Source of the DNA: an uncultured Flavobacteriales bacterium
GTDB taxonomy: Bacteria > Bacteroidota > Bacteroidia > Flavobacteriales_G > Salibacteraceae
Assembly: GCA_937899835.1 (NCBI GenBank)
Contig: CALCCE010000299.1
Span: 1-36,879, forward strand
DNA: 36,879 bases
Reading direction: 5' to 3'
Below the pieces are notes generated by a model, which saw nothing but the letters and a program-made list of their open reading frames with translations, did not search any database and was not told the origin of the DNA. The position numbers and the translations under genes are program-made. Each line of letters opens with the position of its first letter. Position 1 is the stretch's first letter. Positions 1 to 36,879 of the stretch are shown here, piece by piece.

Positions 1-2
1 CA

Positions 3-3000
3 ATTGCCTGGGCAGATGGCCAAAACAGCAGTACCAGCACAACAGATGGAGATGATTATGGTGTTTTCTTTCAACGCTTTTCATTGGCCGCACCACTTTC
101 GGTTTCTTTGAGCGATTCCGACCCTGTTTGTAATGGGGCTGCCACCGGCTCAGCCACTGCTACTGCCTCAGACGGGACATCGCCTTACACCTACCTATGG
201 TCTACTGGAGGTACAACCGTCACCATTAACAGCCTAGCGGCAGGCACTTACACTGTTACGGTAACGGATAATAATGGGAGTACGGCTACTGGAAGCACTA
301 CCCTATCGGATCCCAGTGCCCTTTCGGCAGCTACCGTGGTAGACAGCAACGTAACGTGTAATGGCTTTTTTAACGGTGGGGCTACAGCAAGTGCCTCAAA
401 TGGTACCTCGCCTTACTCGTATTCATGGTCCAACTCGGCTACTACCGCCTCTATAACGGGAGTGAGTGTCGGAACCTACAGTGTCACCATTACCGATAAC
501 AACGGATGTACAGACTCCACTGCTGTAACGATTACCGAGCCCACCACACTTTCCGCGGCCACAGTGATCGACTCCAACGCCACCTGCAACGGATTTTTTG
601 ATGGCGGAGCTACTGCCTCAGCAACAGGTGGGACTTCTCCCTACTCCTATTCGTGGTCTAATTCGGCTACTACTGCCTCCATCACCGGAGTAGCAGCAGG
701 TACCTACAGCGTAACTATTACTGATAATAACGGATGTACTGATTCGGCCTCGGTGACGATTACACAACCTACCACTTTAGTGGCTTCTACTGTAGTAGAT
801 TCCAATGTGACTTGCAACGGATTTGCCAACGGTGGTGCAACGGCTTCAGCTACGGGGGGTACTATGCCTTATACCTACAACTGGTCCAATGCTGCCACTA
901 CTGCTTCTATCACTGGCGTGGTAGTTGGTACGTATAGTGTGACCATTACCGATAACAACGGATGTACAGATTCCGCTTCACTGACCATCTCCCAGCCCAA
1001 TGCACTGGTAGCAAGTGCCAGTACACAGAGCAATGTAAGTTGCTTTGGTGGCACGGATGGCTCCGCCATGGCTTCTGCCACAGGTGGCACCTCCCCTTAC
1101 ACCTATGAATGGTCCAATAGCGCTACCACTGCTTCAATTACCGGTTTGGCTGCGGGTACCTACAGCGTAACGATTACTGATAACAATGGCTGTACGGATT
1201 CGGCTTCTACTGTGGTGACACAACCCAATGCTTTGGTGACTGCCACCAGCATCGCCAATGCAATTTCGTGTAATGGATTTACGGACGGTCAACTCAATGC
1301 TTCAGCATCGGGTGGTACTTCTCCGTATACCTATGCCTGGAATACGGGTACCACAACTTCCAGTTTAACTGGTCTTGGCACGGGCACCTATTCGGTAACG
1401 GTAACCGATGCCAACGGGTGTACTGATTCGGCTTCAGCAACACTGACGCAGCCTACTGCCCTGTTGTCTTCGGCAGTGGTTGATTCCAATGTGACTTGTA
1501 ACGGATTTTTTGACGGTGGAGCTACTGCCTCAGCGACAGGTGGGACTTCTCCCTACTCCTATTCCTGGTCGAATTCGGCTACTACTGCCTCCATTACCGG
1601 AGTGGTAGCTGGTACTTACAGTGTGACCATTACGGATAACAACGGATGTACCGACTCTTCTTCTATTACCATAACGGAAGCCACCTCTTTAGTAGCTTCT
1701 ACTGTAGTAGATTCCAATGTGACTTGCAGTGGTTTCGCCAATGGTGGTGGAACGGCTTCGGCTACGGGTGGCACCATGCCTTACACCTACAGCTGGTCCA
1801 ATGCTGCCACTACCGCTTCTATCACTGGAGTGGTAGCCGGCACGTATAGTGTGACCATTACCGATAACAACGGATGTACCGATTCGGCATCACTCACCAT
1901 CACCCAGCCCAATGCACTGGTTGCGAGTGCCAGTACACAGAGCAATATAAGCTGCTCTACTGGTGCGGATGGCTCCGCCATGGCTTCTGCTACAGACGGC
2001 ACCTCCCCTTATACCTATGCATGGTCCAATAGCGCTACTACTGCTTCGATTACCGGTTTGGCTGCGGGTACCTACAGCGTAACGATTACTGATGCCAATG
2101 GTTGTACGGATTCGGCTTCCACGGTAGTAACACAACCCAATGCTTTGGTGGCTGCCACCAGCATCGCCAATGCCATTTCGTGTAACGGATTTACGGACGG
2201 TCAACTCAATGCTTCAGCATCGGGTGGTACCTCTCCGTATACCTATGCCTGGAATACGGGTGCCACCGCTTCCAGTTTAACTGGTCTTGGCGCAGGCACC
2301 TATTCGGTAACGGTGACCGATGCCAATGGGTGTACTGATTCTGCTTCTGCAACACTGACGCAGCCTACTGCCCTGTTGTCTTCGGCAGTGGTTGATTCCA
2401 ATGTGACCTGCAGCGGATTCGCCAATGGTGGCGGAACAGCTTCCGCGACAGGAGGAACCATGCCTTACAGTTACAACTGGTCCAATGCTGCTACCACGGC
2501 TTCCATCACTGGAGTGGTGGCAGGCACCTACAGTGTAACCATTACTGATGCAAACGGTTGTACCGATTCAGCTTCCATTACCATTACGGAGTCTACCACC
2601 TTGGTAGCAGCTTCAGTGGTGGATTCTAATGTGACTTGTAATGGATTTGCCAATGGTGGCGGAACGGCTTCGGCTACGGGAGGCACCATGCCTTACACCT
2701 ACAACTGGTCCAATGCTGCCACTACTGCTTCCATCACTAGCGTGGTAGCTGGTACGTATAGTGTGACCATTACCGATAACAACGGATGTACCGATTCCGC
2801 TTCACTCACCATCACCCAGCCCAATGCGCTGGTAGCGAGTGCCAGTACACAGAGCAATGTAAGCTGCTCTGCTGGTGCGGATGGCTCCGCCATGGCTTCT
2901 GCCACAGGTGGCACCTCCCCTTATACCTATGCATGGTCCAATAGCGCTACTACTGCTTCGATTACCGGTTTGGCTGCGGGTACCTACAGCGTAACGATTA

Positions 3001-6000
3001 CTGATGCCAATGGTTGTACGGATTCGGCTTCCACGGTAGTAACACAACCCAATGCTTTGGTGGCTGCCACCAGCATCGCCAATGCCATTTCGTGTAACGG
3101 ATTTACGGACGGTCAACTCAATGCTTCAGCATCGGGTGGTACCTCTCCGTATACCTATGCCTGGAATACGGGTGCCACCGCTTCCAGTTTAACTGGTCTT
3201 GGTGCAGGCACCTATTCGGTAACGGTGACCGATGCCAATGGGTGTACTGATTCTGCCTCAGCAACACTGACGCAGCCTACTGCCCTGTTGTCTTCGGCGG
3301 TGGTTGATTCCAATGTGACCTGTAACGGATTTGCCAATGGTGGAGGAACGGCTTCTGCTTCTGGCGGAACCATGCCTTACAGTTACAACTGGTCCAATGC
3401 TGCTACCACCGCTTCCATCACTGGAGTGGTGGCAGGTACTTATAGTGTGACCATTACCGATGCTAATGGCTGCACCGATTCAGCTTCCATTACCATTTCG
3501 CAACCCAACCTACTGACTTCTACAGCGGTGATCGATAACTCGGTTTCTTGCTTTGGCGCTTCTGATGGTGCTGCTTCTGTTAGTGGCACTGGCGGTACGA
3601 TGCCCTATACCTATGCATGGTCGAATGCGACAAGTACTGCTTCCATTACCGGAGTAGTTGCTGGTACCTATAGTGTCACCATTACCGATGCTAACGGATG
3701 CACCGATTCGGCTTCGGTAGTTATCACTGAGCCAGCACTTTTGGTTGCCGCTGCCATTGCTGATTCCAACATTTCTTGTTTTGGTTTTGCAGATGGTGGA
3801 GCCACGGCAAGCGGCTCTGGAGGAACAGCTCCCTACTCCTACTCCTGGTCAAACAGTGCCACTACAGCTTCGATTACCGGAGTGGTAGCCGGTACTTACA
3901 GTGTGACCATTACCGACAACAACGGGTGTACCGATTCGGCATCTGTTTCGGTCAGTGAACCAACAGCATTGCTTGCTAATGCGGTGGAAGATTCCAGCGT
4001 TTCCTGTACTGGTTTTAGCGATGGAGGAGCAACGGCCAGTGGGACAGGTGGAACTGCCCCTTATTCCTATACCTGGTCTAACTCGGCTACCACAGCTTCT
4101 ATTACAGGAGTGGTTGCCGGTACTTATAGTGTAACTATTACTGATAACAACGGATGTACCGATTCAGCTTCTGTGGTGGTAGCTGCTGCTACTGCCTTGG
4201 TTGCCTCCACTACGGTAACCAACACCCTGGCTTGTTTTGGAGATGCTAACGGTGCCGGTTCGGCCAGTATTACCGGAGGAACCAGCCCCTATACCTACCA
4301 GTGGAGCAATGCCAACACTACGCAAAGTATCAATGCTTTGTTGGCCGGCACTTACACGGTGACCATTAGCGACAACAACGGTTGTTCGGTGGTCGACTCA
4401 TTGACCATTACTCAACCGACGGCAGTTAGTCCGGCGGCAGTAGTAGACAGCAACGTGAGTTGCAATGGTGGCACTGACGGTGGAGCAACAGTCTCAGCTA
4501 CCGGTGGTACCGGTCCTTACACTTTTGCCTGGAGCAATGGTGCTACAGGTACAGTAGCCAGCGGTTTGTCTTCTGGTAACTATACCGTTACAGTGACCGA
4601 CAACAATGGTTGTACGGCGACCGATAATGTAACCATCACAGAGCCTACTGCAGTCGTGGCCCAGGCCAGCATCGATTCGAATGCTTCTTGTTTCTCCTTT
4701 AGCGATGGGGGGGCTACTGCCACTGCCTCGGGTGGTACTGCTCCCTATTCGTATGCATGGTCCAACAGTGCTATCACCGCTTCCATTACTGGCGTTGTAG
4801 CAGCCACTTATTCTGTGACCATCACCGATGCCAACGGGTGTACTGATTCTGCATCAGTGACCATTTCAGAACCGAATTTATTGGTAGCAACAGCAGTGGA
4901 AGATTCGAGTGTCTCCTGTAGCGGTTTCTCCGATGGCGGAGCTAGCGCCAGTGCCTCTGGTGGCACAGGTGCTTACACTTACTTGTGGAGCAATTTGGCC
5001 ACTACCGCCTCCATCACCGGTGTGATGGCAGGTACCTACAGTGTCACCATTACGGATGCTAACGGATGTACCGATTCGGCGAGTATTACGGTGGCTGCCG
5101 CTACGGCATTGGTACCTTCTGTTAGCACCACGGCATCGCCATTGTGTTTTGGAGATGCCACTGGAGCCATGACAGCCAGCATTAGCGGAGGTACTGCTCC
5201 TTACACCTATCTCTGGAGTAACGGAGGCACAAATGCCAGCATTAGTAACTTAACTGCTGGTACTTATTCGGTCACCATTGCCGATAACAACGGCTGCTCG
5301 GTTTCAGATTCCGCTACCATTACCGAACCAGCGATGTTGGTTCCTGTTGCAGTGGTAGACAGCAACGTAAGCTGCAACGGGCTAAGTGACGGAGGAGCCT
5401 CGGTTACAGTAAGTGGTGGCACTGGAGCCTATACCTACTTGTGGAGCAATTCAGCAACTACCAGTTCCATTACCGGCGTTATTGCCGGCACCTACACGGT
5501 TACCGTAACGGATGCTAATGGTTGTACAAGTTCTGATTCAATATCCATTACCGAACCAGTTGTATTGGTAGCTTCCATCATGGAAACCAGTCCGGTGTTG
5601 TGTAATGGTGATGCCAACGGCGAATTAGCTGCCGTAGTAAGTGGGGGTACCTTCCCTTATACTTATTCATGGAGTACCGGTGTTACTACCGATAGCCTTT
5701 CCGGCCTTGTTGCCGGGGTGTACGCCTTGACGGTGACCGATGCCAACGGATGTGAAGACACCAACAGTTATATTCTGACCCAACCAGCTTTGTTGGCGGG
5801 CATCGCCTCTGCTGACTCCATGGTTTCCTGTAACGGATTGTCGGACGGCGGTGCAACGGCTGCTTTCGCTGGGGGAACTGCACCTTATACCTACCTGTGG
5901 AGCAATGGGGCTACCACTGCCTCATCAACAGGTTTAGCGGCTGCAAATTACACCGTTACCGTTACCGACAACAACGGATGTACAGCGCTGGATTCGGTCG

Positions 6001-9000
6001 CAATTACCGAACCTGCAGTGTTGGTGGCCACCTCTCAAATCGATACCAGTATCTCATGCAACGGCGATTCCAATGCAGTGGCTACCGGACTGGCTACCGG
6101 CGGAACAATGCCTTACACCTTCTTGTGGAGCAACGGGGCCAATACCGCTACTGTAAGTGGTTTAGGTGCCGGATTGTACCAATTGACCGTGGTAGATGCG
6201 AATGGATGCACAGACAGCACAACCCTTAGCCTGTTAGAGCCTGCGCAACTCATGGCCACGGCAACGGTTGATTCCAATGTGCTTTGTAACGGAGACTCTA
6301 CCGGTGGACTCACCGTAGTGGCCAATGGAGGTACCTCTCCATACAACTACCTTTGGTCAAATGGGGATACTACCGCTTCCATTTCTGGGGTGACAGCTGG
6401 CGTGTATGATGTTACCATCACTGATGCCAACGGCTGTACCACAACGAGTGGTGGAGTTGTCACTGAACCCACTCAGTTGATTGCCAGCGCAGTAGTAGAT
6501 AGCAATGCCACCTGCAACGGCCTGGCAGACGGTGGCGCCTCAGTAAGCGCTACCGGTGGAACCGGGGCCTACACCTACTTGTGGAGCAACAGTGCCACCA
6601 CCAGTTCTATCACAGGGGTGGTTAGTGGTACTTATAGCATCACGGTAACCGATGCCAATGGATGTACTGATTCCACTTCGATTACCATCACCAGTCCGAT
6701 TTCCTTGATTTCGTCGGCGGTGGTAGATTCGAACGCTACTTGTGCTGGTTTTGCCAATGGTGGGGCTACGTCCAGCGCTAATGGAGGAACTCAACCTTAT
6801 ACCTACCAGTGGAGCAATGCTGCCTCTACTGCCTCTATCACTGGGGTGATGGCAGGCACCTATAGTGTAACCATTACTGATAACAACGGATGTAGCGATT
6901 CTTCATCGGTCACGATTACCGAGCCAAATGCATTGACTATTGCTTTGGTGGCTGATTCAATGGTCAGTTGCAACGGCCTTTCAGATGGAGGAGCCAGCGT
7001 TGCTGCCATGGGAGGAACCCTACCTTACTCCTGGTTGTGGAGCAATGCCGATACGAGCACTTCCATTACTGGCTTAATAGCAGGTTCTTATACCGTTACG
7101 CTGACCGATGGCAACGGGTGTAGCGCAGTAGATTCTATTGTCATTACCGAACCAATGGCGATCAGCTTCACGTTAAGTGGAACAGACCTGAATTGTGCAG
7201 GAGATAGTAACGGCTCAGCTCAAGCGAGTGTAAATGGCGGTACTCCTCCTTACAATTACCTCTGGTCAAACGGTGATACCGGATCGCTGAGCAGTGGTTT
7301 GATTGCCGGTACCTATATCCTAACCGTAACGGATAGCAGTGGCTGCGGTCCGGTGGTAGATTCCATTACGATCAATGAACCGGCACCACTGGCATTGGCC
7401 AGCACGGTGAATAATGTGAGTTGTTTTGGAGACACCAATGGGGCCGTCACCCTCAATATAAGCGGAGGAACAGCTCCTTATGCCTATAATTGGTCGACGG
7501 GCGATACTACAGGCAGCCTTAGTGGCTTATTAGCCGGTAATTATTCAGTAACCGTCACCGATTCGCTCGGTTGCATGGATACCTTAACTGCTACGGTAGT
7601 TGAACCTTCCGCTCTGGGAGATACCATTCTAAGTAGTTTTAATCCTTCGTGTGTTGGTGCCATGGATGGCAGCATTGCGGTGAGTGGAACCGGTGGTACT
7701 GCCCCTTACTCCTACCTTTGGTCTACGGGCGATACTACGGCCAACATCAGTGGTTTGAGTGCTGGAACCTACACCGTAATCATTACCGATACTCAAAACT
7801 GTGGACCGTTTACCGATTCGATTGTTTTGGTTGATCCCCCGGTAATTACCGGAGGCATTACTGGCTCCAGCAATGTGTCGTGTAATGGCGACAGTTCTGG
7901 AACAGCAGTGGCCTTAGGCTCTGGTGGTACTGGAACCATCAGCTACTTGTGGTCCAATGGGGATACTACTGACAGTGTTTCCAACTTGCCAGCCGGCACC
8001 TACTTTGTGTCCATCAGCGACAGCAACAATTGTGGCCCTGTAGTGGATTCGGTAACCATTACTCAACCAAATGCTTTGGTATTGAGCCTGTCGAATCAGG
8101 TAAACGTGAGTTGCAATGGAGATAGTAGCGGAATGCTACAAGTAGGTGTAGTCGGAGGCGTTACGCCTTACACCTATCTCTGGTCTAATGGAGATACTAC
8201 CGACAGTGTGAGCGGCCTGCTGGCCGGCACCTACGTGGTTACGGTCACCGATAGCAACGGTTGTACCGATACCCTCTCGGCCAGTATCCTAGAACCTTTA
8301 GCACTGGTGCTTAGCGATACCGTGTCTGACGTAACCTGCAATGGGGATACCAATGGCAGCATTAGCTTGGATGTGAGTGGCGGAACAGCTCCTTACACGT
8401 ACAACTGGTCCAACGGAGATACTACCCAAGTCCTGAACAACCTTGCTGGTGGTAGCTATACTGTAACCGTAACCGATGCCAACGGCTGTAGCGATACCTT
8501 AACCAGTTTTGTTGATGAACCGCTGCTTCTTGTGGCTGCGATCGGTGCTACAACCGACAACTTTTGTTTCGGTGACAGCACAGGTAGCCTATCTGTGATT
8601 GGTAATGGCGGCACACTCCCCTACACCTATCTCTGGTCCAACGGTGACACTGACTCTACCGCCAATGGCTTGCCTGCCGGTACCTATACGGTGACCTTAA
8701 CGGATGCCAACGGTTGTTCGGATACGGCGAGCGCCAGTGTTGTGGCGCCTTCTCCTCTAAATGCTGTTGTGAACTCCGTAACTGACAATCAATGTGCGAA
8801 TGACAGCTCCGGTAGTATCACCCTAACGGTAGGTGGTGGAACCTTCCCTTACTCCTACCTCTGGTCGAATGGCGATACCAGTTCCACAATTTCGGGGCTG
8901 GCTGCTGGTGGATATACCGTAACAGTAAGTGATGCTAACGGATGTACAACGGAGACCGATACCACCGTGTTTGCGCCAAACGCTATTGTCATTACGCTTG

Positions 9001-9917
9001 ACAGCGTAGTTGATGTAGTGTGCAATGGAGATAGCAACGGATCGATTGCCGTTTCGGCTACGGGTGGCAGCTCCCCGCTCAGTTACCTTTGGAATACCGG
9101 CGACACCACTTCAATGTTGAGTAATCTGCTCGCAGGCATTTACACTGTAACGGTAACTGATCAATTGGGCTGCAGCGATAGCTTAACAGGAATTGTTGTG
9201 AGCCAACCCGCTGCCTTATCCGGTGTAGCTACCATTACGCCAGTGCAATGCTTCGGTGAAACGAACGGCAGTGCCACATTGCAAATTAGCGGTGGTACCA
9301 CTCCTTACAGCATCAATTGGTTTGGTGTGGACTCTTCGAACCTTGCAGTAGGCAGCTATCCTTATACCGTGACTGACAGCCTGGGTTGTTCCTTTAGCGA
9401 CTCGGTAGTGGTGACCCAACCAGATTCCATTACAGTGGCGGAGGTGATTACCCCTGAATCATCAGCCGGTGCCAGTGACGGTGCGGTGTGCCTAACCACC
9501 ACCGGTGGTACCTCACCCTACACCTACAACTGGTCGGCTCCTGGTGGTTCTTCTTCCACCCTCTCGGGTTTGGTAGCGGGCACCTACACCGTGACGGTTA
9601 CCGATAGCAACAACTGCTCGAAAGTGGTGAGTTATGAGGTGCCAGTGGTCATTGGTATAGCACCGCTTACTGAAGTATCGAAGTGGAATGTATTCCCGAA
9701 CCCGGCACGAAGAGGCGCCACCTTGACCTGGGAGCATTACCGCAACGCCACAGCTACCGTAGAACTCTACGACATGGCCGGACAAGTAGTGCAACGCCTG
9801 GAACTGCCTGAGCCGGGCAACTACCCGCTCGACCTTCAAGGCATAAGTACGGGGGTGTACTTCGTACGGATGGTGAGTGAAGGGGAAGCACAAACGCTGC
9901 GCTTGATCGTGGAATAA
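3..9917 (+). CDS. Giant SprB-repeat surface protein with T9SS type A sorting domain, 5'-partial
   Basis: The frame is open from the first complete codon at base 3 to TAA at 9915-9917, so the N-terminus (and signal peptide) lies left of the window; the TTG at 84 is not a credible start. The first ~27 residues (AWADGQ...YGVFFQRF) look like the end of a W-x-D-G-Q/QRF-type repeat module upstream. Then come 42 tandem repeats of about 75 residues, each with a GGT-PY-Y-WSN/STG core, a GTY-VTVTD-NGC end and an E/QP linker; this matches SprB repeats (Ig-like, cell-surface adhesin family). Most repeats carry two Cys (VTCNG and NGC), probably one disulfide each. The last ~75 residues (from WNVFPNPARRG, about base 9686) are a T9SS type A sorting domain, predicting outer-membrane export and surface attachment. 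Likely an adhesin or gliding-type surface filament; it is not necessarily the orthologue of SprB itself. It ends at a terminator shared with the convergent next gene. Confidence 0.93.
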   Translation: MAWADGQNSSTSTTDGDDYGVFFQRFSLAAPLSVSLSDSDPVCNGAATGSATATASDGTSPYTYLWSTGGTTVTINSLAAGTYTVTVTDNNGSTATGSTTLSDPSALSAATVVDSNVTCNGFFNGGATASASNGTSPYSYSWSNSATTASITGVSVGTYSVTITDNNGCTDSTAVTITEPTTLSAATVIDSNATCNGFFDGGATASATGGTSPYSYSWSNSATTASITGVAAGTYSVTITDNNGCTDSASVTITQPTTLVASTVVDSNVTCNGFANGGATASATGGTMPYTYNWSNAATTASITGVVVGTYSVTITDNNGCTDSASLTISQPNALVASASTQSNVSCFGGTDGSAMASATGGTSPYTYEWSNSATTASITGLAAGTYSVTITDNNGCTDSASTVVTQPNALVTATSIANAISCNGFTDGQLNASASGGTSPYTYAWNTGTTTSSLTGLGTGTYSVTVTDANGCTDSASATLTQPTALLSSAVVDSNVTCNGFFDGGATASATGGTSPYSYSWSNSATTASITGVVAGTYSVTITDNNGCTDSSSITITEATSLVASTVVDSNVTCSGFANGGGTASATGGTMPYTYSWSNAATTASITGVVAGTYSVTITDNNGCTDSASLTITQPNALVASASTQSNISCSTGADGSAMASATDGTSPYTYAWSNSATTASITGLAAGTYSVTITDANGCTDSASTVVTQPNALVAATSIANAISCNGFTDGQLNASASGGTSPYTYAWNTGATASSLTGLGAGTYSVTVTDANGCTDSASATLTQPTALLSSAVVDSNVTCSGFANGGGTASATGGTMPYSYNWSNAATTASITGVVAGTYSVTITDANGCTDSASITITESTTLVAASVVDSNVTCNGFANGGGTASATGGTMPYTYNWSNAATTASITSVVAGTYSVTITDNNGCTDSASLTITQPNALVASASTQSNVSCSAGADGSAMASATGGTSPYTYAWSNSATTASITGLAAGTYSVTITDANGCTDSASTVVTQPNALVAATSIANAISCNGFTDGQLNASASGGTSPYTYAWNTGATASSLTGLGAGTYSVTVTDANGCTDSASATLTQPTALLSSAVVDSNVTCNGFANGGGTASASGGTMPYSYNWSNAATTASITGVVAGTYSVTITDANGCTDSASITISQPNLLTSTAVIDNSVSCFGASDGAASVSGTGGTMPYTYAWSNATSTASITGVVAGTYSVTITDANGCTDSASVVITEPALLVAAAIADSNISCFGFADGGATASGSGGTAPYSYSWSNSATTASITGVVAGTYSVTITDNNGCTDSASVSVSEPTALLANAVEDSSVSCTGFSDGGATASGTGGTAPYSYTWSNSATTASITGVVAGTYSVTITDNNGCTDSASVVVAAATALVASTTVTNTLACFGDANGAGSASITGGTSPYTYQWSNANTTQSINALLAGTYTVTISDNNGCSVVDSLTITQPTAVSPAAVVDSNVSCNGGTDGGATVSATGGTGPYTFAWSNGATGTVASGLSSGNYTVTVTDNNGCTATDNVTITEPTAVVAQASIDSNASCFSFSDGGATATASGGTAPYSYAWSNSAITASITGVVAATYSVTITDANGCTDSASVTISEPNLLVATAVEDSSVSCSGFSDGGASASASGGTGAYTYLWSNLATTASITGVMAGTYSVTITDANGCTDSASITVAAATALVPSVSTTASPLCFGDATGAMTASISGGTAPYTYLWSNGGTNASISNLTAGTYSVTIADNNGCSVSDSATITEPAMLVPVAVVDSNVSCNGLSDGGASVTVSGGTGAYTYLWSNSATTSSITGVIAGTYTVTVTDANGCTSSDSISITEPVVLVASIMETSPVLCNGDANGELAAVVSGGTFPYTYSWSTGVTTDSLSGLVAGVYALTVTDANGCEDTNSYILTQPALLAGIASADSMVSCNGLSDGGATAAFAGGTAPYTYLWSNGATTASSTGLAAANYTVTVTDNNGCTALDSVAITEPAVLVATSQIDTSISCNGDSNAVATGLATGGTMPYTFLWSNGANTATVSGLGAGLYQLTVVDANGCTDSTTLSLLEPAQLMATATVDSNVLCNGDSTGGLTVVANGGTSPYNYLWSNGDTTASISGVTAGVYDVTITDANGCTTTSGGVVTEPTQLIASAVVDSNATCNGLADGGASVSATGGTGAYTYLWSNSATTSSITGVVSGTYSITVTDANGCTDSTSITITSPISLISSAVVDSNATCAGFANGGATSSANGGTQPYTYQWSNAASTASITGVMAGTYSVTITDNNGCSDSSSVTITEPNALTIALVADSMVSCNGLSDGGASVAAMGGTLPYSWLWSNADTSTSITGLIAGSYTVTLTDGNGCSAVDSIVITEPMAISFTLSGTDLNCAGDSNGSAQASVNGGTPPYNYLWSNGDTGSLSSGLIAGTYILTVTDSSGCGPVVDSITINEPAPLALASTVNNVSCFGDTNGAVTLNISGGTAPYAYNWSTGDTTGSLSGLLAGNYSVTVTDSLGCMDTLTATVVEPSALGDTILSSFNPSCVGAMDGSIAVSGTGGTAPYSYLWSTGDTTANISGLSAGTYTVIITDTQNCGPFTDSIVLVDPPVITGGITGSSNVSCNGDSSGTAVALGSGGTGTISYLWSNGDTTDSVSNLPAGTYFVSISDSNNCGPVVDSVTITQPNALVLSLSNQVNVSCNGDSSGMLQVGVVGGVTPYTYLWSNGDTTDSVSGLLAGTYVVTVTDSNGCTDTLSASILEPLALVLSDTVSDVTCNGDTNGSISLDVSGGTAPYTYNWSNGDTTQVLNNLAGGSYTVTVTDANGCSDTLTSFVDEPLLLVAAIGATTDNFCFGDSTGSLSVIGNGGTLPYTYLWSNGDTDSTANGLPAGTYTVTLTDANGCSDTASASVVAPSPLNAVVNSVTDNQCANDSSGSITLTVGGGTFPYSYLWSNGDTSSTISGLAAGGYTVTVSDANGCTTETDTTVFAPNAIVITLDSVVDVVCNGDSNGSIAVSATGGSSPLSYLWNTGDTTSMLSNLLAGIYTVTVTDQLGCSDSLTGIVVSQPAALSGVATITPVQCFGETNGSATLQISGGTTPYSINWFGVDSSNLAVGSYPYTVTDSLGCSFSDSVVVTQPDSITVAEVITPESSAGASDGAVCLTTTGGTSPYTYNWSAPGGSSSTLSGLVAGTYTVTVTDSNNCSKVVSYEVPVVIGIAPLTEVSKWNVFPNPARRGATLTWEHYRNATATVELYDMAGQVVQRLELPEPGNYPLDLQGISTGVYFVRMVSEGEAQTLRLIVE
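93..9645 (+). repeat. Tandem array of 42 SprB repeats (~225-228 bp unit)
   Basis: Counting the TD/SD-x-NGC/NC end motif gives 42 units in the coding frame. The 5' half (to about 7140) is homogeneous, mostly TTASITG and DNNGCTDSAS variants. The 3' part (about 7140-9640) is more diverse, with SNGDTT cores, NCGPVVDS ends and no near-identical neighbours. The array starts within ~90 bases of the window edge, so more units may exist upstream only if the earlier module is followed by others. Confidence 0.9.
777..3512 (+). repeat. Higher-order tandem repeat: three copies of a 912-bp, four-SprB-repeat block
   Basis: The same order of four distinct repeats (NGFANGG..., STQSN, SIANAISCNG, ALLSSAVVDSN) occurs three times with an exact 912-bp offset. 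For example the string GCCAGTACACAGAGCAAT begins at 1017, 1929 and 2841. Copies 2 (about 1689-2600) and 3 (about 2601-3512) are nearly identical at the nucleotide level over 1930-2410 versus 2842-3322; copy 1 (about 777-1688) is a little more diverged. The period is a multiple of 3, so the frame is kept. Confidence 0.93.
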
Positions 9918-9943
9918 ACCTAACTTTCACTTTAGAATGATCT

Positions 9944-9976
9944 AAAAGGGCCGGCTCTTCATGAGCCGGCCCTTTT
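9944..9976. terminator. Bidirectional intrinsic terminator between two convergent T9SS cargo genes
   Basis: A perfect 14-bp inverted repeat, AAAAGGGCCGGCTC (9944-9957) and GAGCCGGCCCTTTT (9963-9976), with a 5-base loop. The A-tract on one side and T-tract on the other allow termination in both directions. It lies 27 bases after the SprB-repeat gene stop and about 200 bases after the stop of the minus-strand gene ending at 10176. Confidence 0.88.
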
Positions 9977-10175
9977 GCTTTTAGCACCATTGGTGTGCGG
10001 AAATTTCGGGGGTAATTTCGAAGAATAGCCCTACCCGATTCTATTTGTCTTTTTTTTCTGTAGGAAGCATTTCTTCCTATTGTTGGAAATGATCCATTGG
10101 CAATGAAAGTAAGACCTATGTTCGGGTGTTTCAAGTAAGGACAGCTGTTCTTGAAAAAGGCTTATCTCCATCATA

Positions 10176-13100
10176 TCAATGGCTTACCACAAACTTCTTC
10201 GTGTATCTGGTGGTATCGGTTTGCACAAAGAGGAAATAAACTCCTTCAGCTAAATTTTTGGTATTCACCTGGTATTGCTCCCCTGAAATATATCCCTGAA
10301 GCACCAATTTGCCACTGAGGTCAGCGATTTCAAAACGGCTAACAAATTCCTCATTTCCAGCAAGTTGAATGATGAGGTGCGTATGGGCAGGGTTGGGCAC
10401 AATGGAGATGTATTCCTGAAGGGCCTGGTTGTTCAATTGTTGCTCCTCTACCTCGGTTGCCCGACGGTTGACACCTGACCCATTTAATGAGGGAAAGTTT
10501 TCCTGGCATTGCCCAAAATGAAAACACATCATGTTTTGGGCCTGTGCTTTTCCTCTTCCTGATAGGGAGTTGGCATAAGTCTGCAGTTGCGCCTGATGCG
10601 TTTGCGACAAGTTATTTAGGTTACCATACTGATCTACCAAGGTCAAAATGTATTTTTTGAAGGTGACAAAATCAGCCAGTTCTTGTTGCAAGATCAAGTT
10701 GCCCCCAGGCACTAAGTTTGCTGTGATTTGATCCAATTGCTGGTCGCATTGATTCACATTACCGAGGCTCAGGAAATCATCGGCCAACTGGGCACCCATC
10801 AATACATCTCCACGATCTTGCAACAGTTGTTGGTGAGCCGTCCAGTTAACCTGCGTGGTATTGGATTGTTCATTGATGAGCAGCAAGTTGTTCAATTCTG
10901 CTTTTCGTTCGTCTAACCGGGTAATTTCTGCGAGTTTCACGCCACGCTGAGAAGGGCCGTTGGTGTATAAGGCTTCTACCTGTGCCAACATGCCTTGAGG
11001 CAGCGGTTGCGCTTTGGTTTTCAAAAACTTGATGAAAGAAGCATCCTGAGCGATTTCAGGATTCAACGTAATCAACTTCCGATACCAGTGATGTGGGTAC
11101 AAACTGGTGCTCTTTTCCCCTACCTTGATCAGCAGCTTTTTCGATAAATAAGGGCTTGCCGCCTCTAAGTTTTGCTTTACCTGTATGCGATTGCTACTAT
11201 TCAGTTGATCTACCATTTGATGGAGGTTGGGCGCATCTCCATTGCTCAACAAAGCATTCAATGACTGTTGGGCGGTATTGAGATCGTTGTCGACAATGGC
11301 CAATTCGGTGGTAAAACCTCCACTAACTGAACCGGTAAAGACCGATGTGGCAACATCCGACACTTCTAGAAAAGCGAAGGAGGAAGGACATTGGTGCGAG
11401 CTGGTGGCCGTATTGATTTGGAATACGTTACCTGACAGTTTGCTTGGGTCCAAAGGAAGCGGATCAGAAGGAGCGGAATAGTAATAGGTGTTTTGTGTAA
11501 CATTTGAACTAAGGTGATCTCTGATTAGGGGCGCACCTAAAGCATCAGAATACTGGTTTCCGGTTGATTGACTCATGCTTCCTTGCCGAAAACGTACCCC
11601 ACCGGCTCCGGGGTCATAAATGCCTGCATCTTCGATCAATTGATCGGCAATCGTTGAAGACACGTATTCGTTGCACAACCACTGCAAACCTGTAGCAGCG
11701 TCTCCAAGAGCACTGCCGTTGCTGTTGTACCCCACGGAAGCATTGGCCACGGTCATGTTTTCAAACTTGTTGCGGTAAATCTGGTTTTGCTCATTACCAG
11801 CCCATTGGGTTATCATTCCAATAGTTTGATCACCCGCAGTTCCGTTTACAAACAGGTTGCCTTCTACCTTAAAACCAGAAGAAAACTCAAGGTTGCACTG
11901 ATACATTTCCGTAATATCGGTGGGATGCGCGTTGTTCAGCTCAAACTTGTTGCGGGTGAGCACCGCATTGTCAACCAGCGAAAGGTGAATGCCTTCCCGG
12001 AGGTTTTCAAACAAACAATGATCTACAGTAATGGCATAATTCGAGTTGGCATTCATGGCATAAATTCCACCTCTATGGTTGCGAAATTTTCCAATATCGT
12101 AATCGGTTTCATCGTAATCGTCGTCTATTCCGCCAAACCAATTCAGGTTTTTGCCCAATACCTTGTATCCTGCATCGAGGGTGTAAATGGCGTACGACCG
12201 GTCCGTTACTCCGGTAGTTCTATCATCAAAAAAATCACAACCTACGATCCTTACACCATACACATCATACATGGTGATGGAGGGCGCCAGGGTGTTTCCG
12301 AAATAGTTATCGTCTCGAATAAATTGGCAATTTTCAAATTGCCCTTTGTTGGGTTGTTCAAAGCTTGGATCGGCTGTGGAATAAGAATGGTAAGGAGCAT
12401 AGGCTACCGACCGCCAGTTGTTTTTAAAGGTACTGTTGAAAGCATTGACAATACCACCGGTTTTTGACCAATCTCCTGGCTTGGCGACATCGATCGCCTC
12501 GCGGGCATGCTCAATCAGTGCATTGTTACGAATCAACAAAAAGCCTTGGTTGGTAGGATTGGCCTGCGAAAGCAGGTGATTTCCCCATACTTCTATACCG
12601 CCCCAATACTGGTTGCAAGAATTGGTCAGTTTGCCTCCGTTAATGTCCAGTTTTGCGCCTGCTTCTACCATGATCTTTTTGCCTTTGGCCATCTTCACCT
12701 CTCCGGTAATGGTGAGCGTATTTCCAGCCTTTACCAAAATGTTGGTATTGACAATATGCAAATCATCCCAGGTGGTGTTGCTGGTGATTTCTTTGGTATA
12801 AGAAGAAGCAATGGGCAGGTCGACCTCAGTTTTCCACATGCCGCGGCCGTAGGTAGAGGCATACAACATATTCTCACAATAGTTGTACTTCAGTCCGGTG
12901 ATGGATACTTTGGGCAGATTTTTAGAAAAACAAGCCCAGGCATTCATGTTTTTGTTGCGGTAGTAGATGCCCACACTGGTGGCACAAAAAACCAAATCGT
13001 CTTCATCATCAATCGCCAGCAACCGCTCCACTGGCAGGGCTGGTAAGCCTTCGGAGTAGTCTGTAAACGAAGCACCACCATCATCCGATCGGATGACCCT

Positions 13101-15236
13101 GAACCGCTCATCGACAATCACACCACCAACGGTATGGGTTTTACCAATTCCACAATACAACAGGTCGGGGTCGGTATGGTCTACCGTTATGGCCCGAATA
13201 CGATCGTATTGTAGCAAATTGGACAAAGGACTCGTCATTGGACTTCCGGTAGCCACATCCAATAGGGTTACCGGGGCATTGGTAATGTCTGACCAGGTCA
13301 AAAAATCGTCGTCGGACCGAAACAGTTTATTGGTATTGGTCCCTTCTCCTTTGTCTGCGGCATACACCCTTTGGACCTGTGTTTCGCAAATGGCGACCGG
13401 GCCAATACCGTTAGAGGCCAAGGGTATGGTGATTACTTCCGAAACATTGGCCGCCCGGTTGATGGCGATCTCGCCGGGTTGTTCGAGCCCGCGGGCAAAG
13501 CGTTCAGGTTGATGGCGGTACAACACCGCATAGCCTCCAAGGTAATATTTCGTGGGATCGCTTTGAACCAATCCAGAAACAATGCCGGAGGGAGAAAATG
13601 GAGCATCCTCAATGCCTTGATAAGCATTTTCACCTACGATCATATCGTGATTCCCCTGGTGAATCATGGCAAACGAGCCTTCCCACAAAAAGAAGGGCGA
13701 ATAGGAATTGTCTGGATCACGATACAGCATGGCGTGGTCTTGAAAAGCGTAGGCTACTCTTCCTGTTTTCTCATGTCTGTCAAATGCGTGGATCAGGTTG
13801 ATGGAAAGATCTCCGTTTAGCGACTCGATTTTTGGACTGGTCGCTAACCCATCGGCTACCAGCCCTACTCCCCCATCGTTGCCTGCCAGGATGTAATCGG
13901 TGCCGCCAATGCTAAATATTTGAGAACACCGATAATCGTCGTGGTGTCCGTCATTTCCTGGAGCTGCGTTAATTGTACTAATCGAACTGACATTATCGAA
14001 GTGCCTTCGCATCCGATTGGTCGCTCCGGTGTAAAAAACATTCGGATTATTCGGGGAAGCGATGATTTCACTTTTGTGAAAACCAGGTGATTCAATCCCT
14101 AATGTGAACGGTACAGCATTGAAAGTGGTTCCACCGTCGGTTGTTTTAAAAATGCGTGTAAAATTCCCCCCTGAACCGGGATCTTGCTCTTTGATAAGCA
14201 GATAAAAACGATCGCCTACCTTGTTGGAAAAGTTACAGTAACGAAGATCTCTCCCCGGAGCCACATAGGTAGAGGAAAGGTCATTCCATCCACTGATGGA
14301 GACCACACCTCCGGAAATGGAGAAATCTCCTCGAAACAGGCTGGTTCCAGTGGTGAATTTATCTCTGGTGTTGAAATAGATGCTGTTTCCGATGACAAGA
14401 ATTTTATGGTGCTTTTCATGGATACCGATACCAGGGGTACCCATTGAGTTCCACGTTTGCCCGTAGTCTATTGAGTACCAAAGGGCATTTTTTGCAGTGG
14501 CAAAAACTAATCCATCGATGGTAGGATGAAAATCAATCCAGAAAAAGTCGGGTAACGAGCCAGTGGCCTGATACCAGGTTTCTCCGGCGTCCATGCTGTA
14601 AATGGGTCCGCCTTCCACATCTTCTTTGCCGGTGATGGCCAATACGTAATTGGGATCATCAGGAGCTGCTATCATGTGCCTTACGCCCAAAACAGGAAAC
14701 AGCAGATCATCGGTAACACTCTCCCAATTCACACCACCATTGGTGGTACGCATAATACCAGAGGTACGGGTTCCAATCAATATTCGATTGGTGTTGGTAG
14801 GGTTACAATACACCGCATCGATCCATCCTCCTGCGTGGCCAAAGGCAAACACATTTGGGGTGTTGAGGGGCCCGTCACTCATCCAATTGGCAGGATCATT
14901 GCTACCACAATTGAGGCTACTGGTGTAGATGGCATTTCTGGCATCTGAATAGGCTTTGGTGCTAAAAGAAGCTCCACCAGGATCGATGTTATAATTGATA
15001 AAATAGTAGTTCCACCAACGTTGAGCCATCTTTCTTTCATGCGCTTTGTTGGGGTCTTGACTGGACATCAAGGCTTGGTAATTGGACAACAACTGCTGAT
15101 AACTGAGAGAATTCCCCACACCATTCCACTGTCTGAGTGACTCGGGTGCTCCCTCCATGTTTTGGGCGTTGCCCATATTTGTTTGCATCGCAATTAGCAG
15201 CACTAATGCGATCCTGAACCAATTCTTTTTTTTCAT
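10176..15236 (-). CDS. T9SS-secreted modular protein: BNR/sortilin-like propeller, beta-helix, C-terminal sorting domain
   Basis: I place the start at ATG 15234-15236 because it gives a clear signal peptide (MKKKNWFRIALVLLIAMQ, ending near GNAQ); the open frame extends 34 codons further up without one. The mature protein (~1,686 residues) has, at about 130-810, repeated GG/AG-xx-W/F hairpins (TNGGVNWES, DAGETWYQ, DYGQTWNS, TDGGTTFNA, DDGGASFTD) typical of BNR/sortilin-like beta-propellers. Residues about 815-1270 show a parallel beta-helix pattern with short hydrophobic rungs (AGNTLTITG, RNNALIEHA, YAITVDHCLFENL, LTRNKFELNN). Residues about 1310-1580 are helical and polar. The last ~75 residues, from ISIVPNPAHTHL, are a T9SS type A sorting domain. 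It is therefore an exported or surface-bound protein; the ligand or substrate is unknown. No catalytic motif was recognised, so an adhesive or carbohydrate-binding role is only inference. Confidence 0.88.
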   Translation of the reverse strand: MKKKNWFRIALVLLIAMQTNMGNAQNMEGAPESLRQWNGVGNSLSYQQLLSNYQALMSSQDPNKAHERKMAQRWWNYYFINYNIDPGGASFSTKAYSDARNAIYTSSLNCGSNDPANWMSDGPLNTPNVFAFGHAGGWIDAVYCNPTNTNRILIGTRTSGIMRTTNGGVNWESVTDDLLFPVLGVRHMIAAPDDPNYVLAITGKEDVEGGPIYSMDAGETWYQATGSLPDFFWIDFHPTIDGLVFATAKNALWYSIDYGQTWNSMGTPGIGIHEKHHKILVIGNSIYFNTRDKFTTGTSLFRGDFSISGGVVSISGWNDLSSTYVAPGRDLRYCNFSNKVGDRFYLLIKEQDPGSGGNFTRIFKTTDGGTTFNAVPFTLGIESPGFHKSEIIASPNNPNVFYTGATNRMRRHFDNVSSISTINAAPGNDGHHDDYRCSQIFSIGGTDYILAGNDGGVGLVADGLATSPKIESLNGDLSINLIHAFDRHEKTGRVAYAFQDHAMLYRDPDNSYSPFFLWEGSFAMIHQGNHDMIVGENAYQGIEDAPFSPSGIVSGLVQSDPTKYYLGGYAVLYRHQPERFARGLEQPGEIAINRAANVSEVITIPLASNGIGPVAICETQVQRVYAADKGEGTNTNKLFRSDDDFLTWSDITNAPVTLLDVATGSPMTSPLSNLLQYDRIRAITVDHTDPDLLYCGIGKTHTVGGVIVDERFRVIRSDDGGASFTDYSEGLPALPVERLLAIDDEDDLVFCATSVGIYYRNKNMNAWACFSKNLPKVSITGLKYNYCENMLYASTYGRGMWKTEVDLPIASSYTKEITSNTTWDDLHIVNTNILVKAGNTLTITGEVKMAKGKKIMVEAGAKLDINGGKLTNSCNQYWGGIEVWGNHLLSQANPTNQGFLLIRNNALIEHAREAIDVAKPGDWSKTGGIVNAFNSTFKNNWRSVAYAPYHSYSTADPSFEQPNKGQFENCQFIRDDNYFGNTLAPSITMYDVYGVRIVGCDFFDDRTTGVTDRSYAIYTLDAGYKVLGKNLNWFGGIDDDYDETDYDIGKFRNHRGGIYAMNANSNYAITVDHCLFENLREGIHLSLVDNAVLTRNKFELNNAHPTDITEMYQCNLEFSSGFKVEGNLFVNGTAGDQTIGMITQWAGNEQNQIYRNKFENMTVANASVGYNSNGSALGDAATGLQWLCNEYVSSTIADQLIEDAGIYDPGAGGVRFRQGSMSQSTGNQYSDALGAPLIRDHLSSNVTQNTYYYSAPSDPLPLDPSKLSGNVFQINTATSSHQCPSSFAFLEVSDVATSVFTGSVSGGFTTELAIVDNDLNTAQQSLNALLSNGDAPNLHQMVDQLNSSNRIQVKQNLEAASPYLSKKLLIKVGEKSTSLYPHHWYRKLITLNPEIAQDASFIKFLKTKAQPLPQGMLAQVEALYTNGPSQRGVKLAEITRLDERKAELNNLLLINEQSNTTQVNWTAHQQLLQDRGDVLMGAQLADDFLSLGNVNQCDQQLDQITANLVPGGNLILQQELADFVTFKKYILTLVDQYGNLNNLSQTHQAQLQTYANSLSGRGKAQAQNMMCFHFGQCQENFPSLNGSGVNRRATEVEEQQLNNQALQEYISIVPNPAHTHLIIQLAGNEEFVSRFEIADLSGKLVLQGYISGEQYQVNTKNLAEGVYFLFVQTDTTRYTKKFVVSH

Positions 15237-15843
15237 TTGAGATAAAGATTTTTGGGTGTTTTTGGAATACCACCAAATGTCTTTGATCTGCCAATACGCG
15301 GTGTCAACGTTTGTATCTAAACCGGAAACGGATGTCACTTTTTAGTCCTAAAAACGGTCCTAACCACATCCAAAGGCTTTTTATCAGCACTTACATCATG
15401 GTAAAAGGAGAATACTGCCATGCTTTTGCACTATCTGAGCACTCCACGTCCATCTCCTTGACCACTGCCTATATAGGCATTTTGCAAACACCCAAAAGAG
15501 TCGCCAACATTGCCGATACATGAGCGCATTTTGTGGGACAATCAATTGGTTGTGAGTACATAAAAAATACAGGGTGTTTCCCAACCCCCAATTTTGATCA
15601 AGCACCCTTACTAGGGTCCATCAAATTTTTTGCTGTTGGATGAAATTCTATCACCCTGACTCCCCATTTGAATCCAGAAATTGACATAGTTTTACGCAGC
15701 AAAAGTTCATTTCGGTCCCCACCCGAAGCATTGCCCCACCATTTTGGTTGCGCCACTCAGTGGCGATACATTTTGCTACAACGTCATTTTTTTGCCCAAA
15801 ACCCTTGGTCACTCACCCAAACTATCCAACTCATTTTTGGTGT
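15237..15843. other. Divergent intergenic region upstream of the beta-helix T9SS gene and the TPR hybrid sensor
   Basis: About 600 bases between two divergent genes. No protein frame here has a convincing start or domain; the frames that overlap it are extensions of the flanking genes ahead of their signal-peptide starts. The one structure I see is the hairpin at 15593-15631. I could not find a clear Bacteroidota-type TTTG/TAnnTTTG promoter pair with correct spacing for either gene. Confidence 0.55.
15593..15631 (+). promoter_or_regulatory. Interrupted hairpin followed by a T-run in the divergent region
   Basis: TTTGAT (15593-15598) pairs with ATCAAA (15620-15625), and inside it ACCCT (15604-15608) pairs with AGGGT (15613-15617) around a TACT loop; six further T follow (15626-15631). 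It sits about 215 bases ahead of the hybrid sensor start. It could be a leader terminator/attenuator or an operator; as it lies between divergent genes, no upstream gene needs it as an ordinary terminator. Confidence 0.3.
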
Positions 15844-18800
15844 ATGCGAAGATTGCTACTCACTGCTTGCTCTCTGCTTTGCTTTGCCATATCGGCAATT
15901 GCCCAACTGTATAAGTACGAGCAAATCGCCCCCCTAAAGGCCAGCTTAAACGAAGCTTCTGCCCAAGCGCGGATCCACCTCTTTTTGAAACTTGCCGACG
16001 GCTATCTCAATTTTCAAATTGACTCTGCGCTGGTGTATGCACAACGTGCACAACAGGATGCCGAAGCCTTAGGATACGCTTGGGGAATACAGAAAGGCAA
16101 GTACCAGGAAGCAAAAGCCCTGGCCCACACTACCGCCAGCAGCACCATAGCCCAGCGGCAACTTTCGTGTGAAGCGTGGTTCAAAAAAAATGACTTCGAA
16201 CATGATGCCTGGTTGTGCCGAATTGAATACCTCAAAAGCATCACCAACTCCAGGCCACTCAAGGTAGTGGCTCAAGAAGCATCCAACATTCTCGATGCGG
16301 TGAACCCTTCCGAAAGCCCATACATCTGCGGAACGGCATGGTATTGTTTGTATGAGGCACAAAGGTCGCACGAGTACAACAAAACCAACTTTAGAGAAAG
16401 TTTGGATACGGCTTTGACCCTTTTTAAACAGGCCCATGATTCCACCGCCATCACCTGGGTCGAACTCAAAAAGATAGAACACAGTGACTTAAAACAAAAT
16501 CAACAACGTTTAAGAGAGGTTTTGCTTCAAGTTTCGAACTGGCAAAACAAGTTGTTGATGTCAGAAAACCTGAACCTGCTAATGCTCACCTACAGTTACC
16601 TCAACCAGCAAGATGCTACCCACCTTATCTGGCCAAAGAACCAACATATTCTTGATGAATACGGAAGCAAGAAAGCCGAGGCGATGTATCATTATTGGAT
16701 GGGAGAAAGCTTGAGTTATCTTAACGAAAAAAAACAAGCTATTCCACACACCAAAAAAGCCATTGCACTTTATGACAAATTAGAGGACAACGTGTTGCTC
16801 TATAAATCGTTAAAAAGTCTTGCAGATTTTAATGAATATTTTCGAAGCTTAGTAGAAGCACTGAACCTTTATTGGCATGCTTTAGAAATTGCCAACGAAT
16901 TGGAGAACCCAATATTTATCAACTTCACCAAAAAGTCCTTGGCATTGATCCACTTACGGACCAAAGAATATGAAAAAGCAGAAAAGCTCACTTTGGAGGT
17001 TCTGAATTATTTCCAAGAATCATTTACGGGCAAACTAAAAAGTAAATTTTGCGGTTTTCAGTATGAAATATTGGGTAGAATCTATCGTACACAACACCGC
17101 TACCACGAAGCGCATGCCGTGTATAACAAAGCACATTCCATCTACTCAAAAGTTAGCCTTCCTGGCAAAATACGGATCGATTGGCAAAAAATAGCCCTGT
17201 TTTTAGATCAATCACAAGTTGATAGTGCTACTGCCGTTTACGCTGAGGTTCAAAAAGAAACCCGCCCCTATCGTAAAAATGACTTTTTCGACATGGTGGA
17301 AGGGAAACTGTTCTTCGCTCAAAAAAAATACTCCGAAGCTGCCAATTCCATTCAAAAGTACCTTAACTCTGGTCAAAGCACGGAGTACAGCCGTAACAAT
17401 AGTGTGGCTCAGGAGTACCTTTATAAAATTGCCAAGGCCCAAGGCAGGTTTTCGGAAGCATTGGAGTACCTGGAAATCCATAAATCCATTGAAGACAGCC
17501 TACAAAGAGTCAATGAGGTGGAAAACATTCTTCTTATTGAATCCAGGTATGAAATTGAACAAAAAGAGGCCGATCTACTGCGGTTGGAACAAGAAAAGCA
17601 ACTCCAATCGTTGACCCTGCAAAGCAAGGAAGACGAACTGTCCATTGGGAGGCTCTATATTTTCATTTTACTGCTCTCATTGTTCCTTTTTGGTGGTGTG
17701 ATTTTTTGGCGGGCAAGGCAAGGAAAACTGAAAAAAGAAAAAGAGGCCATTCGCCATGCCAAAGAACGCGTAGAGTTGGCACAAGCCCGAGCCACCGCCA
17801 ATCAAAAAATAGAGCTTTCGCGTTTGAAAGACGAACTGTTTGCCAATGTGTCGCACGAACTGCGCACCCCACTCACGTTGATTCTGGTGCCCCTAAAAAA
17901 CTTGCTAAAATCTGCCAACAAGAAAGAATTACCGGTGTACGAGTCCATTCTGAAGAGTGGCGATCAGCTGTTGGACCTGGTAGACAAAATATTGGAATTG
18001 TCGCGCTTGGAATCCGGGGCGACTCAACTCCGGAAAAGTTCCATGGATGTAACCGCTTTTGGTCAACAGCTTGAAGCCAGCTTTTTGCCGTTGTTTGATA
18101 GTAAAAACATTGTTTTTCGCGTTGCCTTACCGGATGAAAAGTTGCGCCTGAAGGGAGATGCCAACCGGCTAAAAATGGTGCTCAACAATCTGCTGAACAA
18201 CGCCTTCCACCATTGCCCGGAAAATGGCGAGGTACACTTGCAGATGACATCAAAAACAACCGAAAACGGGCACAAACTGGAAATTCGGGTAAGGAACACG
18301 GGCAATGCGATCCCCGAAGCACTACAAGAACGCATTTTTGACCGCTTTTTTCGGCAAGAGGAACAAGCCTACACCGGTAGCGGCATCGGGCTGGCCCTGA
18401 GTCGCCAAATTGTAGCGATGCACAACGGTACCATTCGAGTAGCCAACGCTGCGATAGAGGGAGTAGAGTTTCAATTGCTGCTCCCAGATGTGGAGTTGGT
18501 AAGCCCCGCTCCAAAACCTGAAGCAACGCCAATCGCTCTTCCCTCAGACGAGGCAAAGAAACATTCCATAGAAGTAGTAGCAAAGCCATTACCCGAAAAG
18601 CCAACGGTTTTGGTAGTAGAAGACAACCTCGAAATGCAAGACCTGCTCAAAGACTTGCTGGCCAATGACTTTTATATTCGCCTGGCCGCCAATGGAATTC
18701 AAGGAGAAGAGATGGCCATAGAGCACCAACCGCAACTCATCCTTAGCGATGTAATGATGCCTGAACGGGACGGAATAGAACTGCTGCAAGTGATCAAGTC

Positions 18801-19356
18801 CAACATTCACACCAGCCACATTCCCGTGGTTTTGTTGACGGCCCGCGCAGACAACGAAAGTCGAATTATCGGTTTCAATGAAGATGCGGACGACTACATC
18901 AGTAAACCCTTTGATCCGGATGCCCTGCGATCGCGCATCCACAACTTATTGCGGCAACGGCAGCAATTGCAAAAGCGGTTTACCCAAAAGCCGACCTTAT
19001 TGCCCAAGACTGCACCTTGCACTACCCTGGACCAGGAATTCATGTCCCGGGCACAGAAAATTGTGGAGACCCACTACACCGATGGTCAATTTTCGGTAGA
19101 GCTATTTTGCCAGGAATTGGCTTTGAACCGAAACAGTGTACACAACAAATTGAAAGCCTTGACCGGCCAGAGTGCCTGGCAATACATTCAAACCTACCGC
19201 CTTTCAAAAGCTGCCGAGCTTCTCCACAACACCACGGACAGTATCAACCTTATTGCTACCGAAACTGGCTTCAACAACCGACAAGCCTTCAACAAGCGAT
19301 TTCGTTCCCACTTTGAAATGACTCCCGGAGAATACCGAAAAAAACCTCCCGCTTAA
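15844..19356 (+). CDS. Hybrid two-component system protein: TPR sensor, HisKA, HATPase, receiver, AraC HTH
   Basis: Start chosen at ATG 15844, which gives a signal peptide (MRRLLLTACSLLCFAISAIA); the frame upstream of it is untranslated-looking. The 1,170-residue protein has a periplasmic sensor half with TPR-like helical repeats (about 40-560), one membrane segment (about 603-622), a short coiled coil, a HisKA dimerisation domain with the phosphoacceptor at about H671 (VSHELRTPL), an HATPase_c domain (NNLLNNAFHH N-box; GSGIGLAL G-box), a receiver domain with phosphoacceptor at about D969 (LSDVMMPERDG) and K in ISKPFD, and a C-terminal AraC-type double HTH (about 1075-1168, ending in TPGEYRKK). 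This is the one-polypeptide HTCS plan of Bacteroidota, but with a TPR rather than the usual Reg_prop/Y_Y_Y sensor. The signal and target genes are not evident from the neighbours. Confidence 0.92.
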   Translation: MRRLLLTACSLLCFAISAIAQLYKYEQIAPLKASLNEASAQARIHLFLKLADGYLNFQIDSALVYAQRAQQDAEALGYAWGIQKGKYQEAKALAHTTASSTIAQRQLSCEAWFKKNDFEHDAWLCRIEYLKSITNSRPLKVVAQEASNILDAVNPSESPYICGTAWYCLYEAQRSHEYNKTNFRESLDTALTLFKQAHDSTAITWVELKKIEHSDLKQNQQRLREVLLQVSNWQNKLLMSENLNLLMLTYSYLNQQDATHLIWPKNQHILDEYGSKKAEAMYHYWMGESLSYLNEKKQAIPHTKKAIALYDKLEDNVLLYKSLKSLADFNEYFRSLVEALNLYWHALEIANELENPIFINFTKKSLALIHLRTKEYEKAEKLTLEVLNYFQESFTGKLKSKFCGFQYEILGRIYRTQHRYHEAHAVYNKAHSIYSKVSLPGKIRIDWQKIALFLDQSQVDSATAVYAEVQKETRPYRKNDFFDMVEGKLFFAQKKYSEAANSIQKYLNSGQSTEYSRNNSVAQEYLYKIAKAQGRFSEALEYLEIHKSIEDSLQRVNEVENILLIESRYEIEQKEADLLRLEQEKQLQSLTLQSKEDELSIGRLYIFILLLSLFLFGGVIFWRARQGKLKKEKEAIRHAKERVELAQARATANQKIELSRLKDELFANVSHELRTPLTLILVPLKNLLKSANKKELPVYESILKSGDQLLDLVDKILELSRLESGATQLRKSSMDVTAFGQQLEASFLPLFDSKNIVFRVALPDEKLRLKGDANRLKMVLNNLLNNAFHHCPENGEVHLQMTSKTTENGHKLEIRVRNTGNAIPEALQERIFDRFFRQEEQAYTGSGIGLALSRQIVAMHNGTIRVANAAIEGVEFQLLLPDVELVSPAPKPEATPIALPSDEAKKHSIEVVAKPLPEKPTVLVVEDNLEMQDLLKDLLANDFYIRLAANGIQGEEMAIEHQPQLILSDVMMPERDGIELLQVIKSNIHTSHIPVVLLTARADNESRIIGFNEDADDYISKPFDPDALRSRIHNLLRQRQQLQKRFTQKPTLLPKTAPCTTLDQEFMSRAQKIVETHYTDGQFSVELFCQELALNRNSVHNKLKALTGQSAWQYIQTYRLSKAAELLHNTTDSINLIATETGFNNRQAFNKRFRSHFEMTPGEYRKKPPA

Positions 19357-19476
19357 AATGCTTCTCTAACTGCGATTATTGATCTAAATTGTTGATCTTG
19401 ATATACCAGGGAACTGATTTTTCAATTACCTGAAATCCACTTAAGTCACCATCCGAAAGATAGAATCCATCAAACT

Positions 19477-20163
19477 ATGCTCAACCGGCAAGCCTTCCAG
19501 ATACCTTTTGAATTTGACGCACAGGCGCTCAGAGAAGAGTTGTCCTCCATACCTCGGGAACAGGTTAAAGAAACTTACAATCCCTATGTTGATGCGGGTG
19601 ATTTAGAATACCTTGACCTCATTGAGCCCATTTTGCAGCAAGACGGTAGCATTAAGTTTATCCCCAACCAAAACCTGAAAGGTCGTCCTCACCTTCTGGA
19701 GGTGCTGAAACACTTTCCTTCCGAGAAAAAGACCTACCGGATGCACACTTTAAATCCCGGAGGAGAAATAAGGGAACACCGAGACAACCAAAGAAGGTAT
19801 GAAGATGGCGATATACGGGTGCACATTGCTTTGCAATCGGCAGCCGGCATGGAAACCTACCTCAATGGCGAGAAAATAGAAATCAAAGAAGGCAGTTGCT
19901 GGTACCTCGACCTGACCTTGCCCCACAGAATGGTCAACCACAGTGCAGTACCGAGAATCCACCTGATCATCGATTGCTATCGCAACGCGTGGTGGGATGC
20001 TCTATTTTCAGAACATGCGCCAGAAGAACAAGCTCCATTTGCCAACATGAGTTTGGAAGAACTGGAAAGCCTTCAATTCCAGTTGTCAGGATTTGAAGGT
20101 TCGGCGGAGTTGACAATGCTTCAGGAGGTGGCATTAGAAATTGCCGCCCGAAAAGCGGGATAA
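19477..20163 (+). CDS. Aspartyl/asparaginyl beta-hydroxylase-family 2-oxoglutarate/Fe(II) dioxygenase
   Basis: A 228-residue soluble protein that matches the Asp_Arg_Hydrox family. The jelly-roll core shows H101-R-D103 (GGEIREHRDN), the distal H150 (DLTLPHRMVNHS) and R160 (VPRIHLIIDC), fitting an HxD...H iron triad with the arginine that binds 2-oxoglutarate ten residues later. The HxD carboxylate is present, as in the bacterial free-amino-acid (cis-proline-type) hydroxylases of this family and unlike animal AspH, which lacks it; so a small amino-acid or peptide substrate is a reasonable inference. It stands alone on the plus strand, 120 bases after the hybrid sensor and convergent with the synthase-acyltransferase fusion. 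The C-terminal 50 residues (from about 178) are an extra helical tail of unknown role. ATG start at 19477. Confidence 0.83.
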   Translation: MLNRQAFQIPFEFDAQALREELSSIPREQVKETYNPYVDAGDLEYLDLIEPILQQDGSIKFIPNQNLKGRPHLLEVLKHFPSEKKTYRMHTLNPGGEIREHRDNQRRYEDGDIRVHIALQSAAGMETYLNGEKIEIKEGSCWYLDLTLPHRMVNHSAVPRIHLIIDCYRNAWWDALFSEHAPEEQAPFANMSLEELESLQFQLSGFEGSAELTMLQEVALEIAARKAG

Positions 20164-20268
20164 GTTTGGAAAATAAACCCTGGTTGATCCAACTTTCTCT
20201 CAAAAGCGGAATCGACCTCTTTAAGGTGTAATCGTTTTTGATGCCTCTCTACTCCCAAATAAAATGAG

Positions 20269-20312
20269 CCCCTTCAGCACCTCACCGGGTTACCGGAAAG
20301 GCACTGAAGAGG
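20269..20312 (-). terminator. Possible intrinsic terminator of the synthase-acyltransferase gene
   Basis: An imperfect inverted repeat (20269-20281 with 20300-20312, core CTTCAG/CTGAAG and flanking C/G pairs, three mismatches). On the minus strand it is followed by a T-rich CTCATTTTATTT stretch, so it would serve the gene ending at 20328. The stem is imperfect and the T-run interrupted. Confidence 0.4.
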
Positions 20313-20327
20313 TCTTGAATTCATGCA

Positions 20328-22784
20328 TCAGCCTACTGCCACTGCTTTTTGATTGATCATGCTCAAAGAGGCGGCACTCAGATGTTCACGCGCCTGAATA
20401 TACCCGTACTCACAACAAATGGTGGCCCCAACCTTTTTCTTTTCCATTTCAGCTGTGTAAGCCAGGTCTAACTTTTGGCATCCCAATGCTTTGGCCCGCA
20501 AAACCGATTGATACAACATCTGCTTGTAGCTGTTGTCGCTGTAGACCTTATCGTAATCCAGCCCCACGAGCAAGGCGTTGTAAACTGCCCCGTTTCTGTA
20601 ACTAAAGAGTACAGCTACGGGCGCTTCAGGATCGGTTTTGAGGGAGAGGGAAACAATATCGTACGACGGATCGCTGTACATGGCCTCGAAGAGGCGGTAG
20701 GGCATTTCAAAATCATTGATCACAAATGCCCGGGAATGCACATTTTTATAGAGTTCATAAAACCGCTTTTGTGTGGCCTTGTCCTTAGGTTTATCATAGT
20801 TCACAATGAAACGGTCCGCATAAGCGGCAATCTCTTTTCTAAAATTGTTCCGGTATTTGTTGCCGATGGTTCGCTCAAATTCCTGTTGGCTATTCCAGTT
20901 CAAATTTTGAACTACCGCATAATTGGGCAATTGATATTCCAAAAATCCAAGATCAAGCATTCGATTTTTAAGGTCAATTGGAGCGCTGCTTTCAATGTCT
21001 TTTAATACGATCTTATCGGCATTTTCTCGCTCTGCTACCTGTTGCATTTGTTGGGTCAGCACCTCCAAGGCTTTTTTCCAGTGGGGGTTGGCCGTATTGA
21101 GGTGAACGGTTTTTCCTACCGAAAAAGGCGTTCCGGTCATTACTGTATAGGAAGTTTGAAAATAAGCATCCGCCTTCCTCCTGACCTCTACCTGCCTGGA
21201 GGTTTCAGGATCGCTCAGCATGTCGTTCTTGGTCAGAAAACAAATGAATACCCCCAATAAAATCAGTTCTCCACGCTCATCCGTAATGCGGGAATAATAA
21301 AATTTTGCGTTTTTTTCCTTTTCCTTGTTATTCGAAAAAGAGCGTTCAAGTGACAGCAAATTAGCATAGGTGTGCGAACCTGTATGCTCAAAATGGTGTT
21401 GCCACTCTTCATGATCCAGCGAAGCAACACTGGTAGTTAAATCGGATTTTACTTGCGCTTGAGCTCCTAAAGCTATCTTTTCCACCGGTTGGCTGAATTG
21501 GAAAGCAGGAATTCGAAAAGATTTGGCTACCTCAACAGGCGAACTGCCTTCACTCAAAATTCCGCTGGTGTATGCCTCCTGCAGTGCAACCAACATGGCA
21601 TCAATTTCCTGGTAACTCAGGTTGTTGTTGATCATAAACCGGATGCCACTTCTTTTGATGGGCACCGCAGGATAACCGGCTGCATTGAGGTAAAACCCTT
21701 TTTCTTTCATTTGTTTCACAATCACAATGGTGATGCGGTGCAGGCCCACCGGGATGAAAAACAACGGACTTTCTGAAGCCTTGTATTGCGGCAGGCCCAG
21801 GGCTTCCAAGCGCTCATTTGTATAGGCAATTTTTTGCCGCAGTTGCTCTTGATGGTCCTTTATTTCCTCGGATTGCAACAGGCGCGAAGCAGCTATGGCC
21901 GCTCCTAACATCGGCGGTTGTATGGGGCCGGAAAAGATCAAAGTACTGCCACAGTTTTTTATTTTTTGCTTCATTTCCTCGTTTGGCAGGAGTACTACAC
22001 CACCGGCGGAAGCAAAGGCTTTGTTTAGAGAAGTGATCATCACCATTTTAGGATGGTGGCTCATCTGGCTTCGTACGTAGCCAATGCCATTGGTGCCGGT
22101 CCAGCCCATGCCATGGGCATCATCAACATAAAGGTGCAGGCATTTGTAGCGTTCCATCAGTTGCTCCAGCTCTTGAAGGGGGGCCATATCGCCATACATG
22201 GAATACACTCCATCGGCCATGTACCATACTCTGTTGTGTTTGTTTTGCAGTTGTTTCAATTTGTTTTCCAAGGCTTCCATAGAGTTGTGCGGAATAATGG
22301 AAATCGGAATGTTATTGGCCTTTAACACCTGAGCGGACAATTGAACACTGGCGTGCACCTGCAAATCTAAAATGACCGCATCGCCCGGTTCTACGATCAC
22401 CGGAAGCGTAGCCATGTGCCCCAAAGTAGTACTTGCTGTTACGATGGCCGGTTGTTCAAAAATACGCTCCAAGTTAGCTTCCAACTCTTGGTAAAGCCCA
22501 AGAGACAAATAAGCCCGCGAACTGGAAAATTGGGTTCCATATTGCTCAAGTGCCTGCATGGCACCCGCTTTCAGGGCCGGGTGATACTCTAAGCCCAAGT
22601 AGCTACAGGAGCCAAAGTTGATGAGCTCTTTTTCGTTCACGGTGATCTGTGAACCGGAAAGTGTTTCGTCTGATGTGAAATTATGAACCAGGCCATTTCG
22701 GTCGGCATCATTCACGATTTGGTTTAAAGTTCGGAGAAATTGTGACACTTTTTTGGCAATTTTTGGGCATTCCCTACTGTACAA
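20328..22784 (-). CDS. Fusion of alpha-oxoamine synthase (PLP enzyme) and GNAT/FemAB-like acyltransferase
   Basis: Residues about 10-400 form a class II PLP alpha-oxoamine synthase, the family of 2-amino-3-ketobutyrate CoA ligase, AONS and serine palmitoyltransferase: NFGSCSYLGLE entry motif, SSSRAYLS, VHASV (PLP-stacking His), DDAHGMGWTG with H224, and the Schiff-base lysine K255 in TSLNKAFASAGG, 31 residues after H224 as expected. Residues about 450-800 are a second domain resembling GNAT/FemAB-type N-acyltransferases (KYRNNFRKEI, YNALLVGLDYDK, GCQKLDLAY). The enzyme would condense an amino acid with an acyl-CoA/ACP and perhaps N-acylate the product; substrates are unknown. Cytosolic; no signal peptide. 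The start is uncertain: 22784 is a TTG, the next in-frame upstream stop is at about 22803-22805, and GTG at 22748 (V13) is an alternative. On the same strand lie an orphan kinase and an SDR. Confidence 0.85.
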   Translation of the reverse strand: MYSRECPKIAKKVSQFLRTLNQIVNDADRNGLVHNFTSDETLSGSQITVNEKELINFGSCSYLGLEYHPALKAGAMQALEQYGTQFSSSRAYLSLGLYQELEANLERIFEQPAIVTASTTLGHMATLPVIVEPGDAVILDLQVHASVQLSAQVLKANNIPISIIPHNSMEALENKLKQLQNKHNRVWYMADGVYSMYGDMAPLQELEQLMERYKCLHLYVDDAHGMGWTGTNGIGYVRSQMSHHPKMVMITSLNKAFASAGGVVLLPNEEMKQKIKNCGSTLIFSGPIQPPMLGAAIAASRLLQSEEIKDHQEQLRQKIAYTNERLEALGLPQYKASESPLFFIPVGLHRITIVIVKQMKEKGFYLNAAGYPAVPIKRSGIRFMINNNLSYQEIDAMLVALQEAYTSGILSEGSSPVEVAKSFRIPAFQFSQPVEKIALGAQAQVKSDLTTSVASLDHEEWQHHFEHTGSHTYANLLSLERSFSNNKEKEKNAKFYYSRITDERGELILLGVFICFLTKNDMLSDPETSRQVEVRRKADAYFQTSYTVMTGTPFSVGKTVHLNTANPHWKKALEVLTQQMQQVAERENADKIVLKDIESSAPIDLKNRMLDLGFLEYQLPNYAVVQNLNWNSQQEFERTIGNKYRNNFRKEIAAYADRFIVNYDKPKDKATQKRFYELYKNVHSRAFVINDFEMPYRLFEAMYSDPSYDIVSLSLKTDPEAPVAVLFSYRNGAVYNALLVGLDYDKVYSDNSYKQMLYQSVLRAKALGCQKLDLAYTAEMEKKKVGATICCEYGYIQAREHLSAASLSMINQKAVAVG

Positions 22785-23232
22785 GGAGTAAGGTTGTCCT
22801 GGTTATGAATTCAATTTTTTAGCTCGTTAGAGCCAACTACTGGGGGTAGAACGGAAAGGTTGGTAGGAAATCCTACAGAAGTGGAGAGTAGCGTTTTGGC
22901 AACAGCGGCTGCAAAATAGCTTCATGGCAGACGGCAGCCTACAGGAAGATACAGACGGCTCGGTTGGCCAATGCCTTAAGGCGATGAACTTAAGAGGCTG
23001 CAGGCTTTAAGCAGGGCCATACCTCATAAGAAGAATAACTCAACGGTGTTTTGTTGGAAGAGAAATACAAATGGTGGTGAAGTCCAAGGGTTGCAGGTCG
23101 ATCAGCCATGAATTGGTATTAGCAGTGTTAAAATAAAAACAATGCCAGGGCAGGCAGATTAATCATTCAGAAGCCATCGCAGTTAGATTCCTTCGCTCTT
23201 TTTCGATTTTTTTCACTTTGGCCTAAATGGCC
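22785..23232. other. Non-coding gap with several inverted repeats, leader of the synthase-acyltransferase gene
   Basis: About 450 bases with no frame that looks coding on either strand. It contains a perfect GTAGGA-AA-TCCTAC palindrome (22863-22876), a GCAGCCT/AGGCTGC pair (22934-22940 with 22995-23001), and a nested CTTAAG...CTTAAG pair (22975-22980 with 22989-22994). These lie in the 5' leader of the minus-strand fusion gene. A structured leader RNA or a decayed mobile fragment are both possible; neither is recognised. Confidence 0.4.
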
Positions 23233-24138
23233 TCACACTTCAATGGGCAACAACACTTTAAAATGACTTCCTTCATTCACTTTGCTTTCCACCGCAATGT
23301 TGCCACAGTGTGCCTTTACAATTTGACAAACAATAGAAAGCCCTAAACCGGTGCTACTTTCTTTTCCTGTGGGCTTCACCGATACTTTGTTGTAAGGATT
23401 AAAAATGAAAGGTAAATCAGACTCCGGTATACCCAACCCCTGATCGATAACCGACACGCACACATTTTCTTTTTCATGAACCTCCTTTTGGGAAATCACT
23501 TTGACAGAAGTGTGCTCGTGGGAAAACTTTATCGCATTGGATATAAGGTTGTGAAAGACTTGTTCCATCTTCAACGGGTCAAAAGAAAAAGCCTCTATTG
23601 AAGAATCAAATCTCGCCTGCAAGTCAATGTTTTTTCGCCGGGCAGAAATGGCCTCCCGATCGATCACTTTTTGGAGAATGTCGTTTAAATTGGCCGTTTG
23701 AGGAACGATATTAAACGTTCCAGAACGAATTAAAGTGAGGTCCAATAAGTTTCGGGCCAACTCTAAGGTATACTCGGCAGTAACGCCAATCTTTTCTACA
23801 ATTTCTTTTTCTAAAGGGGATCCCTGCTTTTCGAGTTCATTCTCCAACAAGTTGGCGAGGCCCTTTATGTTGGATAACGGGGACCGCAAATCATGCGAAA
23901 CGATGGCCAGAAACTGATCTTTAAGGCGATCCATTTTCTCCAGCCTTTGGTTTTGGTCCTGAAGTTTTTTCTCGGCATTGGCAAGAGCTGCATTGGCCTC
24001 ACTAAGTTCCCGAATGGTTACCTGGAGCCCACGCGAACTGTACCGTTGTCTTGCATCCTGAATGGCCTGATATTCTTTCAGTCTGGTTTCCGCCAGAATT
24101 AACCGATCCTCAAGTTGTTTTCGGGTAAGTTGATCCAT
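23233..24138 (-). CDS. Soluble orphan histidine kinase (HisKA-HATPase_c)
   Basis: The preferred start is ATG 24136-24138 (301 residues); the frame continues to a TTG at 24186 that would overlap the SDR gene by 16 bases. No signal peptide or membrane segment is present. An N-terminal coiled coil (about 1-75, rich in Q/E/R/L) leads into HisKA with phosphoacceptor H82 (AIVSHDLRSPLSN), then HATPase_c with N-box (FHNLISNAIKFS), DQGLGIP and STGLGLSI boxes, ending in the usual FKVLLP strand. All catalytic motifs are intact. There is no receiver domain and no adjacent response regulator, so its partner must be elsewhere or it belongs to a phosphorelay. Same strand as, and 32 bases after, the SDR gene, so probably one operon. 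Confidence 0.88.
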   Translation of the reverse strand: MDQLTRKQLEDRLILAETRLKEYQAIQDARQRYSSRGLQVTIRELSEANAALANAEKKLQDQNQRLEKMDRLKDQFLAIVSHDLRSPLSNIKGLANLLENELEKQGSPLEKEIVEKIGVTAEYTLELARNLLDLTLIRSGTFNIVPQTANLNDILQKVIDREAISARRKNIDLQARFDSSIEAFSFDPLKMEQVFHNLISNAIKFSHEHTSVKVISQKEVHEKENVCVSVIDQGLGIPESDLPFIFNPYNKVSVKPTGKESSTGLGLSIVCQIVKAHCGNIAVESKVNEGSHFKVLLPIEV

Positions 24139-24170
24139 AAATGAAGGAGCCGTTCTAAGTTGCTGTTTGA

Positions 24171-24935
24171 TTAGCGTAGGGTCCAACCACCATCATTTAA
24201 AATCGTTTGCCCTGTAACGAATGAAGATTGATCGGAAGCGAGCCATAGGGCCATTTTGGCTTGTTCTTCCGGTTCAGCAAATCTCCCCATGGGAGTATCT
24301 GCCAATAGTGCCATACTAATGTTGGGGTCATCGTACAAGGGAGCTGTCATTGGGGTTTTAGTCCACCCGGGGGCAATTCCATTTACCCGAATTCCTACAG
24401 GAGCAAGGTCTAACCCCAGGGCTCGGGTAAATCCGGCAAGGCCTGTTTTTGAGGCTACGTAAGCAGCACTACCTTCCATGGCCACAACACCACCAATGGA
24501 AGAAATATTTACGATGGTTCCTCTGTTCTGACGTTTCATTTGTGGCACTACTGCCCGACACATGAGGAACGGGGCTTTCAGATTATTTCCAATTAGTTCA
24601 TCGAATTCCTCATCGGTCGTTTCTTCTATTGAATGCCCCAGGTAAACTCCTGCTGCATTGATCAATATATCAATGGTACCAAGCTGATCAATGGTTTGGG
24701 AAACGATCTCTTTTACTGCGGCTTGATGGCTAACATTTGCGGGAAAGACGAGTAAAGACTGGCTTTCATCTTTAGCCTCTACAAGCAATTTCTCGGCAGT
24801 ACTAAGCTTGTCGGCATTGGTATCAACCACCACGACATGGGCTTTTTCTTCCAAAAAAAGCTTCGCAATTGAAAGGCCCATGCCACTGGCTCCACCAGTG
24901 ACAATCACCACTTTATTTTCAAAACAACTATACAT
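24171..24935 (-). CDS. SDR-family NAD(P)-dependent oxidoreductase
   Basis: A 254-residue classical short-chain dehydrogenase/reductase, starting at ATG 24933-24935 (a TTG at 24956 would add seven residues). It has the cofactor glycine motif TGGASGMG (13-20), an acidic D38 at the end of the second strand (VVVDTN) that favours NAD(H), NAAG (93-96), and the catalytic S146, Y159 and K163 (YVASK). The C-terminal FVTGQTILNDGG is typical of the family. The substrate cannot be read from sequence. It is the first gene of a minus-strand pair with the orphan kinase and lies 1.4 kb upstream of the oxoamine synthase fusion, so a ketone reduction in the same pathway is possible but unproven. Confidence 0.9.
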   Translation of the reverse strand: MYSCFENKVVIVTGGASGMGLSIAKLFLEEKAHVVVVDTNADKLSTAEKLLVEAKDESQSLLVFPANVSHQAAVKEIVSQTIDQLGTIDILINAAGVYLGHSIEETTDEEFDELIGNNLKAPFLMCRAVVPQMKRQNRGTIVNISSIGGVVAMEGSAAYVASKTGLAGFTRALGLDLAPVGIRVNGIAPGWTKTPMTAPLYDDPNISMALLADTPMGRFAEPEEQAKMALWLASDQSSFVTGQTILNDGGWTLR

Positions 24936-25280
24936 GGAACAAGATTTCAGATTCAATCAGGTAAACCTAAGAAAAACTCACCCCATAGCAATTGCGTGGC
25001 CGAAATTACCATAGTGACGCTGGTGCCTCACTTCATCAGGCCTTCATCGTACAAGTCAGCTATCATTTCAAAGAAATTACGGGGCCGAATTTCTTTAGTA
25101 GGCTCAAATACGTAGAACTTTTATGCATTGTTTCATTCCAATTCAAGATCGATTGGAACCATCAATATTTAGTACCCGATGGATCAAACCTGATTCTTTA
25201 CTTGCGATTCGCTCCCATTAAAAAAGCCGGAGAACCGCTAATCATCTGCGGTCTCCGGCTTTTTTGAAGGTTAGTTAAGC
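24936..25280. other. Intergenic region between SDR gene and small unknown gene
   Basis: About 345 bases holding the strong hairpin terminator at 25220-25265 next to the small gene, and presumably the promoter of the SDR-kinase pair near 24940-25010, which I could not delimit. No coding frame here is convincing; the one open frame crosses the terminator. Confidence 0.5.
25220..25265. terminator. Strong bidirectional intrinsic terminator after the 98-residue unknown gene
   Basis: AAAAAAGCCGGAGA + CCGC (25220-25238, one bulged A) pairs with GCGG + TCTCCGGCTTTTTT (25248-25265) around a 9-base loop. It begins 15 bases beyond the stop of the minus-strand gene 25281-25577 and should end its transcript; the A/T tails make it usable from either side. 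Confidence 0.88.
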
Positions 25281-25577
25281 TTAGCCGGTGATGGCAATCA
25301 CCGCAGCTACCACGTAGCCAGTCATGTCGTGGCCACTGTTGTCGTCCAATTTATAGGTCACATTCCACTTTACTTGCGGTCCTGACCAGGAGATGTCGGA
25401 AATCTCCAATTGAATGTCGCGCATCATGTGATCCTTGTTGCTGCCATAAGTACCGTTGATGGCTTGAAGCACTACCGTAGCGCCCGTGATGTTGGTACCA
25501 TCGGGAAAGTTAGCAATCGCGGGTTGGGTTCCTGATCCGCTAAAAGAGGTGGTTACAGATTGAAAAATAGTTCCCAT
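25281..25577 (-). CDS. Small beta-rich protein of unknown function (98 aa)
   Basis: ATG at 25575-25577. No signal peptide, membrane segment or cysteine. The composition (alternating hydrophobic strands such as GATVVLQAI, IQLEISDISW, VKWNVTYKL, GYVVAAVIAI; many G, S, T, N, D) suggests a small all-beta sandwich. The W-centred hairpin and the late AVIAI strand faintly recall small lectin-type sandwiches, but I do not recognise a family. It has its own strong terminator, and so is probably a single-gene transcript and possibly well expressed. It is divergent, with 193 bases between, from the operon of another small unknown protein and a sensor kinase. Confidence 0.7.
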   Translation of the reverse strand: MGTIFQSVTTSFSGSGTQPAIANFPDGTNITGATVVLQAINGTYGSNKDHMMRDIQLEISDISWSGPQVKWNVTYKLDDNSGHDMTGYVVAAVIAITG

Positions 25578-25770
25578 TATAATTTAGATTTGGGTGAATG
25601 AATAAGTATTTGTTGGGAGCAAATTTCTTGCGCAAACCCTTGTGAATCAATCGCTAAAACCAGGAATTCAGCATCTCCCCATAAATGGTGATTTTTTGAA
25701 AAAGCTTGGGGCTGTAAAGGTTTTTTTGTTCTTTGGTCCTCCCCTATTTTGCCACCCAATTTTACCATCC

Positions 25771-26145
25771 ATGGAAAATTCACATGTCCCTCATAGTAGT
25801 TTCGAAACCTACCCCTCTGCCTACCTGGCCTTAGAAGGTACCCTTCTTAATTTGTTTGTTACCGTCACCATGCCGCCCTATACCCGCATGCGGAAAGACG
25901 ACGAAGATTTGGAAGGAGAAAATGGCGCAGTAGCCTATACCATTGTCCCCGATGATTCGGGCTTTCCCACCAGGTGGATTTTTCAGGAATCGTTTGAATT
26001 TGAACTGTTTGGCGATCCGGCCAACCGAACCATTGGGGTGACGGTTATAGAAGAAGGCAACCCGGTAAACGGTGGAACGGTGATCGTTCACCACGCCGAT
26101 GCCGATGAAAAAGGAGGCGTGGTCAACCCGCCCAAAGCCACATGA
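25771..26145 (+). CDS. Small protein of unknown function coupled to a sensor kinase (124 aa)
   Basis: Start placed at ATG 25771; the frame is open further up to about 25642 but that part is Phe/Pro-rich and looks non-coding. The protein lacks a signal peptide and cysteines, is acidic (KDDEDLEGENG), and shows short beta-strand patterns (LLNLFVTVTMP, SFEFELFG, IGVTVIEE, GTVIVHHADAD). I recognise no family. Its stop overlaps the start of the TPR kinase in an ATGA (26142-26145), so the two are translationally coupled and very likely one operon. This links it to the signalling system, perhaps as an accessory or ligand-binding component, by context only. Confidence 0.65.
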   Translation: MENSHVPHSSFETYPSAYLALEGTLLNLFVTVTMPPYTRMRKDDEDLEGENGAVAYTIVPDDSGFPTRWIFQESFEFELFGDPANRTIGVTVIEEGNPVNGGTVIVHHADADEKGGVVNPPKAT

Positions 26146-28109
26146 GCAGGATACTGCTGCTCCTTGGAATAGTATACTTCTTTGGGACAGCATTAAAGGC
26201 CCAGCCGGTTGACAGTTTAAAACAACTCTACGAGGAATCGGAAAACGATTCCATCCGCTTGCATGCCCTCAATGAATTGGCTTGGGAATACCGCTACCTC
26301 CACCCGGAGGCGGCTATTCGGTATGCTGAGGAGGCCGCTGTATTGGCCCGACAGCGAAAGGATACCGGAGCCCTGGCCTCTGCCCTGCTGCGCAAGGCCT
26401 TTACCTTGCGCAAACAAGGTCACCTGAATCAGGCGGAGCCCTTGAACGCAGAAGCGGTACAATTAAAAGCAGCCATTCGAGATACTTTGGGCCTGGCCAT
26501 GGCGTTGGGCAACCTGAGCCAATTAAACCGCTTGCAAGGCCACTATAAAAAGGCCATCAAACACCGTTTGGAATCGATCGAGTTGTTGGTACACCCTCGG
26601 TTTCAGCCACAGCGCATGGCAGGCTACAACAACCTCGGCGGCATCCACGTAAGTCTGAAACACTACGAGCAAGCCATTGAAGAGTACCGGAACTGTTTGA
26701 CATTGGCCCTTCAATTGAGCGATTCGGCCATGCAAGCACGGGTATGGTACAACCTTGGTGCTTCTTATTTTGCCTTGAAACAGTATGCGATCGCCAGACA
26801 GTTTTACCAACAAGCGTTGACCTTGGCCACCAGCCACCTTGACCAGCCTACACAAGCCTTGCTCTACAACAGTTTGGGCAACATGCATCACCTCCAGAGG
26901 GAGGAACAGGCGGCCTTAGAGCAGTATAAGAAGGCCGAGTTGATCTACGATTCCCTGGGTTTTTCGGTAGAAAAGATCATGATCTACAACAACCTTGCTG
27001 CCGTGTACCAAAGCCAGGGTGAGGCTGAAAAAACCCTGCTTTACTACCACCGGGCGGCCAACCTTGCACAAGCTTTAAAAAGCCCTCAAGACTTGCCACA
27101 GATTTACCTGAACCTTTCTCAGGGTTTTGAAGCCTACCGACAACCGGATAGCGCTCTGTACTATTTCAAGCTTGCCAATCAAATTAAAGACAGCTTGTTC
27201 ACGGCCGAAAAGAACCGACAGATCGTGGAGATGCAAGAGAAGTATGAAAGTGCAAAGAAAGATCAGTCCATTGCCGAATTGAACGAAGACAAAGCAAGAA
27301 AAGAAGCCGATATACAAGTGCGCAACTTGCTTTTGGGAGCTTCGGGTATTTTGTTTCTCATGGCTTTGGGGTTTGGCATCAACTACTTCCAGAAATTGCG
27401 TACCCAGAAAAAACTGGCAGCCCGGGAATCGGAACTGAACCGCAACCAGTTGGTACAAGTGATGCAAGACAGTGAATTGAAATCGGTGAATGCCTACCTG
27501 GACGGCGAAAATGCGGAGCGCGAACGCCTGGCCGGCGAGTTGCACGACCACCTGGGTGCTCATCTGGCCACGGTGAAACTCCACTACGACCACATTGCTT
27601 CCACGATTCAGGAGGAACAGCAATTGCAACAGCTTCAAAAAGCCAACGATTTGTTGGGTCTGGCTTTGGTAGAATTGCGCCAGATCGCCCACAACCTGGC
27701 CTCGGGAGTACTCAATAAGTTTGGCCTCGTATCGGCTACCGAAGACCTTTGCAACGCTATTTCTGAGTCAGGAACGATCACTGTGCAAGTAGATGCCTTT
27801 GAACTCGACAACCGGTTGCCACCAGCATTAGAATTGACCCTCTTTCGGGCAGTTCAGGAGTTGTTGAGCAATGTGATCAAACACGCCGGGGCCTCTGAAG
27901 TCAACGTGCAACTCATTCGTCACGACGACCACGTGAGTATTATGGTAGAAGATAATGGGATTGGTTTTTCGACTACTGCTCAGCCTTCGGGCATTGGCTT
28001 GCACACCATGGCCAACCGTGCCACCAACTTGGGTGGAACACTCAACATCGATTCTAAACCGGGCCATGGCACCACCGTGATACTTGAAGTACCTTTTTCT
28101 CAATCCTAA
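26142..28109 (+). CDS. TPR-domain sensor histidine kinase, HisKA_3 (NarX/LiaS-like)
   Basis: A 655-residue membrane sensor. A signal peptide (MSRILLLLGIVYFFGTALKA) is followed by six or more TPR units (about 25-340; repeats with GNLSQL-, YNNLGG-, YNLGASYF-, YNSLGNMHH-type cores), a linker helix, one membrane segment (about 396-415), a coiled coil, the HisKA_3 dimerisation helix with phosphoacceptor H468 (GELHDHLG), and an HATPase_c domain (QELLSNVIKHA, DNGIGF, SGIGLHTM). The architecture is a periplasmic TPR sensor feeding a NarL-type regulator. The gene overlaps the small upstream gene by 4 bases and is followed after 5 bases by its response regulator, so the three form one operon. The signal is unknown. 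Confidence 0.92.
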   Translation: MSRILLLLGIVYFFGTALKAQPVDSLKQLYEESENDSIRLHALNELAWEYRYLHPEAAIRYAEEAAVLARQRKDTGALASALLRKAFTLRKQGHLNQAEPLNAEAVQLKAAIRDTLGLAMALGNLSQLNRLQGHYKKAIKHRLESIELLVHPRFQPQRMAGYNNLGGIHVSLKHYEQAIEEYRNCLTLALQLSDSAMQARVWYNLGASYFALKQYAIARQFYQQALTLATSHLDQPTQALLYNSLGNMHHLQREEQAALEQYKKAELIYDSLGFSVEKIMIYNNLAAVYQSQGEAEKTLLYYHRAANLAQALKSPQDLPQIYLNLSQGFEAYRQPDSALYYFKLANQIKDSLFTAEKNRQIVEMQEKYESAKKDQSIAELNEDKARKEADIQVRNLLLGASGILFLMALGFGINYFQKLRTQKKLAARESELNRNQLVQVMQDSELKSVNAYLDGENAERERLAGELHDHLGAHLATVKLHYDHIASTIQEEQQLQQLQKANDLLGLALVELRQIAHNLASGVLNKFGLVSATEDLCNAISESGTITVQVDAFELDNRLPPALELTLFRAVQELLSNVIKHAGASEVNVQLIRHDDHVSIMVEDNGIGFSTTAQPSGIGLHTMANRATNLGGTLNIDSKPGHGTTVILEVPFSQS

Positions 28110-28114
28110 TCCTT

Positions 28115-28759
28115 ATGTCTTCCTACTCCGTACTCATTGCCGACGACCACCAACTGTTTATTGACGGTGTAAAAATGTTGTTGAACGCCACGGATCAATT
28201 CGAAGTAGTTGCTGAGGCTTCTAACGGCAAGCGGGTGCTGGCGGAATTGGAACGTATAACCGTGGAGTTGGCCATTCTCGACATCAACATGCCGGAACTG
28301 GACGGCGTTGAAACCGCCAAAATGATCAAAAAACAATACCCTACTATTCGTATTTTGATCCTTACCATGTACAGCCATCCGTCTTTCGTCAAACGGTTGA
28401 TTCGAGCCGGAGTGGACGGCTACATCCTGAAAGAAAACAGCCAAAAAGAATTGATGACGGCCTTGCAAACCGTGGCAGTGGGCAAGAAGTATTTTGCTTC
28501 AGAAGTAACCGAGGCGGTGATGAACAGCTTCAACCCCGAAGCAGAACTGAAAGGTGCCGATCAGGTTAAGCTCACCAGGCGCGAACGCGAGGTATTGCAA
28601 CTGGTATTGAAGGAAAAAACCACGCAAGAAATTGCGGATCAACTGTTTGTTTCCCAAAACACGGTAATCACCCACCGCAAAAACATCATGCGCAAACTCG
28701 ATGTGCGCAACGTAGCTGGAATGGTTCGGGTGGCTACTGAATTGGGTTTGGTAGATTGA
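28115..28759 (+). CDS. NarL/LuxR-family response regulator
   Basis: A 214-residue regulator. Residues 1-120 are a receiver domain with the acidic pair in ADDHQ, phosphoacceptor D56 (AILDINMPELDG), T in LTMYS and K in ILKENS. Residues about 150-214 are a GerE/LuxR helix-turn-helix (LTRREREVLQLV, QEIADQLFVSQNTVITHRKNI). It starts 5 bases after the TPR kinase stop and is the obvious partner of that HisKA_3 kinase. An inverted-repeat site lies directly after its stop (28761-28805) and could be a target of this or another regulator. Confidence 0.95.
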   Translation: MSSYSVLIADDHQLFIDGVKMLLNATDQFEVVAEASNGKRVLAELERITVELAILDINMPELDGVETAKMIKKQYPTIRILILTMYSHPSFVKRLIRAGVDGYILKENSQKELMTALQTVAVGKKYFASEVTEAVMNSFNPEAELKGADQVKLTRREREVLQLVLKEKTTQEIADQLFVSQNTVITHRKNIMRKLDVRNVAGMVRVATELGLVD

Positions 28760-28760
28760 A

Positions 28761-28805
28761 ATCGTAGTTTACCCCAAAAACTGATCGTAGTTTGCAACTA
28801 CGATC
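28761..28805. promoter_or_regulatory. Three copies of the half-site ATCGTAGTTT, two forming a perfect 10-bp inverted repeat
   Basis: ATCGTAGTTT occurs at 28761-28770 and 28784-28793 (23-bp spacing) and inverted from 28796, so that GATCGTAGTT (28783-28792) and AACTACGATC (28796-28805) form a perfect hairpin with a TGC loop. It starts two bases after the response regulator stop codon. The following sequence is only weakly T-rich, so it may be a weak terminator of the kinase-regulator operon or a protein-binding site. Confidence 0.5.
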
Positions 28806-28899
28806 TATTATGCTTTGCGCTCCACGGTAGCTACAAAACTTTAAACCGCCAAAAACTGGTAAAGTCCTACTACTTAAAAATAATACTGTTGGCTATTAC

Positions 28900-29346
28900 T
28901 TATAACCGGTCCAAAAGCCCGACAGTATCAGCTTTATAAAGATCAAAATCCACTTCGGTTTCGGTTTTTCCCAAAAAGTCAATGACTCTATTGCTTAGCC
29001 CGAAGTAGGGCGTGGAAGCTTCAGGATTAATATCAATGTCAATCACAAAAATGAGAGCTGTCTTCAAGTTCCAATCGCGTTTCAATTGGTTGATGGCAGC
29101 AATATGAGGCTCAAAAATATCAATCAAACGGTGGAGCGGGGTGACTAGATCCACCTCATGGCCAACTTCTATTTCGTACTTCCAAGTGGTTGACTTGGGT
29201 ACTGGATCTTGTTTTATCCTCACAGCGGTAGGTGCAATACCCAATTCTCGGGTAACTAATGCAGTATCAAAGGTGTCCGCATTGAAAGCGAAATACAAAT
29301 AATTGTTGACCGTTGTACCGCTGTAGGTCAGTTTTTCGTAAGTCAT
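28900..29346 (-). CDS. DUF4279 domain protein
   Basis: Start at ATG 29344-29346 (148 residues); a TTG at 29364 would add six residues. The sequence follows the DUF4279 plan: an early strand (YLYFAFNADTFD), LGIAPTAVRIKQDP, the W-centred STTWKYEIEV, the helix HRLIDIFEPHIAAINQLK, the strand LIFVIDIDIN, then LSNRVIDFLG and a final EVDFDLY. The molecular function of this family is not established; members often sit near toxin/immunity or antiphage-type genes, but nothing like that is visible here. No signal peptide, so cytosolic. It lies 95 bases after mvaB on the same strand and may be read through from that operon. Confidence 0.75.
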   Translation of the reverse strand: MTYEKLTYSGTTVNNYLYFAFNADTFDTALVTRELGIAPTAVRIKQDPVPKSTTWKYEIEVGHEVDLVTPLHRLIDIFEPHIAAINQLKRDWNLKTALIFVIDIDINPEASTPYFGLSNRVIDFLGKTETEVDFDLYKADTVGLLDRL

Positions 29347-29441
29347 AATGAGACGGATACACAAAAACGATTGGATCCTAAGAAAGGCGCAAATAAAAGT
29401 TTATTTCTCAAGGGAGCGAAAACACCAAAGGCCCGAAAAAG

Positions 29442-30302
29442 TTAAACCGGAAACACGCGAGCGGCATGCTCGATGCTCGTGCCAAAGGCATCGCGGTTCA
29501 AGCCCGTCTCAATTCCGAATTCATCAAAATAGCTCATGAGGTTTTCGGTGGCCAGGTTGCCCACTAATTTGTCTTCGGCCATGGGACAACCTCCGTAGCC
29601 TTTCATGGCCGCGTCAAACCTGCGGCAGCCACTTTCCCAGGCAGCTGCCACCTTTTCTTTCCAGCTGGCAGGGTTCGAATGCAAATGGGCTCCGAACTCC
29701 ACTTTAGGAAAATGGGGAATCAACGCATTGAAGAGGTATTGAATGTTTTCAGGATTCGACACGCCCACCGTATCGGCCAGGGCAATGATGTCGATGCCCA
29801 GGTCTTCAATCAATTTACCCGTCCATTCTTGCACCACATCCCGGTTCCAGGGATCGCCATAAGGGTTGCCAAATGCCATGGAAATGTAAACCACCACTTT
29901 TTTGTTGTGTTTGGCGCACTGTTCGGCAATGTCGGCCACACGTTGCAGCGATGCTTCACGGGTGGAATTGATGTTGCGCAATTGAAAGGTTTCGGAAATC
30001 GAAAAGGGGAATCCCAAATAATCGATTTGATCGAAACGACAAGCATCTTTTGCCCCACGCAAATTGCCAACAATGGCCAGAAGTTTGGTTTGGGTAGTGG
30101 AAAGGTCCAGCCGTTCCAGCACCTCGGCCGTATCGCGCAGTTGTGGAATGACCGGATACGAAACGAAGCTCCCAAAGTCCAAGGTGTCAAAGCCTACAGA
30201 AAGCAAATCCTGGAGATAAGCTACTTTTTGATCCGTAGGAATAAAAGTATCTATGCCTTGCATAGCATCACGTGGACATTCAATCAGTTTGGGAGTAACC
30301 AT
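29442..30302 (-). CDS. mvaB: Hydroxymethylglutaryl-CoA lyase
   Basis: A 286-residue TIM-barrel enzyme of the HMGL-like family, which splits 3-hydroxy-3-methylglutaryl-CoA to acetoacetate and acetyl-CoA at the end of leucine breakdown. It has the N-terminal ECPRDAMQG motif (the catalytic Arg and metal-binding Asp), the ALADTVGVSNP segment, the metal-binding HLHSNP, and the signature GYGGCPMAEDK with the active-site Cys. ATG start at 30300-30302. Length is close to the usual ~290-300. It is the last gene of a minus-strand run, 27 bases after pepE. The other members do not share a pathway with it, so the run looks like a housekeeping operon. Confidence 0.92.
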   Translation of the reverse strand: MVTPKLIECPRDAMQGIDTFIPTDQKVAYLQDLLSVGFDTLDFGSFVSYPVIPQLRDTAEVLERLDLSTTQTKLLAIVGNLRGAKDACRFDQIDYLGFPFSISETFQLRNINSTREASLQRVADIAEQCAKHNKKVVVYISMAFGNPYGDPWNRDVVQEWTGKLIEDLGIDIIALADTVGVSNPENIQYLFNALIPHFPKVEFGAHLHSNPASWKEKVAAAWESGCRRFDAAMKGYGGCPMAEDKLVGNLATENLMSYFDEFGIETGLNRDAFGTSIEHAARVFPV

Positions 30303-30329
30303 GGCGTTGGGATTCGGGCGTTTTGGTGT

Positions 30330-31052
30330 TTAGGCGTTGGACAGCAATTGATTCACCGGACCGGGTTGCAATTCCTCGGGAGTCTTGCCGGCATTGAACA
30401 AACGTGCCGTGTGCGGTCCTTTCAATTCCAATTGGTTGTTTTCCAGGCGCAGCCAGCTGCCTTCGCGCAAGCCCAGTACCGGCTGGGTATTGAAATGGTG
30501 AAATTCTTTGATGCGGGTTTCGCGGGTTTCACCCATGTGGGTAGAACCTTCGATAGGATCGAGGTAATGTGGATTGATGTTGAAAGGCACAAAAGCCAGC
30601 GCGTCCAGGCTGGGCGGGTGCACGATGGGCATGTCGTTGGTGGTGTTGACGGTGAGGCCCGTAAGGTTGGCTCCTGCGCTGGTGCCCATGTAAGGCGTTC
30701 CTGCACCTACAGCCGCTTGCAGAGCAGGTATGAGCTCCCGTTCGTAGAGGGTTTTGAGCAGCACAAACGTGTTGCCGCCACCGGTGAAAAAGCCGCCCGC
30801 CTCTCGGATGGCTTGGGCAGGATCGTCAAACGTATGCAAACCACGGATGGACAAGCCCACACTGGCAAACGCCTTTTGCGCCAGCTCGGTGTAGCCGTCG
30901 TGCGAAATGCCACCTGGCCGGGCATAAGGAATAAAAATCAGGTTTTCGCGGCCATGAAAAAAATTCGCCACTTCGGGCAGAATGTATTCCAGGTAGCCAC
31001 TTCCGTGGATGGTGGAAGTGCTCACGATGAGCAATCGGGAAGTACTGGTCAT
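30330..31052 (-). CDS. pepE: Dipeptidase E (alpha-aspartyl dipeptidase, peptidase family S51)
   Basis: A 240-residue cytosolic serine peptidase that removes N-terminal Asp from dipeptides. The nucleophile S125 sits in the elbow GTSAGANL; D140 (NTTNDMPIV) and H162 (NINPHYLDP) fit the remaining triad at the family spacing, and FTGGGNTF marks the preceding glycine-rich loop. Its ATG overlaps the pyrD stop in a 4-base ATGA (31049-31052), which implies translational coupling, and mvaB follows after 27 bases. Length is near the family norm of ~230. Confidence 0.93.
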
Positions 31053-32083
31053 TGCATAGAATGGTTGAGAATAGCCTCGTTGATGCGCTTGATCAAGTCG
31101 GGCCCTTCGTAGATGAATCCGGTATAGAGTTGCACCAAAGAAGCTCCGGCTTCAAGCTTTTCGATGGCGTCTTCGGCCGAGTGAATGCCACCTACTCCAA
31201 TGATGGGAAAGGCATGGTTTGATTTTTCGGCCAAATAGCGAATGACTTCCGTGGAGCGTTCACGCAATGGTTTGCCGCTGAGGCCGCCGGCTTCGTTGGC
31301 AATTTTTGCATCGGTTTTCAGGCCTTCACGCGAAATGGTGGTGTTGGTGGCAATGATGCCATCAATGCCGGTTTCCGCCACGATAGCAATGATGTCGTCG
31401 AGTTGGCCGTCGGTGAGATCAGGAGCAATTTTGAGCAAGAGCGGCTTGGGCCGCGCCTTCTTCTTGTTGCGGTCCATCAAGCCTTTGAGCAGCTTGGTGA
31501 GCGGCTCTTTGTCTTGTAAATCGCGCAGGTTGGGCGTGTTGGGCGAACTTACGTTCACCACAAAATAGTCCACGTGCTCAAACAAAGCATCAAAACAGTA
31601 GTGGTAATCGTTTTCGGCTTCTTCGTTGGGCGTCACTTTGTTTTTGCCAATGTTGCCACCCACAATCAATCCGGCGGGCCTTGAACGCAGGCGCTCAACA
31701 GCCGCTTCTACTCCTTCGTTGTTGAACCCCATGCGGTTGATAAGGCCAGCATCCGCTTGCAGGCGAAACATCCGGGGTTGCGGATTTCCGGACTGCCCTT
31801 TGGGCGTTACGGTGCCAATTTCGATGAAGCCAAACCCCAGGTGCGCAAAATCTTTGTAAAGGCGGGCATCTTTATCGAAACCCGGTGCCAAACCTACCGG
31901 GTTGGTAAAACGCAGGCCAAAAACCTGACGTTCGAGCCTGGGGTCGCGGTTGACGAACCGGCCTCTGGTAAAGGTCTTTACACCTGGAAATTTGAGCAAA
32001 AAGCCAAACCAGGAAGTGGTGAAGTGGTGTGCCGATTCGGGGGCTAAAAGAAAAAACAGGGGACGAAAAAGTGCTTTGTACAT
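31049..32083 (-). CDS. pyrD: Dihydroorotate dehydrogenase (quinone), class 2
   Basis: Oxidises dihydroorotate to orotate in pyrimidine synthesis, passing electrons to the quinone pool at the inner face of the cytoplasmic membrane. Start at ATG 32081-32083 (344 residues); a GTG at 32107 would add eight. The N-terminal hydrophobic helices ([15 protein letters not shown]...[12 protein letters not shown]) are the quinone/membrane-contact region that defines class 2. Core motifs are [29 protein letters not shown], the catalytic Ser in [36 protein letters not shown] and GVGGI. First gene of the pyrD-pepE-mvaB run; its promoter should lie in the 147-base divergent gap before the membrane-protein gene at 32231. 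Confidence 0.95.
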
Positions 32084-32230
32084 GAACGGCCAAAATTTCC
32101 GGACCACAAAGGTAAACCTTTCCTACCGTTTGCCCACCGCTTAGGAAATGAAGAAAAGGCTGTTGAAATCTTCTCCAAGTGATTTCCTGGTACACGTATT
32201 TTCCCGCTATTTTAGCCCAACTTCGACTAT

Positions 32231-33316
32231 ATGAACCGCCTCCAAAGGATTCAAATATGGCAAGTACTTCTCTCGCTGGCAATGCTGGCCGCACTTGCTG
32301 TCTCCTATAAATTGTGGTTGGGCCAACGCGATTTTCCGTTGGTACCCGTTGCCGATTGGTGGCCCGTGATGCCGCATCCTTTCGATTGGATTTTGGTCGG
32401 TGGCTTGGGCCTCAGCCTTTTGCTGGCCGCCATCTTTCGTAAAAACCGCATCTTTCCATTTCTCATCGTTACCCTGTTGGTAGTATTGGCCTTGTTTGAC
32501 CAAAACCGCTGGCAATCGTGGGTATACTTTTATGGGCTCATGTGGGTGGTGCTTATGCCTTTTGGCCGCTACTTTCACCGCTATCAAGATACCGACCGCA
32601 TCATTATGATGGGCCGCCAATTAATGGGAGCTGCTTTTGTTTGGACCGGCATATTAGGACTCAATGCTGCTTATTCCGATGGCAATGCCCTTAGCTGGCT
32701 GGGGCAAGTGGCTCCTGGCTACGGTTTTCCCAACCATTGGATGAACTGGATGTTGCCCGCGGTAGAAGTGCTCACCGGTGGGTTGTTGCTACTAAAAATG
32801 ACCCGCTACCTGGGCGTAGGATTGGCCATTAGCTTGCAAATCATGTATCTGTTTGCTTTCGGACGCCCGGAGCAGGCCAGCGCCTTTATGGCCTGGATTC
32901 ACCACGGCAGCTTGCTGTTGTTCACGATTTTGCTTTTCGTTGGCCGAACCGATCACAACAAACGCAGTTCTTTTGTCGACTGCCTCAAGGTACCACTCTA
33001 TCGTGCAGTATTGCTTTTGGTTTGGCTGGCTCCGGCCTTGTATTTTACCGGCTATTGGGACACCAATCTGGCTGCTCAACTGCATCCGGTGCCACAACAG
33101 CATGATGTAAGCGTAACCGTAGGCACCGAAGTTTCAGAACTTTTACCTGCTTCTGCTCAAAAGGCGTTGAAACCCTGTCCTGAAGGCATGGTGCTCGACC
33201 TCAACCGTTGGTCGAAAACCGAGTTGCGGGTCCCTCTGATTCCCGAGCCCCGCATGGTGCAAGAACTGGTAGAAGAACTGCCTGCGGATGAAGATTTGCT
33301 GGCCGGGCATCCTTAG
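32231..33316 (+). CDS. Polytopic membrane protein of unknown function (HTTM/DoxX-like topology)
   Basis: A 361-residue protein with about eight or nine hydrophobic segments (roughly 10-30, 52-70, 75-92, 97-115, 128-148, 175-192, 197-213, 223-240, 257-277) and a C-terminal soluble tail of about 80 residues. The motif DQNRWQSWVYFYGLMW and the following RQLMGAAFVWTGI recall HTTM/DoxX-type membrane proteins of Bacteroidota, but I cannot fix the family. The tail contains TVGTEVSELLP and one Cys (KPCPEGMV) and should face one side of the membrane. It is divergent from pyrD and apparently monocistronic. ATG start at 32231. Confidence 0.75.
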   Translation: MNRLQRIQIWQVLLSLAMLAALAVSYKLWLGQRDFPLVPVADWWPVMPHPFDWILVGGLGLSLLLAAIFRKNRIFPFLIVTLLVVLALFDQNRWQSWVYFYGLMWVVLMPFGRYFHRYQDTDRIIMMGRQLMGAAFVWTGILGLNAAYSDGNALSWLGQVAPGYGFPNHWMNWMLPAVEVLTGGLLLLKMTRYLGVGLAISLQIMYLFAFGRPEQASAFMAWIHHGSLLLFTILLFVGRTDHNKRSSFVDCLKVPLYRAVLLLVWLAPALYFTGYWDTNLAAQLHPVPQQHDVSVTVGTEVSELLPASAQKALKPCPEGMVLDLNRWSKTELRVPLIPEPRMVQELVEELPADEDLLAGHP

Positions 33317-33490
33317 CTTGATATTTCCTACTTACTTCCATTTCGACTCAGCCAGCAGACCACACGGTGCGCTCCATTTCCGGGCTTGGTAGGTTCTATG
33401 TTATTTCTTGATTCCAAACCCCCTCAACCTCGGTCTTCGAAGTAGAGCTGCACGGTCGAGTAGACCGGTCACCCAACAACCAGAATGCTT

Positions 33491-34204
33491 TTAAAACCGC
33501 CCCGGGAAAATCAATTTTAACGCTCCTTGGTACTTGCGCGAAATCGGGATTTCTGCTTCGTTTTCCATAATCAGGTGGCCTCCCTCTGCTTTGCGGTACT
33601 CTCGAATTCGGGCCGTATTTACGAGGTAAGAATTGTGGACGCGCACAAAATCGGGCGCAGGCAATTCGTTTTGAAATTCTTTCAGCAATCGGGTTACGGT
33701 TAAGCGTTCCGCTTGTTCAAGGTAGAGCGTAGAGTAATTGCCTTCTGCTTTGATGTAGAGCACCTCATTTGGATCGAGCCTTCGCAGCCCTTTTCCAGTA
33801 GAAATGACCAATTTTTGAGGAGCCTCTTCCGCAGCCTCCACTTTTTCCAATCGGTGGCGCAACTTATTGATTACTCGTTGCAACTGATCAGGATCTAAAG
33901 GTTTGAGCAAATAGTCGGTGGCATCGAGTGAAATGGCTTTTAAGGCATAGTGTTGGTGAGCAGTAACGAGAACCACCTGCAAGTTGTGCGGAGCCAAAAT
34001 TTCCAACACCTGCAAACCGTCCAGCCCCGGCATTTCAATATCGAGAAAAACCACTTGCAAATCTAGGCTGGGAATGGCGGCCAGGGCTTTTACCGGATCG
34101 GTGAAAGTCGCTACCACCGAAAAGTCGGGATGATCGGCCAGCAACAGGCTTTGCAATACACGGGTAGCATCGGGTTCATTGTCGATAAGGGCGGTACGGA
34201 TCAT
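33491..34204 (-). CDS. LytTR-family response regulator
   Basis: Start at ATG 34202-34204, overlapping the kinase stop in ATGA (34201-34204); the longer frame (to 34300) lies inside the kinase gene. The 237-residue protein has a receiver domain (IDNEP acidic pair, phosphoacceptor D55 in VVFLDIEMPGLDG, T in LVTAHQ, K in LLKPLD) and a LytTR DNA-binding domain (about 135-237; IKAEGNYSTLYL, RVHNSYLVNTARI, ISRKYQGAL). This is the classic partner of a His_kinase-family sensor like the one immediately upstream, with which it is translationally coupled. Confidence 0.95.
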   Translation of the reverse strand: MIRTALIDNEPDATRVLQSLLLADHPDFSVVATFTDPVKALAAIPSLDLQVVFLDIEMPGLDGLQVLEILAPHNLQVVLVTAHQHYALKAISLDATDYLLKPLDPDQLQRVINKLRHRLEKVEAAEEAPQKLVISTGKGLRRLDPNEVLYIKAEGNYSTLYLEQAERLTVTRLLKEFQNELPAPDFVRVHNSYLVNTARIREYRKAEGGHLIMENEAEIPISRKYQGALKLIFPGRF

Positions 34205-36879
34205 GATGGCGGTATTTTTTGAAGCAGTGGCAGGATCAATTGAATGGAAGTTCCGGTAGGATCGGTGGTAATGTTGAATTCCGTTTTGGTCTTGAGCCAT
34301 TCTTCCAGAAGCTGCAAACGTTTGCGTACGATGCCCAATCCGGAAGGCCGATCGGTATCGGGTTGCCTTTCCTTCGGCATGCCGGGACCGTTATCGGTCA
34401 CGGTGAGCAGCAACCGTTGCTCCTGCACTTGCACACTTACGGAAACTTCGCAGCTTCTCCCCTGTTCAGGGTCGATCTGGCCATATTTGATGGCGTTTTC
34501 TACCAGTGGCTGCAGCAGTAAGGGAGGCAGATACGCCAGTGGAACATCTGCATCGCTTTCCCAATTGAAGTGGTACCGCAGGTGCTCGCCATGGCGAAGG
34601 CTTTCCAATTGCAGGTAGGCTTTGAGCACTTGCAATTCTTGCGCCAGGGGCACCAATTTGTGTTCACTCATTTCAAAAACCGACCGCAACAATTGTGCGA
34701 ATCGGGCCACAAAACCAATCAGCGCCCGGGCATCGTTTTCGAGAGCTTTCGCCAACACCGAGTTCAGACTGTTGTAAATCAAGTGGGGATTGAGTTGGGA
34801 ACTAAGGGCCTGGTTTTGGTTCGCTATAATTTCCAATTGCAGGGCTTGCCGTTTGCGTACTACGCCAAGTTGCCAACGAAAAACCAACAAAATCAGCAAC
34901 ACCCCTCCAACGCTGCCCAACAAAACAAACCACCACCGCGCCCAAAGGGGCGGCAAGATTTCGAAGGTGAGCTGAAGCGGCCTTTCGGACCACCATCCGC
35001 TACCGTCACCTGCCTGAATTTGTAGCTGGTAATGGCCAGGAGCCAGGGCATTGAATACCAGGTCACGGGATTGGGTGTGGCTCCAATCCGCTTCCGAAGA
35101 AAGGCGATAACGGTACACCAAACTTTTTCGGTACCGAAAACTCACCGGCTCAAAAAAGACCTCCAGGTTGTTTTGCCCGGCCGAAAGGGTAAAAGAATCG
35201 GGCAAAAGGGTATCACCACCATTGATTTGTAGGCGGGTTAAATACAACGGAATGGCATGCGGATGCAGCTCAGTCCTTTGGTTTTCAAAAAAGGCGATGC
35301 CCTGATCCGTGGCCGCAGCTACCCATTGGTCGGAAGCGTGCACATCCAGTACCATGTTGGAGGGCAAGCCATCGGCCTGCGTCAGCAATACTGCCTCGGT
35401 CGTTTCGCCGATTTGCCATCCGGTGAGGCGGCACAAGCCTGCATTGGTAGCCACCCACAGTTGGTGTTGCCCATCGAGGTGCAGGGCTTGACAATTGTTG
35501 TTGATCAGGCCCTCGCTTTCCGTAATGGTCTTCAAGGTAGTTCCACGGAGCACCGCTACCCCACCGCCAAGCGTTCCAACAATGATGGTATGATCAGGTA
35601 GGTGCAGCAAATCGGTTACCCGGTGGCGAAACACCGGATGCGCTGGCACCATAGGCTGCAACTGCTTTTCCTTCCACCTAAAAAGACCGAACCTGCCGCC
35701 CATCAGGGTATCCTGCGGTAGGAAAGCAAACTTTCGAAGCGCCCGCACTTCGATGGTCTCCCACTTTTGAAAGCTTGGCTCCAATACATCTTGAAAAGTA
35801 ACCTTGTCAACGTAAGATGTGGTGAATATGGGATGGCGTGCAAAAGCAGCGTTGGCGAAGGTCGGCTGGATGTGTTCAACCTTGCCACTTTTTGGACAAT
35901 ACCGCGATCCTAAATACACGCCAAAATAAACCTCCTGCTGTTGTTCAAGGGCTTCAGCATTATATATGCTAATGGCAGATGTATAATGAAGTACGGTAGT
36001 ATCTTCACCGGGCCTGTAGCTCCACAAATGTCCATCTACTCCTCCAAAAAAGAAATGCTCACCGAGACTCGTCACCGCATTGACTCGGTCGTTTTGTAAG
36101 CCGTGTCCGGCGTGAAACGTACGCATATTTGAGTTAGCGGCATAAAACACCCCATTGGATTGACTCGTGAACCAATAGCCGCCCTCGCGGTCGCACAAAA
36201 TGGCGGTAATGTTGTAGCCCTCTAACCAATGATCAATCGGCTGGCTAAAATCATTTCCCGCGAAGCGGTAGAGGCCATTGGTAGTGCCAACCCACCAGTC
36301 TTTGCCATCGTGATGAAAAGCTTTGTTCACCTTTCCGCTCACCTGAAACAACTGCCACTGCTCCGCACCATCCCAATGAAAAATGGTTCCCCCAAAGTGG
36401 CCCACCACCTCCTCCCCTTGCCGAACGGCAAAGCAATCGGTTACCCGGTATTCCAGAAATGGAGATGGGTCGCCGGTGGGTTCTGGCTTCCAGGGATGCC
36501 ATTGAAAGTTTTCCTTCGGATCAAATGGGAGACTGTGCCGAAAAAGCCCCTGAAAGGCACACAAATTCGCTGGTCCACCGCCCAAGTGCAGTTGTTCCGA
36601 CCGCTTTTCCCAGGGCCCATGACTTTGGATGGACGAGCAATCCATAGGGCTCCACAGCAATTGGCCGTGGGCCAGCACCACGCCAACAATGGTATCCTCA
36701 AAGCCAATGTCCACTACTATGCTCGGCTGCTTCATCAACGTGTCGGACAAGCAATGCAAATGAAAACGGTTGTTTTCCCAATACCACAAGCGATTGGCGT
36801 AGGAAACACACCACAAGCGCCCGCGTTCATCTACTTCAAGGTCGAAAATGGTAAGGTCTTCCAGGCCATCGGCCGCCGT
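34201..36879 (-). CDS. Propeller/Y_Y_Y sensor histidine kinase (His_kinase family), 5'-partial
   Basis: The frame is open to the right window edge: the codons at 36817-36879 read GLEDLTIFDLEVDERGRLW, itself a two-component-propeller repeat, so the N-terminus is outside the window. The visible ~890 residues have Reg_prop-type beta-propeller repeats (AFHHDGKDWWVGTTNGLYRF, ILCDREGGYWFTSQSNGVF, ALHLDGQHQLWVATNAGL, VHASDQWVAAATDQGI), a Y_Y_Y domain (FRYRKSLVYRYRL... ALAPGHYQLQIQA), a membrane segment (WWFVLLGSVGGVLLILLVF), a His_kinase domain with the phosphoacceptor His in QLNPHLIYNSLN (codon 34783-34785), and HATPase_c (LVENAIKYG, DNGPGMP, SGLGIVRKR). It pairs with the coupled LytTR regulator. 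The usual PHFLFN is PHLIYN here; the histidine is kept. Confidence 0.92.
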   Translation of the reverse strand, partial: TAADGLEDLTIFDLEVDERGRLWCVSYANRLWYWENNRFHLHCLSDTLMKQPSIVVDIGFEDTIVGVVLAHGQLLWSPMDCSSIQSHGPWEKRSEQLHLGGGPANLCAFQGLFRHSLPFDPKENFQWHPWKPEPTGDPSPFLEYRVTDCFAVRQGEEVVGHFGGTIFHWDGAEQWQLFQVSGKVNKAFHHDGKDWWVGTTNGLYRFAGNDFSQPIDHWLEGYNITAILCDREGGYWFTSQSNGVFYAANSNMRTFHAGHGLQNDRVNAVTSLGEHFFFGGVDGHLWSYRPGEDTTVLHYTSAISIYNAEALEQQQEVYFGVYLGSRYCPKSGKVEHIQPTFANAAFARHPIFTTSYVDKVTFQDVLEPSFQKWETIEVRALRKFAFLPQDTLMGGRFGLFRWKEKQLQPMVPAHPVFRHRVTDLLHLPDHTIIVGTLGGGVAVLRGTTLKTITESEGLINNNCQALHLDGQHQLWVATNAGLCRLTGWQIGETTEAVLLTQADGLPSNMVLDVHASDQWVAAATDQGIAFFENQRTELHPHAIPLYLTRLQINGGDTLLPDSFTLSAGQNNLEVFFEPVSFRYRKSLVYRYRLSSEADWSHTQSRDLVFNALAPGHYQLQIQAGDGSGWWSERPLQLTFEILPPLWARWWFVLLGSVGGVLLILLVFRWQLGVVRKRQALQLEIIANQNQALSSQLNPHLIYNSLNSVLAKALENDARALIGFVARFAQLLRSVFEMSEHKLVPLAQELQVLKAYLQLESLRHGEHLRYHFNWESDADVPLAYLPPLLLQPLVENAIKYGQIDPEQGRSCEVSVSVQVQEQRLLLTVTDNGPGMPKERQPDTDRPSGLGIVRKRLQLLEEWLKTKTEFNITTDPTGTSIQLILPLLQKIPPS

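Follow-up and report, generated by a model that had tools for sequence, protein, structure and literature searches.

The window (the whole stretch of DNA analysed, 36,879 nucleotides from an uncultured Flavobacteriales bacterium) carries a gene in which an alpha-oxoamine synthase (AOS) is followed, in the same chain, by a domain of acyltransferase type. This raises the question of what such a protein makes. An earlier note, made from the sequence alone, had read it as an intact synthase fused to a GNAT/FemAB-like domain, with both steps in one polypeptide, and had proposed a ceramide- or sulfonolipid-like lipid as the possible product.

Anatomy of the fusion gene

The ORF is open throughout its 818 codons (Table 1). 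Its homologues begin around residue 13, a position at which the window gene has an in-frame GTG (22748..22746). In the full-length AlphaFold2 model (pLDDT 91.7), residues 1-10 have a pLDDT of 45, the chain being disordered ahead of residue 13. From these two observations, the real coding sequence is probably 20328..22748, starting at the GTG and encoding ~806 amino acids. The fused architecture was kept in at least 80 full-length loci. Thus, the fusion is real; it is neither a product of chance or of an assembly join, nor unique to this genome.

Table 1. Features of the fusion gene and of the two genes upstream of it (positions in the window)
Feature	Position	Strand	Basis
AOS-tandem-GNAT fusion gene	20328..22784	minus	818 codons from TTG
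AOS domain, residues 20-406	21567..22727	minus	PF00155, NCBIfam matches, AOS fold
Cys60, in family signature SCSYLGL	22605..22607	minus	alignment
His144, aligned with PLP-stacking His of AOS enzymes, invariant	22353..22355	minus	alignment
D221-x-x-H224 motif (VDDAHG), PLP-ring Asp and His, invariant	22113..22124	minus	alignment
Lys255, PLP Schiff-base lysine, invariant	22020..22022	minus	alignment
Arg382, aligned with substrate-carboxylate Arg of AOS enzymes, invariant	21639..21641	minus	alignment
Predicted tandem-GNAT (FemX/NMT-like) domain, residues 444-800	20385..21455	minus	AlphaFold2, Foldseek, VIA-align
PF13480 Acetyltransf_6 match, residues 643-779, second GNAT half	20448..20858	minus	Pfam
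Soluble sensor histidine kinase, 317 aa, no TM, no PAS	23233..24186	minus	Pfam
SDR (FabG-like) reductase, overlaps kinase gene	24171..24956	minus	Pfam, NCBIfam

The N-terminal domain matched PF00155 over residues 20-406 with 103.9 bits, and the structural matches to this part of the full-length model were BioF, ThAOS, Alb29 and SPT. H144, D221, H224, K255 and R382 match known AOS residues and were invariant among 55 family members. The domain has the complete set expected of the alpha-oxoamine synthase superfamily, i.e., a fold-type I PLP domain with the Lys, the PLP Asp, the stacking His and the carboxylate Arg, and the intact synthase that the earlier note had described from H224 and K255 is confirmed at both residues. 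One position is different. Cys60, nearly invariant in the 55 members, replaces the Asn that precedes YLGL in SPT, SulA, KBL, BioF and CqsA. Some SPTs have Tyr at this active-site position. Judged from the alignment, the change from Asn to Cys may mean an altered reaction. For SulA, activation of the carboxylate of the substrate has been ascribed to Asn53, and His140 is the PLP-stacking His (PMC9304779).

In the C-terminal part, PF13480 matched the window protein with 36.9 bits; among the relatives, PF13480 was matched in 45/55 and PF04339 (FemAB_like) in 13/55. A search of the PDB with a sequence profile of this domain gave chance matches only. Residues 430-818 modelled alone with AlphaFold2 had a pLDDT of 93.5, and Foldseek and VIA-align matched this model over its whole length to Sba18/Sbb17, FemX and FemA (Z about 20-22.6) and to N-myristoyltransferase (NMT; Z about 17), at sequence identities of 7-14% (10-14% for Sba18/Sbb17 and FemX). 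Since the tandem-GNAT matches span the whole domain, with two GNAT halves in a single domain as in the FemX/NMT fold, the predicted structure identifies the C-terminal region as one two-lobed, FemX/NMT-like transferase, bigger than the single GNAT half seen by Pfam. The fused GNAT/FemAB-like domain of the earlier note is borne out by this prediction, and the absence of an acyltransferase-type fold, which would have counted against that proposal, was not observed. The folds of FemX/FemA/Sbb17 and NMT serve N-acylation or aminoacylation of amines. FemX and Sbb17 use aminoacyl-tRNA as donor and NMT uses acyl-CoA, and a common fold does not discriminate between these donors.

Phylogenetic placement of the synthase

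Two trees were built, one by a quick method (98 rows) and one by a careful method (68 rows). E. coli BioF and a SulA encoded in the same genome (L004) formed long branches; they were included in the quick tree only and left out of the careful tree. In both trees, fused and standalone AOS proteins formed one clade (100/100 and in 100% of bootstrap trees in the careful analysis). On a long stem (3.2), this clade was separate from KBL, CqsA and the two types of SPT in both trees, and BioF and SulA did not join it in the quick tree. The fusion belongs to an uncharacterised bacterial AOS family. Within it, the window gene was placed in arm B (100/100, careful tree) with relatives from Fulvivirga, Kordia, Aureispira, Saprospiraceae, an Oceanospirillaceae, a Thiotrichaceae, Myxococcota and a Xenococcaceae cyanobacterium, and a paralogue from the same genome (L002) was placed in arm F. 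The two trees conflict on the standalone AOS proteins (S), which were grouped with arm F in the careful tree (95/99) and fell outside the fused ones in the quick tree (support 82).

Among NCBIfam models, PRK07505 scored the window AOS at 277 bits, BioF at 214, the BioF/Kbl-related model at 181, SPT at 177 and CqsA at 116, and every AOS model scored the protein below its own cut-off. An identity as SPT was rejected (176.7 and 162.2 bits against cut-offs of 640 for NF047600 and 500 for NF047599; separate clade, 100/100), the nearly invariant Cys60 being found at the position of the SPT active-site Asn. SulA/CFAT was not supported either: in the quick tree, where L004 is a long branch, the protein does not group with it, and Gly-Pro is found at the position aligned with FAKS, where SulA has Lys281. 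KBL was rejected with scores below all NCBIfam cut-offs and a position apart from KBL in both trees, BioF with 213.8 bits against the 426.45 of TIGR00858 and no joining to E. coli BioF (a long branch, quick tree), and CqsA with 115.9 bits against 428 (NF005526) and a position outside the CqsA clade in both trees. Membership in PRK07505 (NF005697) was also rejected, as the 277 bits, the best score of all models, are below the curated cut-off of 342. The clustering with KBL (both trees) or BioF (quick tree only) that the earlier note had named as fatal to its proposal was thus absent.

The same genome also encodes KBL (L003), beside a glutamate-dehydrogenase-like gene, and the separate SulA, which matched 7u7h (titled 7-keto-8-aminopelargonate synthetase-like) with 590 bits and 28eh (titled cysteate-C-fatty acyltransferase) with 548 bits. 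No SPT and no BioF in this genome scored over the NCBIfam family cut-offs.

Distribution of the family

When GTDB contigs were scanned with a single protein as query, no match was obtained, but an alignment query recovered at least 80 homologues, nearly all of them full-length fusions. Most are from Bacteroidota, and a small number come from Pseudomonadota, Myxococcota and Cyanobacteria. In an even draw of Bacteroidia, 64/395 matched at E<=1e-100, 32 or so with the fusion and the rest with standalone AOS genes of about 420-465 aa. At 1e-50, matches were found in 4/339 genomes of the cyanobacterial phylum and 2/398 of Pseudomonadota, one of the latter being a standalone AOS. The fusion was present in 0/24 genomes searched from the same family. 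This patchy, accessory distribution fits a specialised product. The paralogue L002 (L230 9539-14782, contig C94) is a second AOS-tandem-GNAT fusion, with 32% identity to the window protein; fatty-acid beta-oxidation-like genes are located near it.

Across the loci examined, both domain profiles matched 127 fused ORFs, some of which are repeat copies of one gene, and 24 ORFs had the AOS only. No separate gene for the C-terminal domain was detected near these 24 in those loci. Given that the standalone AOS proteins are without this domain and have no gene for it nearby, the family as a whole does not depend on N-acylation. Four standalone genes (L157, L158, L163 and L164) are located near genes that, by eye, are phenylacetate/beta-oxidation-like (thiolase, enoyl-CoA hydratase, hydroxyacyl-CoA dehydrogenase, PaaI- and PaaD-like). 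Another, from Pseudomonadota (L229 6545-11048), has CSYLGL, overlaps a 372-aa gene without a Pfam match and adjoins a divergent MMPL-type transporter.

Gene context

Arm F loci carry a divergent DUF7793 gene at -1 (52/66) and histidine kinase or response regulator genes at -2 (36/64) and -3 (30/59), against a two-component background of 19/289 (6.6%) five to eight genes away; these loci are partly redundant (several are from Pontibacter) and so are not independent samples. The standalone AOS, too, has a kinase or regulator as its neighbor at 16 of 20 loci, these kinases mostly having several predicted N-terminal TM segments. The paralogue L002 occurs with DUF7793, a PAS histidine kinase and a single-domain receiver protein. 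By analogy, this layout resembles cqsA/cqsS and lqsA/lqsR/lqsS, in which the six-TM kinases CqsS and LqsS are paired with an AOS (PMC3376566). A literature search, with most subscription journals outside its reach, yielded nothing relevant on AOS-GNAT fusions or DUF7793.

In arm B, on the other hand, DUF7793 was found in 0/15 loci, the neighbors are mostly unrelated, and a kinase at -1 occurs in 1/15, the window itself. Because arm B has almost no conserved context, a signal role for the window gene would have to be taken from its relatives only. Two arm B loci have lipid-type partners. In the cyanobacterium (L045), genes for FAAL, ACP and a 348-aa protein precede the fusion, and L048 has radical SAM, fusion and FA_hydroxylase genes with gaps of about 20 bp.

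In the window, the SDR and kinase ORFs overlap each other 448 bp upstream of the fusion gene and could belong to the same transcription unit, and the SDR is a possible ketoreductase. As conserved partners, both were rejected: the SDR is not kept beside the relatives, and within arm B the kinase was found in the window only. Elsewhere in the window, an aspartyl/asparaginyl beta-hydroxylase (PF05118; 19477-20163) is convergent with the fusion gene, and two genes downstream of the fusion a TPR-hybrid histidine kinase-response regulator-AraC protein is encoded (15748-19356). A 98-aa ORF on the minus strand (25281-25577; MGTIFQSVTTSFSGSG...) is followed by what appears by eye to be a GC-rich hairpin and a T run. 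HMGL-like, peptidase S51 and dihydroorotate-dehydrogenase-like genes follow one another at 29442-32107 (minus), and 3-9917 encodes a giant protein of gliding adhesin type that matched the SprB repeat 37 times and has a C-terminal sorting domain of T9SS type.

Proposed function and alternatives

We favor a single-chain, two-step enzyme that would make an N-acyl-alpha-aminoketone as a signal or a specialised (secondary) lipid, an explanation to which we give an even chance. The N-terminal PLP domain would carry out a decarboxylating condensation between an amino acid and an acyl-CoA or acyl-ACP thioester, yielding an alpha-aminoketone, and the C-terminal tandem-GNAT domain would move an acyl group onto the new amine. 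The resulting N-acyl-alpha-aminoketone would be chemically like 3-keto-ceramide, perhaps shorter, and is most likely a signal or a specialised lipid and not a bulk membrane sphingolipid. The invariant catalytic set, the AOS fold, the predicted tandem-GNAT fold and the retention of both domains as a fusion in so many loci argue for this model, as do the lipid-type partners in L045 and L048, the patchy distribution and the two-component link of the sister arm; Cys60, the aminoacyl-tRNA use of FemX-type enzymes, the standalone AOS without the C-terminal domain and the arm B context argue against it. As an idea, the two steps in one chain proposed by the earlier note gain support from the intact synthase and from the acyltransferase-type fold predicted for the fused domain. 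Because most family members, though not its own branch, adjoin signal-sensing genes, the fusion may make a lipid or a chemical signal, and not a ceramide.

A rival possibility is that the fusion is the synthase of a two-component system, its (N-acyl) aminoketone, diffusible or membrane-borne, being sensed by a histidine kinase as in CqsA/CqsS and LqsA/LqsS. In the window, this role would fall to the kinase at 23233..24186 and/or to the hybrid protein (kinase and regulator) at 15748..19356. The arm F context, the mostly multi-TM kinases beside the standalone AOS, the neighbors of the genome's own paralogue (DUF7793, PAS-HK and RR) and the pairing of six-TM kinases with an AOS in the known systems point in this direction, although the supporting loci are partly redundant. 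However, arm B has no such enrichment, the window kinase lacks both PAS and TM segments, and the AOS is outside the CqsA clade and far below its cut-off; we consider this reading rather unlikely. The CqsA-like signal that the earlier note had mentioned as an alternative is unexpectedly supported by the sister arm's gene context, although the enzyme lies outside the CqsA clade. By analogy with the known systems, a signal role would be supported for the sister arm, and for the window gene by kinship only. More broadly, and tentatively, we suggest as possible though somewhat unlikely that AOS(-tandem GNAT)/DUF7793/kinase/regulator loci are an undescribed, widespread signalling system of Bacteroidota with an AOS-made (N-acyl) aminoketone signal, distinct from CqsA/LqsA. 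The window gene would then be a horizontally spread synthase arm making the same class of molecule without receptor genes of its own.

The original proposal of the earlier note, a single-chain synthase of 3-keto-ceramide or a capnine-type lipid with an SPT- or SulA-like step followed by N-acylation, has the same reaction logic as Spt followed by bCerS. The FAAL and ACP of L045 resemble the AasR and AcpR partners of rhodobacterial SPT, L048 has its FA_hydroxylase partner, an SDR is located two genes upstream of the window gene, and the genome has no SPT above the cut-offs. Against these points, the AOS clade is apart from SPT (100/100) and, in the quick tree, from SulA, the signature Asn is replaced by Cys, the genome has a separate SulA, the C-terminal domain has no sequence similarity to YghO in a single-sequence comparison, and the SDR is not kept by the relatives. 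The anatomy given in the earlier note was right, whereas clade, signature residue, C-terminal domain and separate SulA weaken its ceramide/sulfonolipid assignment, which is not supported and which we regard, as one reading of several, as quite unlikely. It could also be that the C-terminal domain is an aminoacyl-tRNA-dependent transferase (FemX/Sbb17-like) and the product an aminoacylated aminoketone, a peptide-like natural product. The top structural matches, Sba18/Sbb17 and FemX, do use aminoacyl-tRNA; yet their identity to the domain is only 10-14%, the Pfam matches are PF13480/PF04339, the acyl-CoA-using NMTs match the whole domain as well and the arm B partners are of lipid type, and this reading appears very unlikely.

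If the two-step model is true, a large AOS family produces N-acylated aminoketones with a single polypeptide, as a shortcut for the condense-then-N-acylate logic of bacterial ceramide synthesis. The kinase- and DUF7793-linked arm would then be a small-molecule signalling route in Bacteroidota and would provide the first functional context for DUF7793.

Comparison with known systems

In the bacterial ceramide route, Spt is followed by bCerS, which acts on the 3-keto base, and by CerR (PMC11087976); our two-step model shares, by analogy, this logic of Spt followed by an acyltransferase. In E. coli B, the ceramide genes, whose roles have been described (PMC9386255), are in the order yghO, FAAL, epimerase, ACP, spt, to which L045 appears parallel in kind. 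The Caulobacter ceramide acyltransferase has a homologue in E. coli B, YghO, which was compared at the sequence level only; as a single sequence without a profile, YghO had no similarity to the C-terminal domain by BLASTP or hhalign, and an unrelated control scored no worse. No relatives of this domain were found beside proteobacterial spt genes. SPT and bCerS/YghO share with the fusion the proposed reaction order and, in one fusion relative (L045), the FAAL and ACP partners, but they are two separate proteins, and the fusion AOS differs from SPT by clade and by Cys in place of Asn. SulA/CFAT has the AOS fold and the PLP-binding His, Lys and Arg in common with the fusion, but is a separate gene in this genome (L004) and the fused AOS is outside its branch (quick tree only). 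FemX/FemA, Sbb17/Sba18 and N-myristoyltransferase match the predicted fold of the whole C-terminal domain (Z about 17-22.6), but at 7-14% identity, and the domain is here fused to an AOS. CqsA/LqsA systems couple an AOS to a sensor kinase and response regulator, a gene layout that the sister arm (F and S) resembles, whereas the window arm is uncoupled; they have neither a DUF7793 partner nor a tandem-GNAT domain, and CqsA, the one of the two that was included in the trees, belongs to another AOS clade. PRK07505 (NF005697, an AOS subfamily annotated as hypothetical protein) is the AOS model with the best score for all members tested (235-277 bits). It is a standalone AOS of 405 aa without a tandem-GNAT domain, and the window AOS is below its cut-off; however, a PRK07505 member over the cut-off (L227) has the CSYLGL signature common to the fusion family.

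Follow-up and report, generated by a model that had tools for sequence, protein, structure and literature searches.

The synthase gene in this stretch of DNA (the window, 36,879 nucleotides from an uncultured Flavobacteriales bacterium) encodes an alpha-oxoamine synthase (AOS) domain joined to a tandem-GNAT domain. With modest confidence, the fusion is read here as a bifunctional enzyme that gives an N-acylated (or N-aminoacylated) alpha-aminoketone lipid, belonging to a group of fusions (clade A) without a conserved sensor and accompanied at this locus by an incidental kinase and SDR. We infer the following substrates, product and order of steps. The N-terminal PLP domain would join an amino acid to an acyl thioester, with loss of CO2, to give an alpha-aminoketone, and the C-terminal FemXAB-fold domain would move an acyl group (an aminoacyl group is less likely) onto the free amine; one polypeptide would then yield a 3-keto lipid with an N-acyl group. 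These steps would follow the sequence put forward for bacterial ceramide, namely synthase, N-acylation and then reduction; in the Caulobacter/E. coli ceramide pathway the N-acyltransferase acts before reduction (PMC11087976).

The SDR, kinase and synthase are true genes rather than chance open reading frames, and all three are encoded on the minus strand where the initial annotation put them (Table 1). The synthase frame is open across 818 codons, with a GTG at about residue 13 as a possible alternative start. The likelier kinase start is the ATG at 24138, 32 nt past the SDR stop, which bears out the closeness claimed for these two genes, and the synthase leader, first put at about 450 bases, measures 448 nt. 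The leader has no Rfam match, and none of the listed promoter- or terminator-like sites falls inside it. Such sites are rarer than chance; the motif scored in seeking a promoter or RNA element, TANNTTTG, occurs 16 times in the window against 25.8 expected. On these grounds the idea that the leader holds an RNA element or a promoter was rejected.

Table 1. Features of the locus, in window coordinates
Feature	Position	Strand	Remarks
AOS-tandem GNAT fusion	20328..22784	-	818 aa, TTG start at 22784
N-terminal AOS domain	21510..22784	-	about residues 1-425; Pfam PF00155, VIA fold search, residue alignment
C-terminal tandem-GNAT domain, FemXAB fold	20331..21467	-	residues 440-818; AF2 model, VIA, Pfam PF13480
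Non-coding leader, kinase/synthase gap	22785..23232	-	448 nt
Soluble histidine kinase, HisKA-HATPase	23233..24138	-	short N-terminus, without sensor domain; judged an incidental neighbour
Classical SDR	24171..24935	-	Ser146/Tyr159/Lys163; judged an incidental neighbour

Both halves of the fusion are recognized by Pfam models above the cut-off (Aminotran_1_2, E 1.4e-29; Acetyltransf_6, E 5.1e-9), and the original reading of a synthase-acyltransferase was correct. In the VIA search the AOS half matches ThaOS with Z 45.9 and S. multivorum SPT with Z 44.5. Residue alignment shows all of the catalytic residues intact (PLP Lys255, His144, Asp221, His224 and Arg382), and the PLP lysine, stacking histidine, aspartate, second histidine and substrate arginine are invariant in every row of clade A, clade B and the stand-alone set in which the column is present. 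Two further residues, Cys60 and His123, are family-specific and stand where SPT has Asn52 and Asn117. The PF00155 fold together with the PLP lysine, stacking histidine, aspartate and arginine makes the synthase a member of the AOS superfamily. It reaches none of the curated AOS family cut-offs, including those of the SPT equivalogs (176.7 vs 640 for NF047600; 162.2 vs 500 for NF047599). Its top-scoring curated model is the PRK07505 subfamily NF005697, at 277 bits and below the cut-off of 342. Membership of the CqsA/LqsA group was rejected on the CqsA-type model NF005526 (115.9, cut-off 428).

The window protein and 109 other fusions cluster apart from stand-alone AOS enzymes with support 95 in a FastTree phylogeny that carried long-branch warnings, and from this grouping the fusion architecture is old and stable. 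Clade A forms one side of a branch with support 99 in an IQ-TREE analysis of 62 rows, comprising all 24 of clade A, 28 of clade B (every third row over 700 aa) and 10 stand-alone enzymes (every third row). The members of clade A are scattered among Echinicola, Fulvivirga, Kordia, Aureispira, a cyanobacterium, Plesiocystis and others, a patchiness that suggests horizontal transfer. The clade may be larger than it appears, because only the best 80 of 581 relatives from the sampled genome contigs were entered. A second fusion copy in the source genome (L065) falls in the sister clade B. Genome contigs scanned with a single protein as query gave no match, and a search of plasmids returned no relative at E 1e-60. 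Before neighbours were counted, loci lacking 1.5-kb flanks were removed (2 of 23 in clade A, 21 of 88 in clade B and 3 of 30 stand-alone).

The matches of a model of the whole fusion were swamped by the AOS domain, and for this reason the C-terminal half was folded separately. The resulting AF2 model (pLDDT 94.7) is predicted to have the tandem-GNAT Fem fold of FemXAB transferases: its best matches are Sba18/Sbb17 and FemX/FemA at Z 20-23 (22.9 for Sba18, 22.8 for FemX), with N-myristoyltransferases at about 17. Acetyltransf_6 is found in 39 of 47 relatives and FemAB_like in 19 of 47. Sequence homology to bCerS/YghO was considered and rejected, since comparison with a single sequence, that of YghO (the Caulobacter ceramide synthase's homologue in E. 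coli), gave an hhalign probability of 0.2 and a BLASTP E of 0.66. Because kinship with YghO is undetectable at this level, the case for N-acylation is drawn solely from the fold.

The best fold matches are themselves enzymes that depend on aminoacyl-tRNA, and they raise an unlikely alternative, namely that the C-terminal domain transfers an aminoacyl group from tRNA and so produces an N-aminoacyl aminoketone. FemX/FemA and Sba18/Sbb17 do outscore the N-myristoyltransferases, but identity to them is 8-14%, and use of tRNA does not follow from a Fem fold. Genes for fatty-acid activation next to some fusions of clade A also fit acyl donors, although they might supply only the AOS step. In favour of the main, lipid-building reading, fatty-acid genes are near neighbours of the fusion in 4 of the 13 clade-A loci whose selected neighbours were scanned, the neighbours being picked by closeness and strand and not randomly; against it, the other 9 loci had no fatty-acid gene among the neighbours examined. 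The four cases are a desaturase 6 nt downstream (L119), an AMP-ligase and ACP upstream (L131), an AMP-ligase with an ACP-like domain 9 nt downstream (L140) and a fatty-acid hydroxylase 19 nt downstream (L134). In E. coli BL21, an AMP-ligase, ACP and SPT are grouped similarly to some of these loci. Clade A as a whole has no conserved neighbourhood and no conserved sensor.

The initial annotation proposed instead that the synthase, SDR and kinase belong to a single dedicated pathway, with the SDR as reductase of the 3-keto product and the kinase as the sensor of that product. The proteins themselves were described accurately. The SDR meets the classical criteria (Ser-Tyr-Lys triad, TGxxxGxG); its triad falls exactly at S146/Y159/K163 when translation is taken to begin with the ATG at 24935. 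An aspartate closes beta-2 (VVVVD), a sign of NAD use. The kinase has HisKA and HATPase_c above the Pfam cut-offs, is soluble as stated (no predicted membrane spans), and carries no receiver and no detected PAS domain. The shared strand and the short SDR/kinase gap favour a dedicated pathway, as does an SDR encoded 596 nt upstream of the fusion on the same strand in Aureispira (L124). However, that enzyme is 27% identical and is the only SDR near another clade-A fusion at the loci examined, and the window SDR scores best with generic SDR/FabG/glucose-dehydrogenase models, the NF005559 'glucose 1-dehydrogenase' subfamily being the only cut-off that it reaches among the 25 models listed. The trio was found at none of the 23 other clade-A loci looked at, in a count that includes the poor gene calls of high-GC loci L135-L137, and a kinase lies within 2.5 kb at 1 of the 21 others with adequate flanks. 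Among 395 genomes of the class the window kinase has no close relative, its best match being 35-38% identical. The genome holds 133 HATPase domains, 4 of them within the 37-kb window, and a kinase nearby is therefore unremarkable, with 0.15 expected within 2.5 kb at genome density and 0.84 at window density. Thus the conserved gene order on which the proposal depended did not appear among the genomes examined, and the three-gene unit was rejected for lack of the trio in relatives; a dedicated pathway now seems improbable. The kinase and SDR are most likely incidental neighbours, though they could be an operon acquired in this lineage alone; clade-A locus L126, too, has signalling genes near its fusion, with a kinase upstream and a receiver starting 13 nt downstream.

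It is equally improbable that the fusion produces a diffusible signal of the CAI-1/LAI-1 type with the adjacent kinase as its receptor. In the Legionella and Vibrio systems an AOS gene lies beside a multi-TM kinase, and stand-alone relatives of the window enzyme have a like arrangement: a kinase gene lies no more than 2.5 kb away in 20 of 27, and 19 of those 20 kinases have at least two predicted spans (kinases found by profiles, spans by a simple hydropathy sum). Against this stand the low NF005526 score, the soluble window kinase without a sensor domain, and the lack of any kinase conserved in clade A.

The notion that the synthase comes with a sensor of its own does not hold for the window kinase. 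It does hold in clade B, the paralogue L065 included, where the sensor is a different one: a PAS protein accompanied by DUF7793. A clade-B module, as defined here, has two parts near the fusion: a SpoIIAA-like DUF7793 gene no more than 1.5 kb away and a PAS sensor, usually a soluble kinase, no more than 2.5 kb away. Each is present at 65 of 67 loci with adequate flanks, whereas DUF7793 is present at 0 of 21 clade-A and 0 of 27 stand-alone loci; over all rows the DUF7793 counts are 79 of 88, 0 of 23 and 0 of 30. The Fisher p for the DUF7793 association is 2.5e-18, with related loci treated as independent. The clade-B count leans towards yes because the profile was built from neighbours of these same loci; that profile finds nothing in clade A or in stand-alone AOS. 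With Pfam's DUF7793 model, the match adjoins the fusion in 7 of 8 class-draw genomes with a fusion and exactly one match, G078 being the exception. By eye the PAS sensors look HAMP-like; Pfam HAMP was unconfirmed in them, appearing in L061 alone at E 0.043, below cut-off. The window fusion has neither DUF7793 nor a PAS sensor within these distances. That it is a decayed clade-B module with a relic kinase is very improbable and was rejected, for although L065 is an intact module in the same genome and both kinases are soluble, the window fusion sits firmly inside clade A, where DUF7793 is absent, and its kinase lacks PAS.

A tentative reading is that the clade-B fusion, DUF7793 and soluble PAS protein constitute a new bacterial lipid-signal circuit, the window copy belonging to a branch that has no sensor and would make a related lipid. 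The fusion would make an N-acylated aminoketone kept in the cytosol or inner leaflet, the SpoIIAA-like DUF7793 protein would bind or relay it, and the soluble PAS protein would read it, acting through a kinase and response regulator or directly as an AraC-type regulator. Since stand-alone AOS enzymes pair with membrane kinases, fusion of the acyltransferase would accompany a change in the signal, from one that is exported to one that the cell retains. If the linkage reflects lipid sensing, DUF7793 gains a first role that can be tested, and Bacteroidota a candidate signalling system that differs from the known ones; the sister enzymes with their own sensor may be an undescribed lipid-signalling system.

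Among known systems, CqsA/LqsA share the AOS fold (2wk9, Z 38.6), and sensor kinases also occur near relatives of the window enzyme. Their adjacent sensor kinase is membrane-embedded, in contrast to the window kinase, and the fusions either have soluble PAS proteins plus DUF7793 as sensors or, as in clade A, have none. The FemXAB and Sba18/Sbb17 enzymes resemble the C-terminal half in fold but not in its joining to an AOS. The cysteate acyl-ACP transferase SulA/CapA (PDB 7u7h, 28eh) is a Bacteroidota lipid enzyme of AOS fold, but it is stand-alone and 18-20% identical in fold alignments. Bacterial Spt (PDB 3a2b/8guh) has the PLP lysine and catalytic residues at matching positions, whereas the window enzyme scores far under the SPT cut-off and is joined to a second enzyme. 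The Spt-bCerS-CerR system shares the logic of a synthase plus an N-acyltransferase, and an AMP-ligase and ACP lie near some clade-A fusions as they do near E. coli spt. It differs in that the fusion is a single polypeptide whose transferase shows no detectable homology to YghO/bCerS, and no CerR-like epimerase lies beside the window fusion. If the fusion does yield a 3-keto-ceramide-like lipid, it would be a compact sphingolipid-like route outside the Spt-bCerS-CerR genes, and one that surveys based on those genes would overlook.

All three genes that the initial annotation had placed on one strand at 20328-24935 are present there, on the minus strand. The SDR residues S146/Y159/K163 are exact when ATG is taken as the start, the kinase is indeed soluble (zero predicted spans), and both Pfam domains of the synthase-acyltransferase lie in one protein. 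The kinase has no sensor domain by Pfam.

Genes of the window and of related fusion loci
Feature	Sequence	Coordinates	Strand	Remarks
SDR	window	24935-24171	minus	classical SDR, Ser-Tyr-Lys residues
Soluble histidine kinase	window	24138-23233	minus	Pfam HisKA + HATPase_c
AOS-GNAT fusion	window	22784-20328	minus	818 aa; Pfam Aminotran_1_2 + Acetyltransf_6
Aspartyl/asparaginyl beta-hydroxylase family	window	19477-20163	plus	PF05118, weak LpxO match; convergent with fusion; no relative among ORFs of the fusion loci compared
Open frame, 98 aa	window	25281-25577	minus	upstream of SDR; no Pfam match
Hybrid kinase with AraC HTH	window	15748-19356		signalling
TPR-type kinase + NarL-like regulator	window	26142-28759		signalling
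Further HATPase protein	window	34201-36816		signalling
Clade-B locus	L065, source genome contig C94	8539-13782		fusion divergent from DUF7793-kinase-receiver
DUF7793	L065	11585-11989
PAS kinase	L065	12088-13347		PAS-HisKA-HATPase
Receiver	L065	13360-13782
One-component protein	L061	4255-5163		C-terminal AraC-type HTH (Pfam)
Two fusions	L139, Pseudomonadales bin	4560-11166		830 and 846 aa, same orientation, 1.6 kb apart

Within the window's family, the fusion of alpha-oxoamine synthase (AOS) and tandem GNAT was found in 1 of 35 genomes, its own (E 1e-100). An even draw of the class gave matches at 1e-80 in 66 of 395 genomes, some being full-length fusions and others stand-alone AOS of ~420-470 aa. 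The source genome has a second fusion (L065, 32% identical to the window's), a glycine C-acetyltransferase and another AOS, which reaches 296.6 where the SPT cut-off is 640. Scanning named genomes with alignment A1 provided 80 loci, the best 80 of 581 relatives, the closest of which share 44-54% identity with the window protein. In a tree of the AOS part all fusions cluster separately from stand-alone AOS; the fusion group also takes in L111 and L112, two fragments of AOS that lie where contigs end. The window fusion belongs to clade A (24 rows; also recovered by IQ-TREE on 62 rows, support 99), together with Echinicola, Fulvivirga, Kordia, Aureispira, Aureivirga, Saprospiraceae, Crocinitomicaceae, a cyanobacterium, Plesiocystis, an Oceanospirillaceae, a Pseudomonadales, a Moraxellaceae and others; among the fusions of the 395-genome draw placed in the tree, no other falls in this clade. 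The scatter across phyla suggests horizontal transfer, although several members are metagenome bins, a kind of assembly in which labels can be wrong.

The sister clade, B, has a conserved sensor module. Among loci flanked by at least 1.5 kb in each direction, a gene for the SpoIIAA-like family DUF7793 lies within 1.5 kb of the fusion in 65 of 67 clade-B loci, in 0 of 21 clade-A loci and in 0 of 27 loci with stand-alone AOS; the window fusion has none at that distance. A PAS sensor occurs within 2.5 kb in 65/67, 0/21 and 10/27 loci, respectively, and a HATPase kinase in 56/67 (55 of these with fewer than two predicted spans), 1/21 and 20/27 (19 with at least two). Clade-B fusions thus go with a soluble PAS sensor and DUF7793, stand-alone AOS with a membrane kinase, and clade A with neither, so that sensor type tracks synthase type. 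The usual clade-B layout is the fusion, then divergent DUF7793, PAS kinase and response regulator, and L065 has exactly this gene set. One family has a one-component protein beside DUF7793 in place of the kinase (L061; L062, L064 and L114 assigned by clustering only). The clade-B fusion of L114 (G224) is split into 637- and 187-aa frames, and so is probably broken or misassembled. Four DUF7793 genes follow the fusion in tandem in L115, another tandem array lies on contig C20 of genome G131, and several genomes have 8 to 11 DUF7793 matches. In the open-licence literature, the matches listed include no description of the AOS-GNAT fusion or the clade-B module, and no paper was found on DUF7793, on SpoIIAA-like proteins with PAS, or on oxoamine synthase with histidine kinase in Bacteroidota. 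This module is a more interesting lead than the window locus.

The proposal that the three window genes form a lipid or amino-ketone pathway with its own sensor is not upheld at this locus. The closest family relatives of the SDR (37-39% identity) are in genomes without the fusion (E 1e-100), and an SDR near a clade-A fusion was seen once, 596 nt upstream in L124 and 27% identical to the window's. For the kinase, the 395 class genomes contain no relative more than 38% identical; matches at 1e-38 occur in 6 of them, its own included. The source genome has 133 HATPase matches, and at that density any one gene has a ~14% chance of lying 2.5 kb or less from such a match. The window is moreover dense in kinases and other signalling genes. 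Because of these weak relatives, the single clade-A SDR and the many HATPase genes, we read the SDR and kinase as incidental neighbours. They could instead form an operon specific to the window's lineage; two-component genes also adjoin a clade-A fusion in L126. The sections available of PMC11334938 describe the three ceramide genes of Bacteroidota as not clustered, so a lack of clustering by itself hardly bears on whether the window SDR belongs to the pathway.

An AOS domain makes up the first ~425 residues of the predicted structure (mean pLDDT 87.7); it aligns structurally with ThaOS (Z 45.9), S. multivorum SPT (Z 44.5), BioF, KBL, ALAS and CqsA (Z 38.6). His144, Asp221, His224, Lys255 and Arg382 are equivalents of SPT His138, Asp210, His213, Lys244 and Arg367, which we take to be catalytic, and wherever a relative of clade A, clade B or the stand-alone group has the column in the alignment, the residue is kept; His123 and Cys60 are among the family-specific changes. 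The fusion scores below the cut-off of every curated AOS model compared: 277 against 342 for the top one (PRK07505 'hypothetical protein'), 176.7 against 640 for SPT, and 115.9 against 428 for the CqsA type. The enzyme is of a known AOS kind, and new as a fusion. Residues 440-818 were modelled alone (mean pLDDT 94.7), and Foldseek and structural alignment identify them as a tandem GNAT with the FemXAB fold, with Z of 22.9 to Sba18, 22.8 to FemX, 21.4 to FemA, ~17 to N-myristoyltransferases and 16.7 to MprF. A profile of this half found no relative among sequences of solved structures (only two matches, E 0.08-0.09).

Neighbours were scanned at 13 clade-A loci (20 proteins, picked by closeness and strand). 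Fatty-acid genes occur in four: a desaturase, a fatty-acid hydroxylase with a B12-radical SAM protein, and, twice, an AMP-ligase with ACP. Among the proteins so chosen none was found at the other nine, which have the SDR of L124, a receiver (L126), and secreted, outer-membrane, nuclease, peptidase, regulatory or unknown proteins. In E. coli BL21, AMP-ligase, epimerase, ACP and spt are grouped with yghO nearby; the sections available of PMC9386255 identify yghO as the homologue of the gene for the Caulobacter N-acyltransferase. For bacterial ceramide synthesis, the accessible parts of PMC11087976 support N-acylation ahead of reduction, and those of PMC11324152 state that both orders have been proposed; by analogy, a synthase-acyltransferase fusion would embody the former. 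Because YghO itself has no Pfam match and no similarity to the C-terminal half detectable by sequence, the likeness to the ceramide route is an analogy, not membership.

Stand-alone AOS lie beside multi-TM kinases in L071, L074, L089, L094, L096, L099-L106, L109 and L110, and 12 of 30 loci have a receiver-sized two-component gene ~220 nt or less from the synthase. This combination has a layout that we take to be like LqsA-LqsR-LqsS, and these loci are possibly undescribed Bacteroidota autoinducer systems.
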